In this document: in pieces, positions 1 to 64,000 of the stretch
Layout of the letters: each line of letters begins with the position of its first letter
Position numbering within the stretch: the first letter of the stretch is position 1
Assembly: GCF_900101985.1 (NCBI RefSeq)
Contig: NZ_FNAR01000003.1
Location: 124,001-188,000 of the forward strand
DNA: 64,000 bases
Reading direction: 5' to 3'
Source: Bhargavaea beijingensis
Lineage (GTDB): Bacteria > Bacillota > Bacilli > Bacillales_A > Planococcaceae
Notes under the pieces: model-generated
Told to the model about the DNA's origin: nothing
The model's input: the letters and a program-made list of their open reading frames with translations, nothing else
Database searches by the model: none
Program-made: the position numbers and the translations under genes

Positions 1-1260
1 GTTGCTGCGGTCGCGCACTGCCCAGATGGCAACGAGCGAAACGACCGCCGTGAAAATGATGTAGAGCGCGACCGGGACGTAGGAGTTGTTGAACTGCAGA
101 AGAAGGGCCGTTGCGATCAGCGGCGCGGTTCCCCCTGCAACTGCCGCGCCAATCTGATAACCGAGCGTGATGCCCGTATAGCGCACTTCCGCAGAGAAAA
201 TTTCCGAGAACATCGTGCCGAGCACGGCTGTAATCGGTGCCCAGATGATGCCCAGTCCGATGATCGTCGCGAGGAACATCATGATATTGGACCCTTCATG
301 GAGCATCCAGAAATACGGGAAGGCGAACACGATCATGCCGACGGCTCCCCAGACATACAGCGGCTTGCGGCCGACTTTGTCGGACAGCTTACCCATGATC
401 GGAATGAGGACCGTCGTGATGATGGTTGCGATCATGACGGCATTCAGCACCTCATTGTTCGTGTGGCCGACGTTTGTCGTCGCATACGATACGACGAATG
501 TCCCGAAAATGTAGAACGGCGCAGTCTCGACGACTTTCGCACCGACCGCGATCAGCACTTCACGCCAGTGATGCTTGAGCGTATGGACAAGCGGCACTTT
601 CGGAGCAGAGCCTTCCGCCTGAACCTTTTTGAACGATGGCGTCTCTTCGATGCCTTTCCGGATCCAGAGTCCGAAAATGACGAGCAGCGCACTCAAGAGA
701 AACGGCACGCGCCATCCCCAGCTCATGAACGCTTCTTCCGGAAGGAGTGTCATAACAGACAGGGCCAGTGTACCGAGCACCATTCCGATTGTGACGCCCA
801 TCTGTGGAACGGAACCGAAAAAGCCCCGTTGCTCCTTTGGCGCATATTCCACCGCGAGCAGCATCGCGCCTCCCCATTCCCCTCCGATGCCAAGTCCCTG
901 AATCAGACGGAGCGTGATGAGAAGAATCGGAGCCCAGATGCCGATCGCATAGTATGTCGGCAGAAGGCCCATTGCGAACGTGGCAATCCCCATCAGGCTG
1001 AGCGTCAGAACCAGCGTCTTTTTCCGGCCGATCCGATCCCCGATATGACTGAAAATCACACCGCCGAGCGGACGGATAAAGAATGACAGCGCGAACGATG
1101 CATAGGCCAGAATCAATCCGATAGACGGATCTTCCGCAACAAAGAACATCGTATTGAAGACGAGCGCTGCGACCGTTCCGTACAGGAAGTAGTCAAACCA
1201 CTCGATGGAGCTCCCGACCAGGCTGGCAATCAGCACGCGCCTCATATCCTTATCTTTCAT
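1..1260 (-). CDS. MHS-family MFS transporter (3' end cut by window edge)
   Basis: Reads 420 codons on the minus strand from ATG at 1260 and is still open at base 1, so only a short C-terminus is likely missing (the family is usually 430-450 residues). The protein begins MKDKDMRRVLIASLVGSSIE and continues with WFDYFLYG, the signature opening of the metabolite:H+ symporter (MHS) branch of the major facilitator superfamily, which includes ProP, ShiA and citrate or alpha-ketoglutarate permeases. The loop motif GDRIGRKK (between TM2 and TM3) and its C-half copy SDKVGRKP are both present, and the chain is hydrophobic throughout, with about 12 TM segments expected. It is a proton-coupled importer of an organic acid or osmolyte; the substrate cannot be read from sequence. 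It is divergent from an XRE-cupin regulator across a 134-bp gap holding a nested palindrome, so that regulator is its likely controller. Confidence 0.9.
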   Translation of the reverse strand, partial: MKDKDMRRVLIASLVGSSIEWFDYFLYGTVAALVFNTMFFVAEDPSIGLILAYASFALSFFIRPLGGVIFSHIGDRIGRKKTLVLTLSLMGIATFAMGLLPTYYAIGIWAPILLITLRLIQGLGIGGEWGGAMLLAVEYAPKEQRGFFGSVPQMGVTIGMVLGTLALSVMTLLPEEAFMSWGWRVPFLLSALLVIFGLWIRKGIEETPSFKKVQAEGSAPKVPLVHTLKHHWREVLIAVGAKVVETAPFYIFGTFVVSYATTNVGHTNNEVLNAVMIATIITTVLIPIMGKLSDKVGRKPLYVWGAVGMIVFAFPYFWMLHEGSNIMMFLATIIGLGIIWAPITAVLGTMFSEIFSAEVRYTGITLGYQIGAAVAGGTAPLIATALLLQFNNSYVPVALYIIFTAVVSLVAIWAVRDRSN

Positions 1261-1300
1261 AATAAATTCCCCCTAATCCCCTTTTCCGATTTAAGCCTGT

Positions 1301-1323
1301 CTTCAATTGAAGTGTCACTTCAA
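1301..1323. promoter_or_regulatory. Nested palindromes, candidate XRE-cupin operator
   Basis: Two overlapping perfect palindromes sit in the divergent intergenic region: CTTCAATTGAAG at 1301-1312, and TTGAAGTG-T-CACTTCAA at 1307-1323 (8-bp arms around one base). The position between the transporter and the regulator start suggests an operator that controls both. That role is inferred. Confidence 0.5.
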
Positions 1324-1394
1324 TTTATGTTACCATCATAGGCGAGAATGAAAACGGTGTCAATAGAGTTATTTGAAAATTAGGGGAGCGATCA

Positions 1395-1937
1395 ATGAAC
1401 CGTTCACTGGGACAGAAAATCAAATCCATTCGCAAGGACAAACAGAAAACACTCAAGCAGGTGGCAGAACAAACAGGATTCTCCATCAGCTTCCTCTCTC
1501 AACTTGAACGCGGCAAATCCTCCGCCACGCTTGAATCCTTGAAGAAGATTTCGGTGGCACTCGGGGTCAGCCCGGGACATTTCTTCGAAGAGGAAGCCGG
1601 CGGCCAAGCGGAGGACGGAAACATGATCATGGCTGAACGCATCGCCGCCTATGGCGTTCATTACCGCAATCTCGCACCCGGCTTCAGCGCGCCCGACTTC
1701 ATGCCGATGCAAGTCTCATTGGAGCCCGGGCAAAACGGCGGCCAGCCCATCACCCACGCCGGACAAGAATTTGTCTACGTACTGGAAGGCACACTCACCG
1801 TGGAAGTCGGCGGACAACTGTCGGTACTCACGTCCGGCCAATCACTTTTCTATGACGCCGGTGAATCCCACTACTGGTATAACCGGAGTGACGGGCGGAC
1901 TGTGTTTCTCTGCATCTCGTCCGACACAGGAAAATAA
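1395..1937 (+). CDS. XRE-family regulator with C-terminal cupin domain
   Basis: 180 residues. An N-terminal helix-turn-helix of the Cro/C1 type covers about residues 5-60 (LKQVAEQTGFSISFLSQLERG is the typical core). A cupin barrel covers about 105-175 (GQEFVYVLEGTLTVEVGG, then GESHYWYN). This is the single-HTH plus single-cupin architecture in which the cupin senses a small ligand and the HTH represses or activates a neighbouring transport or catabolic gene. The ATG at 1395 follows a purine-rich AGGGGAGCG. It is divergent from the MHS transporter and shares the palindromic gap with it, so autoregulation and control of the transporter are likely. The ligand is unknown. Two more proteins of the same architecture are encoded at 20041-20580 and 20774-21313. 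Confidence 0.9.
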   Translation: MNRSLGQKIKSIRKDKQKTLKQVAEQTGFSISFLSQLERGKSSATLESLKKISVALGVSPGHFFEEEAGGQAEDGNMIMAERIAAYGVHYRNLAPGFSAPDFMPMQVSLEPGQNGGQPITHAGQEFVYVLEGTLTVEVGGQLSVLTSGQSLFYDAGESHYWYNRSDGRTVFLCISSDTGK

Positions 1938-2020
1938 TCCGGCTGCATCAGCCTGGCAGACCTGCTGACACCCGAATTTCTTTTCTTAACACTCACACCT
2001 TATGTTTCATCAATCAGTCT

Positions 2021-2062
2021 AAATAGGAGAAGCGATGCCCGGCGGCACCGCTTCTCCTATTT
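2021..2062. terminator. Bidirectional terminator
   Basis: Perfect 14-bp inverted repeat (AAATAGGAGAAGCG at 2021-2034 and its complement at 2049-2062) with A/T-rich outer ends, lying between two convergent genes. It can stop transcription from both sides. Confidence 0.85.
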
Positions 2063-2076
2063 CTTACACTATTCAA

Positions 2077-3654
2077 TCACAAACTGAAATACCCCTCCAC
2101 CTTGGCCACTTCCGCCTCCCGTGCTTTTTCCACTCCCGGAAGCCGGTGCACAATCCGTTCCCTGATTCCCAGCATGCCGAGAAGCGGACCCAGCCTCCTT
2201 GCCGTCCCGGCAGTTAGCCGGACCTCGGCAGGCAACGATTTAAGAACGTGGATCAGTACGTCCGCGAACATGGCCTGTGCCAGAATATCCGGATCGGTCA
2301 TGGACAGGAATTTCGAATGGATCATCCTGCCCGTGTCCGCATCGGCCGAAGCGAGCAGCAATGGATGGAAGAGACGCTGTATCACCGGCTCCCTGCCATA
2401 GACCTCCGCCAGTGACAAGTCGTATTCAATCCGCTGTTCCGAGCGCGGCAAGTTCTTCAGGCACTTGACCGTATAGTCCGTTACCCGGATTCCCGGCACA
2501 CGCTCCGCCGGAATATCCGGAGCATCGACAATTCCACCTTTCATCGCGCCGCTGTCCTCTGCCACGAATCCGATCATTTTCCCGCCGGGCCGGAACACGG
2601 GAAGCGCGGAAAAATCGCTGGAGCTTTTCAGTAAAGCACGCACGGCTCCGATGGCATGCAGGAGGTGTTCGGCATCCTGCGGTCTCGGGAGTTGCGGCAG
2701 CCATCCGGGTTCGATGGCTTCCAGAAGGGGCCATCCGGATTGTTTGAATGTATAGCCCAATTCTTTGTAGATCCGCCGGATGAGCGGATTCAGCTCCCGC
2801 TTGTTCACAAAAGTGGCATATACCCCCCTGAAGCCATGAATCCGTTCCTGATCGGTCAACTTTCCTTCCAGTTCCTTGCATAGATGCCGGTAACCGTCCC
2901 ATCCGGAGTACACGACCAGTCCAAACTCATCTTCCTCATGCCCGAGCACCCGGATGAACAGCGGTTCTTCTCCGTCGCCAAACTCCAGGAAAATCACCTG
3001 GCGGCCGTTCAGGTATTCCCATGACCTGGCACCATAAAGCAATTTCATCGCTGCAAGCACTTCCTGAAGAAGCCCTTTCCACCCGCTGCGAAATTCATTG
3101 AATCGGGTTAGCTGCTCGTCCGAAACCGGTACTTCTTCCCTCCGGAATTCGTCCGAACCGCTCCACGTCCCGTTCACTTCGTAGAGGGTCGGGATCCCAT
3201 CGAACCTGATGAACGCAATGTTAATGTCCAGTGTGAGATCATCAGGCGTCCGGATTCCAGGCTCGATGAACATCGGGGGCACGGTGTACTTATGGGGCAG
3301 CTCTCCCTCAGCCTCAAGGCATCTCGGATAAGCGGCATTCGGTTCGCTGTTCGCCGGTGTCTTGGGCTGTACGGATTTGACTGTAAGACGATGCCCCCAT
3401 TCCCCGTCGGCAAAGTAGCTGTATCGTACCTCATCCCCTTCCTTCAACGCATCAGCGACTTTCTGTTCTTCCGGAATGGGAATCTGCTCCCCCGATGAAC
3501 GTTCTCTCCTGAAATGAAACACATGTCCCCGTTCCCATTCAAATGCGGATTGGACCACCTCATGAAGCTGCCCGAATGCCATCTCCCCGTCCACCTGGAT
3601 CAGCCGCCTCGCCCCTGCACCCCGGCTGATCGTGATTTCAAGCTCGTAGATCAA
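2077..3654 (-). CDS. Plasmid pRiA4b ORF-3-like family protein
   Basis: 525 residues when started at TTG 3654. The upstream in-frame extension to 4077 is not supported: GGGAGGAAGG lies 7 nt before this TTG, and the residues following it (IYELEITISRGAGARRLIQV) are where homology to the pRiA4b ORF-3 domain (PF07929) should begin. Other matching features are FGQLHEVVQSAFEWERGHVF, the hallmark H-x-F region, and DEVRYSYFADGEWGHRLTVK. That domain occupies roughly residues 1-190. The remaining 330 or so residues are a soluble alpha/beta-looking region I do not recognise. No biochemical function is established for the family. It stands alone between two terminators and shows no signal peptide or membrane segment. 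Confidence 0.75.
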   Translation of the reverse strand: MIYELEITISRGAGARRLIQVDGEMAFGQLHEVVQSAFEWERGHVFHFRRERSSGEQIPIPEEQKVADALKEGDEVRYSYFADGEWGHRLTVKSVQPKTPANSEPNAAYPRCLEAEGELPHKYTVPPMFIEPGIRTPDDLTLDINIAFIRFDGIPTLYEVNGTWSGSDEFRREEVPVSDEQLTRFNEFRSGWKGLLQEVLAAMKLLYGARSWEYLNGRQVIFLEFGDGEEPLFIRVLGHEEDEFGLVVYSGWDGYRHLCKELEGKLTDQERIHGFRGVYATFVNKRELNPLIRRIYKELGYTFKQSGWPLLEAIEPGWLPQLPRPQDAEHLLHAIGAVRALLKSSSDFSALPVFRPGGKMIGFVAEDSGAMKGGIVDAPDIPAERVPGIRVTDYTVKCLKNLPRSEQRIEYDLSLAEVYGREPVIQRLFHPLLLASADADTGRMIHSKFLSMTDPDILAQAMFADVLIHVLKSLPAEVRLTAGTARRLGPLLGMLGIRERIVHRLPGVEKAREAEVAKVEGYFSL

Positions 3655-3814
3655 AGACCTTCCTCCCATCCTGATTTGACCCAATTGTAAGCGCCTCCAT
3701 CCCCTTCTGCAATGGAGCGTAAGACTGAAACCGGAAAAGGGAATTTGATGTCGGAAATTGAAAAATGAAAGCATAAATAAAGGAGAAAAACATAGGCCTT
3801 TCTTCCGTTTCCCT

Positions 3815-3868
3815 AAAAAAACAAACAAACCGGAACAGACGGCAATTCCTGTTGCTCCGTTCCGGTTT
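3815..3868 (-). terminator. glpD terminator
   Basis: Arms AAACCGGAAC (3827-3836) and GTTCCGGTTT (3859-3868) pair perfectly, and the minus strand then reads a T-rich GTTTGTTTTTTTAGGG. It lies just downstream of the glpD stop codon. Confidence 0.8.
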
Positions 3869-3877
3869 ACCTCTTTC

Positions 3878-5506
3878 TTATGCCATTTCAGGTACAGCTT
3901 CGCATAGTGCCCGTTCCAGTTCTTCGCGGTAGAGTAGTTCCTCTTCAGCGGACCAGCCATTGACTTCGGCCATTTTACGGATGACCGGCTCTTTCCAGGT
4001 GCGCACCCAATCAATGTCGAAGAAAAGGGCGCCCGTCCTGCGGATAAAGAAGTCGACCGGCTTGGCGGCCATTTCATGATGCATCGAATAGTTCAGGATC
4101 GCCTCCACTTCCTTCGGCAACTCCCCTTCTCCGGATTCTTTGACATAGGAGAAGACCTTCCCGGCATTTGTGCCGTAACGCCGAAGGATGGCTTCCGCAA
4201 ATTCTCTTGGCAGGCCGGCCGCCACTCCTTCCGCAACCTTTTCTTTTACATAGGCAGGGAATTTTGCGGATCCGCCGACATCCCCTCCCGAAATCGGCAA
4301 GTCTCTTGTCCTGCACGCGCCGAATCCTCCGCCGAGCCGTTCCGCAATGCGGTCTACGACGCTTTCCGCCATTTTCCTGTAACCGGTGAGCTTGCCGCCT
4401 GCAATCGTAATCAGGCCGCTGTCCGACTCCCAGATTTCATCCTTCCGGGAGATTTCGGATTCTTTTTTCCCTTCTTCGTAAATGAGCGGGCGCACCCCTG
4501 CCCATCCCGACTCGACATCCTCAGGGGACACACTGACGTCCGGGAACATAAACCGGATCGCTTTCAGCAAGTAGTCCACATCTTCCGGCAGAGGGATCGG
4601 GTCGACCGGGTTTTGGTCGAAAAATGTATCCGTTGTGCCGACGTACGTTTTGCCATCCCGCGGAATCGCAAACACCATGCGCCCGTCAGGCGTGTCAAAA
4701 TAAACGGCCTGCCGGAGCGGGAACCGGCTCTGGTCGAACACGATGTGGACACCCTTGGTGAGGCGGAGCTTTTTCTTGCCGGGGGCGTCTTTATCGCGCA
4801 TCTTGTCACTCCACGGTCCTGTCGCATTCACGACCTTTTTCGCCCGGATCACAGTCTCGCCCCCAGCGATCCGGTCACTCACGCGAACCGAAGTGATCTT
4901 GCCGTTTTCATAGATATAGTCCTCTGCTTTGGCATAGTTTGCCGCAAGTGCTCCCTCACTGACCGCCGCCTTCAGGACTTCGATTGTGAGCCGGGCATCG
5001 TCTGTCCTGTATTCCACATAATAGCCGCCGCCTTTCAGGCCCTCTTTTTTGATGAGCGGTTCTTTTTTGAGCGTCTCATCGGCCGACAGCATTTTGCGGC
5101 GCTCGTCCTTTTTGACGCCGGCAAGGAAGTCATACACCCTGAGACCGATATTCGTTGTGAATGCCCCGAACGTTCCGCCTTTGTGGAAGGGCAACAGCAT
5201 CCATTCCGGTGTCGTGACATGCGGGCCGTTTTCATAGACGATGGCCCGCTCCTTTCCGACTTCCGCCACCATCTTTACTTCAAACTGTTTCAGATAGCGT
5301 AATCCGCCGTGGACCAGTTTTGTGGAGCGGCTGGATGTGCCTGCAGCAAAGTCCTGCATCTCCACAAGGGCCACGCTCATGCCGCGTGTTGCTGCATCGT
5401 GGGCGATGCCTGCGCCCGTGATGCCCCCGCCAATCACGAGCAGGTCAAATTCCCGGCTGCCCATTTCTTCAAGCAGTTGTTTTCGTTTTATCGAAGAAAA
5501 TTCCAT
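3878..5506 (-). CDS. glpD: Aerobic glycerol-3-phosphate dehydrogenase
   Basis: 542 residues. It oxidises sn-glycerol 3-phosphate to dihydroxyacetone phosphate and passes electrons to quinone at the inner face of the membrane. The N-terminal dinucleotide-binding motif [20 protein letters not shown] (about residues 20-40) binds FAD. The conserved [14 protein letters not shown] follows, and the C-terminal domain of the GlpO/GlpD family ends in the RTGALFFD and helical tail segments. The start at 5506 is chosen because GGAGGG lies 9 nt before it and MEFSSIKRK matches the family; the longer reading to 5638 would run through the leader hairpin. It is the last gene of the glp cluster but has its own promoter and a terminator-bearing leader (5541-5666), so GlpP probably controls it by antitermination. 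Confidence 0.97.
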
Positions 5507-5540
5507 TATCGGTTCCCTCCATCGGGTGATGATCTGAAAG

Positions 5541-5601
5541 CAACAAAAAAAGAGACCTGAAGCAGGCATGATGGTCTCCCCATCACGCGCATCAGGTCTC
5601 T
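5541..5601 (-). promoter_or_regulatory. glpD leader terminator (GlpP antitermination target)
   Basis: In the untranslated leader, AGAGACCTGA (5551-5560) pairs perfectly with TCAGGTCTCT (5592-5601). An inner stem extends the pairing (GCATGATGG against CCATCACGC with one G-U-type mismatch). A TTTTTTTGTTG run follows on the minus strand. An intrinsic terminator between promoter and start codon is the arrangement established for the GlpP-controlled glpD leader in Bacillus. Confidence 0.85.
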
Positions 5602-5636
5602 CCGAGTCTCTCGACACATTCATTAACTTTGAGTCC

Positions 5637-5666
5637 ATTATACCAAAACGCTGCCTGCAGAATCAA
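5637..5666 (-). promoter_or_regulatory. glpD promoter
   Basis: Minus-strand -35 TTGATT (5661-5666), 18-bp spacer, perfect -10 TATAAT (5637-5642), placed so the transcript starts near AAGTTAAT and runs through the leader terminator. Confidence 0.75.
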
Positions 5667-5675
5667 TAAAACCGA

Positions 5676-8023
<2,348 letters not shown>

Positions 8024-8059
8024 TGCGGTCTCCCCCTTCGGTATGTCGGCACAACAAAA

Positions 8060-8125
8060 AACAGGGAAACCCACCATGCAACGGCAAAAAAACCCGCCGC
8101 TGCATTCAAAGTGAATCTCCCTGTT
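8060..8125 (-). promoter_or_regulatory. glpF leader terminator (GlpP antitermination target)
   Basis: AACAGGGA (8060-8067) pairs with TCCCTGTT (8118-8125). An inner stem TGCAACGGC (8077-8085)/GCCGCTGCA (8096-8104) has one mismatch. The minus strand continues TTTTTTGTTGTG. It lies between the glpF promoter and start codon, matching the layout before glpD. Confidence 0.8.
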
Positions 8126-8152
8126 CTCCGTCATCCTATTAACTTAATGGAA

Positions 8153-8181
8153 ATGATAACGCTTTCCGCTTTTGGCGTCAA
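8153..8181 (-). promoter_or_regulatory. glpF promoter with overlapping cre
   Basis: Minus-strand -35 TTGACG (8176-8181), 17-bp spacer, -10 TATCAT (8153-8158). The stretch 8153-8168, read as CGGAAAGCGTTATCAT, fits the cre consensus (TGNAANCGNWWNCA-like) at nearly every position and covers the -10 box, a placement at which CcpA would block RNA polymerase. Confidence 0.75.
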
Positions 8182-8202
8182 CCACAAGAATCCATCCCGG
8201 TC

Positions 8203-8766
8203 TCAGTTTTCGGAACCGGCGAATTGATGCCACAGTTCAGCATCGGATGTGGTGATGGCTTCGGCCCCTGCCTGAAGCGCGATTTCAACGTCTTCGGCAG
8301 TCCGGATCAGCCCTCCGGCAAAGATGCCGATGCCAAGCTTCTGTTTGATTTCCGTCAGCATCCAAGGAACGACACCGGGCATGATCTCTATATAGTCCGG
8401 CTTTGTCCGTTCGACGAGCTGATAGCTTTTCTCCAAGGCATGCGAGTCGATCAGAAACATCCGCTGAATGGAGAGGACGCCTTTCTGCTTCGCTTTCCGG
8501 ATCACATTGGACTTGGTCGAAATGAGGCCGAACGGCTTGTACTCCTGGCAAATGTACTCCGTCGCATGTTCATCGCTTTTCAGCCCTTGAATCAGGTCTA
8601 CATGATAAATCATTTTCTTGCCGCGGTCTTTCGCCATCTGCGCCGCATGCTTAAGTTGGGAAACATGCAGTTCCAGGAAGATCCCGACTTCATAGTCGCT
8701 TTCGAGAAATCGTTCAAATTCCCTCATGGTTGAGAACGCAGGCAGAATCTTTTGGGAACGGATCAT
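8203..8766 (-). CDS. glpP: Glycerol-3-phosphate-responsive antiterminator
   Basis: 187 residues. GlpP binds glycerol 3-phosphate and then the leader mRNAs of glp genes, preventing termination and stabilising the glpD message. The sequence is a TIM-barrel-like single domain with the family segments ILPAFSTMREFERFLES, KMIYHVDLIQGL, ATEYICQEYKPFGLISTKSN, DYIEIMPGVVPWM and IFAGGLIRTAEDVEIALQAG. The ATG at 8766 has GGAG 7 nt upstream; a GTG at 8781 overlaps that site and is less likely. It is the first gene of the cluster, ends 21 bp before the glpF -35 box, and has two clear leader targets nearby. Confidence 0.95.
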   Translation of the reverse strand: MIRSQKILPAFSTMREFERFLESDYEVGIFLELHVSQLKHAAQMAKDRGKKMIYHVDLIQGLKSDEHATEYICQEYKPFGLISTKSNVIRKAKQKGVLSIQRMFLIDSHALEKSYQLVERTKPDYIEIMPGVVPWMLTEIKQKLGIGIFAGGLIRTAEDVEIALQAGAEAITTSDAELWHQFAGSEN

Positions 8767-8851
8767 GATTCTACTCCTCACTGTTCAATACGGACAGTTT
8801 ATCATCGGCAGGAAGGACCGGCAATCCGGGACCCTCCCCGGCATCCTAACA

Positions 8852-8880
8852 GAAAAAGAACCGGCAGCTGCCGGTTCTCT
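8852..8880 (-). terminator. patB terminator
   Basis: Perfect 20-bp palindrome GAACCGGCAG/CTGCCGGTTC followed on the minus strand by TTTTTCTG, immediately downstream of the aminotransferase-like gene. Confidence 0.85.
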
Positions 8881-8884
8881 CTGG

Positions 8885-10075
8885 TCAGGCGGTCGTTCCC
8901 TGGTGCTTCTTGACCGCCTCGTCAATTCTGTTCAATGCTTCTTCAAGCGTCTTCCTCTGGCAGGCCAGGTTCACACGGACGAAGCCTTCCCCGCCCGTGC
9001 CGAAGATATGGCCCTGATTCAGTCCGACTCTGGCTTCTTTGGCCATGAATGTCTCAAGTGCTTGGTTATCCAGACCGAGGGCTCGCGCGTTCACCCATGC
9101 AAGATAGGTCGATTCAAGCGAGTATACCTTAAGTTCCGGGATGTTCGCCTCCGTAAACTCCTTTAAGAAGGCGTAGTTGCCCCGCACATAGTCGAGGAGA
9201 CCGTGAAGCCATGGCTCCCCGTGGCGGTATGCGGCGATCGTCGCGGCAGCGCCGATCGGCGAGGAGCCTCCGACCGCGAACTTTTCAAGTTGGTCGTCGA
9301 ACGCTTTCCGGCGTGCCTCATCCGGGATTATAATGTTGGACGTATGCAGGCCTGCAAGGTTGAACGTCTTGCTCGGCGCAGTGCACGTCACGCTGATTTC
9401 GGCAAGCCCGTCCGAGATGCCGGCAAACGGCGTGTGTGGCTGGTCACCGAGAATCAGGTCACCATGAATTTCATCAGAGACAACCGTGAGGCCATGGCGC
9501 ACACAGATGTCGCCAAGCTGCTTGAGCTCGTCCGGCGTCCAGACGCGTCCCGACGGATTCTGCGGATTGCACAGGAAAAGAAGCTTCGCGCCGCTTTCTC
9601 CGATCTTGGCCTCCAGATCATCAAAGTCCATTTCATAGCGGCCGTCACGGTCGATCAGCGGATTGTCGACCACTTTCCTGCCGTGGTTGTTGATGGCCTT
9701 CATGAAAGGATAATAAACAGGCGGCTGGACGATGACCGAATCTCCGTGCTCCGTATAGGCGAGTACGGCCATGTTCAGCGCGTTGACGACTCCCGGCGTC
9801 TGTGTGATCCACTCACCGTCGATTTCCCAGTCATGACGCTTTTTCATCCACTCTTTGACCGCTTGTTTGTATTCTTCGGAGCGGAGCGTATAGCCGAAAA
9901 TCCCATGATCCGCGGCGTTCTTGATCGCCTCGACGACTTCATCGGGCACACGGAAATCCATATCCGCCACCCAGAGCGGCAGAACATCTTCCGATCCGAA
10001 TAGCTCCTTCACGGCGTCCCATTTCGCACTTGCTGTCCCGCGTCGCTCGATTATTTCATCAAAGTTGTAAGCCAA
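8885..10075 (-). CDS. patB: MalY/PatB-type pyridoxal-phosphate C-S lyase
   Basis: 396 residues, the usual length. A fold-type I PLP enzyme of the MalY/PatB branch, which cleaves cystathionine and related thioethers by beta-elimination. Family marks are LPLWVADMDFRVPDEVVEAI near residue 35, PVYYPFMKAINNHGRK, FLCNPQNPSGRVW, VVSDEIHGDLI (aspartate contacting the pyridine nitrogen) and SKTFNLAGLHTS, whose lysine forms the Schiff base. The reading starts at TTG 10075, with AGGGGG 8 nt upstream and no alternative ATG nearby. It stands alone with a strong terminator. The exact substrate (cystathionine or another cysteine conjugate) is not readable, so the symbol marks the family rather than a proven role. 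Confidence 0.85.
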   Translation of the reverse strand: MAYNFDEIIERRGTASAKWDAVKELFGSEDVLPLWVADMDFRVPDEVVEAIKNAADHGIFGYTLRSEEYKQAVKEWMKKRHDWEIDGEWITQTPGVVNALNMAVLAYTEHGDSVIVQPPVYYPFMKAINNHGRKVVDNPLIDRDGRYEMDFDDLEAKIGESGAKLLFLCNPQNPSGRVWTPDELKQLGDICVRHGLTVVSDEIHGDLILGDQPHTPFAGISDGLAEISVTCTAPSKTFNLAGLHTSNIIIPDEARRKAFDDQLEKFAVGGSSPIGAAATIAAYRHGEPWLHGLLDYVRGNYAFLKEFTEANIPELKVYSLESTYLAWVNARALGLDNQALETFMAKEARVGLNQGHIFGTGGEGFVRVNLACQRKTLEEALNRIDEAVKKHQGTTA

Positions 10076-10385
10076 TATTGCTGCCCCCTTACCTAAATAA
10101 AGGAACCGGCCAAAGATTGCCCGTCAGCCGGCTCCGACTACTATACACTTTACCTCTTTTTGTCCTTCAATAGCCACTCCAGCTGTTTGAATTTACAGAA
10201 CCGTGAACAAAAGCATAAGCGCCCGGAGCGCTTCGCAATAAGATCAAGAGAGAGGGACTAATGTTAGATGAATGTCTCAATACCTTTGCTAAATGTCTCG
10301 ATTCACTCCATGAATGTCTCAATACTGTCGCTGAATGTCCCGATACTCTCGCACGCGCCCGGTCAACAACAATAAGGCCAGCCAC
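10076..10385. other. Intergenic stretch with repeat and terminator
   Basis: 310 bp without a supported gene. It holds a terminator-like hairpin at about 10217-10233 (AAGCGC/GCGCTT, minus strand then ATGCTTTTGTTC) serving the sugar kinase gene, and a four-unit tandem repeat at 10271-10354. A 72-codon open frame here only translates the repeat and has no convincing ribosome binding site. Confidence 0.7.
10271..10354. repeat. Degenerate tandem repeat, 21-bp period, 4 units
   Basis: The motif AATGTCTC or AATGTCCC recurs at exactly 10271, 10292, 10313 and 10334. On the minus strand each unit ends TATTGAGACATT or TATCGGGACATT, with variable bases before it. Two further units of the same type lie at 48314-48355. 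Confidence 0.85.
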
Positions 10386-11357
10386 TTACCGGGACTGACC
10401 CTTTCCACTCATGAATCCGTTGATCTCTTCAAGATTCGGGAGGGCGGGGATCCCGCCCCTTTTTGTGCAGGCAAGCGCGCCTGCCGCACCTGCGAATCGG
10501 CAGAATTCAATGAGGGCCGGGACTCCAGGGATGTTTTCCACAAAGCCGCCTTGAGTAAGCCGGTAAAGAAAAGCGCCCCAAAATGCATCCCCCGCTCCGG
10601 TTGCATCCACCCGCCGAACAGGGAAACCCGGAACTTCCGAGAATCGCCCTTCCGCGTAAAGCATGCTTCCCCGGCTGCCCCTTGTGACGATGATGACGGG
10701 GATTCCGAATTGCCGGTTTAACGCCCGGCAGGCGATTTTCACGTCTGGCTCATCCGCAATCAGCTCCAGTTCCTCCTCCGCCACTTTCAGATAGCGGACA
10801 AAAGGGAGAATGCCGCGGATATCAAAGAGCAGGCGATCAAGATCACCGATCAGCTTTTCCCGGATGTTCGGGTCGAACGAAATCGTCTTTCCCATCGTGG
10901 CTGCCCGCCGGACGGCAGACAACGTGGCACTGCGCGCCGGCTCTTTCGTCAGGGAGACGGAACCGGCATGAAGGAGGTCTGCCGCTTCAATCGCCGAATT
11001 GGGGATATCGGTTACCTCCAGCAGCGCATCCGCCCCCGGTTTCCGGTAAAAACTGAACGACCGCTCCCCATCGTCATCCAGATGGACAAATGCCAGCGTC
11101 GTATTCGCCTCGCCGGTCACCACGAGGCGAGATGCATCCACGCCTATTTCTTCAAGTGTCCGGGCCAGTACTTCCCCGAACCCGTCACGTCCCACTTTCG
11201 CAGCCAGGGATGCCTCGCCACCGAGCTTGGAGACCATCGCTGCCACATTCGCCGGCGCGCCGCCCGGGTTCTGCTCGAACAGCGGATCCCCCTTATCAGA
11301 CAGTCCGTATGGCGTGAAGTCGATCAGCACTTCTCCAACTGCAAGAATTCCGGGCAT
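10386..11357 (-). CDS. PfkB-family sugar kinase, fructokinase-like
   Basis: 323 residues. A ribokinase-fold kinase that phosphorylates a monosaccharide. It begins MPGILAVGEVLIDFTP, has the N-terminal GG switch in NPGGAPANVAAMVSKLGG, and the C-terminal PfkB signature VDATGAGDAFWGAFLY with the catalytic aspartate and anion hole. The FDPNIREKLI segment is typical of fructokinases (ScrK type). The ATG at 11357 has AAGGAGG 8 nt upstream; an in-frame extension to 11486 would overlap the upstream hemY gene and is not needed. It lies 13 bp after hemY, so it is probably co-transcribed despite the unrelated function. Confidence 0.88.
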   Translation of the reverse strand: MPGILAVGEVLIDFTPYGLSDKGDPLFEQNPGGAPANVAAMVSKLGGEASLAAKVGRDGFGEVLARTLEEIGVDASRLVVTGEANTTLAFVHLDDDGERSFSFYRKPGADALLEVTDIPNSAIEAADLLHAGSVSLTKEPARSATLSAVRRAATMGKTISFDPNIREKLIGDLDRLLFDIRGILPFVRYLKVAEEELELIADEPDVKIACRALNRQFGIPVIIVTRGSRGSMLYAEGRFSEVPGFPVRRVDATGAGDAFWGAFLYRLTQGGFVENIPGVPALIEFCRFAGAAGALACTKRGGIPALPNLEEINGFMSGKGQSR

Positions 11358-11370
11358 AGTGTTCCTCCTT

Positions 11371-12759
11371 TTATCGGGCTTTAAAGAGCCGCTCTGCCTT
11401 TTCCCGTCCGTCCGCGATGCAAAGGCCGATGCCGACGCCGTGGAACGAGGCTCCCGCCACATGGATATCCGGATAAGTCTCGTCAAGGAACTGTTCCAGC
11501 TGTTCCACCGCTGCCCGGTGGCCGAGGCTGTATTTCGGCATGAGTCCGAGCCACGGCGTGACTTCCACCACCGACGGCTCCGCGTCCAGGCCGAGGCTTT
11601 CCTTCAGGTCCAGGCGTGCAAGAGCAACCAGTTCCTCCTTGTCCATCGAGGCGATCTCTTGGAATTTCGGGTTGGAGTTTTTGTAGAACAGCCGGGCGAG
11701 AAGACGGCCATCAGGTGATGTGTGCGGCCATTTCCTGCTTGTCCATGTGCACGCATCGCAGACGACCCGGCCGTTTCCGGCGTTGATGAATCCCGTCCCG
11801 TCCGTGGGCAGTTCGGAGTCCGGCAGATCGTAACCGAGGTACATCGTCAGGATCGAGGCGTTCGTGAAGGCATCGAACACTTCCCTTGGCGCTTCCCGGC
11901 CGAGAAGTCCGCGCACCTGGGAATCCGGCAGGGCAAGGATGGCTCCGTCGGCCTGAAGCTCCCCGTGGCCTTTAACCGTCACGGCATAGCCGCCCTCTCT
12001 TTTTTCGAGGCTCTCCGCCTTGGCCCCTTTCAGGATCCGCACGCCGGCCATTTCCTCTTCCATCCGGTCTATCAGAACCGACAGTCCCCCGTCGAACGAC
12101 AGGAATTTCTTGTTCGACCGGGACTGGAATGTTTCCCGGTTCTCGCCGAGCCCGCGGATGATGCTTCCGTATTCGTTTTTGTAGTCCAGGAGATACGGCA
12201 ATGTCGACCCGAGCGTCAATGAATCCAGTGATCCCGAGTAGACACCGGACAATACGGGTGCCACCTGGCGCTCGACCAGCTCATCACCGAGGAACGCTCT
12301 CAGAAATGAGCCGATCGGGCTGTCCTTTGTGAATCCATGCTCGGTCTCTTCGAAATCCTTAAGCGCCGCCCGCTTTCCCTCTTCAGAAACCAAGGTCGAT
12401 GCCATCAGCGATTCTTCGTCCATCGGGATGCCGAACACCGTATCCGCCGGAATCGCATGCAGTTCCCCGTCCCGGTAAAGATAAGAAATGCCGGTCGCAT
12501 TATGGACAACCCGGTCTCGGAGGCCGAGTTCTTCGACAAGCATGCCTACCGCCTCGTGGCGCGCCACAATCGAATCCGCCCCTGCTTCCATGATGAATCC
12601 GTCCTCATGCAGCGTACACAGCTTGCCGCCGAGCCGTTTTTCCGCTTCAACCAGTGTGATCCGGATGTCTTCTTGAGATTCCCCGGCAAGCTGATGCAGC
12701 CGGTGTGCAGCGGACAGGCCGGTAATGCCTCCGCCGATCACAATCAAATGTTTCATCAT
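11371..12759 (-). CDS. hemY: Coproporphyrinogen III / protoporphyrinogen oxidase
   Basis: 462 residues, usual for the Gram-positive enzyme (HemY/CgoX), which oxidises coproporphyrinogen III to coproporphyrin III in the coproporphyrin-dependent haem pathway using FAD and oxygen. The FAD motif is [17 protein letters not shown] at the N-terminus, followed by LGGKLCTLHEDGFIMEAGAD. The C-terminal segment with PKYSLGHRAAVEQLE and HVAGASFHGVGIGLCIADGR closes the FAD site and is diagnostic for the family. Two adjacent ATGs (12759, 12756) follow GGAG at 6 and 9 nt; either could serve. No hemE or hemH lies beside it in this window, unlike the common hemEHY arrangement. Confidence 0.9.
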   Translation of the reverse strand: MMKHLIVIGGGITGLSAAHRLHQLAGESQEDIRITLVEAEKRLGGKLCTLHEDGFIMEAGADSIVARHEAVGMLVEELGLRDRVVHNATGISYLYRDGELHAIPADTVFGIPMDEESLMASTLVSEEGKRAALKDFEETEHGFTKDSPIGSFLRAFLGDELVERQVAPVLSGVYSGSLDSLTLGSTLPYLLDYKNEYGSIIRGLGENRETFQSRSNKKFLSFDGGLSVLIDRMEEEMAGVRILKGAKAESLEKREGGYAVTVKGHGELQADGAILALPDSQVRGLLGREAPREVFDAFTNASILTMYLGYDLPDSELPTDGTGFINAGNGRVVCDACTWTSRKWPHTSPDGRLLARLFYKNSNPKFQEIASMDKEELVALARLDLKESLGLDAEPSVVEVTPWLGLMPKYSLGHRAAVEQLEQFLDETYPDIHVAGASFHGVGIGLCIADGREKAERLFKAR

Positions 12760-12916
12760 TACCCGCTCCTTTTAACTACTCTTAACGCAAGTGTACACCG
12801 GATCGTCTTGCTGATGCGACTTGCAGGCGGACAGATTTGTGACAGAGACCGGCCGATAAAGGGTAAAATAAAGGGGAACCAAATCGCCGATCCGAAACAG
12901 GAAAGGAAGAGACCGA

Positions 12917-13462
12917 ATGCGGAATACACACAAAGTGACCATTGGAACCGTCACACGGGAACTGCCGCTTGTCTGGGTTTCCGAAGAACTCCGGATCGCC
13001 AATTTCGTCATCCTCGGCGACAGCGAAATCGTGGTAGAGGCAGCTTCCCTCATTGTGGACAAACTGCCGGAAGTGGACTTTTTCGTAACCGCCGAAGCCA
13101 AAGGCATCCCGTTCGCCCATGAAGTCGCCAAGCTCAAGGGAATGCCCCATTACATCGTGGCCAGGAAAAGCGTGAAAGCGTACATGGAAGAACCGCTGGT
13201 GGCTACCGTGACCTCGATCACCACTCAAAAACAGCAAAAGCTTGTCCTGGACGGCCCGGATGCGGAGCGGATCAAAGGGAAGCGTGTCGCCCTGATCGAC
13301 GATGTCATCAGCACCGGCGACTCTCTGCGCGCGCTGGAAGCCCTCGTCACAGAGGCTGGTGCGGAAATCGTGGCCCGAGCCGCCATCCTGGCTGAAGGCG
13401 ATGCGGCGGATCGCGATGACATTATTTATCTTGAAAAGCTGCCGCTGTTCCCGGCTGAATGA
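12917..13462 (+). CDS. Purine phosphoribosyltransferase-family protein
   Basis: 181 residues. A type I phosphoribosyltransferase fold: the PRPP loop VALIDDVISTGDSLRALE (residues about 123-140) carries the two adjacent aspartates and the STGDS phosphate-binding turn. An upstream VDFFVTAEAKGIPFAHEVAK resembles the adenine/xanthine transferase branch. The substrate may be adenine, xanthine or another base, or it may act as a PRPP-sensing regulator; the sequence alone does not settle this. ATG at 12917 follows AAGGAAGAG. It is divergent from hemY with its own terminator downstream. Confidence 0.8.
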   Translation: MRNTHKVTIGTVTRELPLVWVSEELRIANFVILGDSEIVVEAASLIVDKLPEVDFFVTAEAKGIPFAHEVAKLKGMPHYIVARKSVKAYMEEPLVATVTSITTQKQQKLVLDGPDAERIKGKRVALIDDVISTGDSLRALEALVTEAGAEIVARAAILAEGDAADRDDIIYLEKLPLFPAE

Positions 13463-13474
13463 AATCCGTATAAA

Positions 13475-13510
13475 AAACAGGCGGTTCCGATCGGGCGGAA
13501 CCGCCTGTTT
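13475..13510. terminator. Bidirectional terminator
   Basis: AAACAGGCGGTTCC (13475-13488) pairs perfectly with GGAACCGCCTGTTT (13497-13510), between the convergent phosphoribosyltransferase and alkA genes. Confidence 0.9.
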
Positions 13511-13536
13511 CTGCCGGGGCGATGATTAACGTCCGT

Positions 13537-14445
13537 TCACACCCGCTCCGCCTCGCTGTTCAGATAGCGCCACAGATAGAATGTCGCATAGGCACGCCAG
13601 CCTTTCCACGGTTCGGCGAATGCCTCCACCTCCGGCAAGGTCGGCTTCCGGTCCATCCCCGCAACGAGCTTCAGCGCGTTATGAAGCCCGACATCAGCGG
13701 CCGGATAGGCATCCGGAGAGCGCAGGCAGCGCATAAGGACATAATTGGCCGTCCAAGGGCCGATGCCCCGGATGGCGGTAAGCCGGTGTTCGATCGCCCG
13801 GTCACCGCCAAGGGCCAGGAGCCCTTCCCTCGTGAGGTCCCCATCCGCAATCAGGCGCGCGATGCCGATGATGTATTCGCTTTTTCTGGCGGGGATCTTC
13901 AATCCGCGCAATGCTTCCGGTTCAAGCCCTGCCACTCTTTCCGCGGAAGGAAACAGATAATGGGTAACGCCATCCGCCTCGATGGCCCGGCCGAATGTCT
14001 CGACAAACCGCCGCTTCAGCACATAGGCGAACGAGACCGTGATCTGCTGGCCGAGAATCGCCCAGACGAACGTCTCAAACAGATCGGGGATTCCGACAAC
14101 CCGAAGTCCGTGATGCAGGCGCACCGCATCCCGGAGAATCGGGTCCCGTTCACCAAGTTCGTAGAATGGCTCAAGGTTCCGGCCAAGGTCAAGCCAATCA
14201 TGGACAAACCGTTCCACACCGGCTTTTGCCCCCTCCGTTGCTTCCCCGTCCACAGTCACCAGAATGCCGTCCGGATGCCCCTCTATCCGGAACAGAACCG
14301 GCTCTCCTTCCACGTCGATGGCACGGGTCACCCTGCCATCCCGGAGATGGAACATGCACTCATCCGCAGAGCGCGACAGATACTGCAGGTTCTCTGAAAA
14401 GCTGAAGTCATTTGATGTGCGGATGATTAACTGCCCATTTTCCAT
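13537..14445 (-). CDS. alkA: DNA-3-methyladenine glycosylase, AlkA type
   Basis: 302 residues. It removes 3-methyladenine and other alkylated bases from DNA, leaving an abasic site. An N-terminal AlkA-type domain (about 1-120) precedes a helix-hairpin-helix/GPD domain: FETFVWAILGQQITVSFAYVL is typical, LTAIRGIGPWTANYVLMR is the hairpin, and AADVGLHNAL supplies the catalytic aspartate. Length and architecture match the Bacillus AlkA. It stands alone; no ada gene adjoins it, so an adaptive-response link is not visible here. Confidence 0.9.
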   Translation of the reverse strand: MENGQLIIRTSNDFSFSENLQYLSRSADECMFHLRDGRVTRAIDVEGEPVLFRIEGHPDGILVTVDGEATEGAKAGVERFVHDWLDLGRNLEPFYELGERDPILRDAVRLHHGLRVVGIPDLFETFVWAILGQQITVSFAYVLKRRFVETFGRAIEADGVTHYLFPSAERVAGLEPEALRGLKIPARKSEYIIGIARLIADGDLTREGLLALGGDRAIEHRLTAIRGIGPWTANYVLMRCLRSPDAYPAADVGLHNALKLVAGMDRKPTLPEVEAFAEPWKGWRAYATFYLWRYLNSEAERV

Positions 14446-14490
14446 TTTCCCAACTCCTTTTCCTTATTGTACATCTTCTTAAATGCCAAA

Positions 14491-14515
14491 GAAAAACGAC
14501 CCTCACGGAGAGTCG
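14491..14515 (-). terminator. Terminator of the hyu operon
   Basis: CGACTCTC-CGT-GAGGGTCG on the minus strand with one mismatch, then TTTTTCTTTGG, downstream of the permease stop. Confidence 0.75.
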
Positions 14516-14527
14516 CATACCATTTAA

Positions 14528-15874
14528 TCAAACCGTTTCTGCCTGTTTGGAAGGTATTGGATCCTGTTTCCCTATTCCTTCGGTAAAATGATCCGGTTTG
14601 AACTTTGCCTTTATCTGCATTGCCACTAAATAAACAATCACTGACGCGATGAGAGACTGGACAGCAGGTATTCCGAATGTGCTAACGTACTGAGTCAAGT
14701 ATCCGACGAACGTACCGATAACCAGTGCAATCGTGGCCATCCAGTTCCATCCCTGCAGGTCTCGCCACTGCCTGCGGCGTATGAAGAAGAAATCTGCCAT
14801 CATTACGCCGGCGATGGCTGGATAAACGAGTGCTGTCATATACAGGAAATCCATGAAATAGTCAAGGATGCCGGCTAGCGCAATCACGATTGCAATAATC
14901 GTCCCGCCTAACGTCAGGAGTGCCCGTCCCCTATTTGAGTTCACATTGCATAGATTTGCAAGCGCCAGACCCATGCTATAGTTATTGACAAGTTGGCTCG
15001 TCCATGTGGCGAACCACAGGATCAGGAAGCCCCAGACCGGAAATCCAAGGCTCATCATGACATTGACGATATCGGCATCTCCTACTCCAACCGACATGAC
15101 CGCACCGACATAGAATAACGGGAAGCCAACGCCCACAATTCCAATTGGTATGAGAAGGTTATCCTTTATTCGCGGTTTCGCATACCGAGTGTAGTCGGCG
15201 GCAATGACCCACTGGGAGACATTAAGGCCGATGACGAGTGAAAGGTTCGCCAGGAATGTCATCTGGGGTTCAGGATTCCATGACATAATAGAATTCCATC
15301 CCGTATTTTTCAGGGCGTAATAAATACCTCCTGCTATGAGTAGAAGCCCTGCCGGGACTGCGATGTAATCCGTCCATTTCATGGAATTATAACCAATGAT
15401 GGAAGGTATCGCGAACGCAAGTCCTGCAACGGTTGTAACCATCGCCCATGGCCAAAACTCGTTCACATAATCAATGCCGAACATTGCAGAAATAGCGTTT
15501 CCCGCAACCGCTGTCTGCAAGGCCCACCAGCCGAGTGACACGATAAAAATAGTCATCCCAACGATGAATCTAGCTTGGGCAGCTCCAAAACTGGTACGAG
15601 CGATAACCGAGGAAGAACGTCCGGTTTTGGCGCCCATGTATCCGGAAATTGCATTTCCAATCCATTGAATAAGGACCAGGGCAACCAGCAACACCCAGAA
15701 GATTTCAGACATGCCGAATGAACCAGCGAGTGTGGCTCCCACCATCAGGACGGGAATGGTAAATTCCAGCCCCCCGAAAATCATGGCTGGTGTCAGCCAA
15801 TGTTGCCGTTTGTTTTCCGGAATAGCAGCCAATGCTTCATCTTTGCCGCCCCTTAGCGGTTTTGCATCTTCCAT
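14528..15874 (-). CDS. NCS1-family nucleobase/hydantoin permease
   Basis: 448 residues with about 12 hydrophobic segments. It belongs to the nucleobase:cation symporter-1 family (CodB/PucI/Mhp1 type), which imports cytosine, allantoin, uracil or hydantoins with Na+ or H+. Supporting segments are FGGLEFTIPVLMVGATL, GYMGAKTGRSSSVIARTSFG and SLGWWALQTAVAGNAIS, all typical of the CodB-like branch. It is the last gene of the five-gene unit with hyuA, hyuB, a cupin protein and an XRE-cupin regulator, so its substrate is probably the cyclic amide attacked by HyuAB. The start at 15874 is 20 bp after the cupin stop. Confidence 0.88.
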   Translation of the reverse strand: MEDAKPLRGGKDEALAAIPENKRQHWLTPAMIFGGLEFTIPVLMVGATLAGSFGMSEIFWVLLVALVLIQWIGNAISGYMGAKTGRSSSVIARTSFGAAQARFIVGMTIFIVSLGWWALQTAVAGNAISAMFGIDYVNEFWPWAMVTTVAGLAFAIPSIIGYNSMKWTDYIAVPAGLLLIAGGIYYALKNTGWNSIMSWNPEPQMTFLANLSLVIGLNVSQWVIAADYTRYAKPRIKDNLLIPIGIVGVGFPLFYVGAVMSVGVGDADIVNVMMSLGFPVWGFLILWFATWTSQLVNNYSMGLALANLCNVNSNRGRALLTLGGTIIAIVIALAGILDYFMDFLYMTALVYPAIAGVMMADFFFIRRRQWRDLQGWNWMATIALVIGTFVGYLTQYVSTFGIPAVQSLIASVIVYLVAMQIKAKFKPDHFTEGIGKQDPIPSKQAETV

Positions 15875-15894
15875 TCAATCCCCCCCTTTTCTGC

Positions 15895-16224
15895 TTATCC
15901 AACGAGCACAAAAACGAGTTCGCAATCTTCCTCTCCGTCGTTTGTTGCGATATGTTCTTCACCTTTAGGAATAAAAGTTGCATCCCCGGCACTGACCCGA
16001 ATCTTTTCGCCTCCGACTTCAGTGACAAGCGAACCTTTGAGAATAATGGAATACTCATTCTCTGCATGTTTAGATACACCGGTAAGTGGCACCTTTTCCC
16101 CTGTCCGGATCACAACTCGACCGACCTTTACTCCGGCATCACCTACAGACTCCTGGAATACCGTTTTCATGGAGTACGACTCATTGCCCTCTTCGATTAG
16201 ATCTGCAAGCTTTAGCACTTCCAT
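15895..16224 (-). CDS. Small single-domain cupin protein
   Basis: 109 residues made almost entirely of one cupin barrel: VGRVVIRTGEKVPLTGVSKHAE, NEYSIILKGSLVTEVGGE and GDATFIPKGEEHIATND carry the two conserved cupin motifs, with histidines that could bind a metal. Its start codon shares one base with the hyuB stop (TGATG), so translation is coupled. It could be a racemase, isomerase or ligand-binding accessory of the hydantoin-type pathway; a catalytic role cannot be assigned. The cupin in the adjacent regulator suggests both may bind related ligands, which is only an inference. Confidence 0.8.
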   Translation of the reverse strand: MEVLKLADLIEEGNESYSMKTVFQESVGDAGVKVGRVVIRTGEKVPLTGVSKHAENEYSIILKGSLVTEVGGEKIRVSAGDATFIPKGEEHIATNDGEEDCELVFVLVG

Positions 16225-17969
16225 CAGTTTTCCCTCTTTCCTGTAATACCATCGACCTGGAATGTTGTCGGATTTACTTTGACTCCATACTTCTCCTCTG
16301 CTTGAATGGCTGTCATATAACCATTCTTCACATCACGCGCCACTTGCTCGACGGGACGCTTGAGTGGATTCCCGTATCCTCCACCGGTTGCCGTCATTAG
16401 CTTGACGACATCGCCTTTGTCTAGCGGATAACGTGGGTACATGCCGAACGGCCCGTCCGTCGAACCGTCCTTTTTCTCAATGATAAACTCGTTTGGTGAG
16501 CCTTTTTCACCGCCATTCAACCCCCACGGATGGAACTTGTTCCTCCCAAACGTTGCAGAGACCATCTGCTTGTCAGTCATCGCTCGGTAACTTCGAATCA
16601 CACCGGCACCACCGATGAATTCACCGGCCCCCATCCCGTCAGTCTTTAAGCTGTACTCGTCAATCATGACACCATATCGAGTTTCCGCGACTTCCACAGG
16701 CACGTTATATGTTTCCCCGTCACCGATGCAGAATTGGCCTCGAGCGCCGTCTTGACCGCGCGCTGCTCCCCATCCTCCGGCAGACGGTTCAACAATTAGA
16801 AACGGTTCGCCGTTTACATGATGATTACCGGAGAGCGTCACGGCACATACCGATAGAAGTTGGCCGGCCGGCAAGCGATCTGGCAGGTGGGAGGCGAGCG
16901 CTTGCATGACAACGTCAGCTCCTCCCTGCATGGCTTCCCAATAAACAGAAACCGGAGCCGGTCGTTCCGCTGACAGAATCGAAGCCGGGTCAGTAATGAT
17001 TTCAAGCGGACGGAACACACCATCGTTAACATCTTGGGAAGGATTAGTGATTGCCAGGAAGACGGTGCGGACTGCCGAAACGAGACCGGTATAGGTAACG
17101 TTGACAGGTCCGGGAACTTGCGGATGTGATCCTCGAAAATCACAAATGAATTTATCTTCAGTAATAGTGACCTTTACCTGAACATGGAATGGTCCATTGC
17201 CGAATCCGTCATCATCTACGAAATCTTTCGCAAAGAACTCCCCCTTTGGAAGCTTCGCAAGTTCCTTCCTTGCCATCTGCTCACCATGATCAAGATAATT
17301 CTCAATCGCTGCCTTAACCGTCTGAGTGCCGTTCTTTTCACAAAGCTCACGCACACGTTTATCTCCGGTACGAATTGCTGCCACCTGAGCCCACAAATCT
17401 CCAAGTGACAGATTCGGGAAACGGACATTTGCCTCGATCATATCGATAATGGCCTGGTTAAGACGTCCTTCGTCATAAAGCTTGACGCATGGCAGTTGCA
17501 AACCTTCCTGGTAAATTTCTGTCGCATCATTGCTGAAAGAACCGGGATCCTTGCCCCCTACATCTGTCCAGTGAGCTTTATTGGCAGCAAATGCAATCAG
17601 CTCGCCGTCCACAAAAATCGGCATGACAAACCCGACATCGGACAAGTGAGAGCCACCGCCACCGTATGAGTCATTGATAATAATAATATCGCCAGGTTTC
17701 AGATCCCCTTCATTACCGAATTTTTTGAGGGTCTCCTTTACCATAAAGGTCAGCATCCCGATAAAACCTGTCACGCCATTTCCCTGAGTAAGCAGCTGGC
17801 CCTTTGCATCAGTCAGTCCACTCGCATAGTCAAGAACCTCATAAATAACCGGGCTCATGGATGTGCGTGCGAGCGTATGGAACATTTCCTCCCCAATAGC
17901 CACAAGAGAATCTTTTACAATCTCCAGAGTGAACGGATCCAACTTCTGATGTTCTTTAATCGCTGTCAT
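16224..17969 (-). CDS. hyuB: Hydantoinase B/oxoprolinase family subunit
   Basis: 581 residues. The beta subunit of ATP-dependent cyclic amide hydrolases (N-methylhydantoinase, acetone or acetophenone carboxylase, 5-oxoprolinase family). Recognisable segments are LDPFTLEIVKDSLVAIGEEM, LKPGDIIIINDSYGGGGSHL, AFAANKAHWTDVGG and, near the C-terminus, RGQDGARGQFCIGDGE and YGVMIDEYSLKTDGMGAGEF. Start 17969 is preferred over 17990: GGAGGTG lies within the end of hyuA, 9 nt before it. hyuA and hyuB are separated by one base and must act together; HyuA supplies the ATPase part. The substrate is not defined by sequence. Confidence 0.9.
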   Translation of the reverse strand: MTAIKEHQKLDPFTLEIVKDSLVAIGEEMFHTLARTSMSPVIYEVLDYASGLTDAKGQLLTQGNGVTGFIGMLTFMVKETLKKFGNEGDLKPGDIIIINDSYGGGGSHLSDVGFVMPIFVDGELIAFAANKAHWTDVGGKDPGSFSNDATEIYQEGLQLPCVKLYDEGRLNQAIIDMIEANVRFPNLSLGDLWAQVAAIRTGDKRVRELCEKNGTQTVKAAIENYLDHGEQMARKELAKLPKGEFFAKDFVDDDGFGNGPFHVQVKVTITEDKFICDFRGSHPQVPGPVNVTYTGLVSAVRTVFLAITNPSQDVNDGVFRPLEIITDPASILSAERPAPVSVYWEAMQGGADVVMQALASHLPDRLPAGQLLSVCAVTLSGNHHVNGEPFLIVEPSAGGWGAARGQDGARGQFCIGDGETYNVPVEVAETRYGVMIDEYSLKTDGMGAGEFIGGAGVIRSYRAMTDKQMVSATFGRNKFHPWGLNGGEKGSPNEFIIEKKDGSTDGPFGMYPRYPLDKGDVVKLMTATGGGYGNPLKRPVEQVARDVKNGYMTAIQAEEKYGVKVNPTTFQVDGITGKREN

Positions 17970-17970
17970 C

Positions 17971-20016
17971 TCAGCGCACCTCCGTTTCAATGATCAGGTT
18001 TCCATAATCGTCAATTAATGCAGATTGTCCTGGGTAAATCACCGTCACTGCTGCCTGCTCCTCGATGATTGCCGGTCCATTGAATGTCATATCTGGTCCC
18101 AGTTTCTGGCGGTCATACACGTCTGTATCTACCCAACCTTCCTGTTCATAGTAAACTGGGCGATTTTCCTTAAGCGCCTCAGTCACAGAACCCACACCGG
18201 TCTCCAGTTTCTTGAGTGTTGGTTTCTCAATGGATCCAAATGCAGTCAGATGTAGGTTGACAATCTCCGTCTCAGCATCTTCAATTTTGAACGTGTAGTT
18301 TTTCTCGTGTAACTCATGAAAATCGCATATTAGCTGTTGGATGGATTCTTGCGTAATGGGACCAGAGACAAGTGGTACTTTGACCGTATGTTCCTGTCCG
18401 GCATATCGCATATCTGCAAATCGAAGAAGACGGATATTTTCTTTGGCTATCTTCTCTTCCTGGAATTGGGCCGTTGCAGTGTCTGCAAGCTCATCCCATT
18501 CATTATTGAATTTTTTAAGATCAAGTCCGTTTACACGCGCGATGTACGTCTGGATATAATCGTGGCGCAAATCTGTCATCAGCATGCCCCATGCGGAAAA
18601 CACCGGAGACGCAATCGGCACGACAACCTTACCGACACCTAGCTCCTTGGCAAGTGCAGGTGCGTGCATAGAGCCGCCTCCCCCAAACGCGACAAGAGTG
18701 AAATCCCTGGGGTCATAGCCCTTCCTCACCGAAATCAGTTTTAGCGCGTTTAGCATATTGGAGTTGGCAATTCTGATGATACCGAGGGCTCCATCCTCCG
18801 GCTCCATACCGAACCGGTCTGCTACCTTTTCTTTAATGGCTTCTTTAACCCGTCCCATATCCACGTCATAATCAAAGTTTCCGGCGGACAAACGTCCGGT
18901 CAGCAAATTAGCGTCGGTAGTCGTCGGCTCTGTTCCACCTTGACCATATGCGACTGGGCCCGGGACAGAACCGGCAGACTGCGGTCCGACTTTTAATGCG
19001 CCGCCTTCGTCAATCCAGGCGATAGAGCCCCCGCCGTTACCGATTTCGACAATGTCAACAACCGGCGTCTTGATTGGATAACCGGCATTGTACTCGTCTT
19101 TTTCGATATAGTAATCTGTGGAAACTTTAACTTCACCGTCCGCGATCAGCGAGCATTTCGCCGTTGTTCCGCCGATATCAAACGCGATAATATTCTTTTC
19201 TCCGATGATTTCACCTAGGTATGCTGCCCCATATATCCCTGCAACAGGGCCCGACTCAACCATGTTAATCGGTGTCTGCTTTGCCTGCTCAAAAGTGGTA
19301 GTACCGCCATTTGACTGCATGATGTACCGGAGTTCGCCCGTGCCGAGTTCACCAAGTCTCCCATTTAAGCGGTTGATATACGACGAAGCGATCGGTTTCA
19401 CATATGAGTTGAGCACTGCTGTGTTGGTCCGCTCGTATTCGCGCCACTCTTTTGTCACTTCATGGGATGCGGTGACAGCCACTTCTGGCCAGAGCTTTTC
19501 AATCAGTTCTACTGTTCGGATTTCATGTGCCGGGTTTTTATAAGCATGGAGGTAGGCAACAGCAATGGCATCGACGTTTTCCTTCTTGAAATAGTCAACC
19601 AGCTCTTTAATACGCTCCTCATCTAGTGGTAAGACTACTTCACCCAACTGATTCATTCGCTCCGATACTTCTTGCCGGAGATAACGCTCGACAAATGGTT
19701 CCGGCTTCTCATAGCGAAGGTTGAATAGATCAGGACGGTTGCCCCGTGCTATTTCCAATACGTCACGGAAGCCGGCAGTCGTAATAAGGCCGGTAGTAAC
19801 GCCTGTTCGCTCAGTCAGCGCATTGATGATCACTGTCGTTCCATGGATAAAGGTCTGAATCGACTGCGGATCGACCTCGCTCTTGCTGATTACATCAATG
19901 ACACCCTGCTCAAAGTTCGGTGGGGTTGTCGGACTCTTGGCAACTCCGATATTCCCTTCTCCATCCACATATACTAAGTCCGTAAACGTTCCACCAATAT
20001 CAGTTGCCACTCTCAT
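17971..20016 (-). CDS. hyuA: Hydantoinase A/oxoprolinase family subunit (ATPase)
   Basis: 681 residues. The alpha subunit carries the actin/hexokinase-like ATP site: MRVATDIGGTFTDLVYVDGE at the N-terminus (Hydant_A_N domain, about 1-180) and FDIGGTTAKCSLIADGEV near residue 275 (Hydantoinase_A domain). GNGGGSIAWID and FGGGGSMHAPALAKELG are further family marks. With HyuB it phosphorylates and opens a cyclic amide such as a hydantoin or 5-oxoproline; the carboxylase branch is a less likely alternative because no third small subunit is present. It begins 24 bp after the XRE-cupin regulator, so regulator and enzyme are co-transcribed. Confidence 0.9.
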   Translation of the reverse strand: MRVATDIGGTFTDLVYVDGEGNIGVAKSPTTPPNFEQGVIDVISKSEVDPQSIQTFIHGTTVIINALTERTGVTTGLITTAGFRDVLEIARGNRPDLFNLRYEKPEPFVERYLRQEVSERMNQLGEVVLPLDEERIKELVDYFKKENVDAIAVAYLHAYKNPAHEIRTVELIEKLWPEVAVTASHEVTKEWREYERTNTAVLNSYVKPIASSYINRLNGRLGELGTGELRYIMQSNGGTTTFEQAKQTPINMVESGPVAGIYGAAYLGEIIGEKNIIAFDIGGTTAKCSLIADGEVKVSTDYYIEKDEYNAGYPIKTPVVDIVEIGNGGGSIAWIDEGGALKVGPQSAGSVPGPVAYGQGGTEPTTTDANLLTGRLSAGNFDYDVDMGRVKEAIKEKVADRFGMEPEDGALGIIRIANSNMLNALKLISVRKGYDPRDFTLVAFGGGGSMHAPALAKELGVGKVVVPIASPVFSAWGMLMTDLRHDYIQTYIARVNGLDLKKFNNEWDELADTATAQFQEEKIAKENIRLLRFADMRYAGQEHTVKVPLVSGPITQESIQQLICDFHELHEKNYTFKIEDAETEIVNLHLTAFGSIEKPTLKKLETGVGSVTEALKENRPVYYEQEGWVDTDVYDRQKLGPDMTFNGPAIIEEQAAVTVIYPGQSALIDDYGNLIIETEVR

Positions 20017-20040
20017 TCGTTTCTCCCCCTATAATCAATG

Positions 20041-20580
20041 TCAGAATACAACAGGTGTGACGATACTAAGCAATACGGCCTCTTCGTCCAAAAGGTTTTC
20101 CCAGCCGTGCGGAACTTGAGAAGGAAAATGAATGGTGTCTCCCTTGCGCACAATATACTCCGTGTCATCCAAGTGAATCAGTATGTTTCCTTTGACGACA
20201 TAGTAAAATTCTTCGCCAGGATGAGAATCTAGCTCCTGCTTTACTCTTGGAGCAAGCTTCACCAAAATCGGCTCAAGCCCCCGTCCTTCAAACTCGCCAT
20301 TAAGCCGGGCGTAAATGATCGGAGACCCCTCAAGCTGGAACGATTTTTGTTCCTCCTTCTTTAGAACATAATGCACATTATTATCCGTCAGAAAAAACTG
20401 ACGGATTGGTACACTGAATGATTCGGCGATTTTTTTTAATGACGTGATGGCCAGCGAAGACGAACCGCGTTCCACTTGCGATAGAAAGCTGATGGACAAA
20501 CCAGTTTTGTTGCTAAGATCCTTCAATGTATATCCGTTAGATTGCCGGAGACGTTTAATCTCTTTGTAAACCTCTTCCAT
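20041..20580 (-). CDS. XRE-cupin regulator of the hyu operon
   Basis: 179 residues: HTH at about 6-60 (YTLKDLSNKTGLSISFLSQ, then VERG) and cupin at about 105-175 (GEEFYYVVKGNILIHLDD, GDTIHFPSQVPHGW). It is the first gene of the hyu operon, followed after 24 bp by hyuA. It aligns without gaps to the 179-residue protein at 20774-21313, and both contain FLSQVERGSSSLAITSLKKI, so the two arose by duplication. A TTGAAA-N6-TTTCAA palindrome (20668-20685) lies upstream of the start and is a candidate autoregulatory operator. The ligand is probably the pathway substrate or product; that is inference from operon position. Confidence 0.9.
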   Translation of the reverse strand: MEEVYKEIKRLRQSNGYTLKDLSNKTGLSISFLSQVERGSSSLAITSLKKIAESFSVPIRQFFLTDNNVHYVLKKEEQKSFQLEGSPIIYARLNGEFEGRGLEPILVKLAPRVKQELDSHPGEEFYYVVKGNILIHLDDTEYIVRKGDTIHFPSQVPHGWENLLDEEAVLLSIVTPVVF

Positions 20581-20667
20581 AGACCCTCTCCCATAACCTA
20601 TGACAAAAAATCGTAAAAATTGAACCTATATTGAATTAATTTCGATAATAGCATAAATAAAAATCAA

Positions 20668-20685
20668 TTGAAAGAATAATTTCAA
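20668..20685. promoter_or_regulatory. TTGAAA-N6-TTTCAA palindrome upstream of the hyu operon
   Basis: Perfect 6-bp arms in an AT-rich 160-bp gap. The TTGAA half-site is shared with the palindrome in front of the other XRE-cupin gene (1307-1323). A candidate -10, TATTAT, lies about 35 bp downstream on the minus strand, but no clean -35 is evident. Confidence 0.4.
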
Positions 20686-20715
20686 CATTCAAGACAATAT
20701 TTTTTCAACAAATAA

Positions 20716-20747
20716 CGGATATTTCGCCTGGAAGTGCGAAATATCCG
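20716..20747 (-). terminator. Terminator of second XRE-cupin gene
   Basis: Perfect 12-bp arms CGGATATTTCGC (20716-20727) and GCGAAATATCCG (20736-20747) with an 8-nt loop; the minus strand then reads TTATTTGTTGAAAAA. It separates this gene from the hyu operon. Confidence 0.75.
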
Positions 20748-20773
20748 CTTCGTCTGTTGCACGTATATAGTTA

Positions 20774-21313
20774 CTAAAAAATCGCGGGGGTTAGAATACA
20801 TAAAAACGAGGATTCATCGTTTAGTGGATTTTCCCATGAATGAGGGAGGTTTGATGGAAAGTGAATAGTGTCGCCTTCCCTCATAAAGTATTCTTTCCCG
20901 TCTACCGTAAACAAGGCTCCCCCTTTCAGAACATAGTAAAACTCTTCACCCGGGTGCGAGTCTCTGACCTGTTTTTCGCCAGGAGCGAGCGTGACCAGAA
21001 GCGGTTCCAGGGTTCGGCCACCAAACTCCCCACTAAGCCGTGCATAGACAGCTGATGAGCCTTCCAAGCGGAACGGCTTTCGCTCGTCTGTTCTCAATAA
21101 ATAATTATGGTTCTGCTCAGACTCAAAAAATTGGGTGATCGGAACACCAAATGCATCTGCAATTTTCTTGAGTGATGTAATTGCGAGAGATGAGCTACCA
21201 CGTTCAACCTGTGATAGAAAACTGACAGACAGATTAGTTCGCTCGCTTAGTTCTTTCAATGTAAATCCCTGTTCCAGCCGAAGCCGCTTGATCTCTTGGT
21301 AGATTTCCTCCAA
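20774..21313 (-). CDS. XRE-cupin regulator, paralogue of the hyu regulator
   Basis: 179 residues: HTH (FTLKELSERTNLSVSFLSQ, then VERG) and cupin (GEEFYYVLKGGALFTVDG, GDTIHFPSNLPHSWEN). It is colinear with its neighbour at 20041-20580. It stands alone between terminators, with its own promoter and a TAGCAATGAATTGCTA palindrome upstream, so it is not co-transcribed with hyuA. A different upstream palindrome suggests the duplicates have diverged in DNA target. Whether it controls the hyu operon, itself, or genes elsewhere cannot be told from position alone. Confidence 0.88.
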   Translation of the reverse strand: MEEIYQEIKRLRLEQGFTLKELSERTNLSVSFLSQVERGSSSLAITSLKKIADAFGVPITQFFESEQNHNYLLRTDERKPFRLEGSSAVYARLSGEFGGRTLEPLLVTLAPGEKQVRDSHPGEEFYYVLKGGALFTVDGKEYFMREGDTIHFPSNLPHSWENPLNDESSFLCILTPAIF

Positions 21314-21354
21314 TAGAATCCCCCCTAGTTACAGTCATTCCATAAAAATTACCG

Positions 21355-21370
21355 TAGCAATGAATTGCTA
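21355..21370. promoter_or_regulatory. TAGCAATGAATTGCTA palindrome, candidate operator
   Basis: Perfect 7-bp arms around two bases, 40-60 bp upstream of the second XRE-cupin start (position accurate to about one base). A minus-strand promoter, TTGAAA-16 bp-TATAAC, lies directly upstream, so a protein bound here would block early transcription. Confidence 0.45.
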
Positions 21371-21420
21371 TGATAGTACCAAATAATGTTATAGATAGGA
21401 AGTGGTTTATTTCAAAAGGA

Positions 21421-21452
21421 AAAAGACTGGTCCGCAACAGATGGGATCAGCC
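21421..21452 (-). terminator. nagA terminator
   Basis: Minus strand CTGATCC (21444-21450) pairs with GGACCAG (21427-21433) with one G-U-type mismatch, followed by TCTTTTTCC. Confidence 0.5.
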
Positions 21453-21471
21453 TTTCGTTAATCCATAATTT

Positions 21472-22641
21472 TTAACTGCATTCACTAACAAACGCCACTT
21501 CTCCCCGGCAAAGCGTCAGCCGGATATTCAACTCATCATCGGCCAGAATCAGATCCGCATCCTTGCCTTCACGGATGCCGCCTTTCCGGCCATCAACCCC
21601 GAGCTGGCGGGCCGGATTTTGTGATGCCATCTTCACGATGTCTTCCATTGTGACCCCGTCGATATCCAGCATTCGCCGGGCACCTTCGTTCATTTTCAGG
21701 ATGCTGCCGGCAAGTGTTCCGTCCGCCAGTTCCGCGCGGTCTTCGGTCACCCTGACAGGCTGCCCGCCGAGTTCGTATTCCCCCGGCGAAAGCCCCTTGG
21801 CCCGCATGGAGTCGGTGATGAGGATGAGCCGGTCGGGTCCGATGTTCCGCCAGATCAGACGCAGCATCTGTTCCTCCACATGGATGCCGTCGGCAATCAG
21901 CTCCGCTTTCAGCGCATCCAGAAGAAAAGCCGCTCCAACCACGCCGACATCACGGTGATGGATGCCCGGCATCGCGTTGCACAGGTGGGTCACCTGGCTG
22001 ACGCCCTGAACCTCGGCTTTCTTCATTCCGGTGAATCCCGTGTCGGTATGTCCTGCCGAGACGACCACTCCAGACTCGGCCAGCTCCCGGATCAATCCTC
22101 CCTCCGGGTCATGTTCCGGGGCCATTGTGATCACTCTGATCCGTCCGCCGGATAGCTGCTGCCACTTCCGGAACAGGCCGGGATCGGGTGCCACGATATA
22201 AGCTTCCGGCTGCGCGCCGGCACGCTTTTTCTCCACGAAGGGACCTTCCAGGTGCACGCCGAGCACTTCCGCCTGCCCCGGACGATTCGGATATTCCGCG
22301 ACGTTTTCGAGCGCATTGCCGATCGCCTCATGGGCCTGGGTAATGGTCGTCGCAAGGAAAGACGTCGTCCCTTCTGCCGGCAGGAAGCGGGCTATCGTAT
22401 CAAGTGCCTGTTCCGTCGCATCCATGACATCCGCCCCGTCCGCGCCATGGATATGGCTGTCGATAAATCCGGGGAGGACGTTCAGGGAAGAGGCGTCGAT
22501 TTCCTTCGCCCCTTCAGAAAGTCTCTCCGGCCGAACGCCGGACACGCCGGCAATCTTGCCGTCCCGCACGAGCACATATCCGTTTTCCAGAACCCCTTCT
22601 TCAGCATATACGGTCGCTCCACTAATCAACATCGGTTCCAT
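21472..22641 (-). CDS. nagA: N-acetylglucosamine-6-phosphate deacetylase
   Basis: 389 residues. It converts GlcNAc-6-P to glucosamine-6-P and acetate, the step after NanE in sialic acid breakdown. An amidohydrolase-fold TIM barrel: LPGFIDSHIHGADGADVMDA carries the HxH metal-site region, GVHLEGPFV has the metal-binding glutamate, SAGHTDTGF and THLCNAMPGIHHRD hold further histidine ligands, and LITDSMRAKG has the catalytic aspartate. The start at 22641 is chosen because AAGGA lies 8 nt upstream; the first ATG at 22650 overlaps that site. No nagB follows, so the deaminase must be encoded elsewhere. It is preceded by the RpiR regulator and ROK kinase in the same direction. Confidence 0.95.
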   Translation of the reverse strand: MEPMLISGATVYAEEGVLENGYVLVRDGKIAGVSGVRPERLSEGAKEIDASSLNVLPGFIDSHIHGADGADVMDATEQALDTIARFLPAEGTTSFLATTITQAHEAIGNALENVAEYPNRPGQAEVLGVHLEGPFVEKKRAGAQPEAYIVAPDPGLFRKWQQLSGGRIRVITMAPEHDPEGGLIRELAESGVVVSAGHTDTGFTGMKKAEVQGVSQVTHLCNAMPGIHHRDVGVVGAAFLLDALKAELIADGIHVEEQMLRLIWRNIGPDRLILITDSMRAKGLSPGEYELGGQPVRVTEDRAELADGTLAGSILKMNEGARRMLDIDGVTMEDIVKMASQNPARQLGVDGRKGGIREGKDADLILADDELNIRLTLCRGEVAFVSECS

Positions 22642-22660
22642 TTCTCTCATCCTTCCCGTG

Positions 22661-23494
22661 TCAGTACAATTTCCCTGAGATGCTGTCGGATACTTCTCGT
22701 TTCACCCGTTCCGCTTCTTCGTAATTTTTCATCGTCAGCCCGGTGCAGATCAGGTCGACCAAATACAGCTGGGCCACTTTCGATACGAGAGAACCGCTGT
22801 CCAGCGGGCTTTCCTTCGCTGACGTCAGGAGGATATGGTCGGCATACTTGGTCAGCGGAGATTTCACATAGTTCGTCAAAGCGACGACTCTCGCCTTTTT
22901 CTCCTTGGCGACACGGACCGCATCGACGATATCCTTTGTTCCGCCGGTGAGGCTGATCGCAATCACGACAGATTTTTCATTTAGCGAAGCCGCGCGCATC
23001 ATCTGGAAGTGCGAATCGGTTACGACGCTCGTATGCTTCCCGATCCTCATGAGGCGGTGCTGCATATCAAGCCCGGCGATGCCGGATGAACCGATGCCGA
23101 AAATGACGACATCATCCGACCGGTCGATCGCTTCGATGCTTGAGGACAATTCGTCATGATTGACCACATTATGCGTATCGCGGATGGCTTGGACCATGTT
23201 TTCCCGGATCCGCTCAAGATACGTTTCTCCCTGGTCGGTCCCGGCTTCGGCAATCTCCCTGGCAAATAAAAACTTAAAATCCTGGAACCCTTTGTATCCG
23301 AGCTTCCGGAGAAAGCGGAGCGCCGTTGCCTCAGCAACCCCGCACGCATCCGAGAATTCGGTCAGGGAATGATAGATGACCTGTTCAGGATGTCCGAGAA
23401 TATACGCATAGATTTTCTGTTCAGATTTCGTGAATAGGTGCTTATGCTGCTCCATGACAACGGATGGCTTTACATGGGTGAGCGGACTGTTCAT
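22661..23494 (-). CDS. RpiR/MurR-family regulator, likely controlling nan genes
   Basis: 277 residues. An N-terminal RpiR-type helix-turn-helix domain (about 1-85, with FTKSEQKIYAYILGHPE and GVAEATALRFLRKLGYKGF) is followed by a SIS sugar-phosphate isomerase-like domain (about 125-260, DDVVIFGIGSSGIAG, VIAISLTGGTKDIVDAV). This family senses phosphosugars; in sialic acid loci of Gram-positives the member (NanR type) responds to ManNAc-6-P or GlcNAc-6-P. It lies between the ROK kinase and nagA with gaps of 15 and 19 bp. The palindrome upstream of nanE is its most plausible target. Confidence 0.9.
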   Translation of the reverse strand: MNSPLTHVKPSVVMEQHKHLFTKSEQKIYAYILGHPEQVIYHSLTEFSDACGVAEATALRFLRKLGYKGFQDFKFLFAREIAEAGTDQGETYLERIRENMVQAIRDTHNVVNHDELSSSIEAIDRSDDVVIFGIGSSGIAGLDMQHRLMRIGKHTSVVTDSHFQMMRAASLNEKSVVIAISLTGGTKDIVDAVRVAKEKKARVVALTNYVKSPLTKYADHILLTSAKESPLDSGSLVSKVAQLYLVDLICTGLTMKNYEEAERVKREVSDSISGKLY

Positions 23495-23509
23495 CCTGCG
23501 CGCCCCCTT

Positions 23510-24415
23510 TCAGTTTTTCCGGCTTACCATGAAATGATGGGCCGCTCCGAGCAGGTTTGCCCGGTTGCCCTGTTCCGCCAAGCGGACTTCAAGCGCTTGG
23601 CGATGATTCGGCATGACTTTCTCCCGCAGGGCATTTTCGATCGCACGCCTGAGCATCTCGCCCTGTTCAGAAACGCCGCCGCCGATAATGATGCATTCCG
23701 GGTTAAACACATGGACAAGCGACTGGAGACCTGTTGCAATATCATCCACCCAACGGCCGAAAATCTCCAATGCTTTCTTTTCTCCATCCTTTACCAGCCT
23801 GAAGAACGCTTCAAGATCAGGCTTGCCCCCATACGCATCCCGGATCAGCCCGATGAGTGCCGAAGCCGAGGCGTACTGTTCATAGCAGCCTCTGTTTCCG
23901 CACGTGCACGGCTTCCCGCCCGGATACAGCGAAATGTGTCCGATTTCGCCGGCAGAATACGCAGACCCGGTGTAAAGACGGCCGTCCAAAAACAGCGCTC
24001 CGCCGATCCCTGTCCCGATCGTCATACAGACAAAGTTCCGGACGCCTCTGCCTGCTCCTTTCCAATGCTCGCCGAGCGCCGTGCAGTTCACGTCATTCTC
24101 GACCGTGACCGGCAGCCCCGTATGCCTGCTGATCCGCTCTGCGACTGGCGTCCCTGTGTAACCCGGGATATTGTCCGTGGCAAACACGACTGAACCGTTC
24201 CGGTTGTTGATCTGCCCTGCCGAGCTGATGGCAATTCCTTCTATTGTAAAACGTCCACGGAGTGCGTCGGAGATCTTGCATACTTTCTCAACGACCGCAT
24301 TTCCTCCCCGCCACGCCTCCGTCGGCGCGGAATCATGGTGGATCAGCTCACCCGTCTCGCTGAGGACCCCATATTTAATGGACGTTCCGCCGATATCAAT
24401 CACGCCAAGCACCAT
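23510..24415 (-). CDS. nanK: ROK-family kinase, probably N-acetylmannosamine kinase
   Basis: 301 residues. ROK sugar kinases phosphorylate hexoses with ATP. The first phosphate loop is VIDIGGTSIKYGVL; GTGIGGALFLDGRLYTG is the second; the zinc site is formed by the histidine of GEIGHISL plus the cysteine cluster CTCGNRGCYE. The catalytic aspartate lies in ENDVNCTALGE. Family members include glucokinases and NanK; assignment to ManNAc rests on placement in the nan locus. It follows a strong terminator after the flavoprotein gene, so its transcription may need readthrough or a promoter in the short 24416-24470 gap. Confidence 0.85.
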   Translation of the reverse strand: MVLGVIDIGGTSIKYGVLSETGELIHHDSAPTEAWRGGNAVVEKVCKISDALRGRFTIEGIAISSAGQINNRNGSVVFATDNIPGYTGTPVAERISRHTGLPVTVENDVNCTALGEHWKGAGRGVRNFVCMTIGTGIGGALFLDGRLYTGSAYSAGEIGHISLYPGGKPCTCGNRGCYEQYASASALIGLIRDAYGGKPDLEAFFRLVKDGEKKALEIFGRWVDDIATGLQSLVHVFNPECIIIGGGVSEQGEMLRRAIENALREKVMPNHRQALEVRLAEQGNRANLLGAAHHFMVSRKN

Positions 24416-24470
24416 AGTCTTCCCTCTTTTCTGTTTCTATTGTTAGTCTCATTTCCACGATTGTCCATTG

Positions 24471-24507
24471 AAAAAGAGAAAAACCCGTGACAGGTTTTTC
24501 TCTTTTT
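24471..24507 (-). terminator. Terminator inside the nan cluster
   Basis: AAAAAGAGAAAAACC (24471-24485) pairs perfectly with GGTTTTTCTCTTTTT (24493-24507) around a 7-nt loop. It separates nanE-nanA-nanT-flavoprotein from nanK-regulator-nagA and implies differential expression. Confidence 0.8.
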
Positions 24508-24521
24508 CTGCCTTTCGGCTG

Positions 24522-26213
24522 TCATTCATCCAGGAATTCAAGATGCACATCACCATCCGGCCTTGCCGAAACAAATAGCCTGCGGCTGAACGCCTCGTCT
24601 TCTTCCGGATAATCTTCGCGGTAGTGGGCCCCCCTGCTTTCCCTGCGTTCCAGCATCGCAAGAAGCAAGACTTGGGATAGCATCAGGAAATTCCGCACCT
24701 TGAAGGCCAGCTGCCGTTTGTCCGGCCGGCTGATGAGCAGCGGCAAGTCCACCGCTTGCTCCAGATTCCGGATTTCCTCCAACGCAGCGGTCAATCCCTT
24801 TTCGGACCGGACGACGTTTGCGTGATACCAAAGGATTTCCCTGATTTTCTCGGTCACCGCCCTCGCCCGTTCCGCAGCGGCCTCCGCATCCGTATCGTCT
24901 GCCGAAGCCGGGTCGCCGAACATCCCGGACAGGCGACCTGCCGCGACAGCTTCGTCGGCATTTCCGTGAGAAACCGTGCCGATATAGCCGGCGCAGTCCT
25001 CGGCAGCCCGCTTCCCGAACACCATGCAGGCACCTGTGGAGTTGCCGCCGAGCCGGTTCGCCCCCTCGATGTTGCAGGAGAGTTCGCCGATGACGTACAG
25101 GCCGTCCACCCCAGTCCGTCCCCGGGAATCGATCAACACTCCGCCGTTGCTCGCATGGGCGAACGGGGCGATTCGGATCTCGTCTTCCGCCAGGTCGACG
25201 TTCCGTTCCTTTAGCCAGTCCAGATAAACGGTATAAAACTCTTCCTTATTCTCATAGATGGCCGGATTGAACAGCAGCCTAAACCCTTTCTCGTTCCCCG
25301 TTTCAGCGATCCGTTTCATCATGGCGATATCGAAATACCTGGATTCCAGAGAATGCGTAAATGGTCCGTGAGTGCTCCGGATCTCCATGCAATCCCTCAT
25401 GCCGAGGCCTTCCGGAAGCATCGGCAGGAGAAGGCTCTTCCCCTCCCCGTCCACGATATCCTCGCAGTACATGAGAGTATGCTCGCCGAAAAGCGTCTTG
25501 TATTTCGGCGCAGTGATGCCCGGGATGAATTGGATAAATTCCATGTTCACGAGGCGGGCCCCCGCCTCCATTGCAAGAACATGACCTGATCCGTCCACAT
25601 CATTCGGGTTCAGGTTGTGCTTATAGATCGAACCGAATCCGCCGGTCGCAAGGATGGCCGCCTTGCATCGGACAAGCACGAGCTCATTGTTTTCATCCAG
25701 CAGCACGGCGCCGGTCACCCGGCCGCTTTCCTTGATCAGCGTCAGGATGACCGTCTTTTCCATGACGGAAAGCGTGTCATACCGTGCGAAGATCTCGCCG
25801 ACCTTCCGCCGGATGCGGTCCCAGTCGCTCAGCAGGTAAATATTCCGGGCATTCGGCGCAAAGCAGGCCTTCCGCTCTCCGTCCAGCTTTTTCGCAGCCA
25901 CTCCGATTTCGGGATATTCCCTGACCCGCTCCGGAATTTCATGGACATACACTTCGGCGAGGTCCTGCCTATACATCCCGCGGCTCATTTCTTCGATGTC
26001 TTCCAGAAACTTCTGCTCGTCTTCGGCATCTTTGGTCACCTGGGTGCCGAGGGAGGCTTTCAGCGGATAGAAACTGGATCCGGACGCGATCTTCATCTTC
26101 GTCACCATGAGAACCCGATGCCCGAGGTCCGAAAGCTCTTTTGCCGCCTTGATGCCGGCCAGTCCGCTTCCCGCGACGAGCACATCCGTTTCGATTGTTT
26201 TCCTGATCTCCAT
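24522..26213 (-). CDS. Fumarate reductase/succinate dehydrogenase-like flavoprotein in the nan locus
   Basis: 563 residues from ATG 26213 (a GTG at 26222 is possible). The N-terminal FAD motif DVLVAGSGLAGIKAAKELSD, ILATGGFGSIYK, and the C-terminal GLYVIGELSCNIEGANRLGG with NSTGACMVFGKRAAED place it in the FrdA/SdhA/NadB family; the tail ESRGAHYREDYPEEDEAF is also typical. HASNGGVLID is the counterpart of the active-site HYTMGG loop, and SLESRYFDIAM may supply the catalytic arginine. The segment SSFYPLKASLGTQV stands where covalently flavinylated subunits have a histidine, so FAD is probably non-covalent, as in L-aspartate oxidase. No iron-sulfur or membrane-anchor subunit adjoins. It sits 33 bp after nanT in the nanEAT unit. 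No known sialic acid step needs it; function unassigned. Confidence 0.85.
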   Translation of the reverse strand: MEIRKTIETDVLVAGSGLAGIKAAKELSDLGHRVLMVTKMKIASGSSFYPLKASLGTQVTKDAEDEQKFLEDIEEMSRGMYRQDLAEVYVHEIPERVREYPEIGVAAKKLDGERKACFAPNARNIYLLSDWDRIRRKVGEIFARYDTLSVMEKTVILTLIKESGRVTGAVLLDENNELVLVRCKAAILATGGFGSIYKHNLNPNDVDGSGHVLAMEAGARLVNMEFIQFIPGITAPKYKTLFGEHTLMYCEDIVDGEGKSLLLPMLPEGLGMRDCMEIRSTHGPFTHSLESRYFDIAMMKRIAETGNEKGFRLLFNPAIYENKEEFYTVYLDWLKERNVDLAEDEIRIAPFAHASNGGVLIDSRGRTGVDGLYVIGELSCNIEGANRLGGNSTGACMVFGKRAAEDCAGYIGTVSHGNADEAVAAGRLSGMFGDPASADDTDAEAAAERARAVTEKIREILWYHANVVRSEKGLTAALEEIRNLEQAVDLPLLISRPDKRQLAFKVRNFLMLSQVLLLAMLERRESRGAHYREDYPEEDEAFSRRLFVSARPDGDVHLEFLDE

Positions 26214-26246
26214 CCTGTTCACCTACCCTTCTGCATGTTTCCAGGC

Positions 26247-27740
26247 TCAGTTGGACGCTTGATCGTAAAACGTCATGTCCCCGTCTTCGGCTTTGCTTTT
26301 CTCTTTGAACAGCAGGCTGAAACCATAGCCGAAGATCAGCGAAGCCATCAGGTTAATGATCGAATACGCCCAGAGAGTAATGTCTGTAAAATACGAAATG
26401 TAAATGGCCAGTGCCGTAGTGGCGATAAATCCGAGAAGCGCACCTTTTGCATTGGCCTTTTTCGTCATGACGCCAAGCGTGAATGTGCCGCCGATAATCC
26501 CGAGGGCCAGTCCCATGAGACCGTTGAACCATTCGTAGGCCGAGCTGACATCGGAGTACGCAAGCAGGATGGCGAATCCAATCGAGAAAACTCCGACAAG
26601 TGCCGATACGACACGTGCGATCTTCGTGCTTTTCTCATCGCTCATCCCCGGCTTGAACACATTCTGGATGTCCAGTGTCCAGCTGGTCGCGACACTGTTC
26701 AGGCCCGTCGACAGCGTCGACTGCCCGGCCGCGAACAGGCCGGCGATCAGCAGGCCGGAAATCCCGACCGGCAGCTCACTGACGATGTAATTGGCAAAGA
26801 TCAAATCGCCCTTGCCGTCCGGCATCGCGCCGCCCTGCTGTGTATAGAACGTGTAGAGCGCTGTCCCGATAAAGAAGAACAGGGTTGCTGTCCCGAGGGA
26901 CAACAGGCCGTTCAAATAAGTCATCTTGTTCATCTCTTTGGTATCGTTCGTTGTCAGGTAGCGCTGGACCATGTCCTGGCTCGAGATGTACGAAAACGCA
27001 GTCGATAGCCCCGCACCAAAGATCAGAAGCAGGATGCTGTTGTTGACGAAGTTCAGATCGAACAGCGGCATGTCCGTGAAGAACTTTCCGTTATCCGTAC
27101 CGGTCCTGAACACTTCACCGATTCCGCCGTCTATTGAGAACAGCAGGAAGATCAGGGCGAAGACGCCTCCGCCGATCAGGACGACGCCTTGGATAAAGTC
27201 CGTCCATAGAACGGATTTGATACCGCCGAACGCGGAGTAGATCGTCGCGATGACCCCCATGAACAGGATGATCAGGACGGTATTGATGCCGGTGACCGCG
27301 CTCAGTGCGATGGCCGGCAAGTACATGATGATCGACATGCGGCCGATCTGGTAGACGATGAACAGGACGCTGCCGATCATCCTCATCTTCACATCAAAGC
27401 GCCGCTCCAGATATTCATAGGCCGTGTCCAGATTCAGCTTTCGGTAGACCGGAAGGAAAAAGTAGATTGCGACCGGCACGGCAATAAACAGGCCAAGCTG
27501 CGCGAACCAAAGTTCCCAGGAGCCGAGATAGGAGTTTCCAGCCAGAGAAAGGAACGAAATCGGGCTGAGCAACGTGGCAAACAAGCTGACGGATGTGACC
27601 CACCACGGGATTGAGCCGTCCCCCTTAAAAAACTCTTTGCCCTGCATCTCCTTTTTCGCGACGGCAATCCCCACATAAAGGATGAACAGCAGGTAAGCGA
27701 ACAAAATCACGTAGTCGATGACTGCAAATGTACCACCCAT
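26247..27740 (-). CDS. nanT: SSS-family sodium:sialic acid symporter
   Basis: 497 residues with about 13 hydrophobic segments. The sodium:solute symporter fold is supported by FAYLLFILYVGIAVAKKEMQ, the GDGSIPWWVTSVSLFATLLS region of TM1-2, and AGLFAAGQSTLSTGLNSVATS, which carries the serines of the sodium site in TM8. In Staphylococcus and other Gram-positives this family provides the Na+-coupled Neu5Ac importer. Position 20 bp after nanA and before the flavoprotein supports this role; a related N-acyl sugar remains possible. ATG at 27740 follows AAGGGGG at 7 nt. Confidence 0.9.
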   Translation of the reverse strand: MGGTFAVIDYVILFAYLLFILYVGIAVAKKEMQGKEFFKGDGSIPWWVTSVSLFATLLSPISFLSLAGNSYLGSWELWFAQLGLFIAVPVAIYFFLPVYRKLNLDTAYEYLERRFDVKMRMIGSVLFIVYQIGRMSIIMYLPAIALSAVTGINTVLIILFMGVIATIYSAFGGIKSVLWTDFIQGVVLIGGGVFALIFLLFSIDGGIGEVFRTGTDNGKFFTDMPLFDLNFVNNSILLLIFGAGLSTAFSYISSQDMVQRYLTTNDTKEMNKMTYLNGLLSLGTATLFFFIGTALYTFYTQQGGAMPDGKGDLIFANYIVSELPVGISGLLIAGLFAAGQSTLSTGLNSVATSWTLDIQNVFKPGMSDEKSTKIARVVSALVGVFSIGFAILLAYSDVSSAYEWFNGLMGLALGIIGGTFTLGVMTKKANAKGALLGFIATTALAIYISYFTDITLWAYSIINLMASLIFGYGFSLLFKEKSKAEDGDMTFYDQASN

Positions 27741-27760
27741 ATGATTTCCCCCTTAGCCGA

Positions 27761-28627
27761 TCAGCAGTATTTCACTGCCATCGCTTTCGCGTTTTTGACT
27801 TTGTCTTCAGTCAGGCGCTTCATCGGCTTCCTGCAATAGCCGGCGTCGACGCCCTTTGCCTTCAGGATTTCTTTGATTGTCTGGTAGAGTCCGTTCGCCA
27901 GGATTTCCGCGATCAGATCGTTCGTCACTTTCTGGATTTCGCGGGCTTCATCAATCCGGCTTTCCTTGGCAAGCGCATAAATCTGCTTGGCACGCTGGCC
28001 GTTGACATTGAACGTGCTGCCGATTGCACCGTCCACGTTGAGAACCGCTGCGGAAAGCAGCATTTCGTCAAATCCGGAATAAATCAGTTTGTCCGGGAAG
28101 GCATGGCGGATTCTCTCCAGAAGGAAGAAGTCCGGTGCCGTAAACTTCACACCAATGACTTTCTCGTTCTCGAACAGCTCCGCAAATTGATCGAGGTTCA
28201 TGCTGACGCCTGTCAGAGCAGGGATCGAATAGATGATCATCTTGTTGTCGACGTTCTCAAGAATCGTGTTGTAGTAGTCCTTGACTTCTTCAAAGTCAAA
28301 GCGGTAATAAAACGGTGTGACCGCGGACAGGGCATCATACCCGAGGTCTGTTGCGTATTGGGCCAGTTCGACCGCTTCGTCGATATCCAGCGCCCCGACC
28401 TGGGCAATCAGCTTGACCTCGTCCTTTACTTCATCCTTGACGATTTCAAACACTTTCTTTTTCTGGTCCGCGGACATGAGGAAGTTCTCCCCTGAGCTTC
28501 CGTTCACATAAAGACCGTCCACTTTTTGCACATCGATATTGTGTCGCACGATTTCACGCAGGCCTTTTTCGTTTACCTGGCCTTTCTCATCAAACGAGCA
28601 AATCAGTGCCGTAAAAATTCCGTTCAT
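27761..28627 (-). CDS. nanA: N-acetylneuraminate lyase
   Basis: 288 residues. A class I aldolase that splits Neu5Ac into ManNAc and pyruvate. TIM-barrel features: LYVNGSSGENFLMSADQKKK (carboxylate-binding GSSGE loop), YYNTILENVDNKMIIYSIP containing the catalytic tyrosine, and VIGVKFTAPDFFLLERIR, whose lysine forms the Schiff base with pyruvate. The closest style is the Staphylococcus-type lyase. It is 33 bp downstream of nanE and 20 bp upstream of nanT. ATG at 28627 follows AAGGTGAG. Confidence 0.96.
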   Translation of the reverse strand: MNGIFTALICSFDEKGQVNEKGLREIVRHNIDVQKVDGLYVNGSSGENFLMSADQKKKVFEIVKDEVKDEVKLIAQVGALDIDEAVELAQYATDLGYDALSAVTPFYYRFDFEEVKDYYNTILENVDNKMIIYSIPALTGVSMNLDQFAELFENEKVIGVKFTAPDFFLLERIRHAFPDKLIYSGFDEMLLSAAVLNVDGAIGSTFNVNGQRAKQIYALAKESRIDEAREIQKVTNDLIAEILANGLYQTIKEILKAKGVDAGYCRKPMKRLTEDKVKNAKAMAVKYC

Positions 28628-28660
28628 ATTCTCACCTTCCGATTATGTATTGGACGATTG

Positions 28661-29341
28661 TTATGCCTGCCCGTCCATGGCATCCGCAAACTTTTTCGTA
28701 ATCAGCTGAGGGCGGGTGATTGCTCCGCCAACCACTACCGCATGGGCACCGATCCGGAGCGCCTCCCGCGCTTTGTCCGGTGTATCGATATTACCTTCCG
28801 CGATGACGGGAACCGACACGCGGGAGACGGTTTCCTCCAACGCATCAAGCGGCAAATGCCCTTCCGTGTAGGGGGTGTAACCCACGAGTGTCGTCGCGAC
28901 GATGTCGACGCCCGCCCGCTCCGCCTCGACCGCTTCGTCAGCGCTCGAACAGTCGGCCATGAACAGCTGATCCGGGAATGAAGCCTTTACTTCGCCGAAG
29001 AAATCCGCGAACGTCTTACCGTCCGGCCGCTTTCTGCCCGTCGCGTCGAACGCGATGACATCAACACCTTCCTCAACCAGTTCCGAGACTTCCTTGAAGG
29101 TCGGCGTGATAAAAACGGGATGATCTCCGTAATTTTTCTTGACGATGCCGATGATCGGCAGGTCTACTTCCTTCTTGATCGCACGGATATCCTTGACCGT
29201 GTTGGCCCGGATTCCCGCGGCGCCGCCGATTTTGGCCGCCAATGCCATCTTGCCCATGATATAAGGGTCATGGAGGGGCTCATCCTCGAGCGCCTGGCAA
29301 GAGACGATCAGCCGGCCCTTCAGCATTTCCAAACTATCCAT
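28661..29341 (-). CDS. nanE: N-acetylmannosamine-6-phosphate 2-epimerase
   Basis: 226 residues. It converts ManNAc-6-P to GlcNAc-6-P. TIM-barrel family marks: [19 protein letters not shown] at the N-terminus, [33 protein letters not shown] with the catalytic lysine, [34 protein letters not shown], and [21 protein letters not shown] plus [17 protein letters not shown]. It is the first gene of the nan unit, directly behind a strong promoter with a cre. Confidence 0.96.
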
Positions 29342-29399
29342 CCTGATTCTCCACCTTCTGACACATTGAGGCCGCCTGTTGATGAAATATGCGGCAAAT

Positions 29400-29413
29400 A
29401 GAAAACGATTTCA
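29400..29413 (-). promoter_or_regulatory. cre site in the nan leader
   Basis: Minus-strand TGAAATCGTTTTCT fits the cre consensus except at the last base. It lies just downstream of the -10 box, a roadblock position for CcpA. Confidence 0.65.
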
Positions 29414-29420
29414 CGAGAAA

Positions 29421-29466
29421 AATATATCACTTTTGATAATTGATTGTCAAAAACTTTCGAGAAAGT
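29421..29466 (-). promoter_or_regulatory. nan promoter with upstream palindrome
   Basis: Minus-strand -35 TTGACA (29445-29450), 18-bp spacer, -10 TATATT (29421-29426). Directly upstream, ACTTTC-GA-GAAAGT (29453-29466, plus-strand reading) is a perfect palindrome and a candidate site for the RpiR-family regulator. Confidence 0.75.
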
Positions 29467-29828
29467 GACAGCAAACATTCAAATTATTGAATCCATCTTC
29501 CTGTATGATTCCATTTGAGCTGACGGCCACAACAACACTAAAGGCCTTATCAAAATAGGCCTATTAGCCCTTTTATTCTTACGACCCCTGTATTTAGTAA
29601 TCAAAATCGAATAGTTTAATAGACTCAAAAATCCAAACTTAAAGAAATGCTATTGTCACCTAGATTCACCGGCTTCATGATAATCGTGAAGGGAGGAAAA
29701 TATCCTGGATCATAAGGCCCACGTAAAGTATTTGTAAGCTTTGCTAAGTTTGTGTTGATTCTATTGAATTGCCTATGATTCTCCTGCACGATTCAAATTG
29801 GACTTCATTAAAAAGGAGCGAAACCTTA
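29467..29828. other. AT-rich intergenic region
   Basis: About 360 bp between the divergent nan unit and the secreted nuclease gene. It must hold the nuclease promoter, but I see no convincing -35/-10 pair. A short AATAGGCCTATT palindrome near 29557 and weak inverted repeats near 29675-29693 are the only visible structures. Confidence 0.5.
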
Positions 29829-32800
29829 ATGGATCAAAAGCGTTGGCGAAGGCCGCTGAATGGTCTGCTGTCCGCAGGCCTCATGCTGAGCCTGATGGTT
29901 CCCGCAATCCCGGCGTCAGCAAATGCGCAAACTGCTGCGGAAAACCTGCTGATCTCGGAATACATCGAAGGAAGCAGCTTTAACAAGGCTCTGGAACTCT
30001 ATAACGGCACCGGAACGGAAGTAGATCTCGGGGCCTACTCCCTTGAACTGTATGCAAACGGATCCGCTTCACCGAGCCACTCCCTGAAACTTTCCGGTAC
30101 ACTTTCACCAGGCGAAACCTATGTCCTGGCCCATAACCAGGCGGCCTCTGACATCACCGGTAAAGCCGATCTTCTGAACCAGACGGTCATCAACTTTAAC
30201 GGCGACGATGCAATCGTCCTGAAAAAGGACGGACAGGTCATCGATTCTTTTGGCCAGGTCGGCACGAGGGCCAATTTCGGAACGGACCTGACCCTCATAC
30301 GCAAGGCGGCGGTCACTTCCGGCGACCGGATCGCCGATGATCCGTTCGACCGGACCGTTGAATGGGATGCGTTTGGAAAAGACGACTTCTCGAATCTGGG
30401 CACCCACCTTCAGGAAGGAAGCCCGGCCGAACCGGAACAGCCGGTTGACACCCTATCCATCGCGGATGCCCGAGACCTTCCTCTTGGCGAAACGGTCACC
30501 ATCAAAGGTGTGGTCGCAGCCAATCTGAAGAACACCATTTCCGTCCAAGACGAAACAGGCGGCATCGCGGTCCGCCCGACTTCCCTTGGCCTTGAAGTCG
30601 GCGAAGAAGTAACGCTGACCGGAACGCTTGCCGACTACCGCGGCCTCCTGCAACTGGACGGCGCGGCTGTCGTCAGCCGGGCAGATGCGGATGCGCCCGT
30701 GTCAAAAACCGTAACCGGCGACCAGATCGGCGAAGCGCTTGAATCGCAACTGGTCACCATTAGCGGCGTGACGCTCGGCGGCATGTCCGGCGGCGGCTCC
30801 TCGGCAAACTTCACGGCGAGCGACGGCAACGGCGAATTTATCGTCCGCGACGAGTCCAATCAGCTCGGGCTTGAAGAAGGCATGGCCTACGAGTCGGTCA
30901 CCGGCATCGTCCAGCAGTTCGACAGCGGCTATCAAGTGATCCCGCGAAGTTTCGAAGATATCGTTGCTGACAGCACAATCCTTCGTCCGGCATCCGCGAC
31001 GCCCGGCTCCGGCACATATGTCGGGCCTCAGGAAGTGACCCTGTCCACAACGACGTCAGACGCCGATATTCTTTACACGGTGGACGGCTCCGATCCGGCT
31101 GAAAACGGCAAGGTTTACGACGGACCGGTCACCATCAGCAAAGACACTGTCCTAAAAGCAGTCGTCCGGAACGCCGGCGGCGAGTTCAGCGGCGTGTCCA
31201 CGTTCGAGTACACGATCACTGAAGCGCTCCGCATCCATGACATCCAGGGCGCCGGCCACTTCACCTCGTTTGACGGCCAGCGGGTCGAAGGCGTGGAAGG
31301 GATCGTCACTTATCATTACGAGCTGAACGGCTCGCATTATTACCACATCCAGACGCCGGATGAGCTGGCGGACAACGACCCGCACACGTCCGAAGCGATC
31401 ACGCTCTATGCGGGGCGCAACGGCTGGCCGGTCCAAATCGGCGATCTCGTCTCCGTCTCCGGTGAAGTGAGCGAGTACGCCATAGACGGTTTCTCGGACC
31501 GCCAGGAGACCGATCTTCCGGTCACCCAGATCAACGTGCGTGATGACCGCGGCGGACAGGTGACTGTGCTTGAACGCGGCCTGGATCTGCCTGACCCGGT
31601 CCTGATTGATGAGAGGAATCTCCCCGCAGAGACAGTCGACGATGACCAGCTCACCATTTTTGACCCGGGATCGGATGCGATCGACTTCTGGGAAAGCCTT
31701 GAGGGCATGCGAGTGACGGTCGGCGATATCCGTGCAGTCGGCCCGCAGGAACACGGCGATCTCGTCACCGTACTCGAAGATTGGCCGGAAGAAACGATCC
31801 ACGGCGGGATCCTCTACAAGGAAGGTGACCAAAACGCGGAGCGCATCCAGTTCCGCCTCGAGCCAAACGGCCCGGCACGTGATTTCAAAGTTGCGACTGG
31901 TGACCGGTTCAAAGGCCCGAACATGGGCGTCGTGGGCTACTCGTTCCAGAACTACAAGATCTTCGCTTCACTCGAAGAGATGCAGGCGAACCATTTGGAA
32001 GGCGACACGGAGCCGGAACAGACGACAATCGTCAAGAATGAGGACAAGCTGACGATCGCTTCCTACAATCTCGAGAATTTTTCGAACAACAAAAAGACCA
32101 CGTCCGATGACAAGGCACGCAAGCTCGCCCGCGCATTTGCGACCGACATGAAAAGCCCTGACATCGTCGGCGTGACCGAAGTCCAGGACAATAACGGCCC
32201 GGACGCCGGCGACTCTGATGCATCCGAATCGTACCAGCGCCTGATCGACGCCATCGTCGAGGCGGGCGGTGTCCGTTATGAATATGTGAACATCAACCCG
32301 GTCAACGACAAAGACGGCGGCCAGCCGGGCGCGAATATACGCGTCGGCTTCCTCTACAACCCTGAGCGCGTCTCGCTCACTGACGGGATTCCCCACGGAG
32401 ACGCGACAACAGCTGTCGGCTACGAGGACGGCAAGCTCACGCTGAACCCTGGCCGCATCGCGCCGAACGACCCGGCATTCGAAAACAGCCGCAAGCCGCT
32501 AGCCGCCCAATTCGACTTCCAGGGCGAGCGCATCGTCGTCATCGCAAACCACTGGAACTCCAAAGGCGGAGACACCCCGATCTTCGGCAAAATCCAGCCG
32601 CCGGTCCTGGGCAGCGAAGCGCAACGCATCGAAATCGCCAAGTTGGTCCGTGGTTTCGTCGAAGACGTGAAAGCGGACGATCCGGATGCGAATGTCGTTG
32701 CAGTCGGCGACTTCAACGACTATCAGTTCGCTGAACCACTCAAAATCCTGGAAGGCGACCTGATGACGAATATGATCCGCCATGTCGAAGCACCTGACCG

Positions 32801-34382
32801 CTATACGTACATTTACCAGGGCAACTCACAGGTACTGGACCACATTATCGTCTCGAACAACCTTGTGGATGACACGGAAATCGATATTCTTCACGTCAAT
32901 GCAGACTTTACCGACATGGCAGGACGCGCGAGCGATCACGATCCGCTCATGGTCCAGATCGACCTTTTGGAAGGCATGGATTTCGAACCGATCGTGCCGG
33001 AAGATCACTATGTCTTTGACAAGCCTGACAAAAAGAAAGTGACGATCGGAAAGCAAAGTGTATCCGTCACAATCAACGAACACGGCGTCATCCCGGACGG
33101 TCTTCACCTGAATGGACGCTACGCGGAATTCCACGGCGAAGGCTTCCAAAGTCAGAAAGTTTATCTCAAGCCGAAACAGGACGGCACGATCATCGATGCC
33201 AAAGGTACTGAAGTGATGGAGCTGATCATCGAAGGCGGGAAGCCGCTTGAGATCCGCGGCGGCGAAAACATCCAATCAATCACGTTTGAAAAAAAAGCTT
33301 CTCCGGAACTTGTGACAATCTATGATTCCAAAGGCCGGCTGATCGGCCTTCCGGGTGAGAAAGAACCTGCACCCGAAACCAACCGGGCGCCTGTAGTGTC
33401 CTCACCGATTAAGGACCAGTCGGCGACCGAGGGAGAAGGCATCTCCGTCGATCTGTCGGACCACTTCTCAGATCCGGACGGCGATCCCCTCACCTACTCG
33501 GCGACAAAAGGTACCGTCTCCGGCAGCACACTGACGCTCGACCTGGAAGCCGGCACGCATCTCGTAGCCGTGACGGCAACAGACGGCAAGAGCACCGTGA
33601 CCGCCCGTTTCGCAGTAACGATAAAAACGGCGGAGCAACCCGGAAATCCGGAAGAGCCGGGTGATCCGGACAACTACTACAGCGGAACGGAAGGCCTGGA
33701 AGGCGAAGCCCTGAAGGCCGCCCTCCACGATATCATTTCAGAACAGGAAGTCCTCTCCTATTCAGAAGTGTGGGAAGCGCTGCGTCTGACGGACGAGGAC
33801 CCCGATCGTCCGGACAATGTCATCCTGTTTTACTCCCAGCAGTCCCGCTCCAAAGATCGGAACGGCGGGCAGGTCGGAGATTGGAACCGCGAGCACGTCT
33901 GGGCAAAATCCCACGGAGATTTCGGCACTTCCCGTGGCCCCGGAACAGACATTCACCACCTTCGGCCGACAGACGTCCAGGTGAATAGCACCCGGGGCAA
34001 CCTTGACTTCGATTATGGAGGCAATCCGGTCAGCAACTGCAGCGGATGCCTTCGCGACGGTGATTCATTTGAAGCGCCTGATGAGGTTAAGGGAGACGTC
34101 GCACGGATGCTCTTCTATATGGCGACCCGCTATGAAGAAGGCGACCGGGTGGATCTTGAACTCAATGAACAAGTCAACAACGGCAGTGCCCCGTTCCACG
34201 GCAAGCTTTCCGTCCTTCTCGAGTGGCATGAGATGGACCCGGTCAGCGACTTCGAACAGCACAGGAACGATGTGATCTTTGACATCCAGGGCAACCGCAA
34301 CCCGTTCATCGACAATCCGGAATGGGCGGAATCGATTTTCGGAAACGGCGCGGCCGGCAACAAAATGGAACAGGCTTCGTGA
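29829..34382 (+). CDS. Secreted multidomain protein with two nuclease domains
   Basis: 1517 residues from ATG 29829 (AAGGAG 10 nt upstream; this start gives a signal peptide MDQKRWRR... ending near ASANA). Order: lamin-tail domain (about 37-150, NLLISEYIEGSSFNKALELY); two OB-fold-like repeats (about 206-385, TIKGVVAANLKNTISVQDE); chitobiase-type beta-sandwich (about 384-463, ILYTVDGSDPAENG); a NucH/ExeM-type region (about 464-720, IHDIQGAGH); an endonuclease/exonuclease/phosphatase domain (about 737-1045, IASYNLENFSNN, DIVGVTEVQDN, VIANHWNSKGG, AVGDFNDYQ, ASDHDPLMVQ); a cadherin-like repeat (about 1185-1270, HFSDPDGDPLTYSA); and an endonuclease I domain (about 1282-1505, WNREHVWAKSHG, DIHHLRPTDVQVN). 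It should degrade extracellular DNA. No sortase motif or membrane tail is present. It is followed after 41 bp by a nucleotidase gene. Confidence 0.92.
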   Translation: MDQKRWRRPLNGLLSAGLMLSLMVPAIPASANAQTAAENLLISEYIEGSSFNKALELYNGTGTEVDLGAYSLELYANGSASPSHSLKLSGTLSPGETYVLAHNQAASDITGKADLLNQTVINFNGDDAIVLKKDGQVIDSFGQVGTRANFGTDLTLIRKAAVTSGDRIADDPFDRTVEWDAFGKDDFSNLGTHLQEGSPAEPEQPVDTLSIADARDLPLGETVTIKGVVAANLKNTISVQDETGGIAVRPTSLGLEVGEEVTLTGTLADYRGLLQLDGAAVVSRADADAPVSKTVTGDQIGEALESQLVTISGVTLGGMSGGGSSANFTASDGNGEFIVRDESNQLGLEEGMAYESVTGIVQQFDSGYQVIPRSFEDIVADSTILRPASATPGSGTYVGPQEVTLSTTTSDADILYTVDGSDPAENGKVYDGPVTISKDTVLKAVVRNAGGEFSGVSTFEYTITEALRIHDIQGAGHFTSFDGQRVEGVEGIVTYHYELNGSHYYHIQTPDELADNDPHTSEAITLYAGRNGWPVQIGDLVSVSGEVSEYAIDGFSDRQETDLPVTQINVRDDRGGQVTVLERGLDLPDPVLIDERNLPAETVDDDQLTIFDPGSDAIDFWESLEGMRVTVGDIRAVGPQEHGDLVTVLEDWPEETIHGGILYKEGDQNAERIQFRLEPNGPARDFKVATGDRFKGPNMGVVGYSFQNYKIFASLEEMQANHLEGDTEPEQTTIVKNEDKLTIASYNLENFSNNKKTTSDDKARKLARAFATDMKSPDIVGVTEVQDNNGPDAGDSDASESYQRLIDAIVEAGGVRYEYVNINPVNDKDGGQPGANIRVGFLYNPERVSLTDGIPHGDATTAVGYEDGKLTLNPGRIAPNDPAFENSRKPLAAQFDFQGERIVVIANHWNSKGGDTPIFGKIQPPVLGSEAQRIEIAKLVRGFVEDVKADDPDANVVAVGDFNDYQFAEPLKILEGDLMTNMIRHVEAPDRYTYIYQGNSQVLDHIIVSNNLVDDTEIDILHVNADFTDMAGRASDHDPLMVQIDLLEGMDFEPIVPEDHYVFDKPDKKKVTIGKQSVSVTINEHGVIPDGLHLNGRYAEFHGEGFQSQKVYLKPKQDGTIIDAKGTEVMELIIEGGKPLEIRGGENIQSITFEKKASPELVTIYDSKGRLIGLPGEKEPAPETNRAPVVSSPIKDQSATEGEGISVDLSDHFSDPDGDPLTYSATKGTVSGSTLTLDLEAGTHLVAVTATDGKSTVTARFAVTIKTAEQPGNPEEPGDPDNYYSGTEGLEGEALKAALHDIISEQEVLSYSEVWEALRLTDEDPDRPDNVILFYSQQSRSKDRNGGQVGDWNREHVWAKSHGDFGTSRGPGTDIHHLRPTDVQVNSTRGNLDFDYGGNPVSNCSGCLRDGDSFEAPDEVKGDVARMLFYMATRYEEGDRVDLELNEQVNNGSAPFHGKLSVLLEWHEMDPVSDFEQHRNDVIFDIQGNRNPFIDNPEWAESIFGNGAAGNKMEQAS

Positions 34383-34423
34383 ACCTGACTCCTACATTAA
34401 TCACATGAGAAAGAGGGATCTTT

Positions 34424-36376
34424 ATGCAGAAATCCAAATGGATCAAGTCGTCTGCAGCCGTATTACTCCTGGCATTTGGTTTCTCCGGTATTCCGGGGAA
34501 CACATTTGCTGCTGAAGGCGATTTCGATCTCACCGTCATGCACACAAATGATACGCATTCGCATGTTGAGACCATTCCCCAGCGGGCAACGATTGTCGAA
34601 CAAATCAGAAGCGTGCATCCGAACCATCTTCTGCTGGATGCAGGGGATGTCTTTTCCGGCACCCTTTATTTCAACGAATACCAAGGCGCTGTGAGCCTGG
34701 AACTGATGAATAAGCTCGGATACGATGCCATGACCTTCGGCAACCATGAATTCGATCTGGGATCAAGACCGGAAGGCCATCAGAAACTGAGCGAATTCGT
34801 AACCGGTGCACAATTCCCGTTTGTTTCGGCGAACGTCGACTTTTCCGGCGATACGCTTTTTGATGGGCTCCAGCATGATGTGTACACCTCCTCCTTCAGC
34901 GGCGGAGGCATCTACAAAGGCATCATCAAGGAAATCGACGGTGAGCAGGTCGGCATCTTCGGGCTGACGACGGAAGAAACACCGGACATCTCAAGCGTCG
35001 GTTCGGTCGCATTCAGCAATTACATTTCAGCGGCACAAGAAGCCGTTGACGCTTTCAGGAACCAGGGTGTCGACAAAATCATCGCCCTCACTCATATCGG
35101 CTATAATGATTCACCCGTATATGACAATGACCTGCTCTTGGCGAAAAACGTGCAAGGCATCGACGTCATCGTCGGCGGACACACCCATGTGGAACTCAGC
35201 GAGCCTACCGTCTACCAGGATGGACGGAATGAGCCGACGGTCATCGTCCAGGCCTTTGAATACGGCAAATTCCTCGGCCAGCTTGATGTGACATTCGATG
35301 ACAGCGGCGCCATCACGTCCTACTCGGGGCAGCTTCATGACACATCCTCCGCTGAAGCAGACGCGGACTATGAAGCGGCCCTCAAGCCGTACAAGGAACG
35401 GGTTGAACAAATCAAACAAGAATCGACCGGTGTCACAGCCTTCACTACGCTTGACGGCGAGCGGGCAAAGGTACGCACACAAGAAACGAACCTGGGCAAC
35501 CTCATCACGGACGGCATGCTCGCAAAAGCCAAGACGATCGACAGCGCGACTTCGATCGCTCTGACGAACGGCGGTGGCATCCGGGCTTCCATCAACGAAG
35601 GGGACATCACGGTCGGTGAAGTAATCAATGTCATGCCGTTCGGCAACTCCCTTGCCATCATGGAACTGAGCGGGTCTGAGATCCTGTCCGCGCTTGAGCA
35701 CAGCGTCTCCGCTTATCCGACGGCTTCCGGCGCATTCCTCCACGTTGCCGGAATGAAGTTCAAGTTCGATCCTGAACAGCCGGCCGGCGAACGGGTATTT
35801 GACGCAGGCGTGGTCGGTGAAGACGGCAACACGACTAAAATCGACCCTGTAGCCATGTACAAGGTGGCAACCAACATTTTCACCGCCAAAGGCGGAGACG
35901 GGTATGACATGTTCGCACAGGCCTATGAAGAAGGCCGGGTCAGCGAGCCCGGATTTGCGGATTGGGAAATGTTCATCGACTATATCCAATCGCTCGGCAC
36001 TGTGGATCCACAGATCGAAGGCCGGATCACTGCCGACCCGGGCGGCCTTGAACCGATCGGCTGGACCGTACAGAAAAATGGCAAGATGTCCTACCTGGAT
36101 CACAAAGGAAATAAAGTGACCGGCTGGCTGGAGGCTGAAGGAGAAACGTACTACTTCCACAAAAACGGCGATCTCCGCACAGGATGGACAAAAGTCGATG
36201 GAGACTGGTATTACTTCGATGCAAAAACAGGAGCGATGAAAACAGGCTGGCTGAACGACCCGAAAAACAGCAAGACCTACTATCTCCACGAAGACGGCAA
36301 GCGCCAGAGTGGAGGCACGCTTGAAATCGATGGAGCGGTCTACACCTTCAAAAACAACGGTGAGCTGACGAATTAA
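34424..36376 (+). CDS. Secreted 5'-nucleotidase with C-terminal cell-wall-binding repeats
   Basis: 650 residues. Signal peptide MQKSKWIKSSAAVLLLAFGF ends near NTFAA. A calcineurin-like metallophosphatase domain (about 34-245) has MHTNDTHSH, LLDAGDVFSG, FGNHEFDLG and VGGHTHVEL, the four metal-binding blocks. The 5'-nucleotidase C-terminal domain (about 300-480) has ETNLGNLITDGM and NGGGIRASI. From about 545 to the end are four or five aromatic repeats (GWTVQKNGKMSYLD, GWLEAEGETYYFHKNG, GWTKVDGDWYYFDAKTGAM), the choline/glucan-binding (CW-binding) type common in streptococci and clostridia. It would release nucleosides from nucleotides at the cell surface. It is 41 bp after the nuclease gene, so the pair works on extracellular DNA in sequence. 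Confidence 0.92.
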   Translation: MQKSKWIKSSAAVLLLAFGFSGIPGNTFAAEGDFDLTVMHTNDTHSHVETIPQRATIVEQIRSVHPNHLLLDAGDVFSGTLYFNEYQGAVSLELMNKLGYDAMTFGNHEFDLGSRPEGHQKLSEFVTGAQFPFVSANVDFSGDTLFDGLQHDVYTSSFSGGGIYKGIIKEIDGEQVGIFGLTTEETPDISSVGSVAFSNYISAAQEAVDAFRNQGVDKIIALTHIGYNDSPVYDNDLLLAKNVQGIDVIVGGHTHVELSEPTVYQDGRNEPTVIVQAFEYGKFLGQLDVTFDDSGAITSYSGQLHDTSSAEADADYEAALKPYKERVEQIKQESTGVTAFTTLDGERAKVRTQETNLGNLITDGMLAKAKTIDSATSIALTNGGGIRASINEGDITVGEVINVMPFGNSLAIMELSGSEILSALEHSVSAYPTASGAFLHVAGMKFKFDPEQPAGERVFDAGVVGEDGNTTKIDPVAMYKVATNIFTAKGGDGYDMFAQAYEEGRVSEPGFADWEMFIDYIQSLGTVDPQIEGRITADPGGLEPIGWTVQKNGKMSYLDHKGNKVTGWLEAEGETYYFHKNGDLRTGWTKVDGDWYYFDAKTGAMKTGWLNDPKNSKTYYLHEDGKRQSGGTLEIDGAVYTFKNNGELTN

Positions 36377-36390
36377 CCGCAGAATCAAAG

Positions 36391-36429
36391 AAATCGGCTT
36401 CAGCCCTGTTAATGGGCTGAAGCCGATTT
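36391..36429. terminator. Bidirectional terminator
   Basis: Perfect 16-bp arms AAATCGGCTTCAGCCC (36391-36406) and GGGCTGAAGCCGATTT (36414-36429) between convergent nucleotidase and amidase genes. Confidence 0.92.
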
Positions 36430-36434
36430 TCAAT

Positions 36435-38645
36435 TTAAAAATAGTCGCCGATTCCGAGAAGAATGGCTTCTGCTGCCCGTTCCCGATAAATGGCCTGAGC
36501 CAATTTGGCGGAATCTTGGGGGTGATCGATGAACCCGATTTCAATTAGTGAACTTGGAATTTTCGTTTCCCGGATCACGTGGAAATTCCCTTCTGCCACG
36601 CGCCTGTAAGACATTCCCATCCTGGCAACCAGTTGGTCCTGCAAAGCGTTTGCAAGGTGGATGCTCCGCTGTTTTTCGTATTTCCCATACCAGAACGTTT
36701 CCACACCTTTGGCGTCACCATTAAACTTGTTGGCGTGAATACTGATAAACAAGTCCGCGCCTGAGGAGTTTGCAATCGCAGCGCGCTCAGAGAGTTCCAG
36801 AAAGATGTCGGTCTTTCTGGTCATGATCACGTGGGCACCGGCATTTTTCAACAGACGCTCTGCACGGAGAGCCGTATCAAGGACGATTTCCTTCTCAACC
36901 AAACCCAGGGCTACACCACCCGGATCATGTCCTCCATGCCCGGCGTCCAGGACTACTTTTTTACCCTGCAGACTTAAGACATCGGATTCATGTATGTACC
37001 CTTTCCGCGCTTTCCCATTCACATAAACGGTCGCCTCATACCATCCCGGAATGAACGAATAATAAGTGAGCTTATGGCCGAACGAATAGCTTTTCAGGCT
37101 CGTACTGTTCCGCGAAGCCCGCGAATAAACAGGGACCTTGGATTTTGCGGCAGCGCCCTGGATTCTTATTTGCGGGTTGGCGGCATGGATCACATGGGAT
37201 CGGTGAATATACCCAGTACGCGCCTTTCCACTTACATACACCGTCGCCTTATACCAATCCCCTGCAAATGTCTCATACTTGAGGACAGTACCCGCGGAAT
37301 AAGTCTTAAGGGAAGGCGCACTCAGGGATGCTGATGAGTAAACCGGAGTCGGCTGCTTTTTCGCAACGCCCCTTAACGGTGTTGGCCGCTCCGTAATATT
37401 CGCAACGTGGCTTTTGTGGATAAAGCCGGACATCGCCTTGCCATTTACATAGACGGTCGCCCCGTACCAATCACCGGATGTGGAGCGGTAAGACAGGATT
37501 TTGCCTTCTCCATATGACTTCAGTTTTTTGGAATCGAGATCCTGGCTTGAAAACACATGGGTCGGGGACTTCAGTGCGATTCCCTTAAGAGGCAACCCTT
37601 CAACTTTTTCACCGGATACATCGGCTTTGCGGATGTATCCTTTTTTCTTTTCGCCCGAGACGTATACAGTTGCAGAGTGCCAGTTCTCTGAAAGCGTCCG
37701 GTAAGCAAGCCGCTGATTGAGCGGATAGCTTTTCAGTACAGCAGAACCGGTATCCGGCCCCGAATAGACGTGAACCGTCTGCTTGGCCGCATATCCGGAC
37801 CCTGACGAATCCCCGACCAGCAAATCGACATCTTTTTTGGCGATCAGGCCGTCTTTTGCCTGACCGGCTATGTAGACAGTAGCGGCGTACCATTCTCCAT
37901 CGGCTTGAGTAAATTTTAAAATCGTCCCTTGGCCATAACTTTTCAGCACAGCGGACGGGTTTTGACGATCATATACCCGTGTCGGAGACTTTAGTGCCAA
38001 GCCGTACAGAGCGGGATGACTTGCCGTCGCCTCGTTCTGCACGCTCATCATCGAAGTTGCCGGCTCCGGATTGGCTGTTTCTCCGGATTCTTTCTGATTT
38101 TCATCAACCGGATCAGATTTAGCTTGGACTTCGGTCGTCTCTGGTGCAGCCTGCTCTTCAACAGGCTCCGGTTTCTCTTTTGTCTCGGCAAGATCGCCCC
38201 CGGGCACTTCCGCATCTTCCATTCCATCTGTGGCTGAATCCGGATTCACGGGCGGATCTTCCGGAGCTGCCTCTTCTGTTTCAGGGAGATTCTCTTCTTC
38301 AATCATTTCGAGAAATTCATTTGCAACAAAGACTCGGACAGGTTCGGACAGTTGTTGTTTATTGATTGCCCCGTCTTCTTGCAGAACCTGTACGTTCGAG
38401 CGCCGGTCCCCTATTTCCAAAACGGCTACTTTCTCTCCGGCTTTCAATTCTCCGATTTCTTCTTGACTGTCTGCATCGGAATAGTAAGGCACAAAGTTGT
38501 CTCCCGCCTTAGCCGAAGTGATATAGGCATATAATAGATGTTGTCCCGGGTCAGGTTCGGTTAAGTTTTCTGCATGTATTCCCGGCATCCGGAAACTCAT
38601 CGCCAACATCAGCACGCTCACAATTAAAGCTACTTTTTTCTTCAT
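36435..38645 (-). CDS. N-acetylmuramoyl-L-alanine amidase with SH3b repeats
   Basis: 736 residues. A signal peptide (MKKKVALIVSVLMLAMSF) is followed by an SH3-like stretch, an acidic Pro/Glu-rich linker (about 115-205), five SH3b repeats of about 60 residues (about 215-550), each closing with ATVYV.GKA..GYIH-like segments, and an amidase_3 domain (about 562-736). Zinc and catalytic residues are visible: DAGHGG (H), LVEKEI (E), FISIHANKF (H) and SLIEIGFI (E). It cleaves the bond between muramic acid and the stem peptide; SH3b repeats anchor it to the wall. The start at 38645 (MKKKVALIV) follows GAGGGG; an upstream ATG at 38660 is weaker. A role in cell separation or autolysis is likely. Confidence 0.93.
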   Translation of the reverse strand: MKKKVALIVSVLMLAMSFRMPGIHAENLTEPDPGQHLLYAYITSAKAGDNFVPYYSDADSQEEIGELKAGEKVAVLEIGDRRSNVQVLQEDGAINKQQLSEPVRVFVANEFLEMIEEENLPETEEAAPEDPPVNPDSATDGMEDAEVPGGDLAETKEKPEPVEEQAAPETTEVQAKSDPVDENQKESGETANPEPATSMMSVQNEATASHPALYGLALKSPTRVYDRQNPSAVLKSYGQGTILKFTQADGEWYAATVYIAGQAKDGLIAKKDVDLLVGDSSGSGYAAKQTVHVYSGPDTGSAVLKSYPLNQRLAYRTLSENWHSATVYVSGEKKKGYIRKADVSGEKVEGLPLKGIALKSPTHVFSSQDLDSKKLKSYGEGKILSYRSTSGDWYGATVYVNGKAMSGFIHKSHVANITERPTPLRGVAKKQPTPVYSSASLSAPSLKTYSAGTVLKYETFAGDWYKATVYVSGKARTGYIHRSHVIHAANPQIRIQGAAAKSKVPVYSRASRNSTSLKSYSFGHKLTYYSFIPGWYEATVYVNGKARKGYIHESDVLSLQGKKVVLDAGHGGHDPGGVALGLVEKEIVLDTALRAERLLKNAGAHVIMTRKTDIFLELSERAAIANSSGADLFISIHANKFNGDAKGVETFWYGKYEKQRSIHLANALQDQLVARMGMSYRRVAEGNFHVIRETKIPSSLIEIGFIDHPQDSAKLAQAIYRERAAEAILLGIGDYF

Positions 38646-38738
38646 TTTACCCCTCTTCATCTCATATTCCTTTAATCCGGTATTTTACATTTTGGGATAA
38701 ATCCGAACAGATGTCCATGGTACTTTCAATGCAAATCA

Positions 38739-38773
38739 TAAGGGATGCACCGAGATAAACGGCGCATCCCTTA
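38739..38773 (-). terminator. Terminator downstream of ykvI-like gene
   Basis: TAAGGGATGC (38739-38748) pairs perfectly with GCATCCCTTA (38764-38773). The trailing T-tract on the minus strand is weak (TGATTTGC), so efficiency is uncertain. Confidence 0.55.
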
Positions 38774-38781
38774 CTCAAATT

Positions 38782-39855
38782 TTAAGCTGTTTCACTGCTG
38801 ACCCTTGCACCAGCGGCAACTTTTCGGAACCAGTAGATGACCACTGCACCGATCAGCGCAAATCCGAGGTAGCCAGTGATCGGATACAGGGTACCGACCA
38901 GGCTGACAAATCCGACAAAGCTGAGTGCAAAACCGCCGATGCCGAACAGGAACACATACGCCTTGAAACGCGCTGTGCCCGCTTCCGATACACGCGCTGT
39001 AAAGGAGTAAAGCATACCGACAGCCGTGTTGTAAATCATGCAGAGCAGCACGATTGCCATGATATTGGCGAGAATCGGCGAGACCTCAGCGGCAAGTGCC
39101 AATATCGGCATGGCTGCTCCGCCCACTGCATCCAACTTGGCCATCATGGCGATGTTGACGAGCAGAATCAGGATACCAAGCAGCCCCCCGCCGATTGCGC
39201 CGCCGATTGCCGCGGTCTTGCGGTCCTTTACCGTACCGCCCATGACGGCAAGCATGGATGCGCTGCATGCGATGTTAAAGGAGACATACAGGAAGGCGCT
39301 CAGCAGCCAGTGGGGCGCTGCTGCATCCTGTTCCTGCGCCAACCGTGCAATTTCCGTACCTGAAATGTCGGCCGTCATAACCGAATAGCCCGCCAAGATG
39401 ATGATCATCGCCACCAGGAATGGCGTGACGGCTCCGATCAACGTGATGATTTTCTGGACATTAAGCAGAACCGTCACCATGGTCGCCACGACCATGAACA
39501 AGCTGCCGACAACAGCCGGAATCCCGAACTGTTCTTCAAAAAGCGAGCCTGCGCCAGCGTACATAATGACTGCTACGCCAAAGAGGAAGAACGTGATGAC
39601 GGCGTCCACAAACAAGCCGATCGGTTTCCCGCAAATCTTATAGATGATTTCCTTATGGGATTTCGACTTGAGTGAACTCCCGATGCTGGCCAGATTCATT
39701 CCGATAAAAGCAAACACGAACATAGCGGCGATACCGCCGGCAATCCCCCACAATCCGAAACTTGTGAAAAACTGTAGAATTTCCTGGCCAGAGGCAAAGC
39801 CTGCCCCGACCACTACCCCTGCAAATGCGGCGCCCAGCCGGATACTTTCTTTCAA
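38782..39855 (-). CDS. YkvI-family membrane protein (putative transporter)
   Basis: 357 residues with about 10 hydrophobic segments. It begins KESIRLGAAFAGVVVGAGFA followed by SGQEILQFF, the characteristic opening of the YkvI group (COG3949), which is related to the APC/LeuT-like transporters; the GAGFASGQE turn resembles the unwound TM1 of that fold. No substrate is known. It starts at TTG 39855, with GGAGGGG 8 nt upstream and no ATG close by. It lies 274 bp downstream of the racemase gene with a terminator-like hairpin between, so it is probably a separate unit; a link to amino acid transport is possible but not shown. Confidence 0.82.
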   Translation of the reverse strand: MKESIRLGAAFAGVVVGAGFASGQEILQFFTSFGLWGIAGGIAAMFVFAFIGMNLASIGSSLKSKSHKEIIYKICGKPIGLFVDAVITFFLFGVAVIMYAGAGSLFEEQFGIPAVVGSLFMVVATMVTVLLNVQKIITLIGAVTPFLVAMIIILAGYSVMTADISGTEIARLAQEQDAAAPHWLLSAFLYVSFNIACSASMLAVMGGTVKDRKTAAIGGAIGGGLLGILILLVNIAMMAKLDAVGGAAMPILALAAEVSPILANIMAIVLLCMIYNTAVGMLYSFTARVSEAGTARFKAYVFLFGIGGFALSFVGFVSLVGTLYPITGYLGFALIGAVVIYWFRKVAAGARVSSETA

Positions 39856-40074
39856 CTTGCATCCCCTCCGTTTACAGGAAGGTTACCTGTCCGTCAAAAC
39901 AGGCCATCCCCCTGTGTGTTTTCTAAGATGAACATCTTTTCATGGCCAAGAAAGCGTTTCCGGCATGTCGGCGAGATACCCGGAAAGGTCTTAGGATTCA
40001 AGTCGTTCAAAAAAAGATTAGGCCATAGCCCGCAATCGTCTAATTTGCGGAATGTTCAGTCTTGTGAAGCGAAA

Positions 40075-40107
40075 GGAAACCGGTGCCCGCAAGCACCGTT
40101 TGTTTCC
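40075..40107 (-). terminator. Terminator of the racemase operon
   Basis: CGGTGC (40081-40086) pairs with GCACCG (40093-40098), and outer GGAAAC/GTTTCC arms pair across a small bulge; the minus strand continues TTTCGCTTC. Confidence 0.55.
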
Positions 40108-40129
40108 GCTCTGACCTCTCCGCTCTCCC

Positions 40130-41260
40130 TCAGCGGGCGGTCTCTGTCATTTCCGACCGGAAGACCTCTTCTCCCACCGTGTACTTGTTCATCTTTTCAA
40201 GATCCGGCTCATATCCGATTCCGTAACCGGAAGGAACGGTGATTTCGCCATCCACCGCTTCAACCGCAGGCGTGATGATATCTTCTTCCCAATACCGGTC
40301 GGAACCCGCCGTATCCCCCGGCAGCGTGAAGCCAGGCAGCGTTGTCAGTGCGACGTTGTGGGCGCGTCCGATGCCCGCCTCAAGCATGCCGCCGCACCAG
40401 AGATCAATTCCTTTTCCGACACAATAATCGTGGATTTTCTTTGCCTCGGTCAACCCTCCGACACGGCCGATCTTCACGTTGATGATCCGGCAGCTGCCGA
40501 GTTCGACCGCCTTGCGCGCATCCTCCAGCGAATGGATGCTTTCGTCCAGGCAGACCGGCGTCTCAAGCTCTTCCTGAAGCTTGGCATGATCAATGATGTC
40601 ATCATGCGCGAGCGGCTGTTCAACCATCATGAGATTAAAGTCATCGAGCAACTTGAGGAGCTCGATGTCATCCAGGGTGTACGCGGAGTTCGCATCCGCC
40701 ATGAGCGGGACATCCGGAAACGCTTCCCTGACCGCACGGATGACCTCAATGTCGACACCTGGTTTGATCTTCATCTTGATCCGCTTGTAACCCTGTCCGA
40801 TAAAGTCGCGGACCGTCTCGACCATCTGCTCTTTGCTGTCCTGGATGCCGATCGAGATGCCGACATCGATTGTTTCCTTGTCACCGCCAAGCGCTTCCGC
40901 AAGAGTCAGCTTGTTCCGTTTGGCGTAGAGGTCCCATATGGCGCCCTCAACAGCGGATTTTGCCATGTTGTTCCGGCGGATCGGGGAGAAAATTTCATTG
41001 ACCTCGTCCGGATGGCTGATGTCTTTGCCGAGCAGCAGAGGAACGAGAATGTCGCGGATGACATGTGCGTTCGTTTCAACCGTTTCTTCCGCATACCATG
41101 GGTAGGTAAAAGCGACCGACTCCCCCCAGCCGGAATTCCCTTCCTCGTCAATTGCCTCGATCAGCAGGAACGGCTTATCCTGCATCGTTCCGAAACTCGT
41201 CGTAAATGGGTGTTTCATGCGCATTTCCATACGGCGCATGCGAATCTCTTTGATGATCAA
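40130..41260 (-). CDS. N-succinylamino acid racemase / o-succinylbenzoate synthase family
   Basis: 376 residues from TTG 41260 (GGAG 9 nt upstream; the ATG at 41269 overlaps that site). An enolase-superfamily member of the MenC/NSAR branch: N-terminal capping domain with [20 protein letters not shown], then the barrel with IKMKIKPG (KxK catalytic lysine), [14 protein letters not shown] (metal aspartate), MMVEQPL (glutamate), CLDESIHS (aspartate) and [10 protein letters not shown] (second catalytic lysine). Because no menaquinone genes adjoin and a GNAT-family gene lies 22 bp upstream, the N-succinylamino acid racemase role is more likely than menaquinone synthesis. It is the last gene of an RpiR-GNAT-racemase operon. 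Confidence 0.85.
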
Positions 41261-41282
41261 ATTTCCCATCTCCTTTTTGTCG

Positions 41283-42083
41283 TTATAGCGGCACATGTTC
41301 TTTGCGGTAAAGGATATATTCATTCAGGCGGCTGTCTTTTCTCCGGACATCGGCCAGAACGTATCCCGCTCTGAATGCCTCTGTGAAAATCCCTCTCGTC
41401 TTTTCCCGCCAGTCGATGGCCAGTGCCATGTCCTCTTTGCGCATCGCCTGGAAATCGGCGGGAACAGGGACAGCGAAACCAGTTGCATCCGGAGCGCTTC
41501 CCGGAGTGTTCAGCACAGGCTGGCCGGACCCGCTGAAGGACACCGTGTACGGGTGCGCCCAGGCCAATTCCGGCTGGCGGATGCCATCCGTCACGCGCGG
41601 GCTTTTGATCCACCAGTCCAGGCGGAATCGGTCTGTCGGAAGCCCTGCGTTCAGAGGATCTTTCATCTCGCCGTAGCAGTTTTCCCAGTAGGTGCTGACC
41701 ACTCCGCCAAGCTTGCGGATGTTCAGGTAGGCATTGCGGCTTTCGAGCGGGTCGAATGTCCACTGGATCCAGTTATAGCCGATCTCTCTCGCGAGTTCCG
41801 CCTGATGCCTCTTGATCGCCGCGCCAAGCCCCGAGTGGCGGTATTCCGGAAGGAGGGCCAGCATGTGTGAACACAGGTAAGGCCGCTTTCCGTCAAAACC
41901 GGCGAAGCTGTACTGGAAGCCCACCGCCTGTTCCCCGATAAAGGCACCGATCAGAAGGCCTCCGTTTTTCATCGCGGTCATGAACTGCTGGGGCGGCGTC
42001 GTGCTTCCCCATACTGCCCGCTCCAGTTCTGAAGCCTGATGAACTTCTTCCTTCTCAAACGATCGGATCACCGGTTGCTCCAT
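41283..42083 (-). CDS. GNAT-family N-acyltransferase (likely D-amino acid N-succinyltransferase)
   Basis: 266 residues from ATG 42083, 7 nt after GGAGG. The N-terminal half has the acetyl-CoA-type fold: [20 protein letters not shown], then [20 protein letters not shown] (motif A, pyrophosphate loop), and [20 protein letters not shown]. The length and the [11 protein letters not shown] segment match COG3375 proteins. In Geobacillus a GNAT enzyme paired with an NSAR succinylates D-amino acids before racemisation; the same pairing here suggests the same function. The desuccinylase expected to complete the pathway is not in this window. Confidence 0.8.
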
Positions 42084-42103
42084 CTTCATCCCTCCCCCTT
42101 GTT

Positions 42104-42952
42104 TCAGATGCCTTCCACATAATAAAATCCATTGTCGATTTCCCGTGCTTCTTCGTGCCTCTTTTGCACCGCAGCAGGATTTTTCACGCATACGGCTGCC
42201 ACAAGCGCGTTCAGGAACGAAAAGAGCGGCGCCGCCTTGTCGATGGTCGAAGTTCCTGATTCGATGGTGAACAGCAAGTCGCAGTATGCGGAAACAGGGG
42301 CCGACAGGGAGTCGCTGATGCCGATGATGAAAGCCCCCCGCTTTTTTGCAAGCCTTGAAATCTCAATCGTCTCTGTGAGATAGCGGTGGAAGCCGAAGAC
42401 GATCAGCACGGAGCGGCTGTCCGTCCGGACCATTGTAAGGGCCGGGTCCTCCGCCTGGGGATGCATGACATGGACACCATCACGGACGAGCCTGAGCATG
42501 AGTGCAAGCCATGACGCTGCAGGATAAGAAGCACGCAGGCCAAGCACGGCCAGGTTCTCGGCAGTGAGAATCTCGCGCACAGCCCGGTCAAACTGTGCGG
42601 ATTCGATGTTGCGAGCCGTCTCGGCGATGGCCTGCCGGTCCCGCTCCATGACTTCCTCGAAAATCCGGCCATCCCCGCCGATCGACAGTTTGTCTTTCTG
42701 GTAATCCGAAAAGCTGCTTTCCGGCGTATACAATTCTTCCCGGATCGCTTTCTGCAGTGCCGGGTAACCGGTGAATCCCATGTTGTAGCTGAATCGGATC
42801 ACCGTCGACTCACTCGTCCCGGTCCGCTCCCCGAGCTCTGAACCCGAACAGACCGCAACTTCATGCGGCCGCTCCATCACATACTCGGCCACTTTCCGCT
42901 GCCCCCTCGGCAGCTTCAGGATTTCCCTGTGTACCAAACCCTTCAACATCAT
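42104..42952 (-). CDS. RpiR/MurR-family regulator of the racemase operon
   Basis: 282 residues. RpiR-type HTH (about 1-80: LPRGQRKVAEYVMERPHE, GTSESTVIRFSYNMGFTGYP) and a SIS domain (about 125-260: LAVLGLRASYPAASWLALML, VLIVFGFHRYLTETIEISRL, AFIIGISDSLSAPVSAYCDL). The SIS fold usually senses phosphosugars, yet this gene is first in an operon for amino acid modification, so its ligand may differ. It ends 20 bp before the GNAT gene. Two adjacent ATGs (42952, 42949) are available behind AGGGGGGTGA. Confidence 0.88.
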   Translation of the reverse strand: MMLKGLVHREILKLPRGQRKVAEYVMERPHEVAVCSGSELGERTGTSESTVIRFSYNMGFTGYPALQKAIREELYTPESSFSDYQKDKLSIGGDGRIFEEVMERDRQAIAETARNIESAQFDRAVREILTAENLAVLGLRASYPAASWLALMLRLVRDGVHVMHPQAEDPALTMVRTDSRSVLIVFGFHRYLTETIEISRLAKKRGAFIIGISDSLSAPVSAYCDLLFTIESGTSTIDKAAPLFSFLNALVAAVCVKNPAAVQKRHEEAREIDNGFYYVEGI

Positions 42953-43292
42953 CCCTTCACCCCCCTTCGACCCTATGTAACCGTCACAGCAACAAGGCTA
43001 ATGGACGGGAAATAAATGAATACGGTACTGCGATAACTGCCCGGGCCCATTTTGAAGCGAATCCTGCATGTTTCTTCCATCAATGAAGGAAGTCCTTCAA
43101 TCTGATTGTTACACTATCATGATTGGGTACCGGGTGCAATATATTTCTGAATATTATCTTTCCTCTTTATAATCGGGAGGTGCACAAAAACCGGACCGCC
43201 CTGCATTTGTCCTGCAGGTCCTGTCCGGTTGGCGTATCGGGTATGGCAATCTGTAATTACCCGGATATAGAGTGAACGCACTTTGTTGCCCT
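42953..43292. other. Intergenic region with regulator promoter and terminator
   Basis: 340 bp without a gene. It holds the ferredoxin-reductase terminator at 43189-43230 and a plausible minus-strand promoter for the RpiR gene near 43105-43140 (TTGCAC, 17 bp, TAGTGT with an extended TG). Nothing else coding is supported. Confidence 0.55.
43185..43230 (-). terminator. Terminator of ferredoxin reductase-like gene
   Basis: AACCGGAC (43189-43196) pairs with GTCCGGTT (43223-43230), with an inner stem-loop; the minus strand then reads TTTTTGTGC. Confidence 0.75.
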
Positions 43293-44357
43293 TCATCTAA
43301 CCGTATTCACTTCATCCGCCATTTGCCTGATGAGGGAGCGGTTCCGCTCTTTAAAGCGCTCGTTGTGCGAAGAGACCATGCCGCGATCATGCGCTTCCGG
43401 ATCGACATACGTTTTGGCGCGGTTGACGGCATTGACGGCATCCTGGAATGCGCCGACCAAAAGGTTCACCTTACCTGCATAGGACAGGCAATCACCTGCC
43501 GCAAAAATACCCGGAACAGAGGTGGCCGCATCAGCCCTTCCCTCGAAGAAATGGCCGTCTTTCCGGAGGGGTTCGGAACCGGCTCCGAACTCAAGTGTGG
43601 CATCCCGCTCATAGCCGTGGCTGATGACGACATCATCCACTTCGACGCGGGTGAGGGCGCCCGTTTCCGTGTCCTTCAGCTCCACCATTTCGATCCGGGT
43701 TTTCGCTCCATCGGCAAACAACCGGTGGATCGCCACATTCAGCAAGATATCCGTGCCGCTTCGCCTCACCTTTTCCACCTGTGCCTCATGCGCGCAGAAA
43801 TTATCCCTGCGGTGGACGAGAATCACTTTCGCCGCGATGCCGGACAGCTCGTCCGCCCAGTCAACCGCCGCATCGCCGCCGCCCGAGATCAGCACGGTTC
43901 TGCCCGTGAAAGTCGCGAGTGACGGCATCGTGTAGTGAAGATTGTCCATCTCCGCCACGGCAGCACCCTGAAGCTTAAGCTTCTGGGGCGTCACGATTCC
44001 GCCGCCGTTCGCCATGATGATGGCCTTGGACAGATGGACCCGTCCCAGATGGTCCTCCGTCTCGAACAAACCCAGGCCATTTTTCCGGATCGAGGTGATT
44101 TTCGTATTGGTCAGGATTTCCGGGCCGAATGTTTTCCCCTGTTCAATCAGCTGCTTTCGGAACGTCTCTCCCTGGAGCGGAGGCTGGCCACCCGCATCCC
44201 AGATCACCTTTTCCCTGAACAGGCAAATCTTACCGCCGAGTTCTTCCCTTGCCTCGATCAGCCTCACATCCATGCCGCGAAGGCCGCTGTAAAACGCCGA
44301 ATACAGCCCCGCCGGCCCACCGCCGATAATCGTCACATCCCGGATTGGTTCTGTCAT
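43293..44357 (-). CDS. Ferredoxin-NADP reductase-like flavoprotein (YcgT/YumC type)
   Basis: 354 residues. A thioredoxin-reductase-like two-domain flavoprotein: FAD motif VTIIGGGPAGLYSAFYSGLRG at the N-terminus, NAD(P) motif VLISGGGDAAVDWADELSG near residue 155, and the closing FAD segment GIFAAGDCLSYAGKVNLLVG. It lacks the redox-active CxxC of thioredoxin reductase, which identifies the FNR branch. Bacillus has two such enzymes; the YcgT type is iron-regulated. Here it is divergent from a siderophore importer with two Fur-like boxes in the gap, supporting a role in supplying electrons for iron release or under iron limitation. Confidence 0.88.
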   Translation of the reverse strand: MTEPIRDVTIIGGGPAGLYSAFYSGLRGMDVRLIEAREELGGKICLFREKVIWDAGGQPPLQGETFRKQLIEQGKTFGPEILTNTKITSIRKNGLGLFETEDHLGRVHLSKAIIMANGGGIVTPQKLKLQGAAVAEMDNLHYTMPSLATFTGRTVLISGGGDAAVDWADELSGIAAKVILVHRRDNFCAHEAQVEKVRRSGTDILLNVAIHRLFADGAKTRIEMVELKDTETGALTRVEVDDVVISHGYERDATLEFGAGSEPLRKDGHFFEGRADAATSVPGIFAAGDCLSYAGKVNLLVGAFQDAVNAVNRAKTYVDPEAHDRGMVSSHNERFKERNRSLIRQMADEVNTVR

Positions 44358-44426
44358 GTCGATTCCTCCCTCTTATGCTCCAGAAAACAGTTGACACCTT
44401 CAGAATTTGGCTTTATCATCTGAAAT

Positions 44427-44457
44427 TGAAAATCATTCTCACCGATAATCATTTTCA
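44427..44457. promoter_or_regulatory. Two Fur-like boxes in divergent promoter
   Basis: TGAAAATCATTCTCA (44427-44441) and CGATAATCATTTTCA (44443-44457) each match the 7-1-7 Bacillus Fur consensus TGATAATNATTATCA with two mismatches. They lie between the reductase and the siderophore importer and probably repress both when iron is plentiful. Confidence 0.8.
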
Positions 44458-44502
44458 TTGAGAATAACACGTTCCATTCCAAAAAGAAAGGAGTAATCCG
44501 AT

Positions 44503-45285
44503 ATGCAACTGCTCGCCGAACAGATCCAGGTCGGCTACGGGGACACACCGATCGTACACGGGATGGACATTTCGTTTCCCGAGGGCAAGATCACGACCAT
44601 CATCGGTTCCAACGGATGCGGCAAATCGACGCTCCTGAAGGCGATCACGCGCATCATCCCCCACCAGGACGGCGCCGTCCTGCTTGACGGCGCCAATATC
44701 CGGTCGATGGATACGAAAGCACTCGCCAGGAAGATGGCGATCCTACCCCAGACACAGGACAGCGCGAACGGCCTCCTGGTCGGAGAACTTGTCGCCTACG
44801 GCAGGTTCCCCTACCAGAAAGGATTCGGGCGGCTGAGCGCGGAAGACCGGCGCATGGTCGACTGGGCGCTCGGGGCGACCCGCATGGATGAATTCCGTGA
44901 CCGGCCGGTGGATGCCCTGTCCGGCGGCCAGCGGCAACGGGCCTGGATTGCGATGGCACTCGCACAGGACACCGGAATCATCTTCCTGGATGAGCCGACC
45001 ACCTACCTGGACATGGCCCACCAGCTTGAAGTTCTGGAGCTTCTTCAGAAATTGAACCGGGAAGAGGGCCGGACGATCGTCATGGTGCTGCATGACCTCA
45101 ACCAGGCTGCGCGATTTTCCGACCATCTGATTGCCCTTTCCGCGGGAAGACTCGTCAAGAGCGGACCGCCTGAGGAAGTCCTCGTACCTGATGTGCTGAA
45201 AAAAGTGTTCCGCATCGATGCGGTCATCGGAAAAGACCCGAGAACCGGGACTCCCTTCTGCATGACGTACGATCTGATCAAATAA
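44503..45285 (+). CDS. Siderophore ABC importer, ATP-binding protein
   Basis: 260 residues. ABC ATPase of the FecE/FhuC/YusV type. Walker A IIGSNGCGKSTLLKAI, Q-loop ILPQTQ, signature ALSGGQRQRAWIAMALAQ, Walker B GIIFLDEPTTYLDMAHQ, and the switch histidine in MVLHDLNQA are intact. The TYLDMAHQLEVLELL string is diagnostic for iron-siderophore importers. It is the first gene of a four-gene unit (ATPase, binding protein, two permeases) driven from the Fur-box region. Confidence 0.95.
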   Translation: MQLLAEQIQVGYGDTPIVHGMDISFPEGKITTIIGSNGCGKSTLLKAITRIIPHQDGAVLLDGANIRSMDTKALARKMAILPQTQDSANGLLVGELVAYGRFPYQKGFGRLSAEDRRMVDWALGATRMDEFRDRPVDALSGGQRQRAWIAMALAQDTGIIFLDEPTTYLDMAHQLEVLELLQKLNREEGRTIVMVLHDLNQAARFSDHLIALSAGRLVKSGPPEEVLVPDVLKKVFRIDAVIGKDPRTGTPFCMTYDLIK

Positions 45286-45309
45286 ATGACCATCCGAAGG
45301 AGAATTTCC

Positions 45310-46239
45310 ATGAACAAGAAACTGTTTTTGATCCTCACCCTTTTCATGACACTTGCGCTTGCCGCATGTTCGTCTGGCGCCACCGATGACAGCAAGAATG
45401 ACGCGGAAGAAAAACCGGCCTCCGACACCACCGTCTACGAATCGGAAACCGGGCCCGTCGAAGTGCCGGCCGACCCTCAGCGCGTCGTTGTCCTGTCTTC
45501 CTACGCAGGCGACCTGATCAAGCTCGGCGTGCCGATTGTCGGCGTCGACTCCTGGTCGGCAGGCAACCCGAACTTTGACGAAGCCCTGAAAGATGCGCAA
45601 GTGGTTTCCAATGAAGACATCGAGAAAATCATCGAACTGGAGCCCGACCTGATCATCGGACTGAACAATATCCAGAACGCCGACAAATTGGAGAAAATCG
45701 CGCCGACCGTCCTCTTCACCTACGGCAAGAACGACTACCTCCAGCAGCACATCGAGATCGCCAAAGTCGTCAACAAGGAAAAGGAAGCCACTGAATGGGC
45801 TGAAGACTTCAAGAAGCGCGCGGAAGACCTTGGCACGCGCATCAAAGAGAAAATCGGAGACGATGCCACCGTCACAGTTGCGGAAAACTTTGAGAAGCAG
45901 CTGTACCTGTTTGGCGACAACTGGGGACGCGGCACAGAGATCCTCTACCAGGCAATGGGCCTGAAGATGCCGAAGAAGGTTGAAGACGTGGCGCTTGAGC
46001 CCGGTTACTTCGCCATCTCCCAGGAAGTGCTCGGGGACTATACCGGTGACTATCTGATCTTGAGCCTGACAAAAGATCAGGACACCGCGTTCACGGATGC
46101 CGAGTGGTTCAAAAAAATCCCGGCAGTGAAAAACGGCAACCTGATCATCGCAGATGCCAAAAAAGCTTATTTCAATGATGCCCTGACACTTGATTACCAG
46201 CTGGATTTCTTCGAACAGGAATTTCTCGGAAACGAATAA
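45310..46239 (+). CDS. Siderophore-binding lipoprotein
   Basis: 309 residues. Cluster A-II/III (FepB/FhuD-like) substrate-binding protein. The lipobox LAAC, with the lipidated cysteine near residue 20, follows MNKKLFLILTLFMTLAL. GPVEVPADPQRVVVLSSYAGDLIKLG, DIEKIIELEPDLIIGLNN and LEKIAPTVLFTYGKND are typical of hydroxamate-type siderophore receptors (YfiY-like). The exact siderophore is not readable. The start at 45310 follows AAGGAG at 7 nt and yields the lipobox; the longer frame from 45286 does not. A hairpin after the gene may lower permease expression relative to this protein. Confidence 0.94.
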   Translation: MNKKLFLILTLFMTLALAACSSGATDDSKNDAEEKPASDTTVYESETGPVEVPADPQRVVVLSSYAGDLIKLGVPIVGVDSWSAGNPNFDEALKDAQVVSNEDIEKIIELEPDLIIGLNNIQNADKLEKIAPTVLFTYGKNDYLQQHIEIAKVVNKEKEATEWAEDFKKRAEDLGTRIKEKIGDDATVTVAENFEKQLYLFGDNWGRGTEILYQAMGLKMPKKVEDVALEPGYFAISQEVLGDYTGDYLILSLTKDQDTAFTDAEWFKKIPAVKNGNLIIADAKKAYFNDALTLDYQLDFFEQEFLGNE

Positions 46240-46245
46240 CAGAAG

Positions 46246-46274
46246 AAAAGCGGCCAATCTTGCGGGCCGCTTTT
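46246..46274 (+). terminator. Partial terminator between binding protein and permease
   Basis: AAAAGCGGCC (46246-46255) pairs perfectly with GGCCGCTTTT (46265-46274), only four Ts before CCG. It probably attenuates rather than ends transcription inside the importer operon. Confidence 0.65.
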
Positions 46275-46303
46275 CCGTTGGATGAGGAATGTGATAAAAC
46301 GAT

Positions 46304-47302
46304 ATGACCACGAAACGATTTCTTCCATTTCCGATACAGCTTATGCTCGGCAGCCTTCTTGTCGCCGTCTCCTTTATCGCAGCGCTGACACTCGGCGCCG
46401 CGGATACCGGCATACGTGATGTATGGCAGGCGGTGTCCTCATCGGCCGGCGAGCATGCCTCCGTCCTCCGGGAACTCCGGATTCCGCGGGTTATTGCGGC
46501 CCTCTTCACCGGAGCAGCGCTCGGCGTCGCTGGCGCGATCATGCAGGGGGTCACCCGCAACCCGCTGGCGGACCCCGGCCTTCTCGGGCTCACTTCCGGC
46601 GCAAACGCCGCGCTCGCCCTGTCACTGGCACTGGTTCCCGGCATTCCCTACCTCGGCATCCTCGCCGCCTGCTTTGTCGGTGCCGCTGCCGGCATGATCC
46701 TGGTCTTCGGCATCGGCGCGTCCAGCCGGGGCGGCATGTCCGCGATGCGTCTTGTCGTCGCAGGCGCCGCGGTTTCGGCTTTCCTGCAGGCGGTCGCGGA
46801 CGGGTCGGGCATCATCTTCCAGATTTCCAAGGATGTCTCTCTCTGGACAGCGGGCGGCCTCATGGGCACGACCCCGGAGGCGCTCATCGTCGTTCCGTTT
46901 ATCGCAATCGGACTGATCGGCGCCATCGCCGTCAGCCGCCAGCTGACCATCCTCAGCCTGCAGGAAGACGTCGCTGCAGGCCTCGGCCAGCGGGTATTCC
47001 TCATGAAAGCCATCATGATGGGCATCACTGCTCTTCTCGCGGGGGCTGCCGTCGCCCTTGTCGGCAACCTGGCGTTTGTCGGCCTGATCATCCCGCATAT
47101 TGTGCGGACCTTCAGCGGTTCGGATTATACGCGGATCATTCCGATGAGCGCCCTGCTCGGCGCTGTATTCATGGTGCTGGCCGATCTCGCGGGCCGGACC
47201 TTGAATGCGCCGTTCGAGACGCCGGTCGTCGCCATCACCGCACTGATCGGACTGCCGTTCTTCCTCATGATCGTCCGGAAAGGAGGGCTCCGGGATGCAT
47301 AA
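46304..47302 (+). CDS. Siderophore ABC importer permease 1 (FecCD family)
   Basis: 332 residues with about 9-10 hydrophobic segments. FecCD/BtuC-type permease: LRELRIPRVIAALFTGAALGVAGAIMQ, TRNPLADPGLLGLTSGANAA and GNLAFVGLIIPHIVRTFSG contain the family motifs, the last being the coupling-helix contact with the ATPase. It pairs with the next gene, overlapping it by 8 bp, to form a heterodimeric channel. Confidence 0.95.
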   Translation: MTTKRFLPFPIQLMLGSLLVAVSFIAALTLGAADTGIRDVWQAVSSSAGEHASVLRELRIPRVIAALFTGAALGVAGAIMQGVTRNPLADPGLLGLTSGANAALALSLALVPGIPYLGILAACFVGAAAGMILVFGIGASSRGGMSAMRLVVAGAAVSAFLQAVADGSGIIFQISKDVSLWTAGGLMGTTPEALIVVPFIAIGLIGAIAVSRQLTILSLQEDVAAGLGQRVFLMKAIMMGITALLAGAAVALVGNLAFVGLIIPHIVRTFSGSDYTRIIPMSALLGAVFMVLADLAGRTLNAPFETPVVAITALIGLPFFLMIVRKGGLRDA

Positions 47303-48299
47303 TGCAAAAAAACGCCGGACGCTCCGCGGTATCCTTTTGCTCGCCGCACTGTTCGTCGCCGTCCTCCTAGCCGCCCTCTCGGCCGGCGCTTCCGGTGTGA
47401 CGATCGACCGGCTTCTTCCCGTCCTGGCCGGCAACGGCACATTCAAGGAGTCCTTTATCCTGCTTGAAGTCCGTTTGCCCAGGCTTACGGTGCTCGTGCT
47501 TGCAGGAATTGCGCTTGCAGTTTCCGGGTCGATCCTCCAGACCGTCACACGGAATGACCTGGCGGACCCGGGCATCATCGGGATCCATTCCGGAGCAGGA
47601 TTCGCCATCACTGTGTTTTATCTGTTTGCCGGTGGAGACATCCCGTATTACGCTTATCTGCTTCCTGCTGTCGGCTTTGCCGGAGCCATCGTGACGGCGG
47701 CATTCATCTATCTGTTTTCGGTTGAGAAAGGGCGCGGACTGCGACCGATGCGCCTCCTTCTGGTCGGGATCGGATTTGCTTCCGCCCTGTCCGGCGGCAT
47801 GATGCTGCTCATTTCCGGTGCCGAGCGCCGGGAGGCCGCCTTTGTCGCGCAGTGGCTCGCGGGAAGTGTCTGGGGCGCGGACTGGCCGTTTGTGCTTGCT
47901 CTCTTGCCGTGGATCGTTGTGCTTGTTCCGTTTGTCCTGTACCGGTCAAACATGCTCAACATCCTGGCGCTCAGCGAATCTTCGGCGATCGGACTCGGAC
48001 TGAAGCTGTCCCGGAGCCGGATGATTTTGATTGCAATCGCAGTCGCCCTTGCCGCGGCCGCTGTCTCCGTCACCGGCTACATCGCCTTTATCGGGCTGAT
48101 GGCCCCGCACATCGCCAGGACCATTGTCGGGCCGCGCCACCAGCATTATCTGCCGGCGGCGATGCTGATCGGCGCCGGCCTCCTTGTCGCGGCGGACACG
48201 ATCGGCCACTCGATGCCGGCCTTCACCGTCCCCGCCGGCATCATCGCCGCCCTCATCGGCGCGCCGTACTTCCTTTATCTGATGAGGAAGAGCGGATGA
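47295..48299 (+). CDS. Siderophore ABC importer permease 2 (FecCD family)
   Basis: 334 residues, same fold as its neighbour: VRLPRLTVLVLAGIALAVSGSI, TRNDLADPGIIGIHSGAGFA and GYIAFIGLMAPHIARTIVG. The start at 47295 lies inside the end of permease 1 (8-bp overlap), so translation is coupled. It completes the importer and is followed by two 21-bp-period repeat units and a strong bidirectional terminator. Confidence 0.95.
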   Translation: MHNAKKRRTLRGILLLAALFVAVLLAALSAGASGVTIDRLLPVLAGNGTFKESFILLEVRLPRLTVLVLAGIALAVSGSILQTVTRNDLADPGIIGIHSGAGFAITVFYLFAGGDIPYYAYLLPAVGFAGAIVTAAFIYLFSVEKGRGLRPMRLLLVGIGFASALSGGMMLLISGAERREAAFVAQWLAGSVWGADWPFVLALLPWIVVLVPFVLYRSNMLNILALSESSAIGLGLKLSRSRMILIAIAVALAAAAVSVTGYIAFIGLMAPHIARTIVGPRHQHYLPAAMLIGAGLLVAADTIGHSMPAFTVPAGIIAALIGAPYFLYLMRKSG

Positions 48300-48313
48300 A
48301 ACCGGGCGATCTT

Positions 48314-48355
48314 ATTGAGACGTTGACATACTCAATTGAGACGCATCCAGCAAAA
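48314..48355. repeat. Two units of the 21-bp-period repeat
   Basis: ATTGAGACG begins at 48314 and again at 48335, exactly 21 bp apart, matching the ATTGAGACATT core and period of the repeat at 10271-10354 read on the minus strand. Confidence 0.7.
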
Positions 48356-48390
48356 GAAAACCAGCAGCCGTCGCCGGCTGCTGGTTTTCT
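48355..48390. terminator. Bidirectional terminator
   Basis: AGAAAACCAGCAGCCG (48355-48370) pairs perfectly with CGGCTGCTGGTTTTCT (48375-48390) around four bases, between convergent importer and YciI-family genes. Confidence 0.92.
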
Positions 48391-48393
48391 CAT

Positions 48394-48657
48394 TCACGCG
48401 AAAGTCGCGATCCATTCTTTGATTTCCATCCCGCGTGCGCCTTTTTCGACGTACGGGTCCTGCTTGGCGATTTCCTCCGCCGCTTCCAGTGACTCGGCCT
48501 GGTAAATCACCATGCCGCCGGAGCCGTCGGCAAACCGGCCCTTTGCCTTCACATTGCCCTTCTCAATCTGCTCATCCAGGAACGCCAGGTGATCCGGCCG
48601 CAGTGTCTGGCTCAGTTCCTCGTTTTTCATCGGCAGATAAACTGCATAATAAGACAT
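48394..48657 (-). CDS. YciI-family protein
   Basis: 87 residues. A ferredoxin-like alpha/beta fold of the YCII-related family (COG2350): YYAVYLPMKNEELSQTLRPDHLAFLDEQI, RFADGSGGMVIYQAES and KQDPYVEKGARGMEIKEWIA. The DHLAFL histidine and the DPY aspartate are the conserved putative active-site residues. Function is not established for most members. The start at 48657 (MSYYAVYLPM) is preceded by GGGGGAAGCGGG; it is 74 bp downstream of the malic enzyme gene in the same direction with no terminator between, so co-transcription is possible. Confidence 0.85.
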   Translation of the reverse strand: MSYYAVYLPMKNEELSQTLRPDHLAFLDEQIEKGNVKAKGRFADGSGGMVIYQAESLEAAEEIAKQDPYVEKGARGMEIKEWIATFA

Positions 48658-48731
48658 CCCGCTTCCCCCATTCCACTCGTTGTCCGTTCCATTATACCGT
48701 TTTCCGGACACCTCGGGAATGAGGCGGTTGG

Positions 48732-49922
48732 TCAGGCTTTTACGGGTGCCTTCCGGGCGACGCCCGTCCGGACCGCGGCGTCCGCGACTGATTTCGCCAC
48801 TGCGTCCGCAACCCGCACGTCAAACGGATCCGGGATGATCCGGTCATCGGTAAGCGCCGTACGGCCGATCAGGTCTGCAATCGCATGGGCAGCGGCACGC
48901 TTCATTTCCTCGTTCACTTCGCTCGCCCGCACACTGAGTGCTCCACGGAAGATACCCGGGAATGCGAGAATATTGTTGACTTGGTTCGGGAAGTCCGAGC
49001 GCCCCGTTCCGACGATTCGGGCACCTGCAGCTTTTGCCTCATCCGGCATGATCTCCGGAACCGGATTTGCCATCGCGAAGATGATCGGCTCCTCCGCCAT
49101 CGTGCGGACCATGTCCTGCGTAAGCGCTCCTGCTGCGGAAACCCCGATAAACACATCCGCGCCGACGATGACTTCCGCCAGGCTGCCGTTTTTCCTTTCA
49201 GGGTTCGTCATCTGCGCGATCGATTCCTTCATGGCATTCATCCGCTCCGCCCGGCCTTCATAGATTGCACCTGCGGTATCGCACATGACAATCTGTTCCA
49301 CTCCGAATCCGAGCAGCAGCTTTGCAATTGCCACACCTGCCGCACCCGCGCCGTTCATGACAACCTTCATGTCACGAAGTTCGCGCCCGGTCAGACGGGA
49401 CGCATTCAGAAGGCCGGCAGCGACAACAATTGCCGTACCATGCTGGTCATCGTGGAACACCGGGATATCCAATTCCTCTTTCAGCCGATCCTCGATCTCG
49501 AAGCACGCGGGGGCCGCAATGTCTTCGAGGTTGATCCCGCCGAACACGCCGGACATCAGCTTGACCGCGTTCACGAACTCATCCGGGTCTTCTGTGTCCA
49601 GTACGACCGGAAACGCATCCACGCCTCCGAATCGCTTGAACAGTGCCGCCTTGCCTTCCATTACGGGAATCGAAGCTGCGGCGCCGATATTTCCAAGGCC
49701 GAGCACTGCCGTGCCGTTGCTGATGACACCGACCGTGTGGCCCTTGATTGTATAATCGTAGATGCTTTCCGGGTCCTGCTCGATTTCCAGGCAGGGACCG
49801 GCGACGCCCGGCGAATACACCAGGCTCAGGTCACGCTTCGACTCGATCGGGGACGTTACGGTCACCTGCAGCTTTCCTTCCAGCTCTCGATGCAAATCCA
49901 GCGCTTCTTCATACTTTTTCAC
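48732..49922 (-). CDS. Malic enzyme (NAD(P)-dependent, decarboxylating), YtsJ-like
   Basis: 396 residues from GTG 49922 (AAAGGAG 9 nt upstream; residues VKKYEEALDLHRELEGKL match the family start). It converts malate to pyruvate and CO2. LSLVYSPGVAGPC, YDYTIKGHTVGVISNGTAVLGLG and KAALFKRFGGVDAFPV form the N-terminal part; FHDDQHGTAIVVAAGLLNA holds metal-site acids; VVMNGAGAAGVAIAKLLL is the dinucleotide-binding loop; and FAMANPVPEIMPDEA is typical of the short bacterial form without a phosphotransacetylase tail. A good promoter lies upstream at 49975-50003. Confidence 0.93.
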   Translation of the reverse strand: MKKYEEALDLHRELEGKLQVTVTSPIESKRDLSLVYSPGVAGPCLEIEQDPESIYDYTIKGHTVGVISNGTAVLGLGNIGAAASIPVMEGKAALFKRFGGVDAFPVVLDTEDPDEFVNAVKLMSGVFGGINLEDIAAPACFEIEDRLKEELDIPVFHDDQHGTAIVVAAGLLNASRLTGRELRDMKVVMNGAGAAGVAIAKLLLGFGVEQIVMCDTAGAIYEGRAERMNAMKESIAQMTNPERKNGSLAEVIVGADVFIGVSAAGALTQDMVRTMAEEPIIFAMANPVPEIMPDEAKAAGARIVGTGRSDFPNQVNNILAFPGIFRGALSVRASEVNEEMKRAAAHAIADLIGRTALTDDRIIPDPFDVRVADAVAKSVADAAVRTGVARKAPVKA

Positions 49923-49974
49923 CGGTCTCCACTCCTTTAGCCCATTAACTGAGCAAATTAAAAATATACGTTCC

Positions 49975-50003
49975 ATTGTATATCCCGTATATCTTAAAAT
50001 CAA
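49975..50003 (-). promoter_or_regulatory. Malic enzyme promoter
   Basis: Minus-strand -35 TTGATT (49998-50003), 17-bp spacer, -10 TACAAT (49975-49980). Confidence 0.65.
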
Positions 50004-50195
50004 CTGAATCAGAATAATTGTAGATGAAACACATGAAATCACGGATAAAGCAATGTTTTGGCAGTTTGCCGAACCTTCCGAAAGATTGTATATCGGTTAG
50101 TGTGCGCGCATCCGACGAAAGGATACCGTCCAAGTCCAAGATGACGGAGTTTGTTGATTCTGTTAGCATGGAACCAAGATTGGGAGGCGGAGCGG

Positions 50196-50681
50196 ATGGA
50201 TACAACCAACCTCGAAGCGCTTACGCAGCAGCTGATTGAGAAAATCATTGGATCAATTCCAACAGATTGGGACAAGGTCATGTTTTACGGTGAAAACCGG
50301 GGTGAACGCGCCGAGTACTTTTATTATTTTTTCAGGAAAGACAGCACGGAATACCTGCCGGATGCGGAGATGCACTACATCCTCGATCTGGAACGCACCG
50401 AAGATTACTATGAACTGACCGGCGATATTCAACACCTGATCCTTATGCTTGCCAAAGAGTTCGAGGCACTGGGGCGGGAACCGTTCACGACGATGAAACT
50501 CACGATTGATGACGCAGATGGCCTGGATCTCAATTTTGGGTATGATGGATTGCGCGATAAACGTGCGGCAGATTACGAGCTGAAGTTCACGGAAAAGTAT
50601 GTGGTGCCCGAATGGAAGGCCCGCGGAGGACGTCCGGAAAAAAGCGCCATGCGAAGGGTATTCGAACTCTTCTTTAAATGA
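50196..50681 (+). CDS. YezG-family (DUF600) immunity protein, no toxin adjacent
   Basis: 161 residues from ATG 50196 behind GGAGGCGGAG. The sequence LIEKIIGSIPTDWDKVMFYGE, YFYYFFRKDS, GREPFTTMKLTIDDADGLDLNFGYDG and RRVFELFFK is typical of the YezG/DUF600 group (PF04634), whose Bacillus member neutralises a secreted LXG nuclease toxin. No LXG toxin gene lies beside it; flanking genes are malic enzyme and a nucleoside hydrolase. It is therefore an orphan immunity candidate that could protect against toxins of neighbouring strains. That interpretation is inference. Confidence 0.8.
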   Translation: MDTTNLEALTQQLIEKIIGSIPTDWDKVMFYGENRGERAEYFYYFFRKDSTEYLPDAEMHYILDLERTEDYYELTGDIQHLILMLAKEFEALGREPFTTMKLTIDDADGLDLNFGYDGLRDKRAADYELKFTEKYVVPEWKARGGRPEKSAMRRVFELFFK

Positions 50682-50683
50682 TC

Positions 50684-50720
50684 AAAAGCCCGCGATGCCT
50701 GATTGGCATCACGGGCTTTT
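50684..50720. terminator. Bidirectional terminator
   Basis: AAAAGCCCGCGATGCC (50684-50699) pairs with GGCATCACGGGCTTTT (50705-50720) with one mismatch, between convergent genes. Confidence 0.9.
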
Positions 50721-50723
50721 TAG

Positions 50724-51638
50724 TCAGCGGGTCATACTTTGGATCAGATAGCGGATGAAGCGCTCCCCTTCGACTCCGATGCAGACGTCCATATTCGCTT
50801 CACGGCCTGTCACCTGATTAAAATCACATACGGTCTGGCCGTCGCATAAGGAACTGGAGGTTTCCACATCGACATAAAGGCGCTCAGTACGCACAAACGA
50901 CCGGTCAAGTGCAACGCCGACCGCCAGCGGATCATGCATGGAACAAGCACGGCCTCCGGTCATCTCTTCGTACCGGTTCATATACTGCACGGTCGCTTCC
51001 CGGATAAATTCCCCTTCCGCGCTCCCCGCCATTTCCCGGACATGCGGTTCGTCGAGAAGCGTCTTTTCCGTGACGTCCAGCCCGACAAGCGTGATCGGAA
51101 GGCCGGCTTGGAAGACGATTTTTGCCGCCTCCGGATCGACGAAGATGTTGAACTCGGCCTTTGGCGTGATGTTCCCCGGAGTATCCAACGCGCCGCCCAT
51201 AATGACGACTTCCTTCAGCCAGTCCCTGAGCCGGGCCTCCTTTCGTACCGCGAGCGCCATGTTCGTAAGCGGGGCGAGCAGGACGAGCGTCAGCTCCCCC
51301 TTGTGTTTTTCAGCCTGTTCAATGATAAAGTCCGGAGCGAACCCTTCCGCCGGTGTTCCCGGTTCCATGTTTCCAAGTGCACCGCCGATCCCGTCATCAC
51401 CATGCACCCTCGCCTCGAAATGAGGCTCGCGCAGGAGCGGACGGCCCGCACCGCGGACGACCGGAATGTCTTCCCGCCCGATCAGTCTGAGGACCTTCAG
51501 TGTGTTGGCCGTCGCGTTATCCAGCGACGTGTTTCCGTTTACGGTTGTCACCCCGATCAGTTCGGATTCCTTGGCCGCGAGCAACAGGGCAATCGCATCG
51601 TCGATGCCAGTATCGACATCCAGCAATAGTTTCTTCAT
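50724..51638 (-). CDS. Nucleoside hydrolase (inosine-uridine preferring family)
   Basis: 304 residues. It hydrolyses N-glycosidic bonds of ribonucleosides. The N-terminal LLLDVDTGIDDAIALLLA is the calcium-binding aspartate cluster that defines the family; VTTVNGNTSLDNATANTLKVL and MHDPLAVGVAL (near the C-terminus, carrying the further aspartate) complete the active site. The RihA/RihB/IunH subtype is not resolved. It lies downstream of endonuclease V but with a terminator between them, so it is probably a separate unit. It could use nucleosides supplied by the secreted nuclease/nucleotidase pair, which is a speculative link. Confidence 0.92.
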   Translation of the reverse strand: MKKLLLDVDTGIDDAIALLLAAKESELIGVTTVNGNTSLDNATANTLKVLRLIGREDIPVVRGAGRPLLREPHFEARVHGDDGIGGALGNMEPGTPAEGFAPDFIIEQAEKHKGELTLVLLAPLTNMALAVRKEARLRDWLKEVVIMGGALDTPGNITPKAEFNIFVDPEAAKIVFQAGLPITLVGLDVTEKTLLDEPHVREMAGSAEGEFIREATVQYMNRYEEMTGGRACSMHDPLAVGVALDRSFVRTERLYVDVETSSSLCDGQTVCDFNQVTGREANMDVCIGVEGERFIRYLIQSMTR

Positions 51639-51701
51639 ATAGTATCCCGCCTTTCCCCACTTCCTTTTTCATTATAGCAATCCGGAGGTGGCCCAAACGT
51701 A

Positions 51702-51735
51702 AAAAAAACCGCGAATCCATTCCGGAATTCACGGG
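51702..51735 (-). terminator. Endonuclease V terminator
   Basis: CCGTGAAT and ATTCGCGG pair with one G-U-type mismatch on the minus strand and are followed by eight Ts. Confidence 0.8.
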
Positions 51736-51737
51736 TC

Positions 51738-52451
51738 TCACTTCTGTTCTTTTTCCCATTCGCGGCGCATCCTGCGTGTCGAGATGTCCGCTTCCCTCAC
51801 CGGTATGGACAGACGGCTTTCAGGTCCTGTAAGGGACAGGACGAGATCCGTCGCTGAATCCAGGTCGATTCCGTTGCCGGGTGAAACGAACACCGGCTTG
51901 ACGCCGGCGGACGTCCGGACGGCGCGCCCGAGCGTCTCCCGGCCCACCGTGATGTCCGTGTAACTGCCCTTCTCCCAGCCCGGCTCTTTGTACTCCGTTT
52001 CCGCTATCCTGAAATAGGTTTTGGCGACACCGACAGCCGGTTTTCCGAGAATAAACGATGCGTGCGAGGCAATCCCCATCCTGCGTGGATGAAGAATGCC
52101 ATTACCGTCGAACAGGAACAGGTCAGGCACCGTCTCCAGCTTCCCCGCTGCCTCCACGATCAGCGGCAGCTCCCGGAATGTCAGGAAGCCGGGACTATAC
52201 GGCATGTCTATTTCCCCTACCGCCCCGGACCGCTCCATCACCCGCATCGTGGCCGTATCAAAGACAGCGATATGGCAGAAACCGGTCTCGGAATCGCCTT
52301 CTCCGGCGTAAGCCAGATCCACTCCGGCCACCGTCCGGAGATCTTCAAGCCGGAGCGGCCGGCTCACGTCGATCTGTTTCGCCAGCCGCTCCTGGATATG
52401 GATAAACTCTTCCTTATCCGGCCGAAGGGGATGGATATCATTCACCTGCAC
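51738..52451 (-). CDS. nfi: Endonuclease V (deoxyinosine 3'-endonuclease)
   Basis: 237 residues from GTG 52451 (AAGGA 8 nt upstream; GTG 52460 overlaps that site). It nicks DNA near deaminated adenine (deoxyinosine). Family marks: TVAGVDLAYAGEGD (first metal aspartate), MPYSPGFLTFRELPLIVEA (wedge motif with the PYIPG-like turn), DLFLFDGNGILHPRRMGIASHAS (second aspartate and the HPR motif), and VGVAKTYFR. It follows directly on the decayed YwqK remnant (18-bp gap), which is unrelated. Confidence 0.92.
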   Translation of the reverse strand: MQVNDIHPLRPDKEEFIHIQERLAKQIDVSRPLRLEDLRTVAGVDLAYAGEGDSETGFCHIAVFDTATMRVMERSGAVGEIDMPYSPGFLTFRELPLIVEAAGKLETVPDLFLFDGNGILHPRRMGIASHASFILGKPAVGVAKTYFRIAETEYKEPGWEKGSYTDITVGRETLGRAVRTSAGVKPVFVSPGNGIDLDSATDLVLSLTGPESRLSIPVREADISTRRMRREWEKEQK

Positions 52452-52469
52452 ACTCGACACTTCCTTTGC

Positions 52470-52784
52470 TTATTCACGGTTCTCATAGTACGCGCGCCGG
52501 GACTCGATCAGCCCGAGCATAGCCGGGTCCGATTCCGGATCCCATCTCCGCTCCTCCACATTGATCGCCCCGCGAAAAATCCGGCAAATCCGTTTTGGCC
52601 TCCCATTCCTGTGAACGTCTGCGGAAATTCCATGCGTGAGCCCTTTATACCCGCCGTAAAAGAGAAGGTTCTCCTGATCCTCGCTCAGCTCGAAGGCCAG
52701 ACCGGTAAACGGAGCATCCCCATCAGGCCGCAGTACCTGGTCGCCCAGATATTCCTCAACCGGATTATCCCACGGAACGCTCTT
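52470..52784 (-). pseudogene. Decayed YwqK-family remnant
   Basis: An open stretch of about 104 codons ends in TAA at 52470-52472 and is closed upstream by an in-frame TAG at 52785-52787, with no usable start. Its translation includes PFTGLAFELSEDQENLLFYG and YKGLTHGISADVHRNGRPKR, clearly homologous to the two intact neighbours. It lacks their first 40 or so residues, and about 33 residues are missing between RRWD and PESDPAMLGLIE, where the intact copies have GEYEYGHELRFKRWDESG-like sequence. The truncation and internal deletion mark it as a pseudogene. Confidence 0.75.
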
Positions 52785-52813
52785 CTACAACACCTCTTCA
52801 GATGTTAACATTC

Positions 52814-53290
52814 TTATTCTGCTTCATAATGTTTCTGATAGAATTCACGGCTTTGACCAATCATTGTCAATTGGCTCTCGTCCGGTTCCGATTTCTCTTC
52901 AACCAGGTCACCGGACTCGTCCCATCTTTTAAATCTCAGCTCATGACCGTACTCGTATTCTCCCCAGAAAACGAGACGGCCTTCCATGTTCCACTGGCGC
53001 TGTTCGCCGTGGATCGGACCGTGGAAATGGGTGTGGATCTGCTTCACTTGGCCGTTCGGATGGAAGTCCACAGAGATTCCATGGGGTAATCCGTCCGCAT
53101 ATTCACCGTAGTTCAGGACTGAGCCGTCCTGCTCGCTCAGTTCATAGACCAGCCCATTGACCGGAACGAGGTCGTCCCCTTCCTTACCGGTCCGCACAAA
53201 CAGTTGGTCGCTCGCCGGCTCCATCTCCAGATCATCATAGTCGTATCCCTTTTCAATCAACATCTCTTTTCCCAGTGATTTATTGTCCAT
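52814..53290 (-). CDS. YwqK-family antitoxin-like protein 1
   Basis: 158 residues from ATG 53290. It has MORN-like repeats: YELSEQDGSVLNYGEYADGL, PHGISVDFHPNGQVKQIHTH, and FWGEYEYGHELRFKRWDESG. Proteins of the YwqK type act as antidotes in B. subtilis polymorphic-toxin loci; the biochemistry is little known. It is preceded by a GAGGAT-type site and followed after 29 bp by the decayed copy. No toxin gene is adjacent. Confidence 0.78.
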   Translation of the reverse strand: MDNKSLGKEMLIEKGYDYDDLEMEPASDQLFVRTGKEGDDLVPVNGLVYELSEQDGSVLNYGEYADGLPHGISVDFHPNGQVKQIHTHFHGPIHGEQRQWNMEGRLVFWGEYEYGHELRFKRWDESGDLVEEKSEPDESQLTMIGQSREFYQKHYEAE

Positions 53291-53362
53291 TAACAATCAT
53301 CCTCGAAAGATATTGGTGTGAGTTTATCTTCTTTCCTATCTACTACCGTACAAAGTTCTTTC

Positions 53363-53842
53363 TTATTGATTTTTCCAATCATGGGTTTCATTAAACGTTC
53401 GCTGAGCTTCAATCAGTTCCAGCATATCCTCTGCAGGCTCAGTTTGTTGCTCAATCAGTTCGCCAGAAGATGTCCATTTTTTATATCGCACCAGGATTCC
53501 ATAGACGTACTCGCCCTGGAAGATAAGATTTCCCGCTGAATCCCATTTTTTGTCCTCCCCATCAATCGCTCCATGGAAAATATGGCAGATCCGTTCCATT
53601 TGCCCATTGTAATGAAAATTCACAGAAATTCCATGAGGAAGACCTGAATCGTACTCCCCATAAAACAACAGAGTTTTCTCATCACCGTCTAAATCATAAA
53701 CCACGCCAGTGACCGGAACCCAATCATCCATGGAATCCCCTTCTGGGACGAATAAAATGTCGTCTGGTGGATCCATCTCCAATTCACCATAATCATAACC
53801 AATTCTGACAACTTCTTCTTTGGACAACAGTATATCTTTCAT
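53363..53842 (-). CDS. YwqK-family antitoxin-like protein 2
   Basis: 159 residues from ATG 53842, 9 nt after GGAGG; the upstream extension to 53962 is not needed. It is colinear with the gene at 52814-53290 (shared PHGISV and GEYVYGILVRYKKW-like segments, similar N-terminus KEEVVRIGYDYGELEMDPPDD). Together the three copies make a small tandem family. The upstream 53843-54260 region holds no toxin. Confidence 0.78.
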   Translation of the reverse strand: MKDILLSKEEVVRIGYDYGELEMDPPDDILFVPEGDSMDDWVPVTGVVYDLDGDEKTLLFYGEYDSGLPHGISVNFHYNGQMERICHIFHGAIDGEDKKWDSAGNLIFQGEYVYGILVRYKKWTSSGELIEQQTEPAEDMLELIEAQRTFNETHDWKNQ

Positions 53843-54260
53843 ACTTAAGAACCTCCGGGAAGTAATCTGATCCACGGGTAATATATTCACATTGCGGGCA
53901 TCTCGGCATCGGCATTTTCGATTCCGGATATCTCCACCCGCGGTTAGTCGTCGTAATGACATGTACCATGAAATTATCCAATTTTGTGCCTCATTCAGTG
54001 CACGTACCTCTGCATCGGATGCAGCATTATGCGACCTACCATAGCTTTCACGGGAGGATGACGATGCGGAGCTCTACAGCCCTCTTTGTATGTTGTGTTT
54101 CTGGCTCCTGGCTGTTCGGAGCGCCCCCCTTTACCTGTTCAAGAAACCATTTATAAGGGGATTATATACAATTACACCAATTAGGACTATGGGATTGCCA
54201 TCATTCATGAAATAGATACAAAACAGACCTGCCGTAGCAGGTCTGCTGAATTCCGCTATT
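53843..54260. other. Intergenic region without a supported gene
   Basis: About 420 bp. A 66-codon open frame at 53956-54156 lacks a good ribosome binding site and family features, so I do not call it. Its right end holds the acyl-CoA synthetase terminator. Confidence 0.6.
54219..54245 (-). terminator. Acyl-CoA synthetase terminator
   Basis: CAGACCTGC (54224-54232) pairs perfectly with GCAGGTCTG (54237-54245); the minus strand then reads TTTTGTATC. Confidence 0.8.
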
Positions 54261-55871
54261 TTAGTTCACGAACCGCCCGGCGGAAGCCGCTTCTTTGTGG
54301 GATTCCCAGTAGTCGTTCCTCAAGTTGACTTTCTGGATCTTGCCCGATGCGGTCTTCGGCAACTCGTCCACAAAAGTCACGCCGGTGACAGCCTTGAAGT
54401 GCGCGAGCTTAGAGCGGGAGAAGTCAATGACGTCCTGTTCACTCAAGCTTGCCCCTTCCCGGAGGACGACGTAGGCGTGAGGAGTCTCGCCCCATTTCTC
54501 ATGAGGAACCGCAATGACGGCGGCCTCCACGATGTCCGGGTGCTCATAGAGAGCGCCTTCCACTTCAATGGAAGAGATGTTTTCTCCGCCTGAGATGATG
54601 ATGTCCTTTTTCCGGTCGGTGATGTCGACGTGTCCGAATTCGTCGACAGTTCCCATGTCCCCGGTATGAAGCCAGCCGTTCCGCAGGGCTTCCGAGGTCG
54701 CTTCTTCGTTTTTCCAGTAGCCTTTCATGACACCGTGGCTCCGGACGACGATTTCACCGATCGACTTGCCGTCATGCGGCACTTCCTCCCCAAAGTCATT
54801 CACGACGCGGACGTCGTTGCCGATCATCGGGTAGCCGGCTTTCGCTTTCAGTCGGGTGCGCTGTTCGGAAGGCAGATGCGCTTCCGTCGACCGGCTCGAG
54901 GACGTGAGACTGAGCGGTGACGATTCGGTCATGCCGTATACCTGGATGAATTCCCAGCCCAGTTCGTCTTCGACTCGGCGGATAAAAGCCGGCGGCGGAG
55001 CGGAACCTGCGATGATGATGCGAAGATCGGCCGTTCCGGTCTGCGGCTTCTCGGAATCAAAGTACTGCAGCAGCGAGTTGAGGACGGTCGGCGCCATATG
55101 CACCGATGTGACACCGTGGGAATTGATCGCGTCGCAGATGGTCTCCGGCCGTGCCTTCCGGAGGCAGACATGCGTCGCCCCGTTCGCCGTATAGTAGAAC
55201 GGCGCGCCCCAGCCGTTGACGTGGAACATCGGCAGGACGTGGAGATACGTGTCCGTATCATACACCCGCAGATGGTGCATGAGCGACATTGCGTGCAGGT
55301 AGTTGTTCCGGTGCGTCAGCATGACGCCCTTCGGATTCCCCGTCGTTCCGCTTGTATAAAGCAGGCTCGCCACGTCATTCTCGTCGAGTTCCGCACGCTC
55401 AAACGGTTCTTCCGGGAACTGCGCCAGCCACTCGTCATAGGACGTCTCTTCCGTTTGGCCGTCATGATAGTGGACGATAATCCGCTCTACGGTTTCGAGC
55501 TTGTCCTTGACCGGCCCGATCAGATGCAGCAGGTCCTGGTCGGCAAACAGCACTCTGGATTCACTGTGGTTGAGGATGAACAGGTAATCTTCCGGCTTGA
55601 GCCGGATGTTGAGCGGCACCATCACCGCTCCTGTCTGATAGATTCCGTAGAACCCTTCCAGCATTTCAAGCGTGTTCGGAGCGAGGTAAGCGACACGGTC
55701 CCCCTTCTCCACACCGAGCGACCGCAAACCGTGAGAGAGTTGGTCCACACGCCGGCCCAGCTCGTTATAGGTCAGCCTGCGCCCCTCATCATGGTCGATC
55801 ACGGCCGTCTTCTCCCCGTACAGACGCACTGCCCGGTCCAGGAAATCAGTCAATAACAGCGGTACATTCAT
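54261..55871 (-). CDS. Acyl-CoA synthetase (AMP-dependent)
   Basis: 536 residues. It activates a fatty or aryl acid to the CoA thioester through an acyl-adenylate. ANL-superfamily motifs are intact: LLYTSGTTGNPKGVMLTHRN (A3, P-loop), VYGMTESSPLSLTS (A5), WLHTGDMGTVDEFGHVDITDRKKDIIISGGENIS (A7-A8 hinge, shown here in part), and the catalytic lysine region LPKTASGKIQKVNLR (A10). The chain length spectrum cannot be read. It is divergent from a prolyl oligopeptidase, behind a TTGACA/TATAAC promoter. Confidence 0.93.
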   Translation of the reverse strand: MNVPLLLTDFLDRAVRLYGEKTAVIDHDEGRRLTYNELGRRVDQLSHGLRSLGVEKGDRVAYLAPNTLEMLEGFYGIYQTGAVMVPLNIRLKPEDYLFILNHSESRVLFADQDLLHLIGPVKDKLETVERIIVHYHDGQTEETSYDEWLAQFPEEPFERAELDENDVASLLYTSGTTGNPKGVMLTHRNNYLHAMSLMHHLRVYDTDTYLHVLPMFHVNGWGAPFYYTANGATHVCLRKARPETICDAINSHGVTSVHMAPTVLNSLLQYFDSEKPQTGTADLRIIIAGSAPPPAFIRRVEDELGWEFIQVYGMTESSPLSLTSSSRSTEAHLPSEQRTRLKAKAGYPMIGNDVRVVNDFGEEVPHDGKSIGEIVVRSHGVMKGYWKNEEATSEALRNGWLHTGDMGTVDEFGHVDITDRKKDIIISGGENISSIEVEGALYEHPDIVEAAVIAVPHEKWGETPHAYVVLREGASLSEQDVIDFSRSKLAHFKAVTGVTFVDELPKTASGKIQKVNLRNDYWESHKEAASAGRFVN

Positions 55872-55928
55872 GTCTGCTCACCTCTTGTTGGAATGTTGAA
55901 CTTTCTGATAACTATGATTATAGCATCT

Positions 55929-55958
55929 GTTATATATCAATCTCTCTTCCGATGTCAA
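55929..55958 (-). promoter_or_regulatory. Acyl-CoA synthetase promoter
   Basis: Minus-strand -35 TTGACA (55953-55958), 18-bp spacer, -10 TATAAC (55929-55934); a second TATAAT lies a few bases downstream. Confidence 0.6.
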
Positions 55959-55987
55959 GATAGCGTTTTCTTGATTAAGTGACTGCG

Positions 55988-56009
55988 AGAACTGTATGAA
56001 TACAGTTCT
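55988..56009. repeat. Perfect 22-bp inverted repeat, candidate operator
   Basis: Arms AGAACTGTAT and ATACAGTTCT around GA. It lies upstream of the acyl-CoA synthetase -35 box and lacks a T-run, so an operator (for example TetR-type) is more likely than a terminator. The role is inferred. Confidence 0.5.
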
Positions 56010-56172
56010 TAATCAAAGAGTCCTGTGCACCCGGCATGATTCTGCTAAAACCGGAAGGATATTCATTATTTCCCGGGAAATTTGTCATCTGCACTCGAAT
56101 AAAAAAGACATGACGTCCATGGCATGCAACTTGCAAGTTGTTTGGTGATTAAACAAAGGGAGGAAAATGAAG

Positions 56173-58212
56173 ATGAGCACACCGGTGACCAAATCCGCTG
56201 CCGTTGACACTTATCACGGCCATGAAGTACGCGACCCTTATCGCTGGCTTGAAGACACTGAGTATCCTGAGACAAAAGCCTGGATGAAAAAGCAGACTCA
56301 ACGCACTCGGTCTTATTTCGATGCGCTGCCCGTTCGGACCCCGTTGCAGAAAAACCTCGCCAGGCGCTGGAATGCCGGCAGATTTTTCACACCGGAGAAA
56401 GTGAACGGCGACTACTATTACCAGAAAAACGACGGGCTGCAGAACCAGCCGGTGCTCTGCCGCTCCAGCAGCCTTTCAGCAGAACCGGACAAAGTCATGG
56501 ATCCGAACGAATTGAATCCGGAAGGGACGACCGCACTGACTGCACTTTCGTTCAGCAACGATGGCACATGGCTCGCTTATGCCTTATCAGAAAACGGAAG
56601 CGATTGGCAGACCATCCGCATCCGCAACCTGCAAACCGGCAAGGAACTCCCTGAAACCATCCGATGGTGCAAGTTCACGGATCTCACATGGACAAAGGAC
56701 GGGTCCGGTTTTTATTACAGCCGTTACCCGGAGCCGGGCACTGTGCCGGAACAAGACGGAAACAACCATAACCGCCTTTATTTCCACAGCCTGAATTCCC
56801 CTCAGTCCGAAGACCTTCTGATCCATGAACGTCCCGACGATAAAGAGCTGTCATTTGGTGCAGCCTTCACCGATGACCATCGGCATCTCATCCTCCAATC
56901 ATGGAAAGGAACTGAAAACAAAAGCCGCCTCTACTACCGTGAAGCAGCGTCGGACGGCGACTTCCTTCCTCTTGCTTCCGATGGGGATGGTTACTACTCG
57001 TACATCGGAAATTCGGAAGGACGGTTCCTCCTTTATACGACTGCCGGTGCTCCCAATGGGCGGATCATCTCCGTGGATCCGGAACGCCCCGAAAAAGAGC
57101 ATTGGCTGGAAGTCATTCCGGAGCGGGACAGTGTTCTCTACTTCCCGAAAATGGCCGGTGACCATCTGATTGTGGCTTACATGGAACATGCCTGGCATCG
57201 CGTCGAACTGTACAAGACTGATGGAACCTATGTGAAAAAACTTGGTTTGCCCGAAATGATTTCGATCTCGGACATTCAAGTATCCAAAAAAGACGGAGAA
57301 GTGCTGATCGGGTATACGTCCTATCTTTCACCCATAACGGTTGCGCGGTACCTGATTGAGTCGGATGAATTGGGCATCGTTCTGGAGTCCTGGGGCGGAT
57401 TGGACCCTGACCTGTACACAACCCGGCAGGTTTTCTACCCTTCGACGGACGGCAAACAGATTCCCATGTTCATCACCAGCCGGAAAGACCTGAAACCCGA
57501 CGGATCCCATCCGGTCCTCCTGTACGGATACGGCGGCTTCAACATCAGCATGACTCCGTCATTCAATGCCTCCAACGCCATGTTCATCGAGGACGGGGGT
57601 ATCTATGCCGTGGCAAATATCCGGGGCGGCGGAGAGTACGGTGAGGCGTGGCACCAAGGCGGCACGTTCGCCAACAAACCACAAGTATTTGAGGATTTCA
57701 TCTCGGCAGCCGAATGGCTGATCTCAGAAAAATGGACAGCTCCCGCGAAAATCGCCATTATGGGGGCGAGCAACGGCGGGCTGCTTGTGTCGGCCTGCCT
57801 GAACCGCAGGCCGGATCTGTACGGTGCGGTCATCTGCCAAGTGCCCGTAACCGATATGCTCCGATATCACAAATTCACGGTCGGTCGTTTCTGGACATCT
57901 GAATTCGGCCATCCTGAGAAAAATGAAGAAGACTTCCTGAACATCATCACGTACTCTCCGCTCCACAACATCAAAGAACGGGAGCACCCGCCGGTCCTGA
58001 TTACAACCGCGGACACCGATGACCGGGTCGTTCCGCTTCACGCGATGAAGTATGCGGCAGCACTTCAGGAGGCACAGGAGGGAGAGGCCCCCATTCTCCT
58101 CCGGATCGAACAAGATGCCGGTCATGGCCTCGGCAAACCAGTGTCAAAGATCATTGACGAGCACACGGACATCTATTCATTTCTTTATACACATCTGGAT
58201 CTGGATGCTTGA
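56173..58212 (+). CDS. Prolyl oligopeptidase (S9A family)
   Basis: 679 residues from ATG 56173 (GGAGG 9 nt upstream; ATG 56167 is too close). It cleaves short peptides after proline in the cytoplasm. N-terminal HGHEVRDPYRWLEDTE is typical; a seven-bladed propeller covers about 70-410; the alpha/beta hydrolase domain follows with YGYGGFNISMTP, NIRGGGEYGEAWHQGG, the nucleophile serine in MGASNGGLL (about 533), the aspartate in DTDDRVVPLH (about 615) and the histidine in DAGHGLG (about 650). No signal peptide. It is near a peptide importer, which fits use of imported peptides, but the two face each other and are not co-transcribed. Confidence 0.95.
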   Translation: MSTPVTKSAAVDTYHGHEVRDPYRWLEDTEYPETKAWMKKQTQRTRSYFDALPVRTPLQKNLARRWNAGRFFTPEKVNGDYYYQKNDGLQNQPVLCRSSSLSAEPDKVMDPNELNPEGTTALTALSFSNDGTWLAYALSENGSDWQTIRIRNLQTGKELPETIRWCKFTDLTWTKDGSGFYYSRYPEPGTVPEQDGNNHNRLYFHSLNSPQSEDLLIHERPDDKELSFGAAFTDDHRHLILQSWKGTENKSRLYYREAASDGDFLPLASDGDGYYSYIGNSEGRFLLYTTAGAPNGRIISVDPERPEKEHWLEVIPERDSVLYFPKMAGDHLIVAYMEHAWHRVELYKTDGTYVKKLGLPEMISISDIQVSKKDGEVLIGYTSYLSPITVARYLIESDELGIVLESWGGLDPDLYTTRQVFYPSTDGKQIPMFITSRKDLKPDGSHPVLLYGYGGFNISMTPSFNASNAMFIEDGGIYAVANIRGGGEYGEAWHQGGTFANKPQVFEDFISAAEWLISEKWTAPAKIAIMGASNGGLLVSACLNRRPDLYGAVICQVPVTDMLRYHKFTVGRFWTSEFGHPEKNEEDFLNIITYSPLHNIKEREHPPVLITTADTDDRVVPLHAMKYAAALQEAQEGEAPILLRIEQDAGHGLGKPVSKIIDEHTDIYSFLYTHLDLDA

Positions 58213-58214
58213 CC

Positions 58215-58252
58215 GGAAAAGGCCGCTCTCTCTTGGGAGAGCGGCCTTTTCC
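58215..58252. terminator. Bidirectional terminator
   Basis: GGAAAAGGCCGCTCTC (58215-58230) pairs perfectly with GAGAGCGGCCTTTTCC (58237-58252), between convergent oligopeptidase and importer operons. Confidence 0.92.
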
Positions 58253-58256
58253 TTGT

Positions 58257-59174
58257 TCAGTCATCAATTTTCGGATCAAATGCATCCCGGAGCCCATCGC
58301 CGACAAAGTTGAACGCCAGTACCGTCAGCAGGATCATGAAGCCCGGGAATAGCGGGTACCACCATGCACCGAGCATAATCTGTGGGTTCTGCGCGCTCTG
58401 AAGCATATTCCCCCAGCTCGGGGTCGGCGGCTGGATGCCGAGTCCAAGATAACTCAGACCGGCCTCAGCCAATATGACCCCTCCCACGCCCAGCGTAGCT
58501 GATACGATGATCGGCCCGAGTGCGTTCGGCAGAATATGTGAGAAGATGATACGGGTGTTGCTGATTCCGAGTGTTCTCGCGGCCAGCACGAATTCAGACT
58601 TCCGGAGAGAAAGGAACTCTCCGCGTACAAGCCGCGCGGTTCCCGTCCATCCGAAGACGGCAAATATCCCGATCAGCGTAAAAATGCTCGGCTCGAAAAT
58701 GGTCACGAGTGTAATGAGCAGGAACAGTGATGGAAACGAAATGATTGCATCCACGACACGCATCAGGACGGCATCGAGCATGCCGCCAAAGTACCCGGCG
58801 ATCGCTCCGATGACCGTGCCGATGAATATTGAACCGGCCACTGAAGCGAATCCGACAAGCAGGGAAATTCTGGCGCCGTACAAAAGGCGGCTCAGCGTAT
58901 CTCGCCCGAGATTATCCGCCCCAAGCGGATAGTCCTTGCCCGGTGGTGCCAATTTGTCGAGAAGCACCTGCTGGCTCGGATCTTTGGGTGCCAGCCAAGG
59001 TGCAAAGATTGCCGCCCCGATGATGACGAACAGCAATACCGCTCCGATCACCGCAAGCTTGTTTTTCATGAATTTCCGGAGCATCACTTTCCAGATTGCC
59101 TCGTGCCCCATCAAGCTGAAATCTTCTGCCAAGACGGGTTCATTTGGTATCCGTCTCTCTTTTGTCAGTGTCAC
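58257..59174 (-). CDS. Peptide ABC importer permease C (OppC/DppC type)
   Basis: 305 residues from GTG 59174 behind AAAGGGGGGG; the longer frame to 59264 overlaps the permease B gene. Family features are the N-terminal [42 protein letters not shown], and the EAA loop [19 protein letters not shown] through [22 protein letters not shown]. Six hydrophobic segments. Last gene of the importer. Confidence 0.93.
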
Positions 59175-59196
59175 GGACGCCCCCCCTTTTTCTCCA

Positions 59197-60147
59197 TCAA
59201 TACTCGATCCTCGGGTCAAAGACTGCATATAAAATATCCGCAAGCAAATTTCCGATGACGACAAGCGTCGCCGCGATGACCACGACCGCCATGATCACCG
59301 GATAATCGCGCTGGAATGCCGCCTCCATGAACAGCAGTCCGATGCCCGGCCACGCAAAGACGCTCTCGATGATGACCGATCCGCCGATGAACGATGGCAG
59401 CATCAGGCCGAAGATTGTAATGATCGGGATGAGTGCATTCCGGAGCCCATGCTTGAAAATGACCGTCTTCTGCCGGAAGCCGTTTGCCTTCGCCGTACGG
59501 ATATAGTCCTGCCTGAGCACATCGAGCATGCTGGATCTGGAATAGCGGGTCAGGCCGGCCATGTCGGCAGTTGCAAGTACGAAGGCAGGAAGGATCAGGT
59601 GATGGAGGCGGTCCCAAACGCTGAACGGTTCGCCGTATGTCGCGACACCGCCAATCGGGAACCAGCCGAGGTGAACGGACAGCACCATGATCAGAACGAG
59701 TCCGATCCAAAAGTTCGGAGTTGCGACACCGAGGAAAGACACAACGGTGATCGCATAGTCCTGGCGCGAATTTCGTTTGGTGGCAGACCAGACCCCAAGC
59801 GGGATGGAGATCACGAACGCAATGAATGTTGAAACCAGCATCAGCAAAAGAGTGTTCGGCAGCCTGGCCGTGATGAGTTCACTTACCGGCACGCCCTGGC
59901 GGATAAACGACTCCCCGAAATTTCCCTGGACCATGTTCCCCAGCCACCGTCCGTACTGGACAACCACACTGTCATTGAGCCCGTAAGATTCTTTATAAGC
60001 TTCAAGGTTCTCCTGTTTGATCATCGGGTCCATCATCAGCGCAGTCGGATCCCCCGGAGCCATTTTCATGATTCCAAACGAAATGACACTGATGAGGAAC
60101 AACAGCGGAACGGCCATCAGACATCGCCGGATGATATAAGTCGTCAA
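59197..60147 (-). CDS. Peptide ABC importer permease B (OppB/DppB type)
   Basis: 316 residues. Family features: [20 protein letters not shown] at the N-terminus, [20 protein letters not shown], and the EAA loop [20 protein letters not shown] with [15 protein letters not shown]. Six hydrophobic segments. It precedes permease C by 22 bp and follows the binding protein. Confidence 0.94.
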
Positions 60148-60229
60148 ATCAGATCACTTCCTTCCCATTAACCATCATGAGGAATAATTCCGGGCATCAC
60201 CCAGTTGGGAGATGCCCGCCCGTGACTCA

Positions 60230-61858
60230 TTAGGATTCAAAATACCATTCATGGATCTTATAGTAGGTGTTTGCCGCGTTAAAGGTCGGTCCCGCCAGCT
60301 TAGGCGAAATGGCCAGATATCCCTCGGGATAATAGATGAAGGTATTCGGCTGATCCTCTGTGACGATGGCATCCGCCTCGGCAATGACCGCTTTTCGTTC
60401 TTCAAGATCTGCGATTTGCGTATTCTTGGAAAGCAGTTCATCGACCTTAGGGTTTGAGTAACCGTTATAGTTGAGACCGGCTTCAATCTCGGATGTATGC
60501 CAGAACCATGTCGGGTCCGGGTCGCTGCCGATCGACCATCCCGCGACCATCGCATCGAAATTCCAGTTCGGCGGGCTTGTCTGCTCCACATACGCGCTCC
60601 ACTCAAGCACCTCGATCGATGTTTTGATGCCGATTTCCGCCCATTGTTGCTGGGCAACTTCCGCAATTTGCTGACGGATTTCATTGGCAGAAGTTGTCTT
60701 CAGCGCGAATTCAAACTTTTTGCCGTCCTTCTGCAGAATGCCGTCAGGCCCCGGTTTCCAGCCGGCTTCTCTCAGGAGTTGCTTGGCTTTTTCAATATCA
60801 TATTCGAACTTTGGGACATCCGGGTTGAATGCCCAGTTTGCAGGACTTCCCGGGCCATGGGCCACAGTTCCCGCGCTTCCCAGAATCGCCTCGATGATGG
60901 CTTCCCTGTCGATGGCATGCGTCAGTGCATGGCGGACCTTTTTGTCCTGGAACAATTCATTCCTCAGGTTGTAACCGATGTACTCAAATGCATTGGACGG
61001 GCCGGATTCAAGCTTCACCATGCCCTTGGACTCCAGGTCTTGGGCCATCCCTACATACTCGGGAGAAATGCCGGCCATGCTGATCTCCCCAACCTGCAGC
61101 TGGGCCATCAGCGTGTTCGTGTCCGGAACGATTTTGTACAAAAGCCCATCCAGTTTTGGTGCACCGAGATGATAATCCTCGTTTGCCTCCAGTGCGATAT
61201 ATTCCCCTTCTTTCCATTCCTTGAATTTGAACGGGCCGGTTCCGATCGGCTCTTTCGTATTGAATGGATGCTTGCCGAGTTCCGCGATCGGCACATCCCC
61301 AAGAATATGTTTCGGCAGTACTTCAAACTGTGCTGTAATCGTTATGAATGGCGCATACGGCTCCGAAAGGACGAACTCTACAGTGTAATCATCGATTTTA
61401 TTGACCTCTTCGATGATCTCGAACGGCAGGCCCCTTGGACCGACATAATCCGGATCACGCGGGATGTTGTAAGAGAAGACCACGTCATCAGCCGTCATCG
61501 GCTCCCCGTCATGCCACTTCACGTTTTCGCGCAAATGAAAAGTCCACTTTAGACCGTCATCCGAGAAATCCCAGCTTTCCGCAAGGTCCCCTTCCGGATT
61601 AAAGTCCTGGTCGACGGTCACAAGGCCGCTGAAGATAAATCCCTCGATTGTCGAACTGGATGTATCGGTGGAATAGTATGGATTGAACAAAGTCGGTGCG
61701 GCAGTCGTGGCCAGGATGAGATTGCCCCCTGCAGTTTCGGCCCCTTCCTTTTCCGCAGCATTTGCATCAATATTTTTTGCTTCTTCAGGCTGTGAGCACG
61801 CAGCGATGAGCATGGCCATTGCCAAGGTCACCACGAGCCAAAGTCGTTTTCTGAACAT
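60230..61858 (-). CDS. Peptide ABC importer substrate-binding lipoprotein
   Basis: 542 residues from ATG 61858 (AAGGGGG 6 nt upstream). Signal with lipobox LIAAC (cysteine about residue 21). Family 5 extracellular solute-binding protein: LAESWDFSDDGLKWTFHLRENVKWHDGEPM is present in part, followed by KHPFNTKEPIGTGPFKFKEW and VRHALTHAIDREAIIEAILG. It binds oligopeptides or a similar ligand (nickel is a family alternative) at the membrane surface. The gene lies between the ATPase and permease genes rather than at the operon end. Confidence 0.92.
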   Translation of the reverse strand: MFRKRLWLVVTLAMAMLIAACSQPEEAKNIDANAAEKEGAETAGGNLILATTAAPTLFNPYYSTDTSSSTIEGFIFSGLVTVDQDFNPEGDLAESWDFSDDGLKWTFHLRENVKWHDGEPMTADDVVFSYNIPRDPDYVGPRGLPFEIIEEVNKIDDYTVEFVLSEPYAPFITITAQFEVLPKHILGDVPIAELGKHPFNTKEPIGTGPFKFKEWKEGEYIALEANEDYHLGAPKLDGLLYKIVPDTNTLMAQLQVGEISMAGISPEYVGMAQDLESKGMVKLESGPSNAFEYIGYNLRNELFQDKKVRHALTHAIDREAIIEAILGSAGTVAHGPGSPANWAFNPDVPKFEYDIEKAKQLLREAGWKPGPDGILQKDGKKFEFALKTTSANEIRQQIAEVAQQQWAEIGIKTSIEVLEWSAYVEQTSPPNWNFDAMVAGWSIGSDPDPTWFWHTSEIEAGLNYNGYSNPKVDELLSKNTQIADLEERKAVIAEADAIVTEDQPNTFIYYPEGYLAISPKLAGPTFNAANTYYKIHEWYFES

Positions 61859-61957
61859 ATAAATCCCCCTTTTTTCGATTGTTTCCCGTGCATGTTTAGC
61901 ATGATTAACCCCATCAATTACAGACGAATCGGACCACCCCCTTTCCAAGGAGCCGAT

Positions 61958-62989
61958 TTAGTTGAACAAATGGCACGCAACATGTCGGCCGGGTGCAGCT
62001 TCACGGAACAGGGGCGCTTCCGACTTGCACTGCGGCATCGCGTACGGGCATCGTGTATGGAAAACACAGCCTTCCGGAGGGTCGGCAGGGCTCGGCAAAT
62101 CCCCTTCCAAAATGATGCGTTCACGCTTTATGCTGCCTTTTTTCCGGATCACCGGGACCGCTGACAGCAAAGACTGCGTATAAGGATGTAATGGCTCTTC
62201 ATAGAGGCTCTCTTTATCCGACAGTTCCATGAGCTTGCCCAGATACATCACGCCCACCCTGTCCGAGATATGGCGGACAACACTCAGGTCATGGGAAATA
62301 AAGATGTAAGTCAGCTCAAACCTTTTCTGCAGATCCTCAAGCAAGTTGACGATCTGCGCCTGAATGGACACATCCAGGGCAGAAACCGCCTCATCCGCAA
62401 TAATCAGTTCGGGGTTCAGAATAAGTGCGCGGGCAATGCCGATCCGCTGGCGCTGTCCCCCTGAAAACTCATGGGGATAATTGTTGATGACCGCGGGATG
62501 GAGACCGACTGTCTGCAGAATTTCTGCGATGTGGTCCATCCGGTCTTCCTTGTTACTCATGATTCCATGGACACGGAGCGGTTCCATGAGAATGCTGCCA
62601 AGCGACTTTCTCGGGTTAAGGGAAGCATTCGGATCCTGAAACACCATTTGCATATTCCGCCTCAGAACCAGGCCCAACTCCCGCTCCTTTAACGTTGTCA
62701 CGTCAGTTCCGCCAAATAGGATCTTGCCGCCTGTCGGCTCATACAATCGGATCAGGGAGCGCCCAAGTGTTGATTTTCCGCACCCTGATTCTCCTACGAT
62801 GCCAAGCGTTTCTCCTTTTTTCACAGTAAAGCTGACGTCGTCAACCGCCTTGACAGAGCCGGTCGTCCGCTGAAGAATGCCTGTCCTGATCGGAAAGTGC
62901 ATTTTCAGGTGCTGAACGTCGAGCAAGTTCCCACGGTTTTCTCCGCCAACTTTTTCTTGTTGCGGGAGCAATCTTTTCGCGGGACTCAT
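61958..62989 (-). CDS. Peptide ABC importer ATPase F (OppF/DppF type)
   Basis: 343 residues. Walker [18 protein letters not shown]-loop [13 protein letters not shown], signature [16 protein letters not shown], Walker [15 protein letters not shown], switch histidine FISHDLSVV, and the oligopeptide C-terminal domain with the [19 protein letters not shown] cysteine cluster, which in this family can bind an iron-sulfur cluster. It overlaps the D ATPase gene by 4 bp (ATGA). Confidence 0.94.
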
Positions 62990-63966
62990 CCCTCCACCTC
63001 CCCGTCATAAAGAAAGCAGCGCACGCACCGGCCATCTTCCCGGACATACATATCCGGAACCTTTTCCGTGCACCTTGAAAAAGCTTTGCTGCATCGCGGA
63101 GCAAACTTGCATCCCGGCAGCACGGTACCGGGGGCAGGCACATTTCCTTTGATCGACTGGAGACGGCTGATGTCCCCTTCAATGTCCGGCACCGAATGGA
63201 TCAGCCCTTCTGTATACGGATGGAGAGGCTCTGTAAACAAGTCATCGACATCACTGATTTCAACAATCTGTCCGGCGTACATGACAATCACCCGCTCGGC
63301 CAGTTCGGATACGACGCCAAGATCATGAGTGATCAGGAGAATGGAAGTTGAGAACTTCTTGCTAAGGTCCTTCATCAGCTCAAGGACCTGGGCCTGAATC
63401 GTCACATCCAAGGCAGTCGTCGGTTCATCCGCAATGAGCAGCTTCGGATTGCACGACATTGCCATCGCAATCATGACGCGTTGGCGCATCCCGCCCGACA
63501 GCCTGTGCGGATAGTCTTTCAACGTTTTGAGCGGATCTGAAAACCCGACAATTCCGAGCATCTCAGCCGCCTTCGCCGTCGCTGTTTTTTTATTCACCTT
63601 TAAGTGATGCATGATGACACCCGTTAACTGATCCCCAATCGTCAAAACCGGATTCAGCGAAGTCATCGGCTCTTGGAAAATCATGGCGACTTCCTTGCCG
63701 CGGATTTCGTACATCTTCTTCTCGGGCATCTGAACCAGGTCGACTCCATTGAGCTTGATGGAACCGTCCACAACCTTGCCTGCGGGAGCAGGCACCAACC
63801 CCATGATGGAAAGGGATGTCATGCTTTTTCCGCAGCCGGATTCCCCGACAAGCGCCACGGTCTCCCCCTTTCTGATCTGAAAATCAATTCCATCGACCGC
63901 GCGGATCGTCTTTTTGTTTTTTGTGAAATAGGTTTTTAAATTGGAAACTTCCAATACAGCGTCCAT
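62986..63966 (-). CDS. Peptide ABC importer ATPase D (OppD/DppD type)
   Basis: 326 residues. Walker [20 protein letters not shown]-loop [17 protein letters not shown], signature [16 protein letters not shown], Walker [15 protein letters not shown], switch histidine LITHDLGVV, and a C-terminal cysteine-bearing [19 protein letters not shown]. It is the first visible gene of the importer, with GGAGGGGG before its start; the promoter probably lies just past the window end. Confidence 0.94.
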
Positions 63967-64000
63967 CTTCCCCCTCCTTCTGCTTCTGTTCTATTTTCTT

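Follow-up and report, generated by a model that had tools for sequence, protein, structure and literature searches.

Textbook schemes of sialic acid catabolism generally treat the set of NanA, NanK, NanE, NagA, YhcH/NanM and NanOx as complete. The last of these – NanOx/NanY (YjhC), an NAD enzyme of the Gfo/Idh/MocA fold – is a redox enzyme seemingly unneeded in a nan operon; its oxidation of C4 unlocks dehydro and anhydro sialic acids with no net redox change (PMC7535918, PMC7315737). In the SSS sialic acid group (ST5), moreover, the SiaX members transport Neu5Ac2en as well as Neu5Ac (PMC10955332). The present analysis concerns a nan locus of Bhargavaea beijingensis, contained in a 64-kb stretch of DNA (the whole of it here called the window), in which another redox enzyme without an obvious task is encoded: a flavoprotein related to fumarate reductase and L-aspartate oxidase. 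It could be a functional counterpart of NanOx/NanY, although its FAD domains belong to another superfamily.

L-aspartate oxidase (NadB) is a soluble oxidase without partners, which needs neither a covalent-FAD histidine nor an iron–sulphur (FeS) partner. No flavoenzyme of the FrdA type is known to us that acts on a sugar acid, so that one using such a substrate would be the first. In urocanate reductase (UrdA), another member of the superfamily, Arg560 and His520 bind the substrate carboxylate and Arg411 is the acid, its exchange for alanine stopping hydride transfer itself (PMC10882135). No description of a flavoprotein in nan loci was found among the open-access papers listed, and in the papers on accessory nan enzymes that were searched the terms FAD and flavin are absent, apart from fadR in one of them.

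The flavoprotein gene and its operon

The nan genes of the window all lie on the minus strand, in the 5′ to 3′ order nanE–nanA–nanT–flavoprotein–hairpin–nanK–rpiR–nagA (Table 1). Pfam and NCBIfam concur on the assignments: equivalog or subfamily models of NCBIfam identify NanA, NanE and NagA above cut-off, and nanK and rpiR are named by their Pfam families alone. The best solved relative of NanT, deposited as a putative sodium:solute symporter, is presumably SiaT of Proteus mirabilis. The preliminary description of this DNA had placed a 563-residue flavoprotein of the FrdA/NadB type 33 bp behind nanT and ahead of a terminator, and the open reading frame, the Pfam domains and the hairpin all agree with it. 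The hairpin is likely a terminator, as judged from its sequence, and the inverted repeat that overlaps the promoter-like site upstream of nanE is likely an operator; most simply, the flavoprotein would be the last gene of a regulated nanE–nanA–nanT transcription unit.

Table 1. Position and assignment of the features of the nan locus in the window
Feature	Position	Strand	Basis or detail
nagA, N-acetylglucosamine-6-phosphate deacetylase	21472-22650	minus	TIGR00221 above cut-off
MurR/RpiR-family regulator with SIS domain	22661-23494	minus	Pfam family only
nanK-type ROK sugar kinase	23510-24415	minus	ROK by Pfam; below NCBIfam NanK cut-offs
19-bp inverted repeat (flavoprotein/nanK gap)	24470-24508	minus	95% complementary, 1-nt spacer
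Flavoprotein gene	24522-26213	minus	ATG at 26213, 563 aa
nanT, SSS-family symporter	26247-27740	minus	Pfam; best solved relative 5nv9, E 3e-97
nanA, N-acetylneuraminate lyase	27761-28627	minus	TIGR00683 and PRK04147 above cut-off
nanE, N-acetylmannosamine-6-phosphate 2-epimerase	28661-29341	minus	PF04131; PRK01130 above cut-off
Promoter-like TTGACA-18-TATATT (upstream of nanE)	29421-29450	minus	sigma-70-like, 11/12 matches
22-bp inverted repeat TTTTGACAAT-CA-ATTATCAAAA	29431-29452		overlaps nanE promoter-like site

The flavoprotein has FAD_binding_2 and Succ_DH_flav_C domains, both above the Pfam gathering score, and has no signal peptide obvious to the eye. Its AlphaFold2 model (pLDDT 83.8, pTM 0.88) aligns in VIA-align with L-aspartate oxidase (1chu, 5kxj) at Z 38.1 over 454–457 residues and with FrdA (1kf6) at Z 37.5 over 528 residues, which amounts to a tie; SdhA (7d6v) follows at Z 36.4 and UrdA (6t85) at Z 29.7. 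The predicted structure thus places the protein in the fold superfamily of complex II flavoproteins and NadB. Among NCBIfam models, the highest scores are those of TfrA, NadB and FrdA/SdhA types, but all of the best 25 of 60 matched models stay below their cut-offs (at the top, 223 against 718); for NadB models, the scores are 212 bits against 639 (PRK07804) and 192 against 453 (TIGR00551). With the best 25 of 60 models below their cut-offs and no description among the open-access papers listed, the fold and the operon count as known, while the clade and the part it plays there appear to be undescribed.

Two absences noted in the preliminary description are borne out. There is no histidine in residues 40–60, where FrdA has its covalent-FAD histidine, and the Pfam scan revealed no FeS subunit or membrane anchor among 15 scanned neighbours in the window (between 13537 and 36376). 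Around the 35 close relatives (see below), too, it is nan genes that recur, with no electron carrier, FeS or anchor gene among them; a redox-neutral enzyme or an oxidase would therefore suit. The best explanation of these features is that the protein is a soluble enzyme with non-covalent FAD, built on the scaffold of fumarate reductase and L-aspartate oxidase. A second homologue, in a 587-aa frame, is present in the same genome.

Conservation of the flavoprotein in nan loci

A scan of genome contigs found 163 relatives, the best 80 of which were examined; 35 of these, with phmmer scores of at least 380 bits and 38–87% identity, form the close set. In the fetched flanks, nanE, nanK and a NanA-type aldolase lie near the flavoprotein in 32 of the 35 close relatives, as against nanE or nanK in none, and an aldolase in one, of the 45 others among the best 80 – although 11 of those 45 loci are shorter than 10 kb, so that a neighbour could be missed, while 20 span at least 18 kb and none of the close 35 is under 10 kb. 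Because 32 of 35 near relatives share these neighbours and none of the 45 has nanE or nanK, the link between the flavoprotein and nan loci is more than chance. The preliminary description had considered that relatives usually lying outside nan loci would speak against its reading; for the close relatives this is not the case, and a flavoprotein of the FrdA/NadB type is a genuine and conserved part of these loci.

Within the close set, the hosts as named in the records are Bhargavaea, Planococcus, Mesobacillus, Bacillus, Neobacillus, Peribacillus, Fredinandcohnia, Oceanobacillus, Halobacillus, Lentibacillus and Scopulibacillus and, outside Bacillota, a Spirochaetales metagenome-assembled genome (MAG; 44% identity) and Photobacterium damselae (38%). 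Two arrangements predominate. Type A (19 of 35) repeats the window's order, nanE–nanA–nanT–flavoprotein–nanK–rpiR; in every one of the 19, nanT immediately precedes the flavoprotein and nanK immediately follows it. Type B (13 of 35) combines a NanA2-type aldolase and a sugar-type ABC transporter with nanE, nanK and rpiR; here 11 of the 13 loci have YhcH (DUF386), of the sialic acid anomerase family, as the gene immediately ahead of the flavoprotein, and in one type-B locus, L066, the flavoprotein is divergent. Locus L057 has a NanA2-type aldolase and an Opp-type transporter, with nanE elsewhere in the genome. P. damselae shows the order SSS transporter–flavoprotein–GDSL esterase, again with nanE elsewhere. 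In the Spirochaetales MAG, whose assembly has no NanE match, two flavoprotein copies occur with an aldolase of the DHDPS family, two BNR proteins, a transporter of the Opp type and a Gfo/Idh-like protein that shares 21% identity with YjhC, a setting that counts against the reading preferred below.

The likely operator is partly shared as well. With up to four mismatches allowed, the repeat has no further copy in the window; among 19 related type-A loci, 14 have a version no more than 200 bp from the start of nanE, which in 11 of them has three mismatches or fewer. As the same search yields 13 matches elsewhere on the plus strand of the 35 loci, little weight attaches to a single weak match.

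In the window's own family, Planococcaceae, 10 of 261 genomes match the flavoprotein at E <= 1e-50. One of the ten matches is a distant homologue with no nan genes in the fetched stretch; the nine genomes with a true flavoprotein all have nanE, compared with 50 of the 252 others. The gene is nonetheless optional: eight loci (L209–L215 and L217) have the same gene order and transporter without the flavoprotein, L209 being a contig of 4.3 kb that does not reach as far as rpiR. In a midpoint-rooted nanT tree, with 10 of 26 inner branches well supported, these loci nest among flavoprotein-bearing ones in two places (L217, which sits on a long branch, and L209–L215), which suggests that the flavoprotein was lost from them. 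The Neu5Ac path thus probably runs without the flavoprotein, which would not be essential to Neu5Ac use and should therefore add something to it.

The active site

Catalytic residues were compared over 36 family members against FrdA, SdhA and NadB of Escherichia coli (MG1655 record), their places being set by sequence alignment; FrdA residues carry their literature numbers and have equivalents in UrdA and flavocytochrome c3 (R390/H355 corresponding to Arg560/His520 of UrdA). One carboxylate clamp is kept: R387, at the position of FrdA R390, in all 36 members, and H353, at that of H355, in 35, with glutamine in the Spirochaetales copy. The second clamp is gone, FrdA H232 being isoleucine in 36 of 36 and T244 glycine in 35 of 36. 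In the proton relay, the glutamate is retained (E244; FrdA E245) and the position of R248 is not arginine. Thus, of the residue set of fumarate reductase and succinate dehydrogenase outside the shared clamp – R287, the E245/R248 relay and the H232/T244 pair – only the glutamate survives.

The general-acid position deserves particular care. None of the 36 members has a conserved arginine at the place of FrdA R287 in any of four alignments, and the counterpart itself depends on the alignment (F285, H287 or R273); position 273 varies among K, Q, E, R, D and N across the family, and position 287 among H, N, D, S and C. The same loop holds R279, an arginine shared by 35 of the 36 members that could, in principle, serve as an acid. 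Residues that are invariant in this family alone include R114, C117, F118, R123, W131, H199, H211, Y238, Y249, C250 and N356.

Set beside the known enzymes, then, the flavoprotein resembles each of them and departs from each. With FrdA and SdhA it shares both domains and the carboxylate-binding arginine and histidine, but it lacks their covalent-FAD histidine, neighbouring FeS or anchor gene, general-acid arginine and second clamp. The corresponding NadB pair, H351/R386, is likewise kept in the family, whereas NadB H244, T259, R263 and R290 are replaced, the identity is about 25% and the gene resides in nan loci. In UrdA an arginine–histidine pair also holds a monocarboxylate, yet that enzyme has its general acid and the present family has no conserved one. 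A rebuilt pocket with a single clamp would suit a monocarboxylate, and a sialic acid fits this description.

Candidate functions

We consider it reasonably probable that the flavoprotein is an accessory enzyme of the nan pathway, acting on a sialic-acid-type monocarboxylate. R387 and H353 would hold the single carboxylate over the flavin, and the enzyme would act ahead of NanA, giving the cell the use of a sialic acid form that NanA alone cannot handle. The flavin might oxidise a ring or chain hydroxyl, C4 being the obvious one – perhaps transiently and without net redox change, like the unrelated NAD enzyme NanOx/NanY – whereby a sialic acid that is unsaturated, in an anhydro form or blocked in some other way would be hydrated or released as Neu5Ac; were the oxidation net, the electrons would pass to oxygen or to a soluble carrier, as they do in L-aspartate oxidase. 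Hydroxyl oxidation of this kind, possibly NanOx-like and transient, is the likeliest mechanism that we can name, though taken by itself less likely than not. With equal caution, a flavin enzyme may be imagined that runs a NanOx-type cycle of oxidation, elimination, hydration and reduction, or that performs an equivalent oxidation on another sialic acid form.

If NanOx/NanY and the flavoprotein were counterparts, they might be expected to occur apart, and the counts point weakly that way. Among 37 genomes that have the flavoprotein a single one has NanY, as compared with 12 among 61 controls that lack the flavoprotein (Fisher p 0.016, kinship ignored), the controls, chosen differently from the test set, comprising 31 genomes of the window's family with nanE and an aldolase (9 with NanY) and 30 of the wider class with a NanA match (3 with NanY). 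At the locus level, NanY is found in 0 of 39 flavoprotein rows (three of them second copies of counted loci) and in 4 of 31 without; it is equally absent from all 13 loci that have a NanA of the window's type but no flavoprotein, which weakens the contrast. The two genes exclude each other weakly, and this is suggestive rather than strong because related genomes were counted separately.

Sialidases were also considered as a possible source of anhydro sialic acids. BNR_2 (sialidase-type) matches occur in 12 of 37 flavoprotein-bearing genomes, and the large sialidases beside two of the loci (L041 and L066) score 506 and 516 bits with exo-alpha-sialidases, which we take to be of the hydrolytic NanI type, against 263 and 255 with the intramolecular trans-sialidase 1sli, 222 and 230 with the anhydrosialidase 4x47, 129 and 127 with sialidase B and 116 and 124 with NanC. 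A link to an anhydro-forming sialidase was therefore dropped: both proteins resemble hydrolytic enzymes and lend no support to anhydro or dehydro sialic acids, a result that counts against the NanOx-like reading. As the NanY relationship is suggestive, these sialidases look hydrolytic and the esterase link discussed below is general, most weight is placed on the broad claim of an accessory enzyme.

The preliminary description had proposed that a carbon–carbon double bond next to a carboxylate would suit the chemistry of the family, so that the enzyme might reduce C2=C3 of Neu5Ac2en or a relative in the manner of fumarate reductase. This has attractions in the family fold, the single-carboxylate clamp and an SSS-type partner transporter, the group whose SiaX members carry Neu5Ac2en (PMC10955332); in addition, UrdA delivers its hydride beta to the clamped carboxylate (PMC10882135), which would be C3 in Neu5Ac2en. 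The proposal does not hold up well, however, at the active site: a fumarate-style reduction is unlikely because the proton-donating arginine is not conserved in any alignment, the relay arginine is missing from all 36 members too, and the Arg411Ala exchange abolishes hydride transfer in UrdA (same source). Moreover, the product, 2-deoxy-Neu5Ac, should on chemical grounds be a dead end for NanA, and no electron-donor gene recurs nearby, so that we regard such a reductase as very unlikely. An unsaturated or anhydro sialic acid may still be the substrate, through a different reaction. Hydride abstraction from a hydroxyl-bearing carbon needs only a base, and sugar hydroxyl oxidation, whether transient or net, would fit the residues at least as well as double-bond reduction. 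By comparison, the gene might simply code for a normal fumarate reductase, L-aspartate oxidase or succinate dehydrogenase and lie in the operon by chance; this would explain the Pfam domains, the fold and the type of the top NCBIfam models, but seems extremely unlikely given the sub-threshold scores of the best 25 of 60 models, the lost catalytic residues, the retention with nan genes across relatives and the separate homologue in the genome.

An oxidase or dehydrogenase with a net reaction, diverting or salvaging sialic acid or an oxidised form of it, is fairly unlikely. Decarboxylation of Neu5Ac by H2O2, which gives a 2-deoxy-3-hydroxy octonic acid, would supply one such form; in VIA-align the fold comes closest to that of L-aspartate oxidase, and the hosts among the best 80 of 163 relatives are, as named in the records, mostly Bacillota, of genera that are generally aerobic. 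A hydroxyl beta to the carboxylate would, besides, sit at the site of hydride transfer in the family (PMC10882135). Against this, the loci show no recurring downstream gene that would handle such a product, and the flavoprotein also occurs in the Spirochaetales MAG and P. damselae. Quite unlikely, too, is action on another modified sialic or nonulosonic acid – for example one that is epimerised at C4 or C8, in keto form or ester-bearing – together with a GDSL/SGNH esterase. That esterase accompanies 11 of 13 type-B flavoprotein loci as against 4 of 18 NanA2-type loci without the flavoprotein, two groups that are not phylogenetically matched, and adjoins the P. damselae copy; yet it is found in none of the 19 type-A loci, nor among the scanned genes of the window. 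The esterase link points to modified sialic acids in general.

Returning to the preferred reading, an accessory nan enzyme, the retention of a flavoenzyme in nan loci over several Bacillota genera implies that the textbook pathway is missing a step or a substrate. If the narrower idea of a NanOx-type cycle or an equivalent oxidation is true, the protein would represent a second, independently evolved way to use non-canonical sialic acids; it would also illustrate how a fumarate reductase active site can be rebuilt for sugar acids.

Beyond this clade, the general-acid arginine is also missing from further unassigned flavoproteins, some of them linked to TRAP transporters. Five relatives at about 30% identity (L025, L069, L070, L194 and L195) lack it in one alignment, and TRAP genes accompany each of the four whose neighbours were read (DctM in L025; DctP in L069, L070 and L195). 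Because these TRAP-linked distant relatives share the loss, the altered site would not have arisen for sialic acid in particular, and it seems to predate the arrival of the gene in nan loci. An acyl-CoA dehydrogenase is encoded in L025 (Pfam) and, read by eye, seemingly in L069 as well; the neighbours of L195, likewise read by eye, include an aldolase weakly matching the window's NanA, a Gfo/Idh-like protein and two SDR-like proteins.

Genes around the nan unit in Bhargavaea

Past nagA, the window carries genes for hydantoinase subunits A and B, a cupin protein and a permease of the cytosine/purine/allantoin type, along with two XRE-cupin regulators that are paralogues of each other. The same hydantoinase/XRE-cupin/permease block also adjoins nagA at two loci of flavoprotein relatives (L033 and L036), and was not found next to nagA at two others (L034 and L035).

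At L033, from a sister Bhargavaea strain, nanE is immediately preceded on its 5' side by TctC, TctB, TctA, a FAD_binding_2 protein of 502 aa – the second such protein there – and a Na+/sulfate-type symporter, a set that recalls tricarballylate-type clusters and is absent from the window.

Positions of the features described, in the coordinates of each locus or of the window
Feature	Source	Positions
Hydantoinase/XRE-cupin/permease block	window	14528-21313
Opp-type ABC transporter genes	window	58257-63966
Genes 5' of nanE	L033	732-6653
482-aa protein	L057, Neobacillus bataviensis	8404-9849
Operon with two flavoprotein copies	L062, Spirochaetales MAG	28-13655
Locus of a distant flavoprotein homologue	L195	4547-14997

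Opp-type transporters and the Spirochaetales operon

The transporters adjoining the flavoprotein at L057 and L062, both loci of close flavoprotein relatives, find their nearest window matches in its Opp-type genes. Between transporter and flavoprotein, L057 encodes a 482-aa protein with no Pfam match.

In the L062 operon, a Gfo/Idh-like protein lies between the flavoprotein copies. Two BNR (sialidase-like) proteins come next, neither with an obvious signal peptide, and after them the operon encodes an ABC transporter of the Opp type and two aldolases, one from the DHDPS family and one of the HpcH/HpaI kind; the operon may represent a route for intact sialoconjugates.

Distant relatives with aldolases

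At L195, the homologue (about 30% identity) stands among an aldolase weakly similar to NanA, a regulator resembling LacI, a TRAP transporter (DctP) and, as assigned by eye, Gfo/Idh- and SDR-like proteins, and the locus is likely a sugar-acid pathway employing the same type of flavoprotein. A NanA-like aldolase is encoded at an Aerophobetes MAG locus (L104), the sole such case among the 45 distant relatives in the best 80 of 163.
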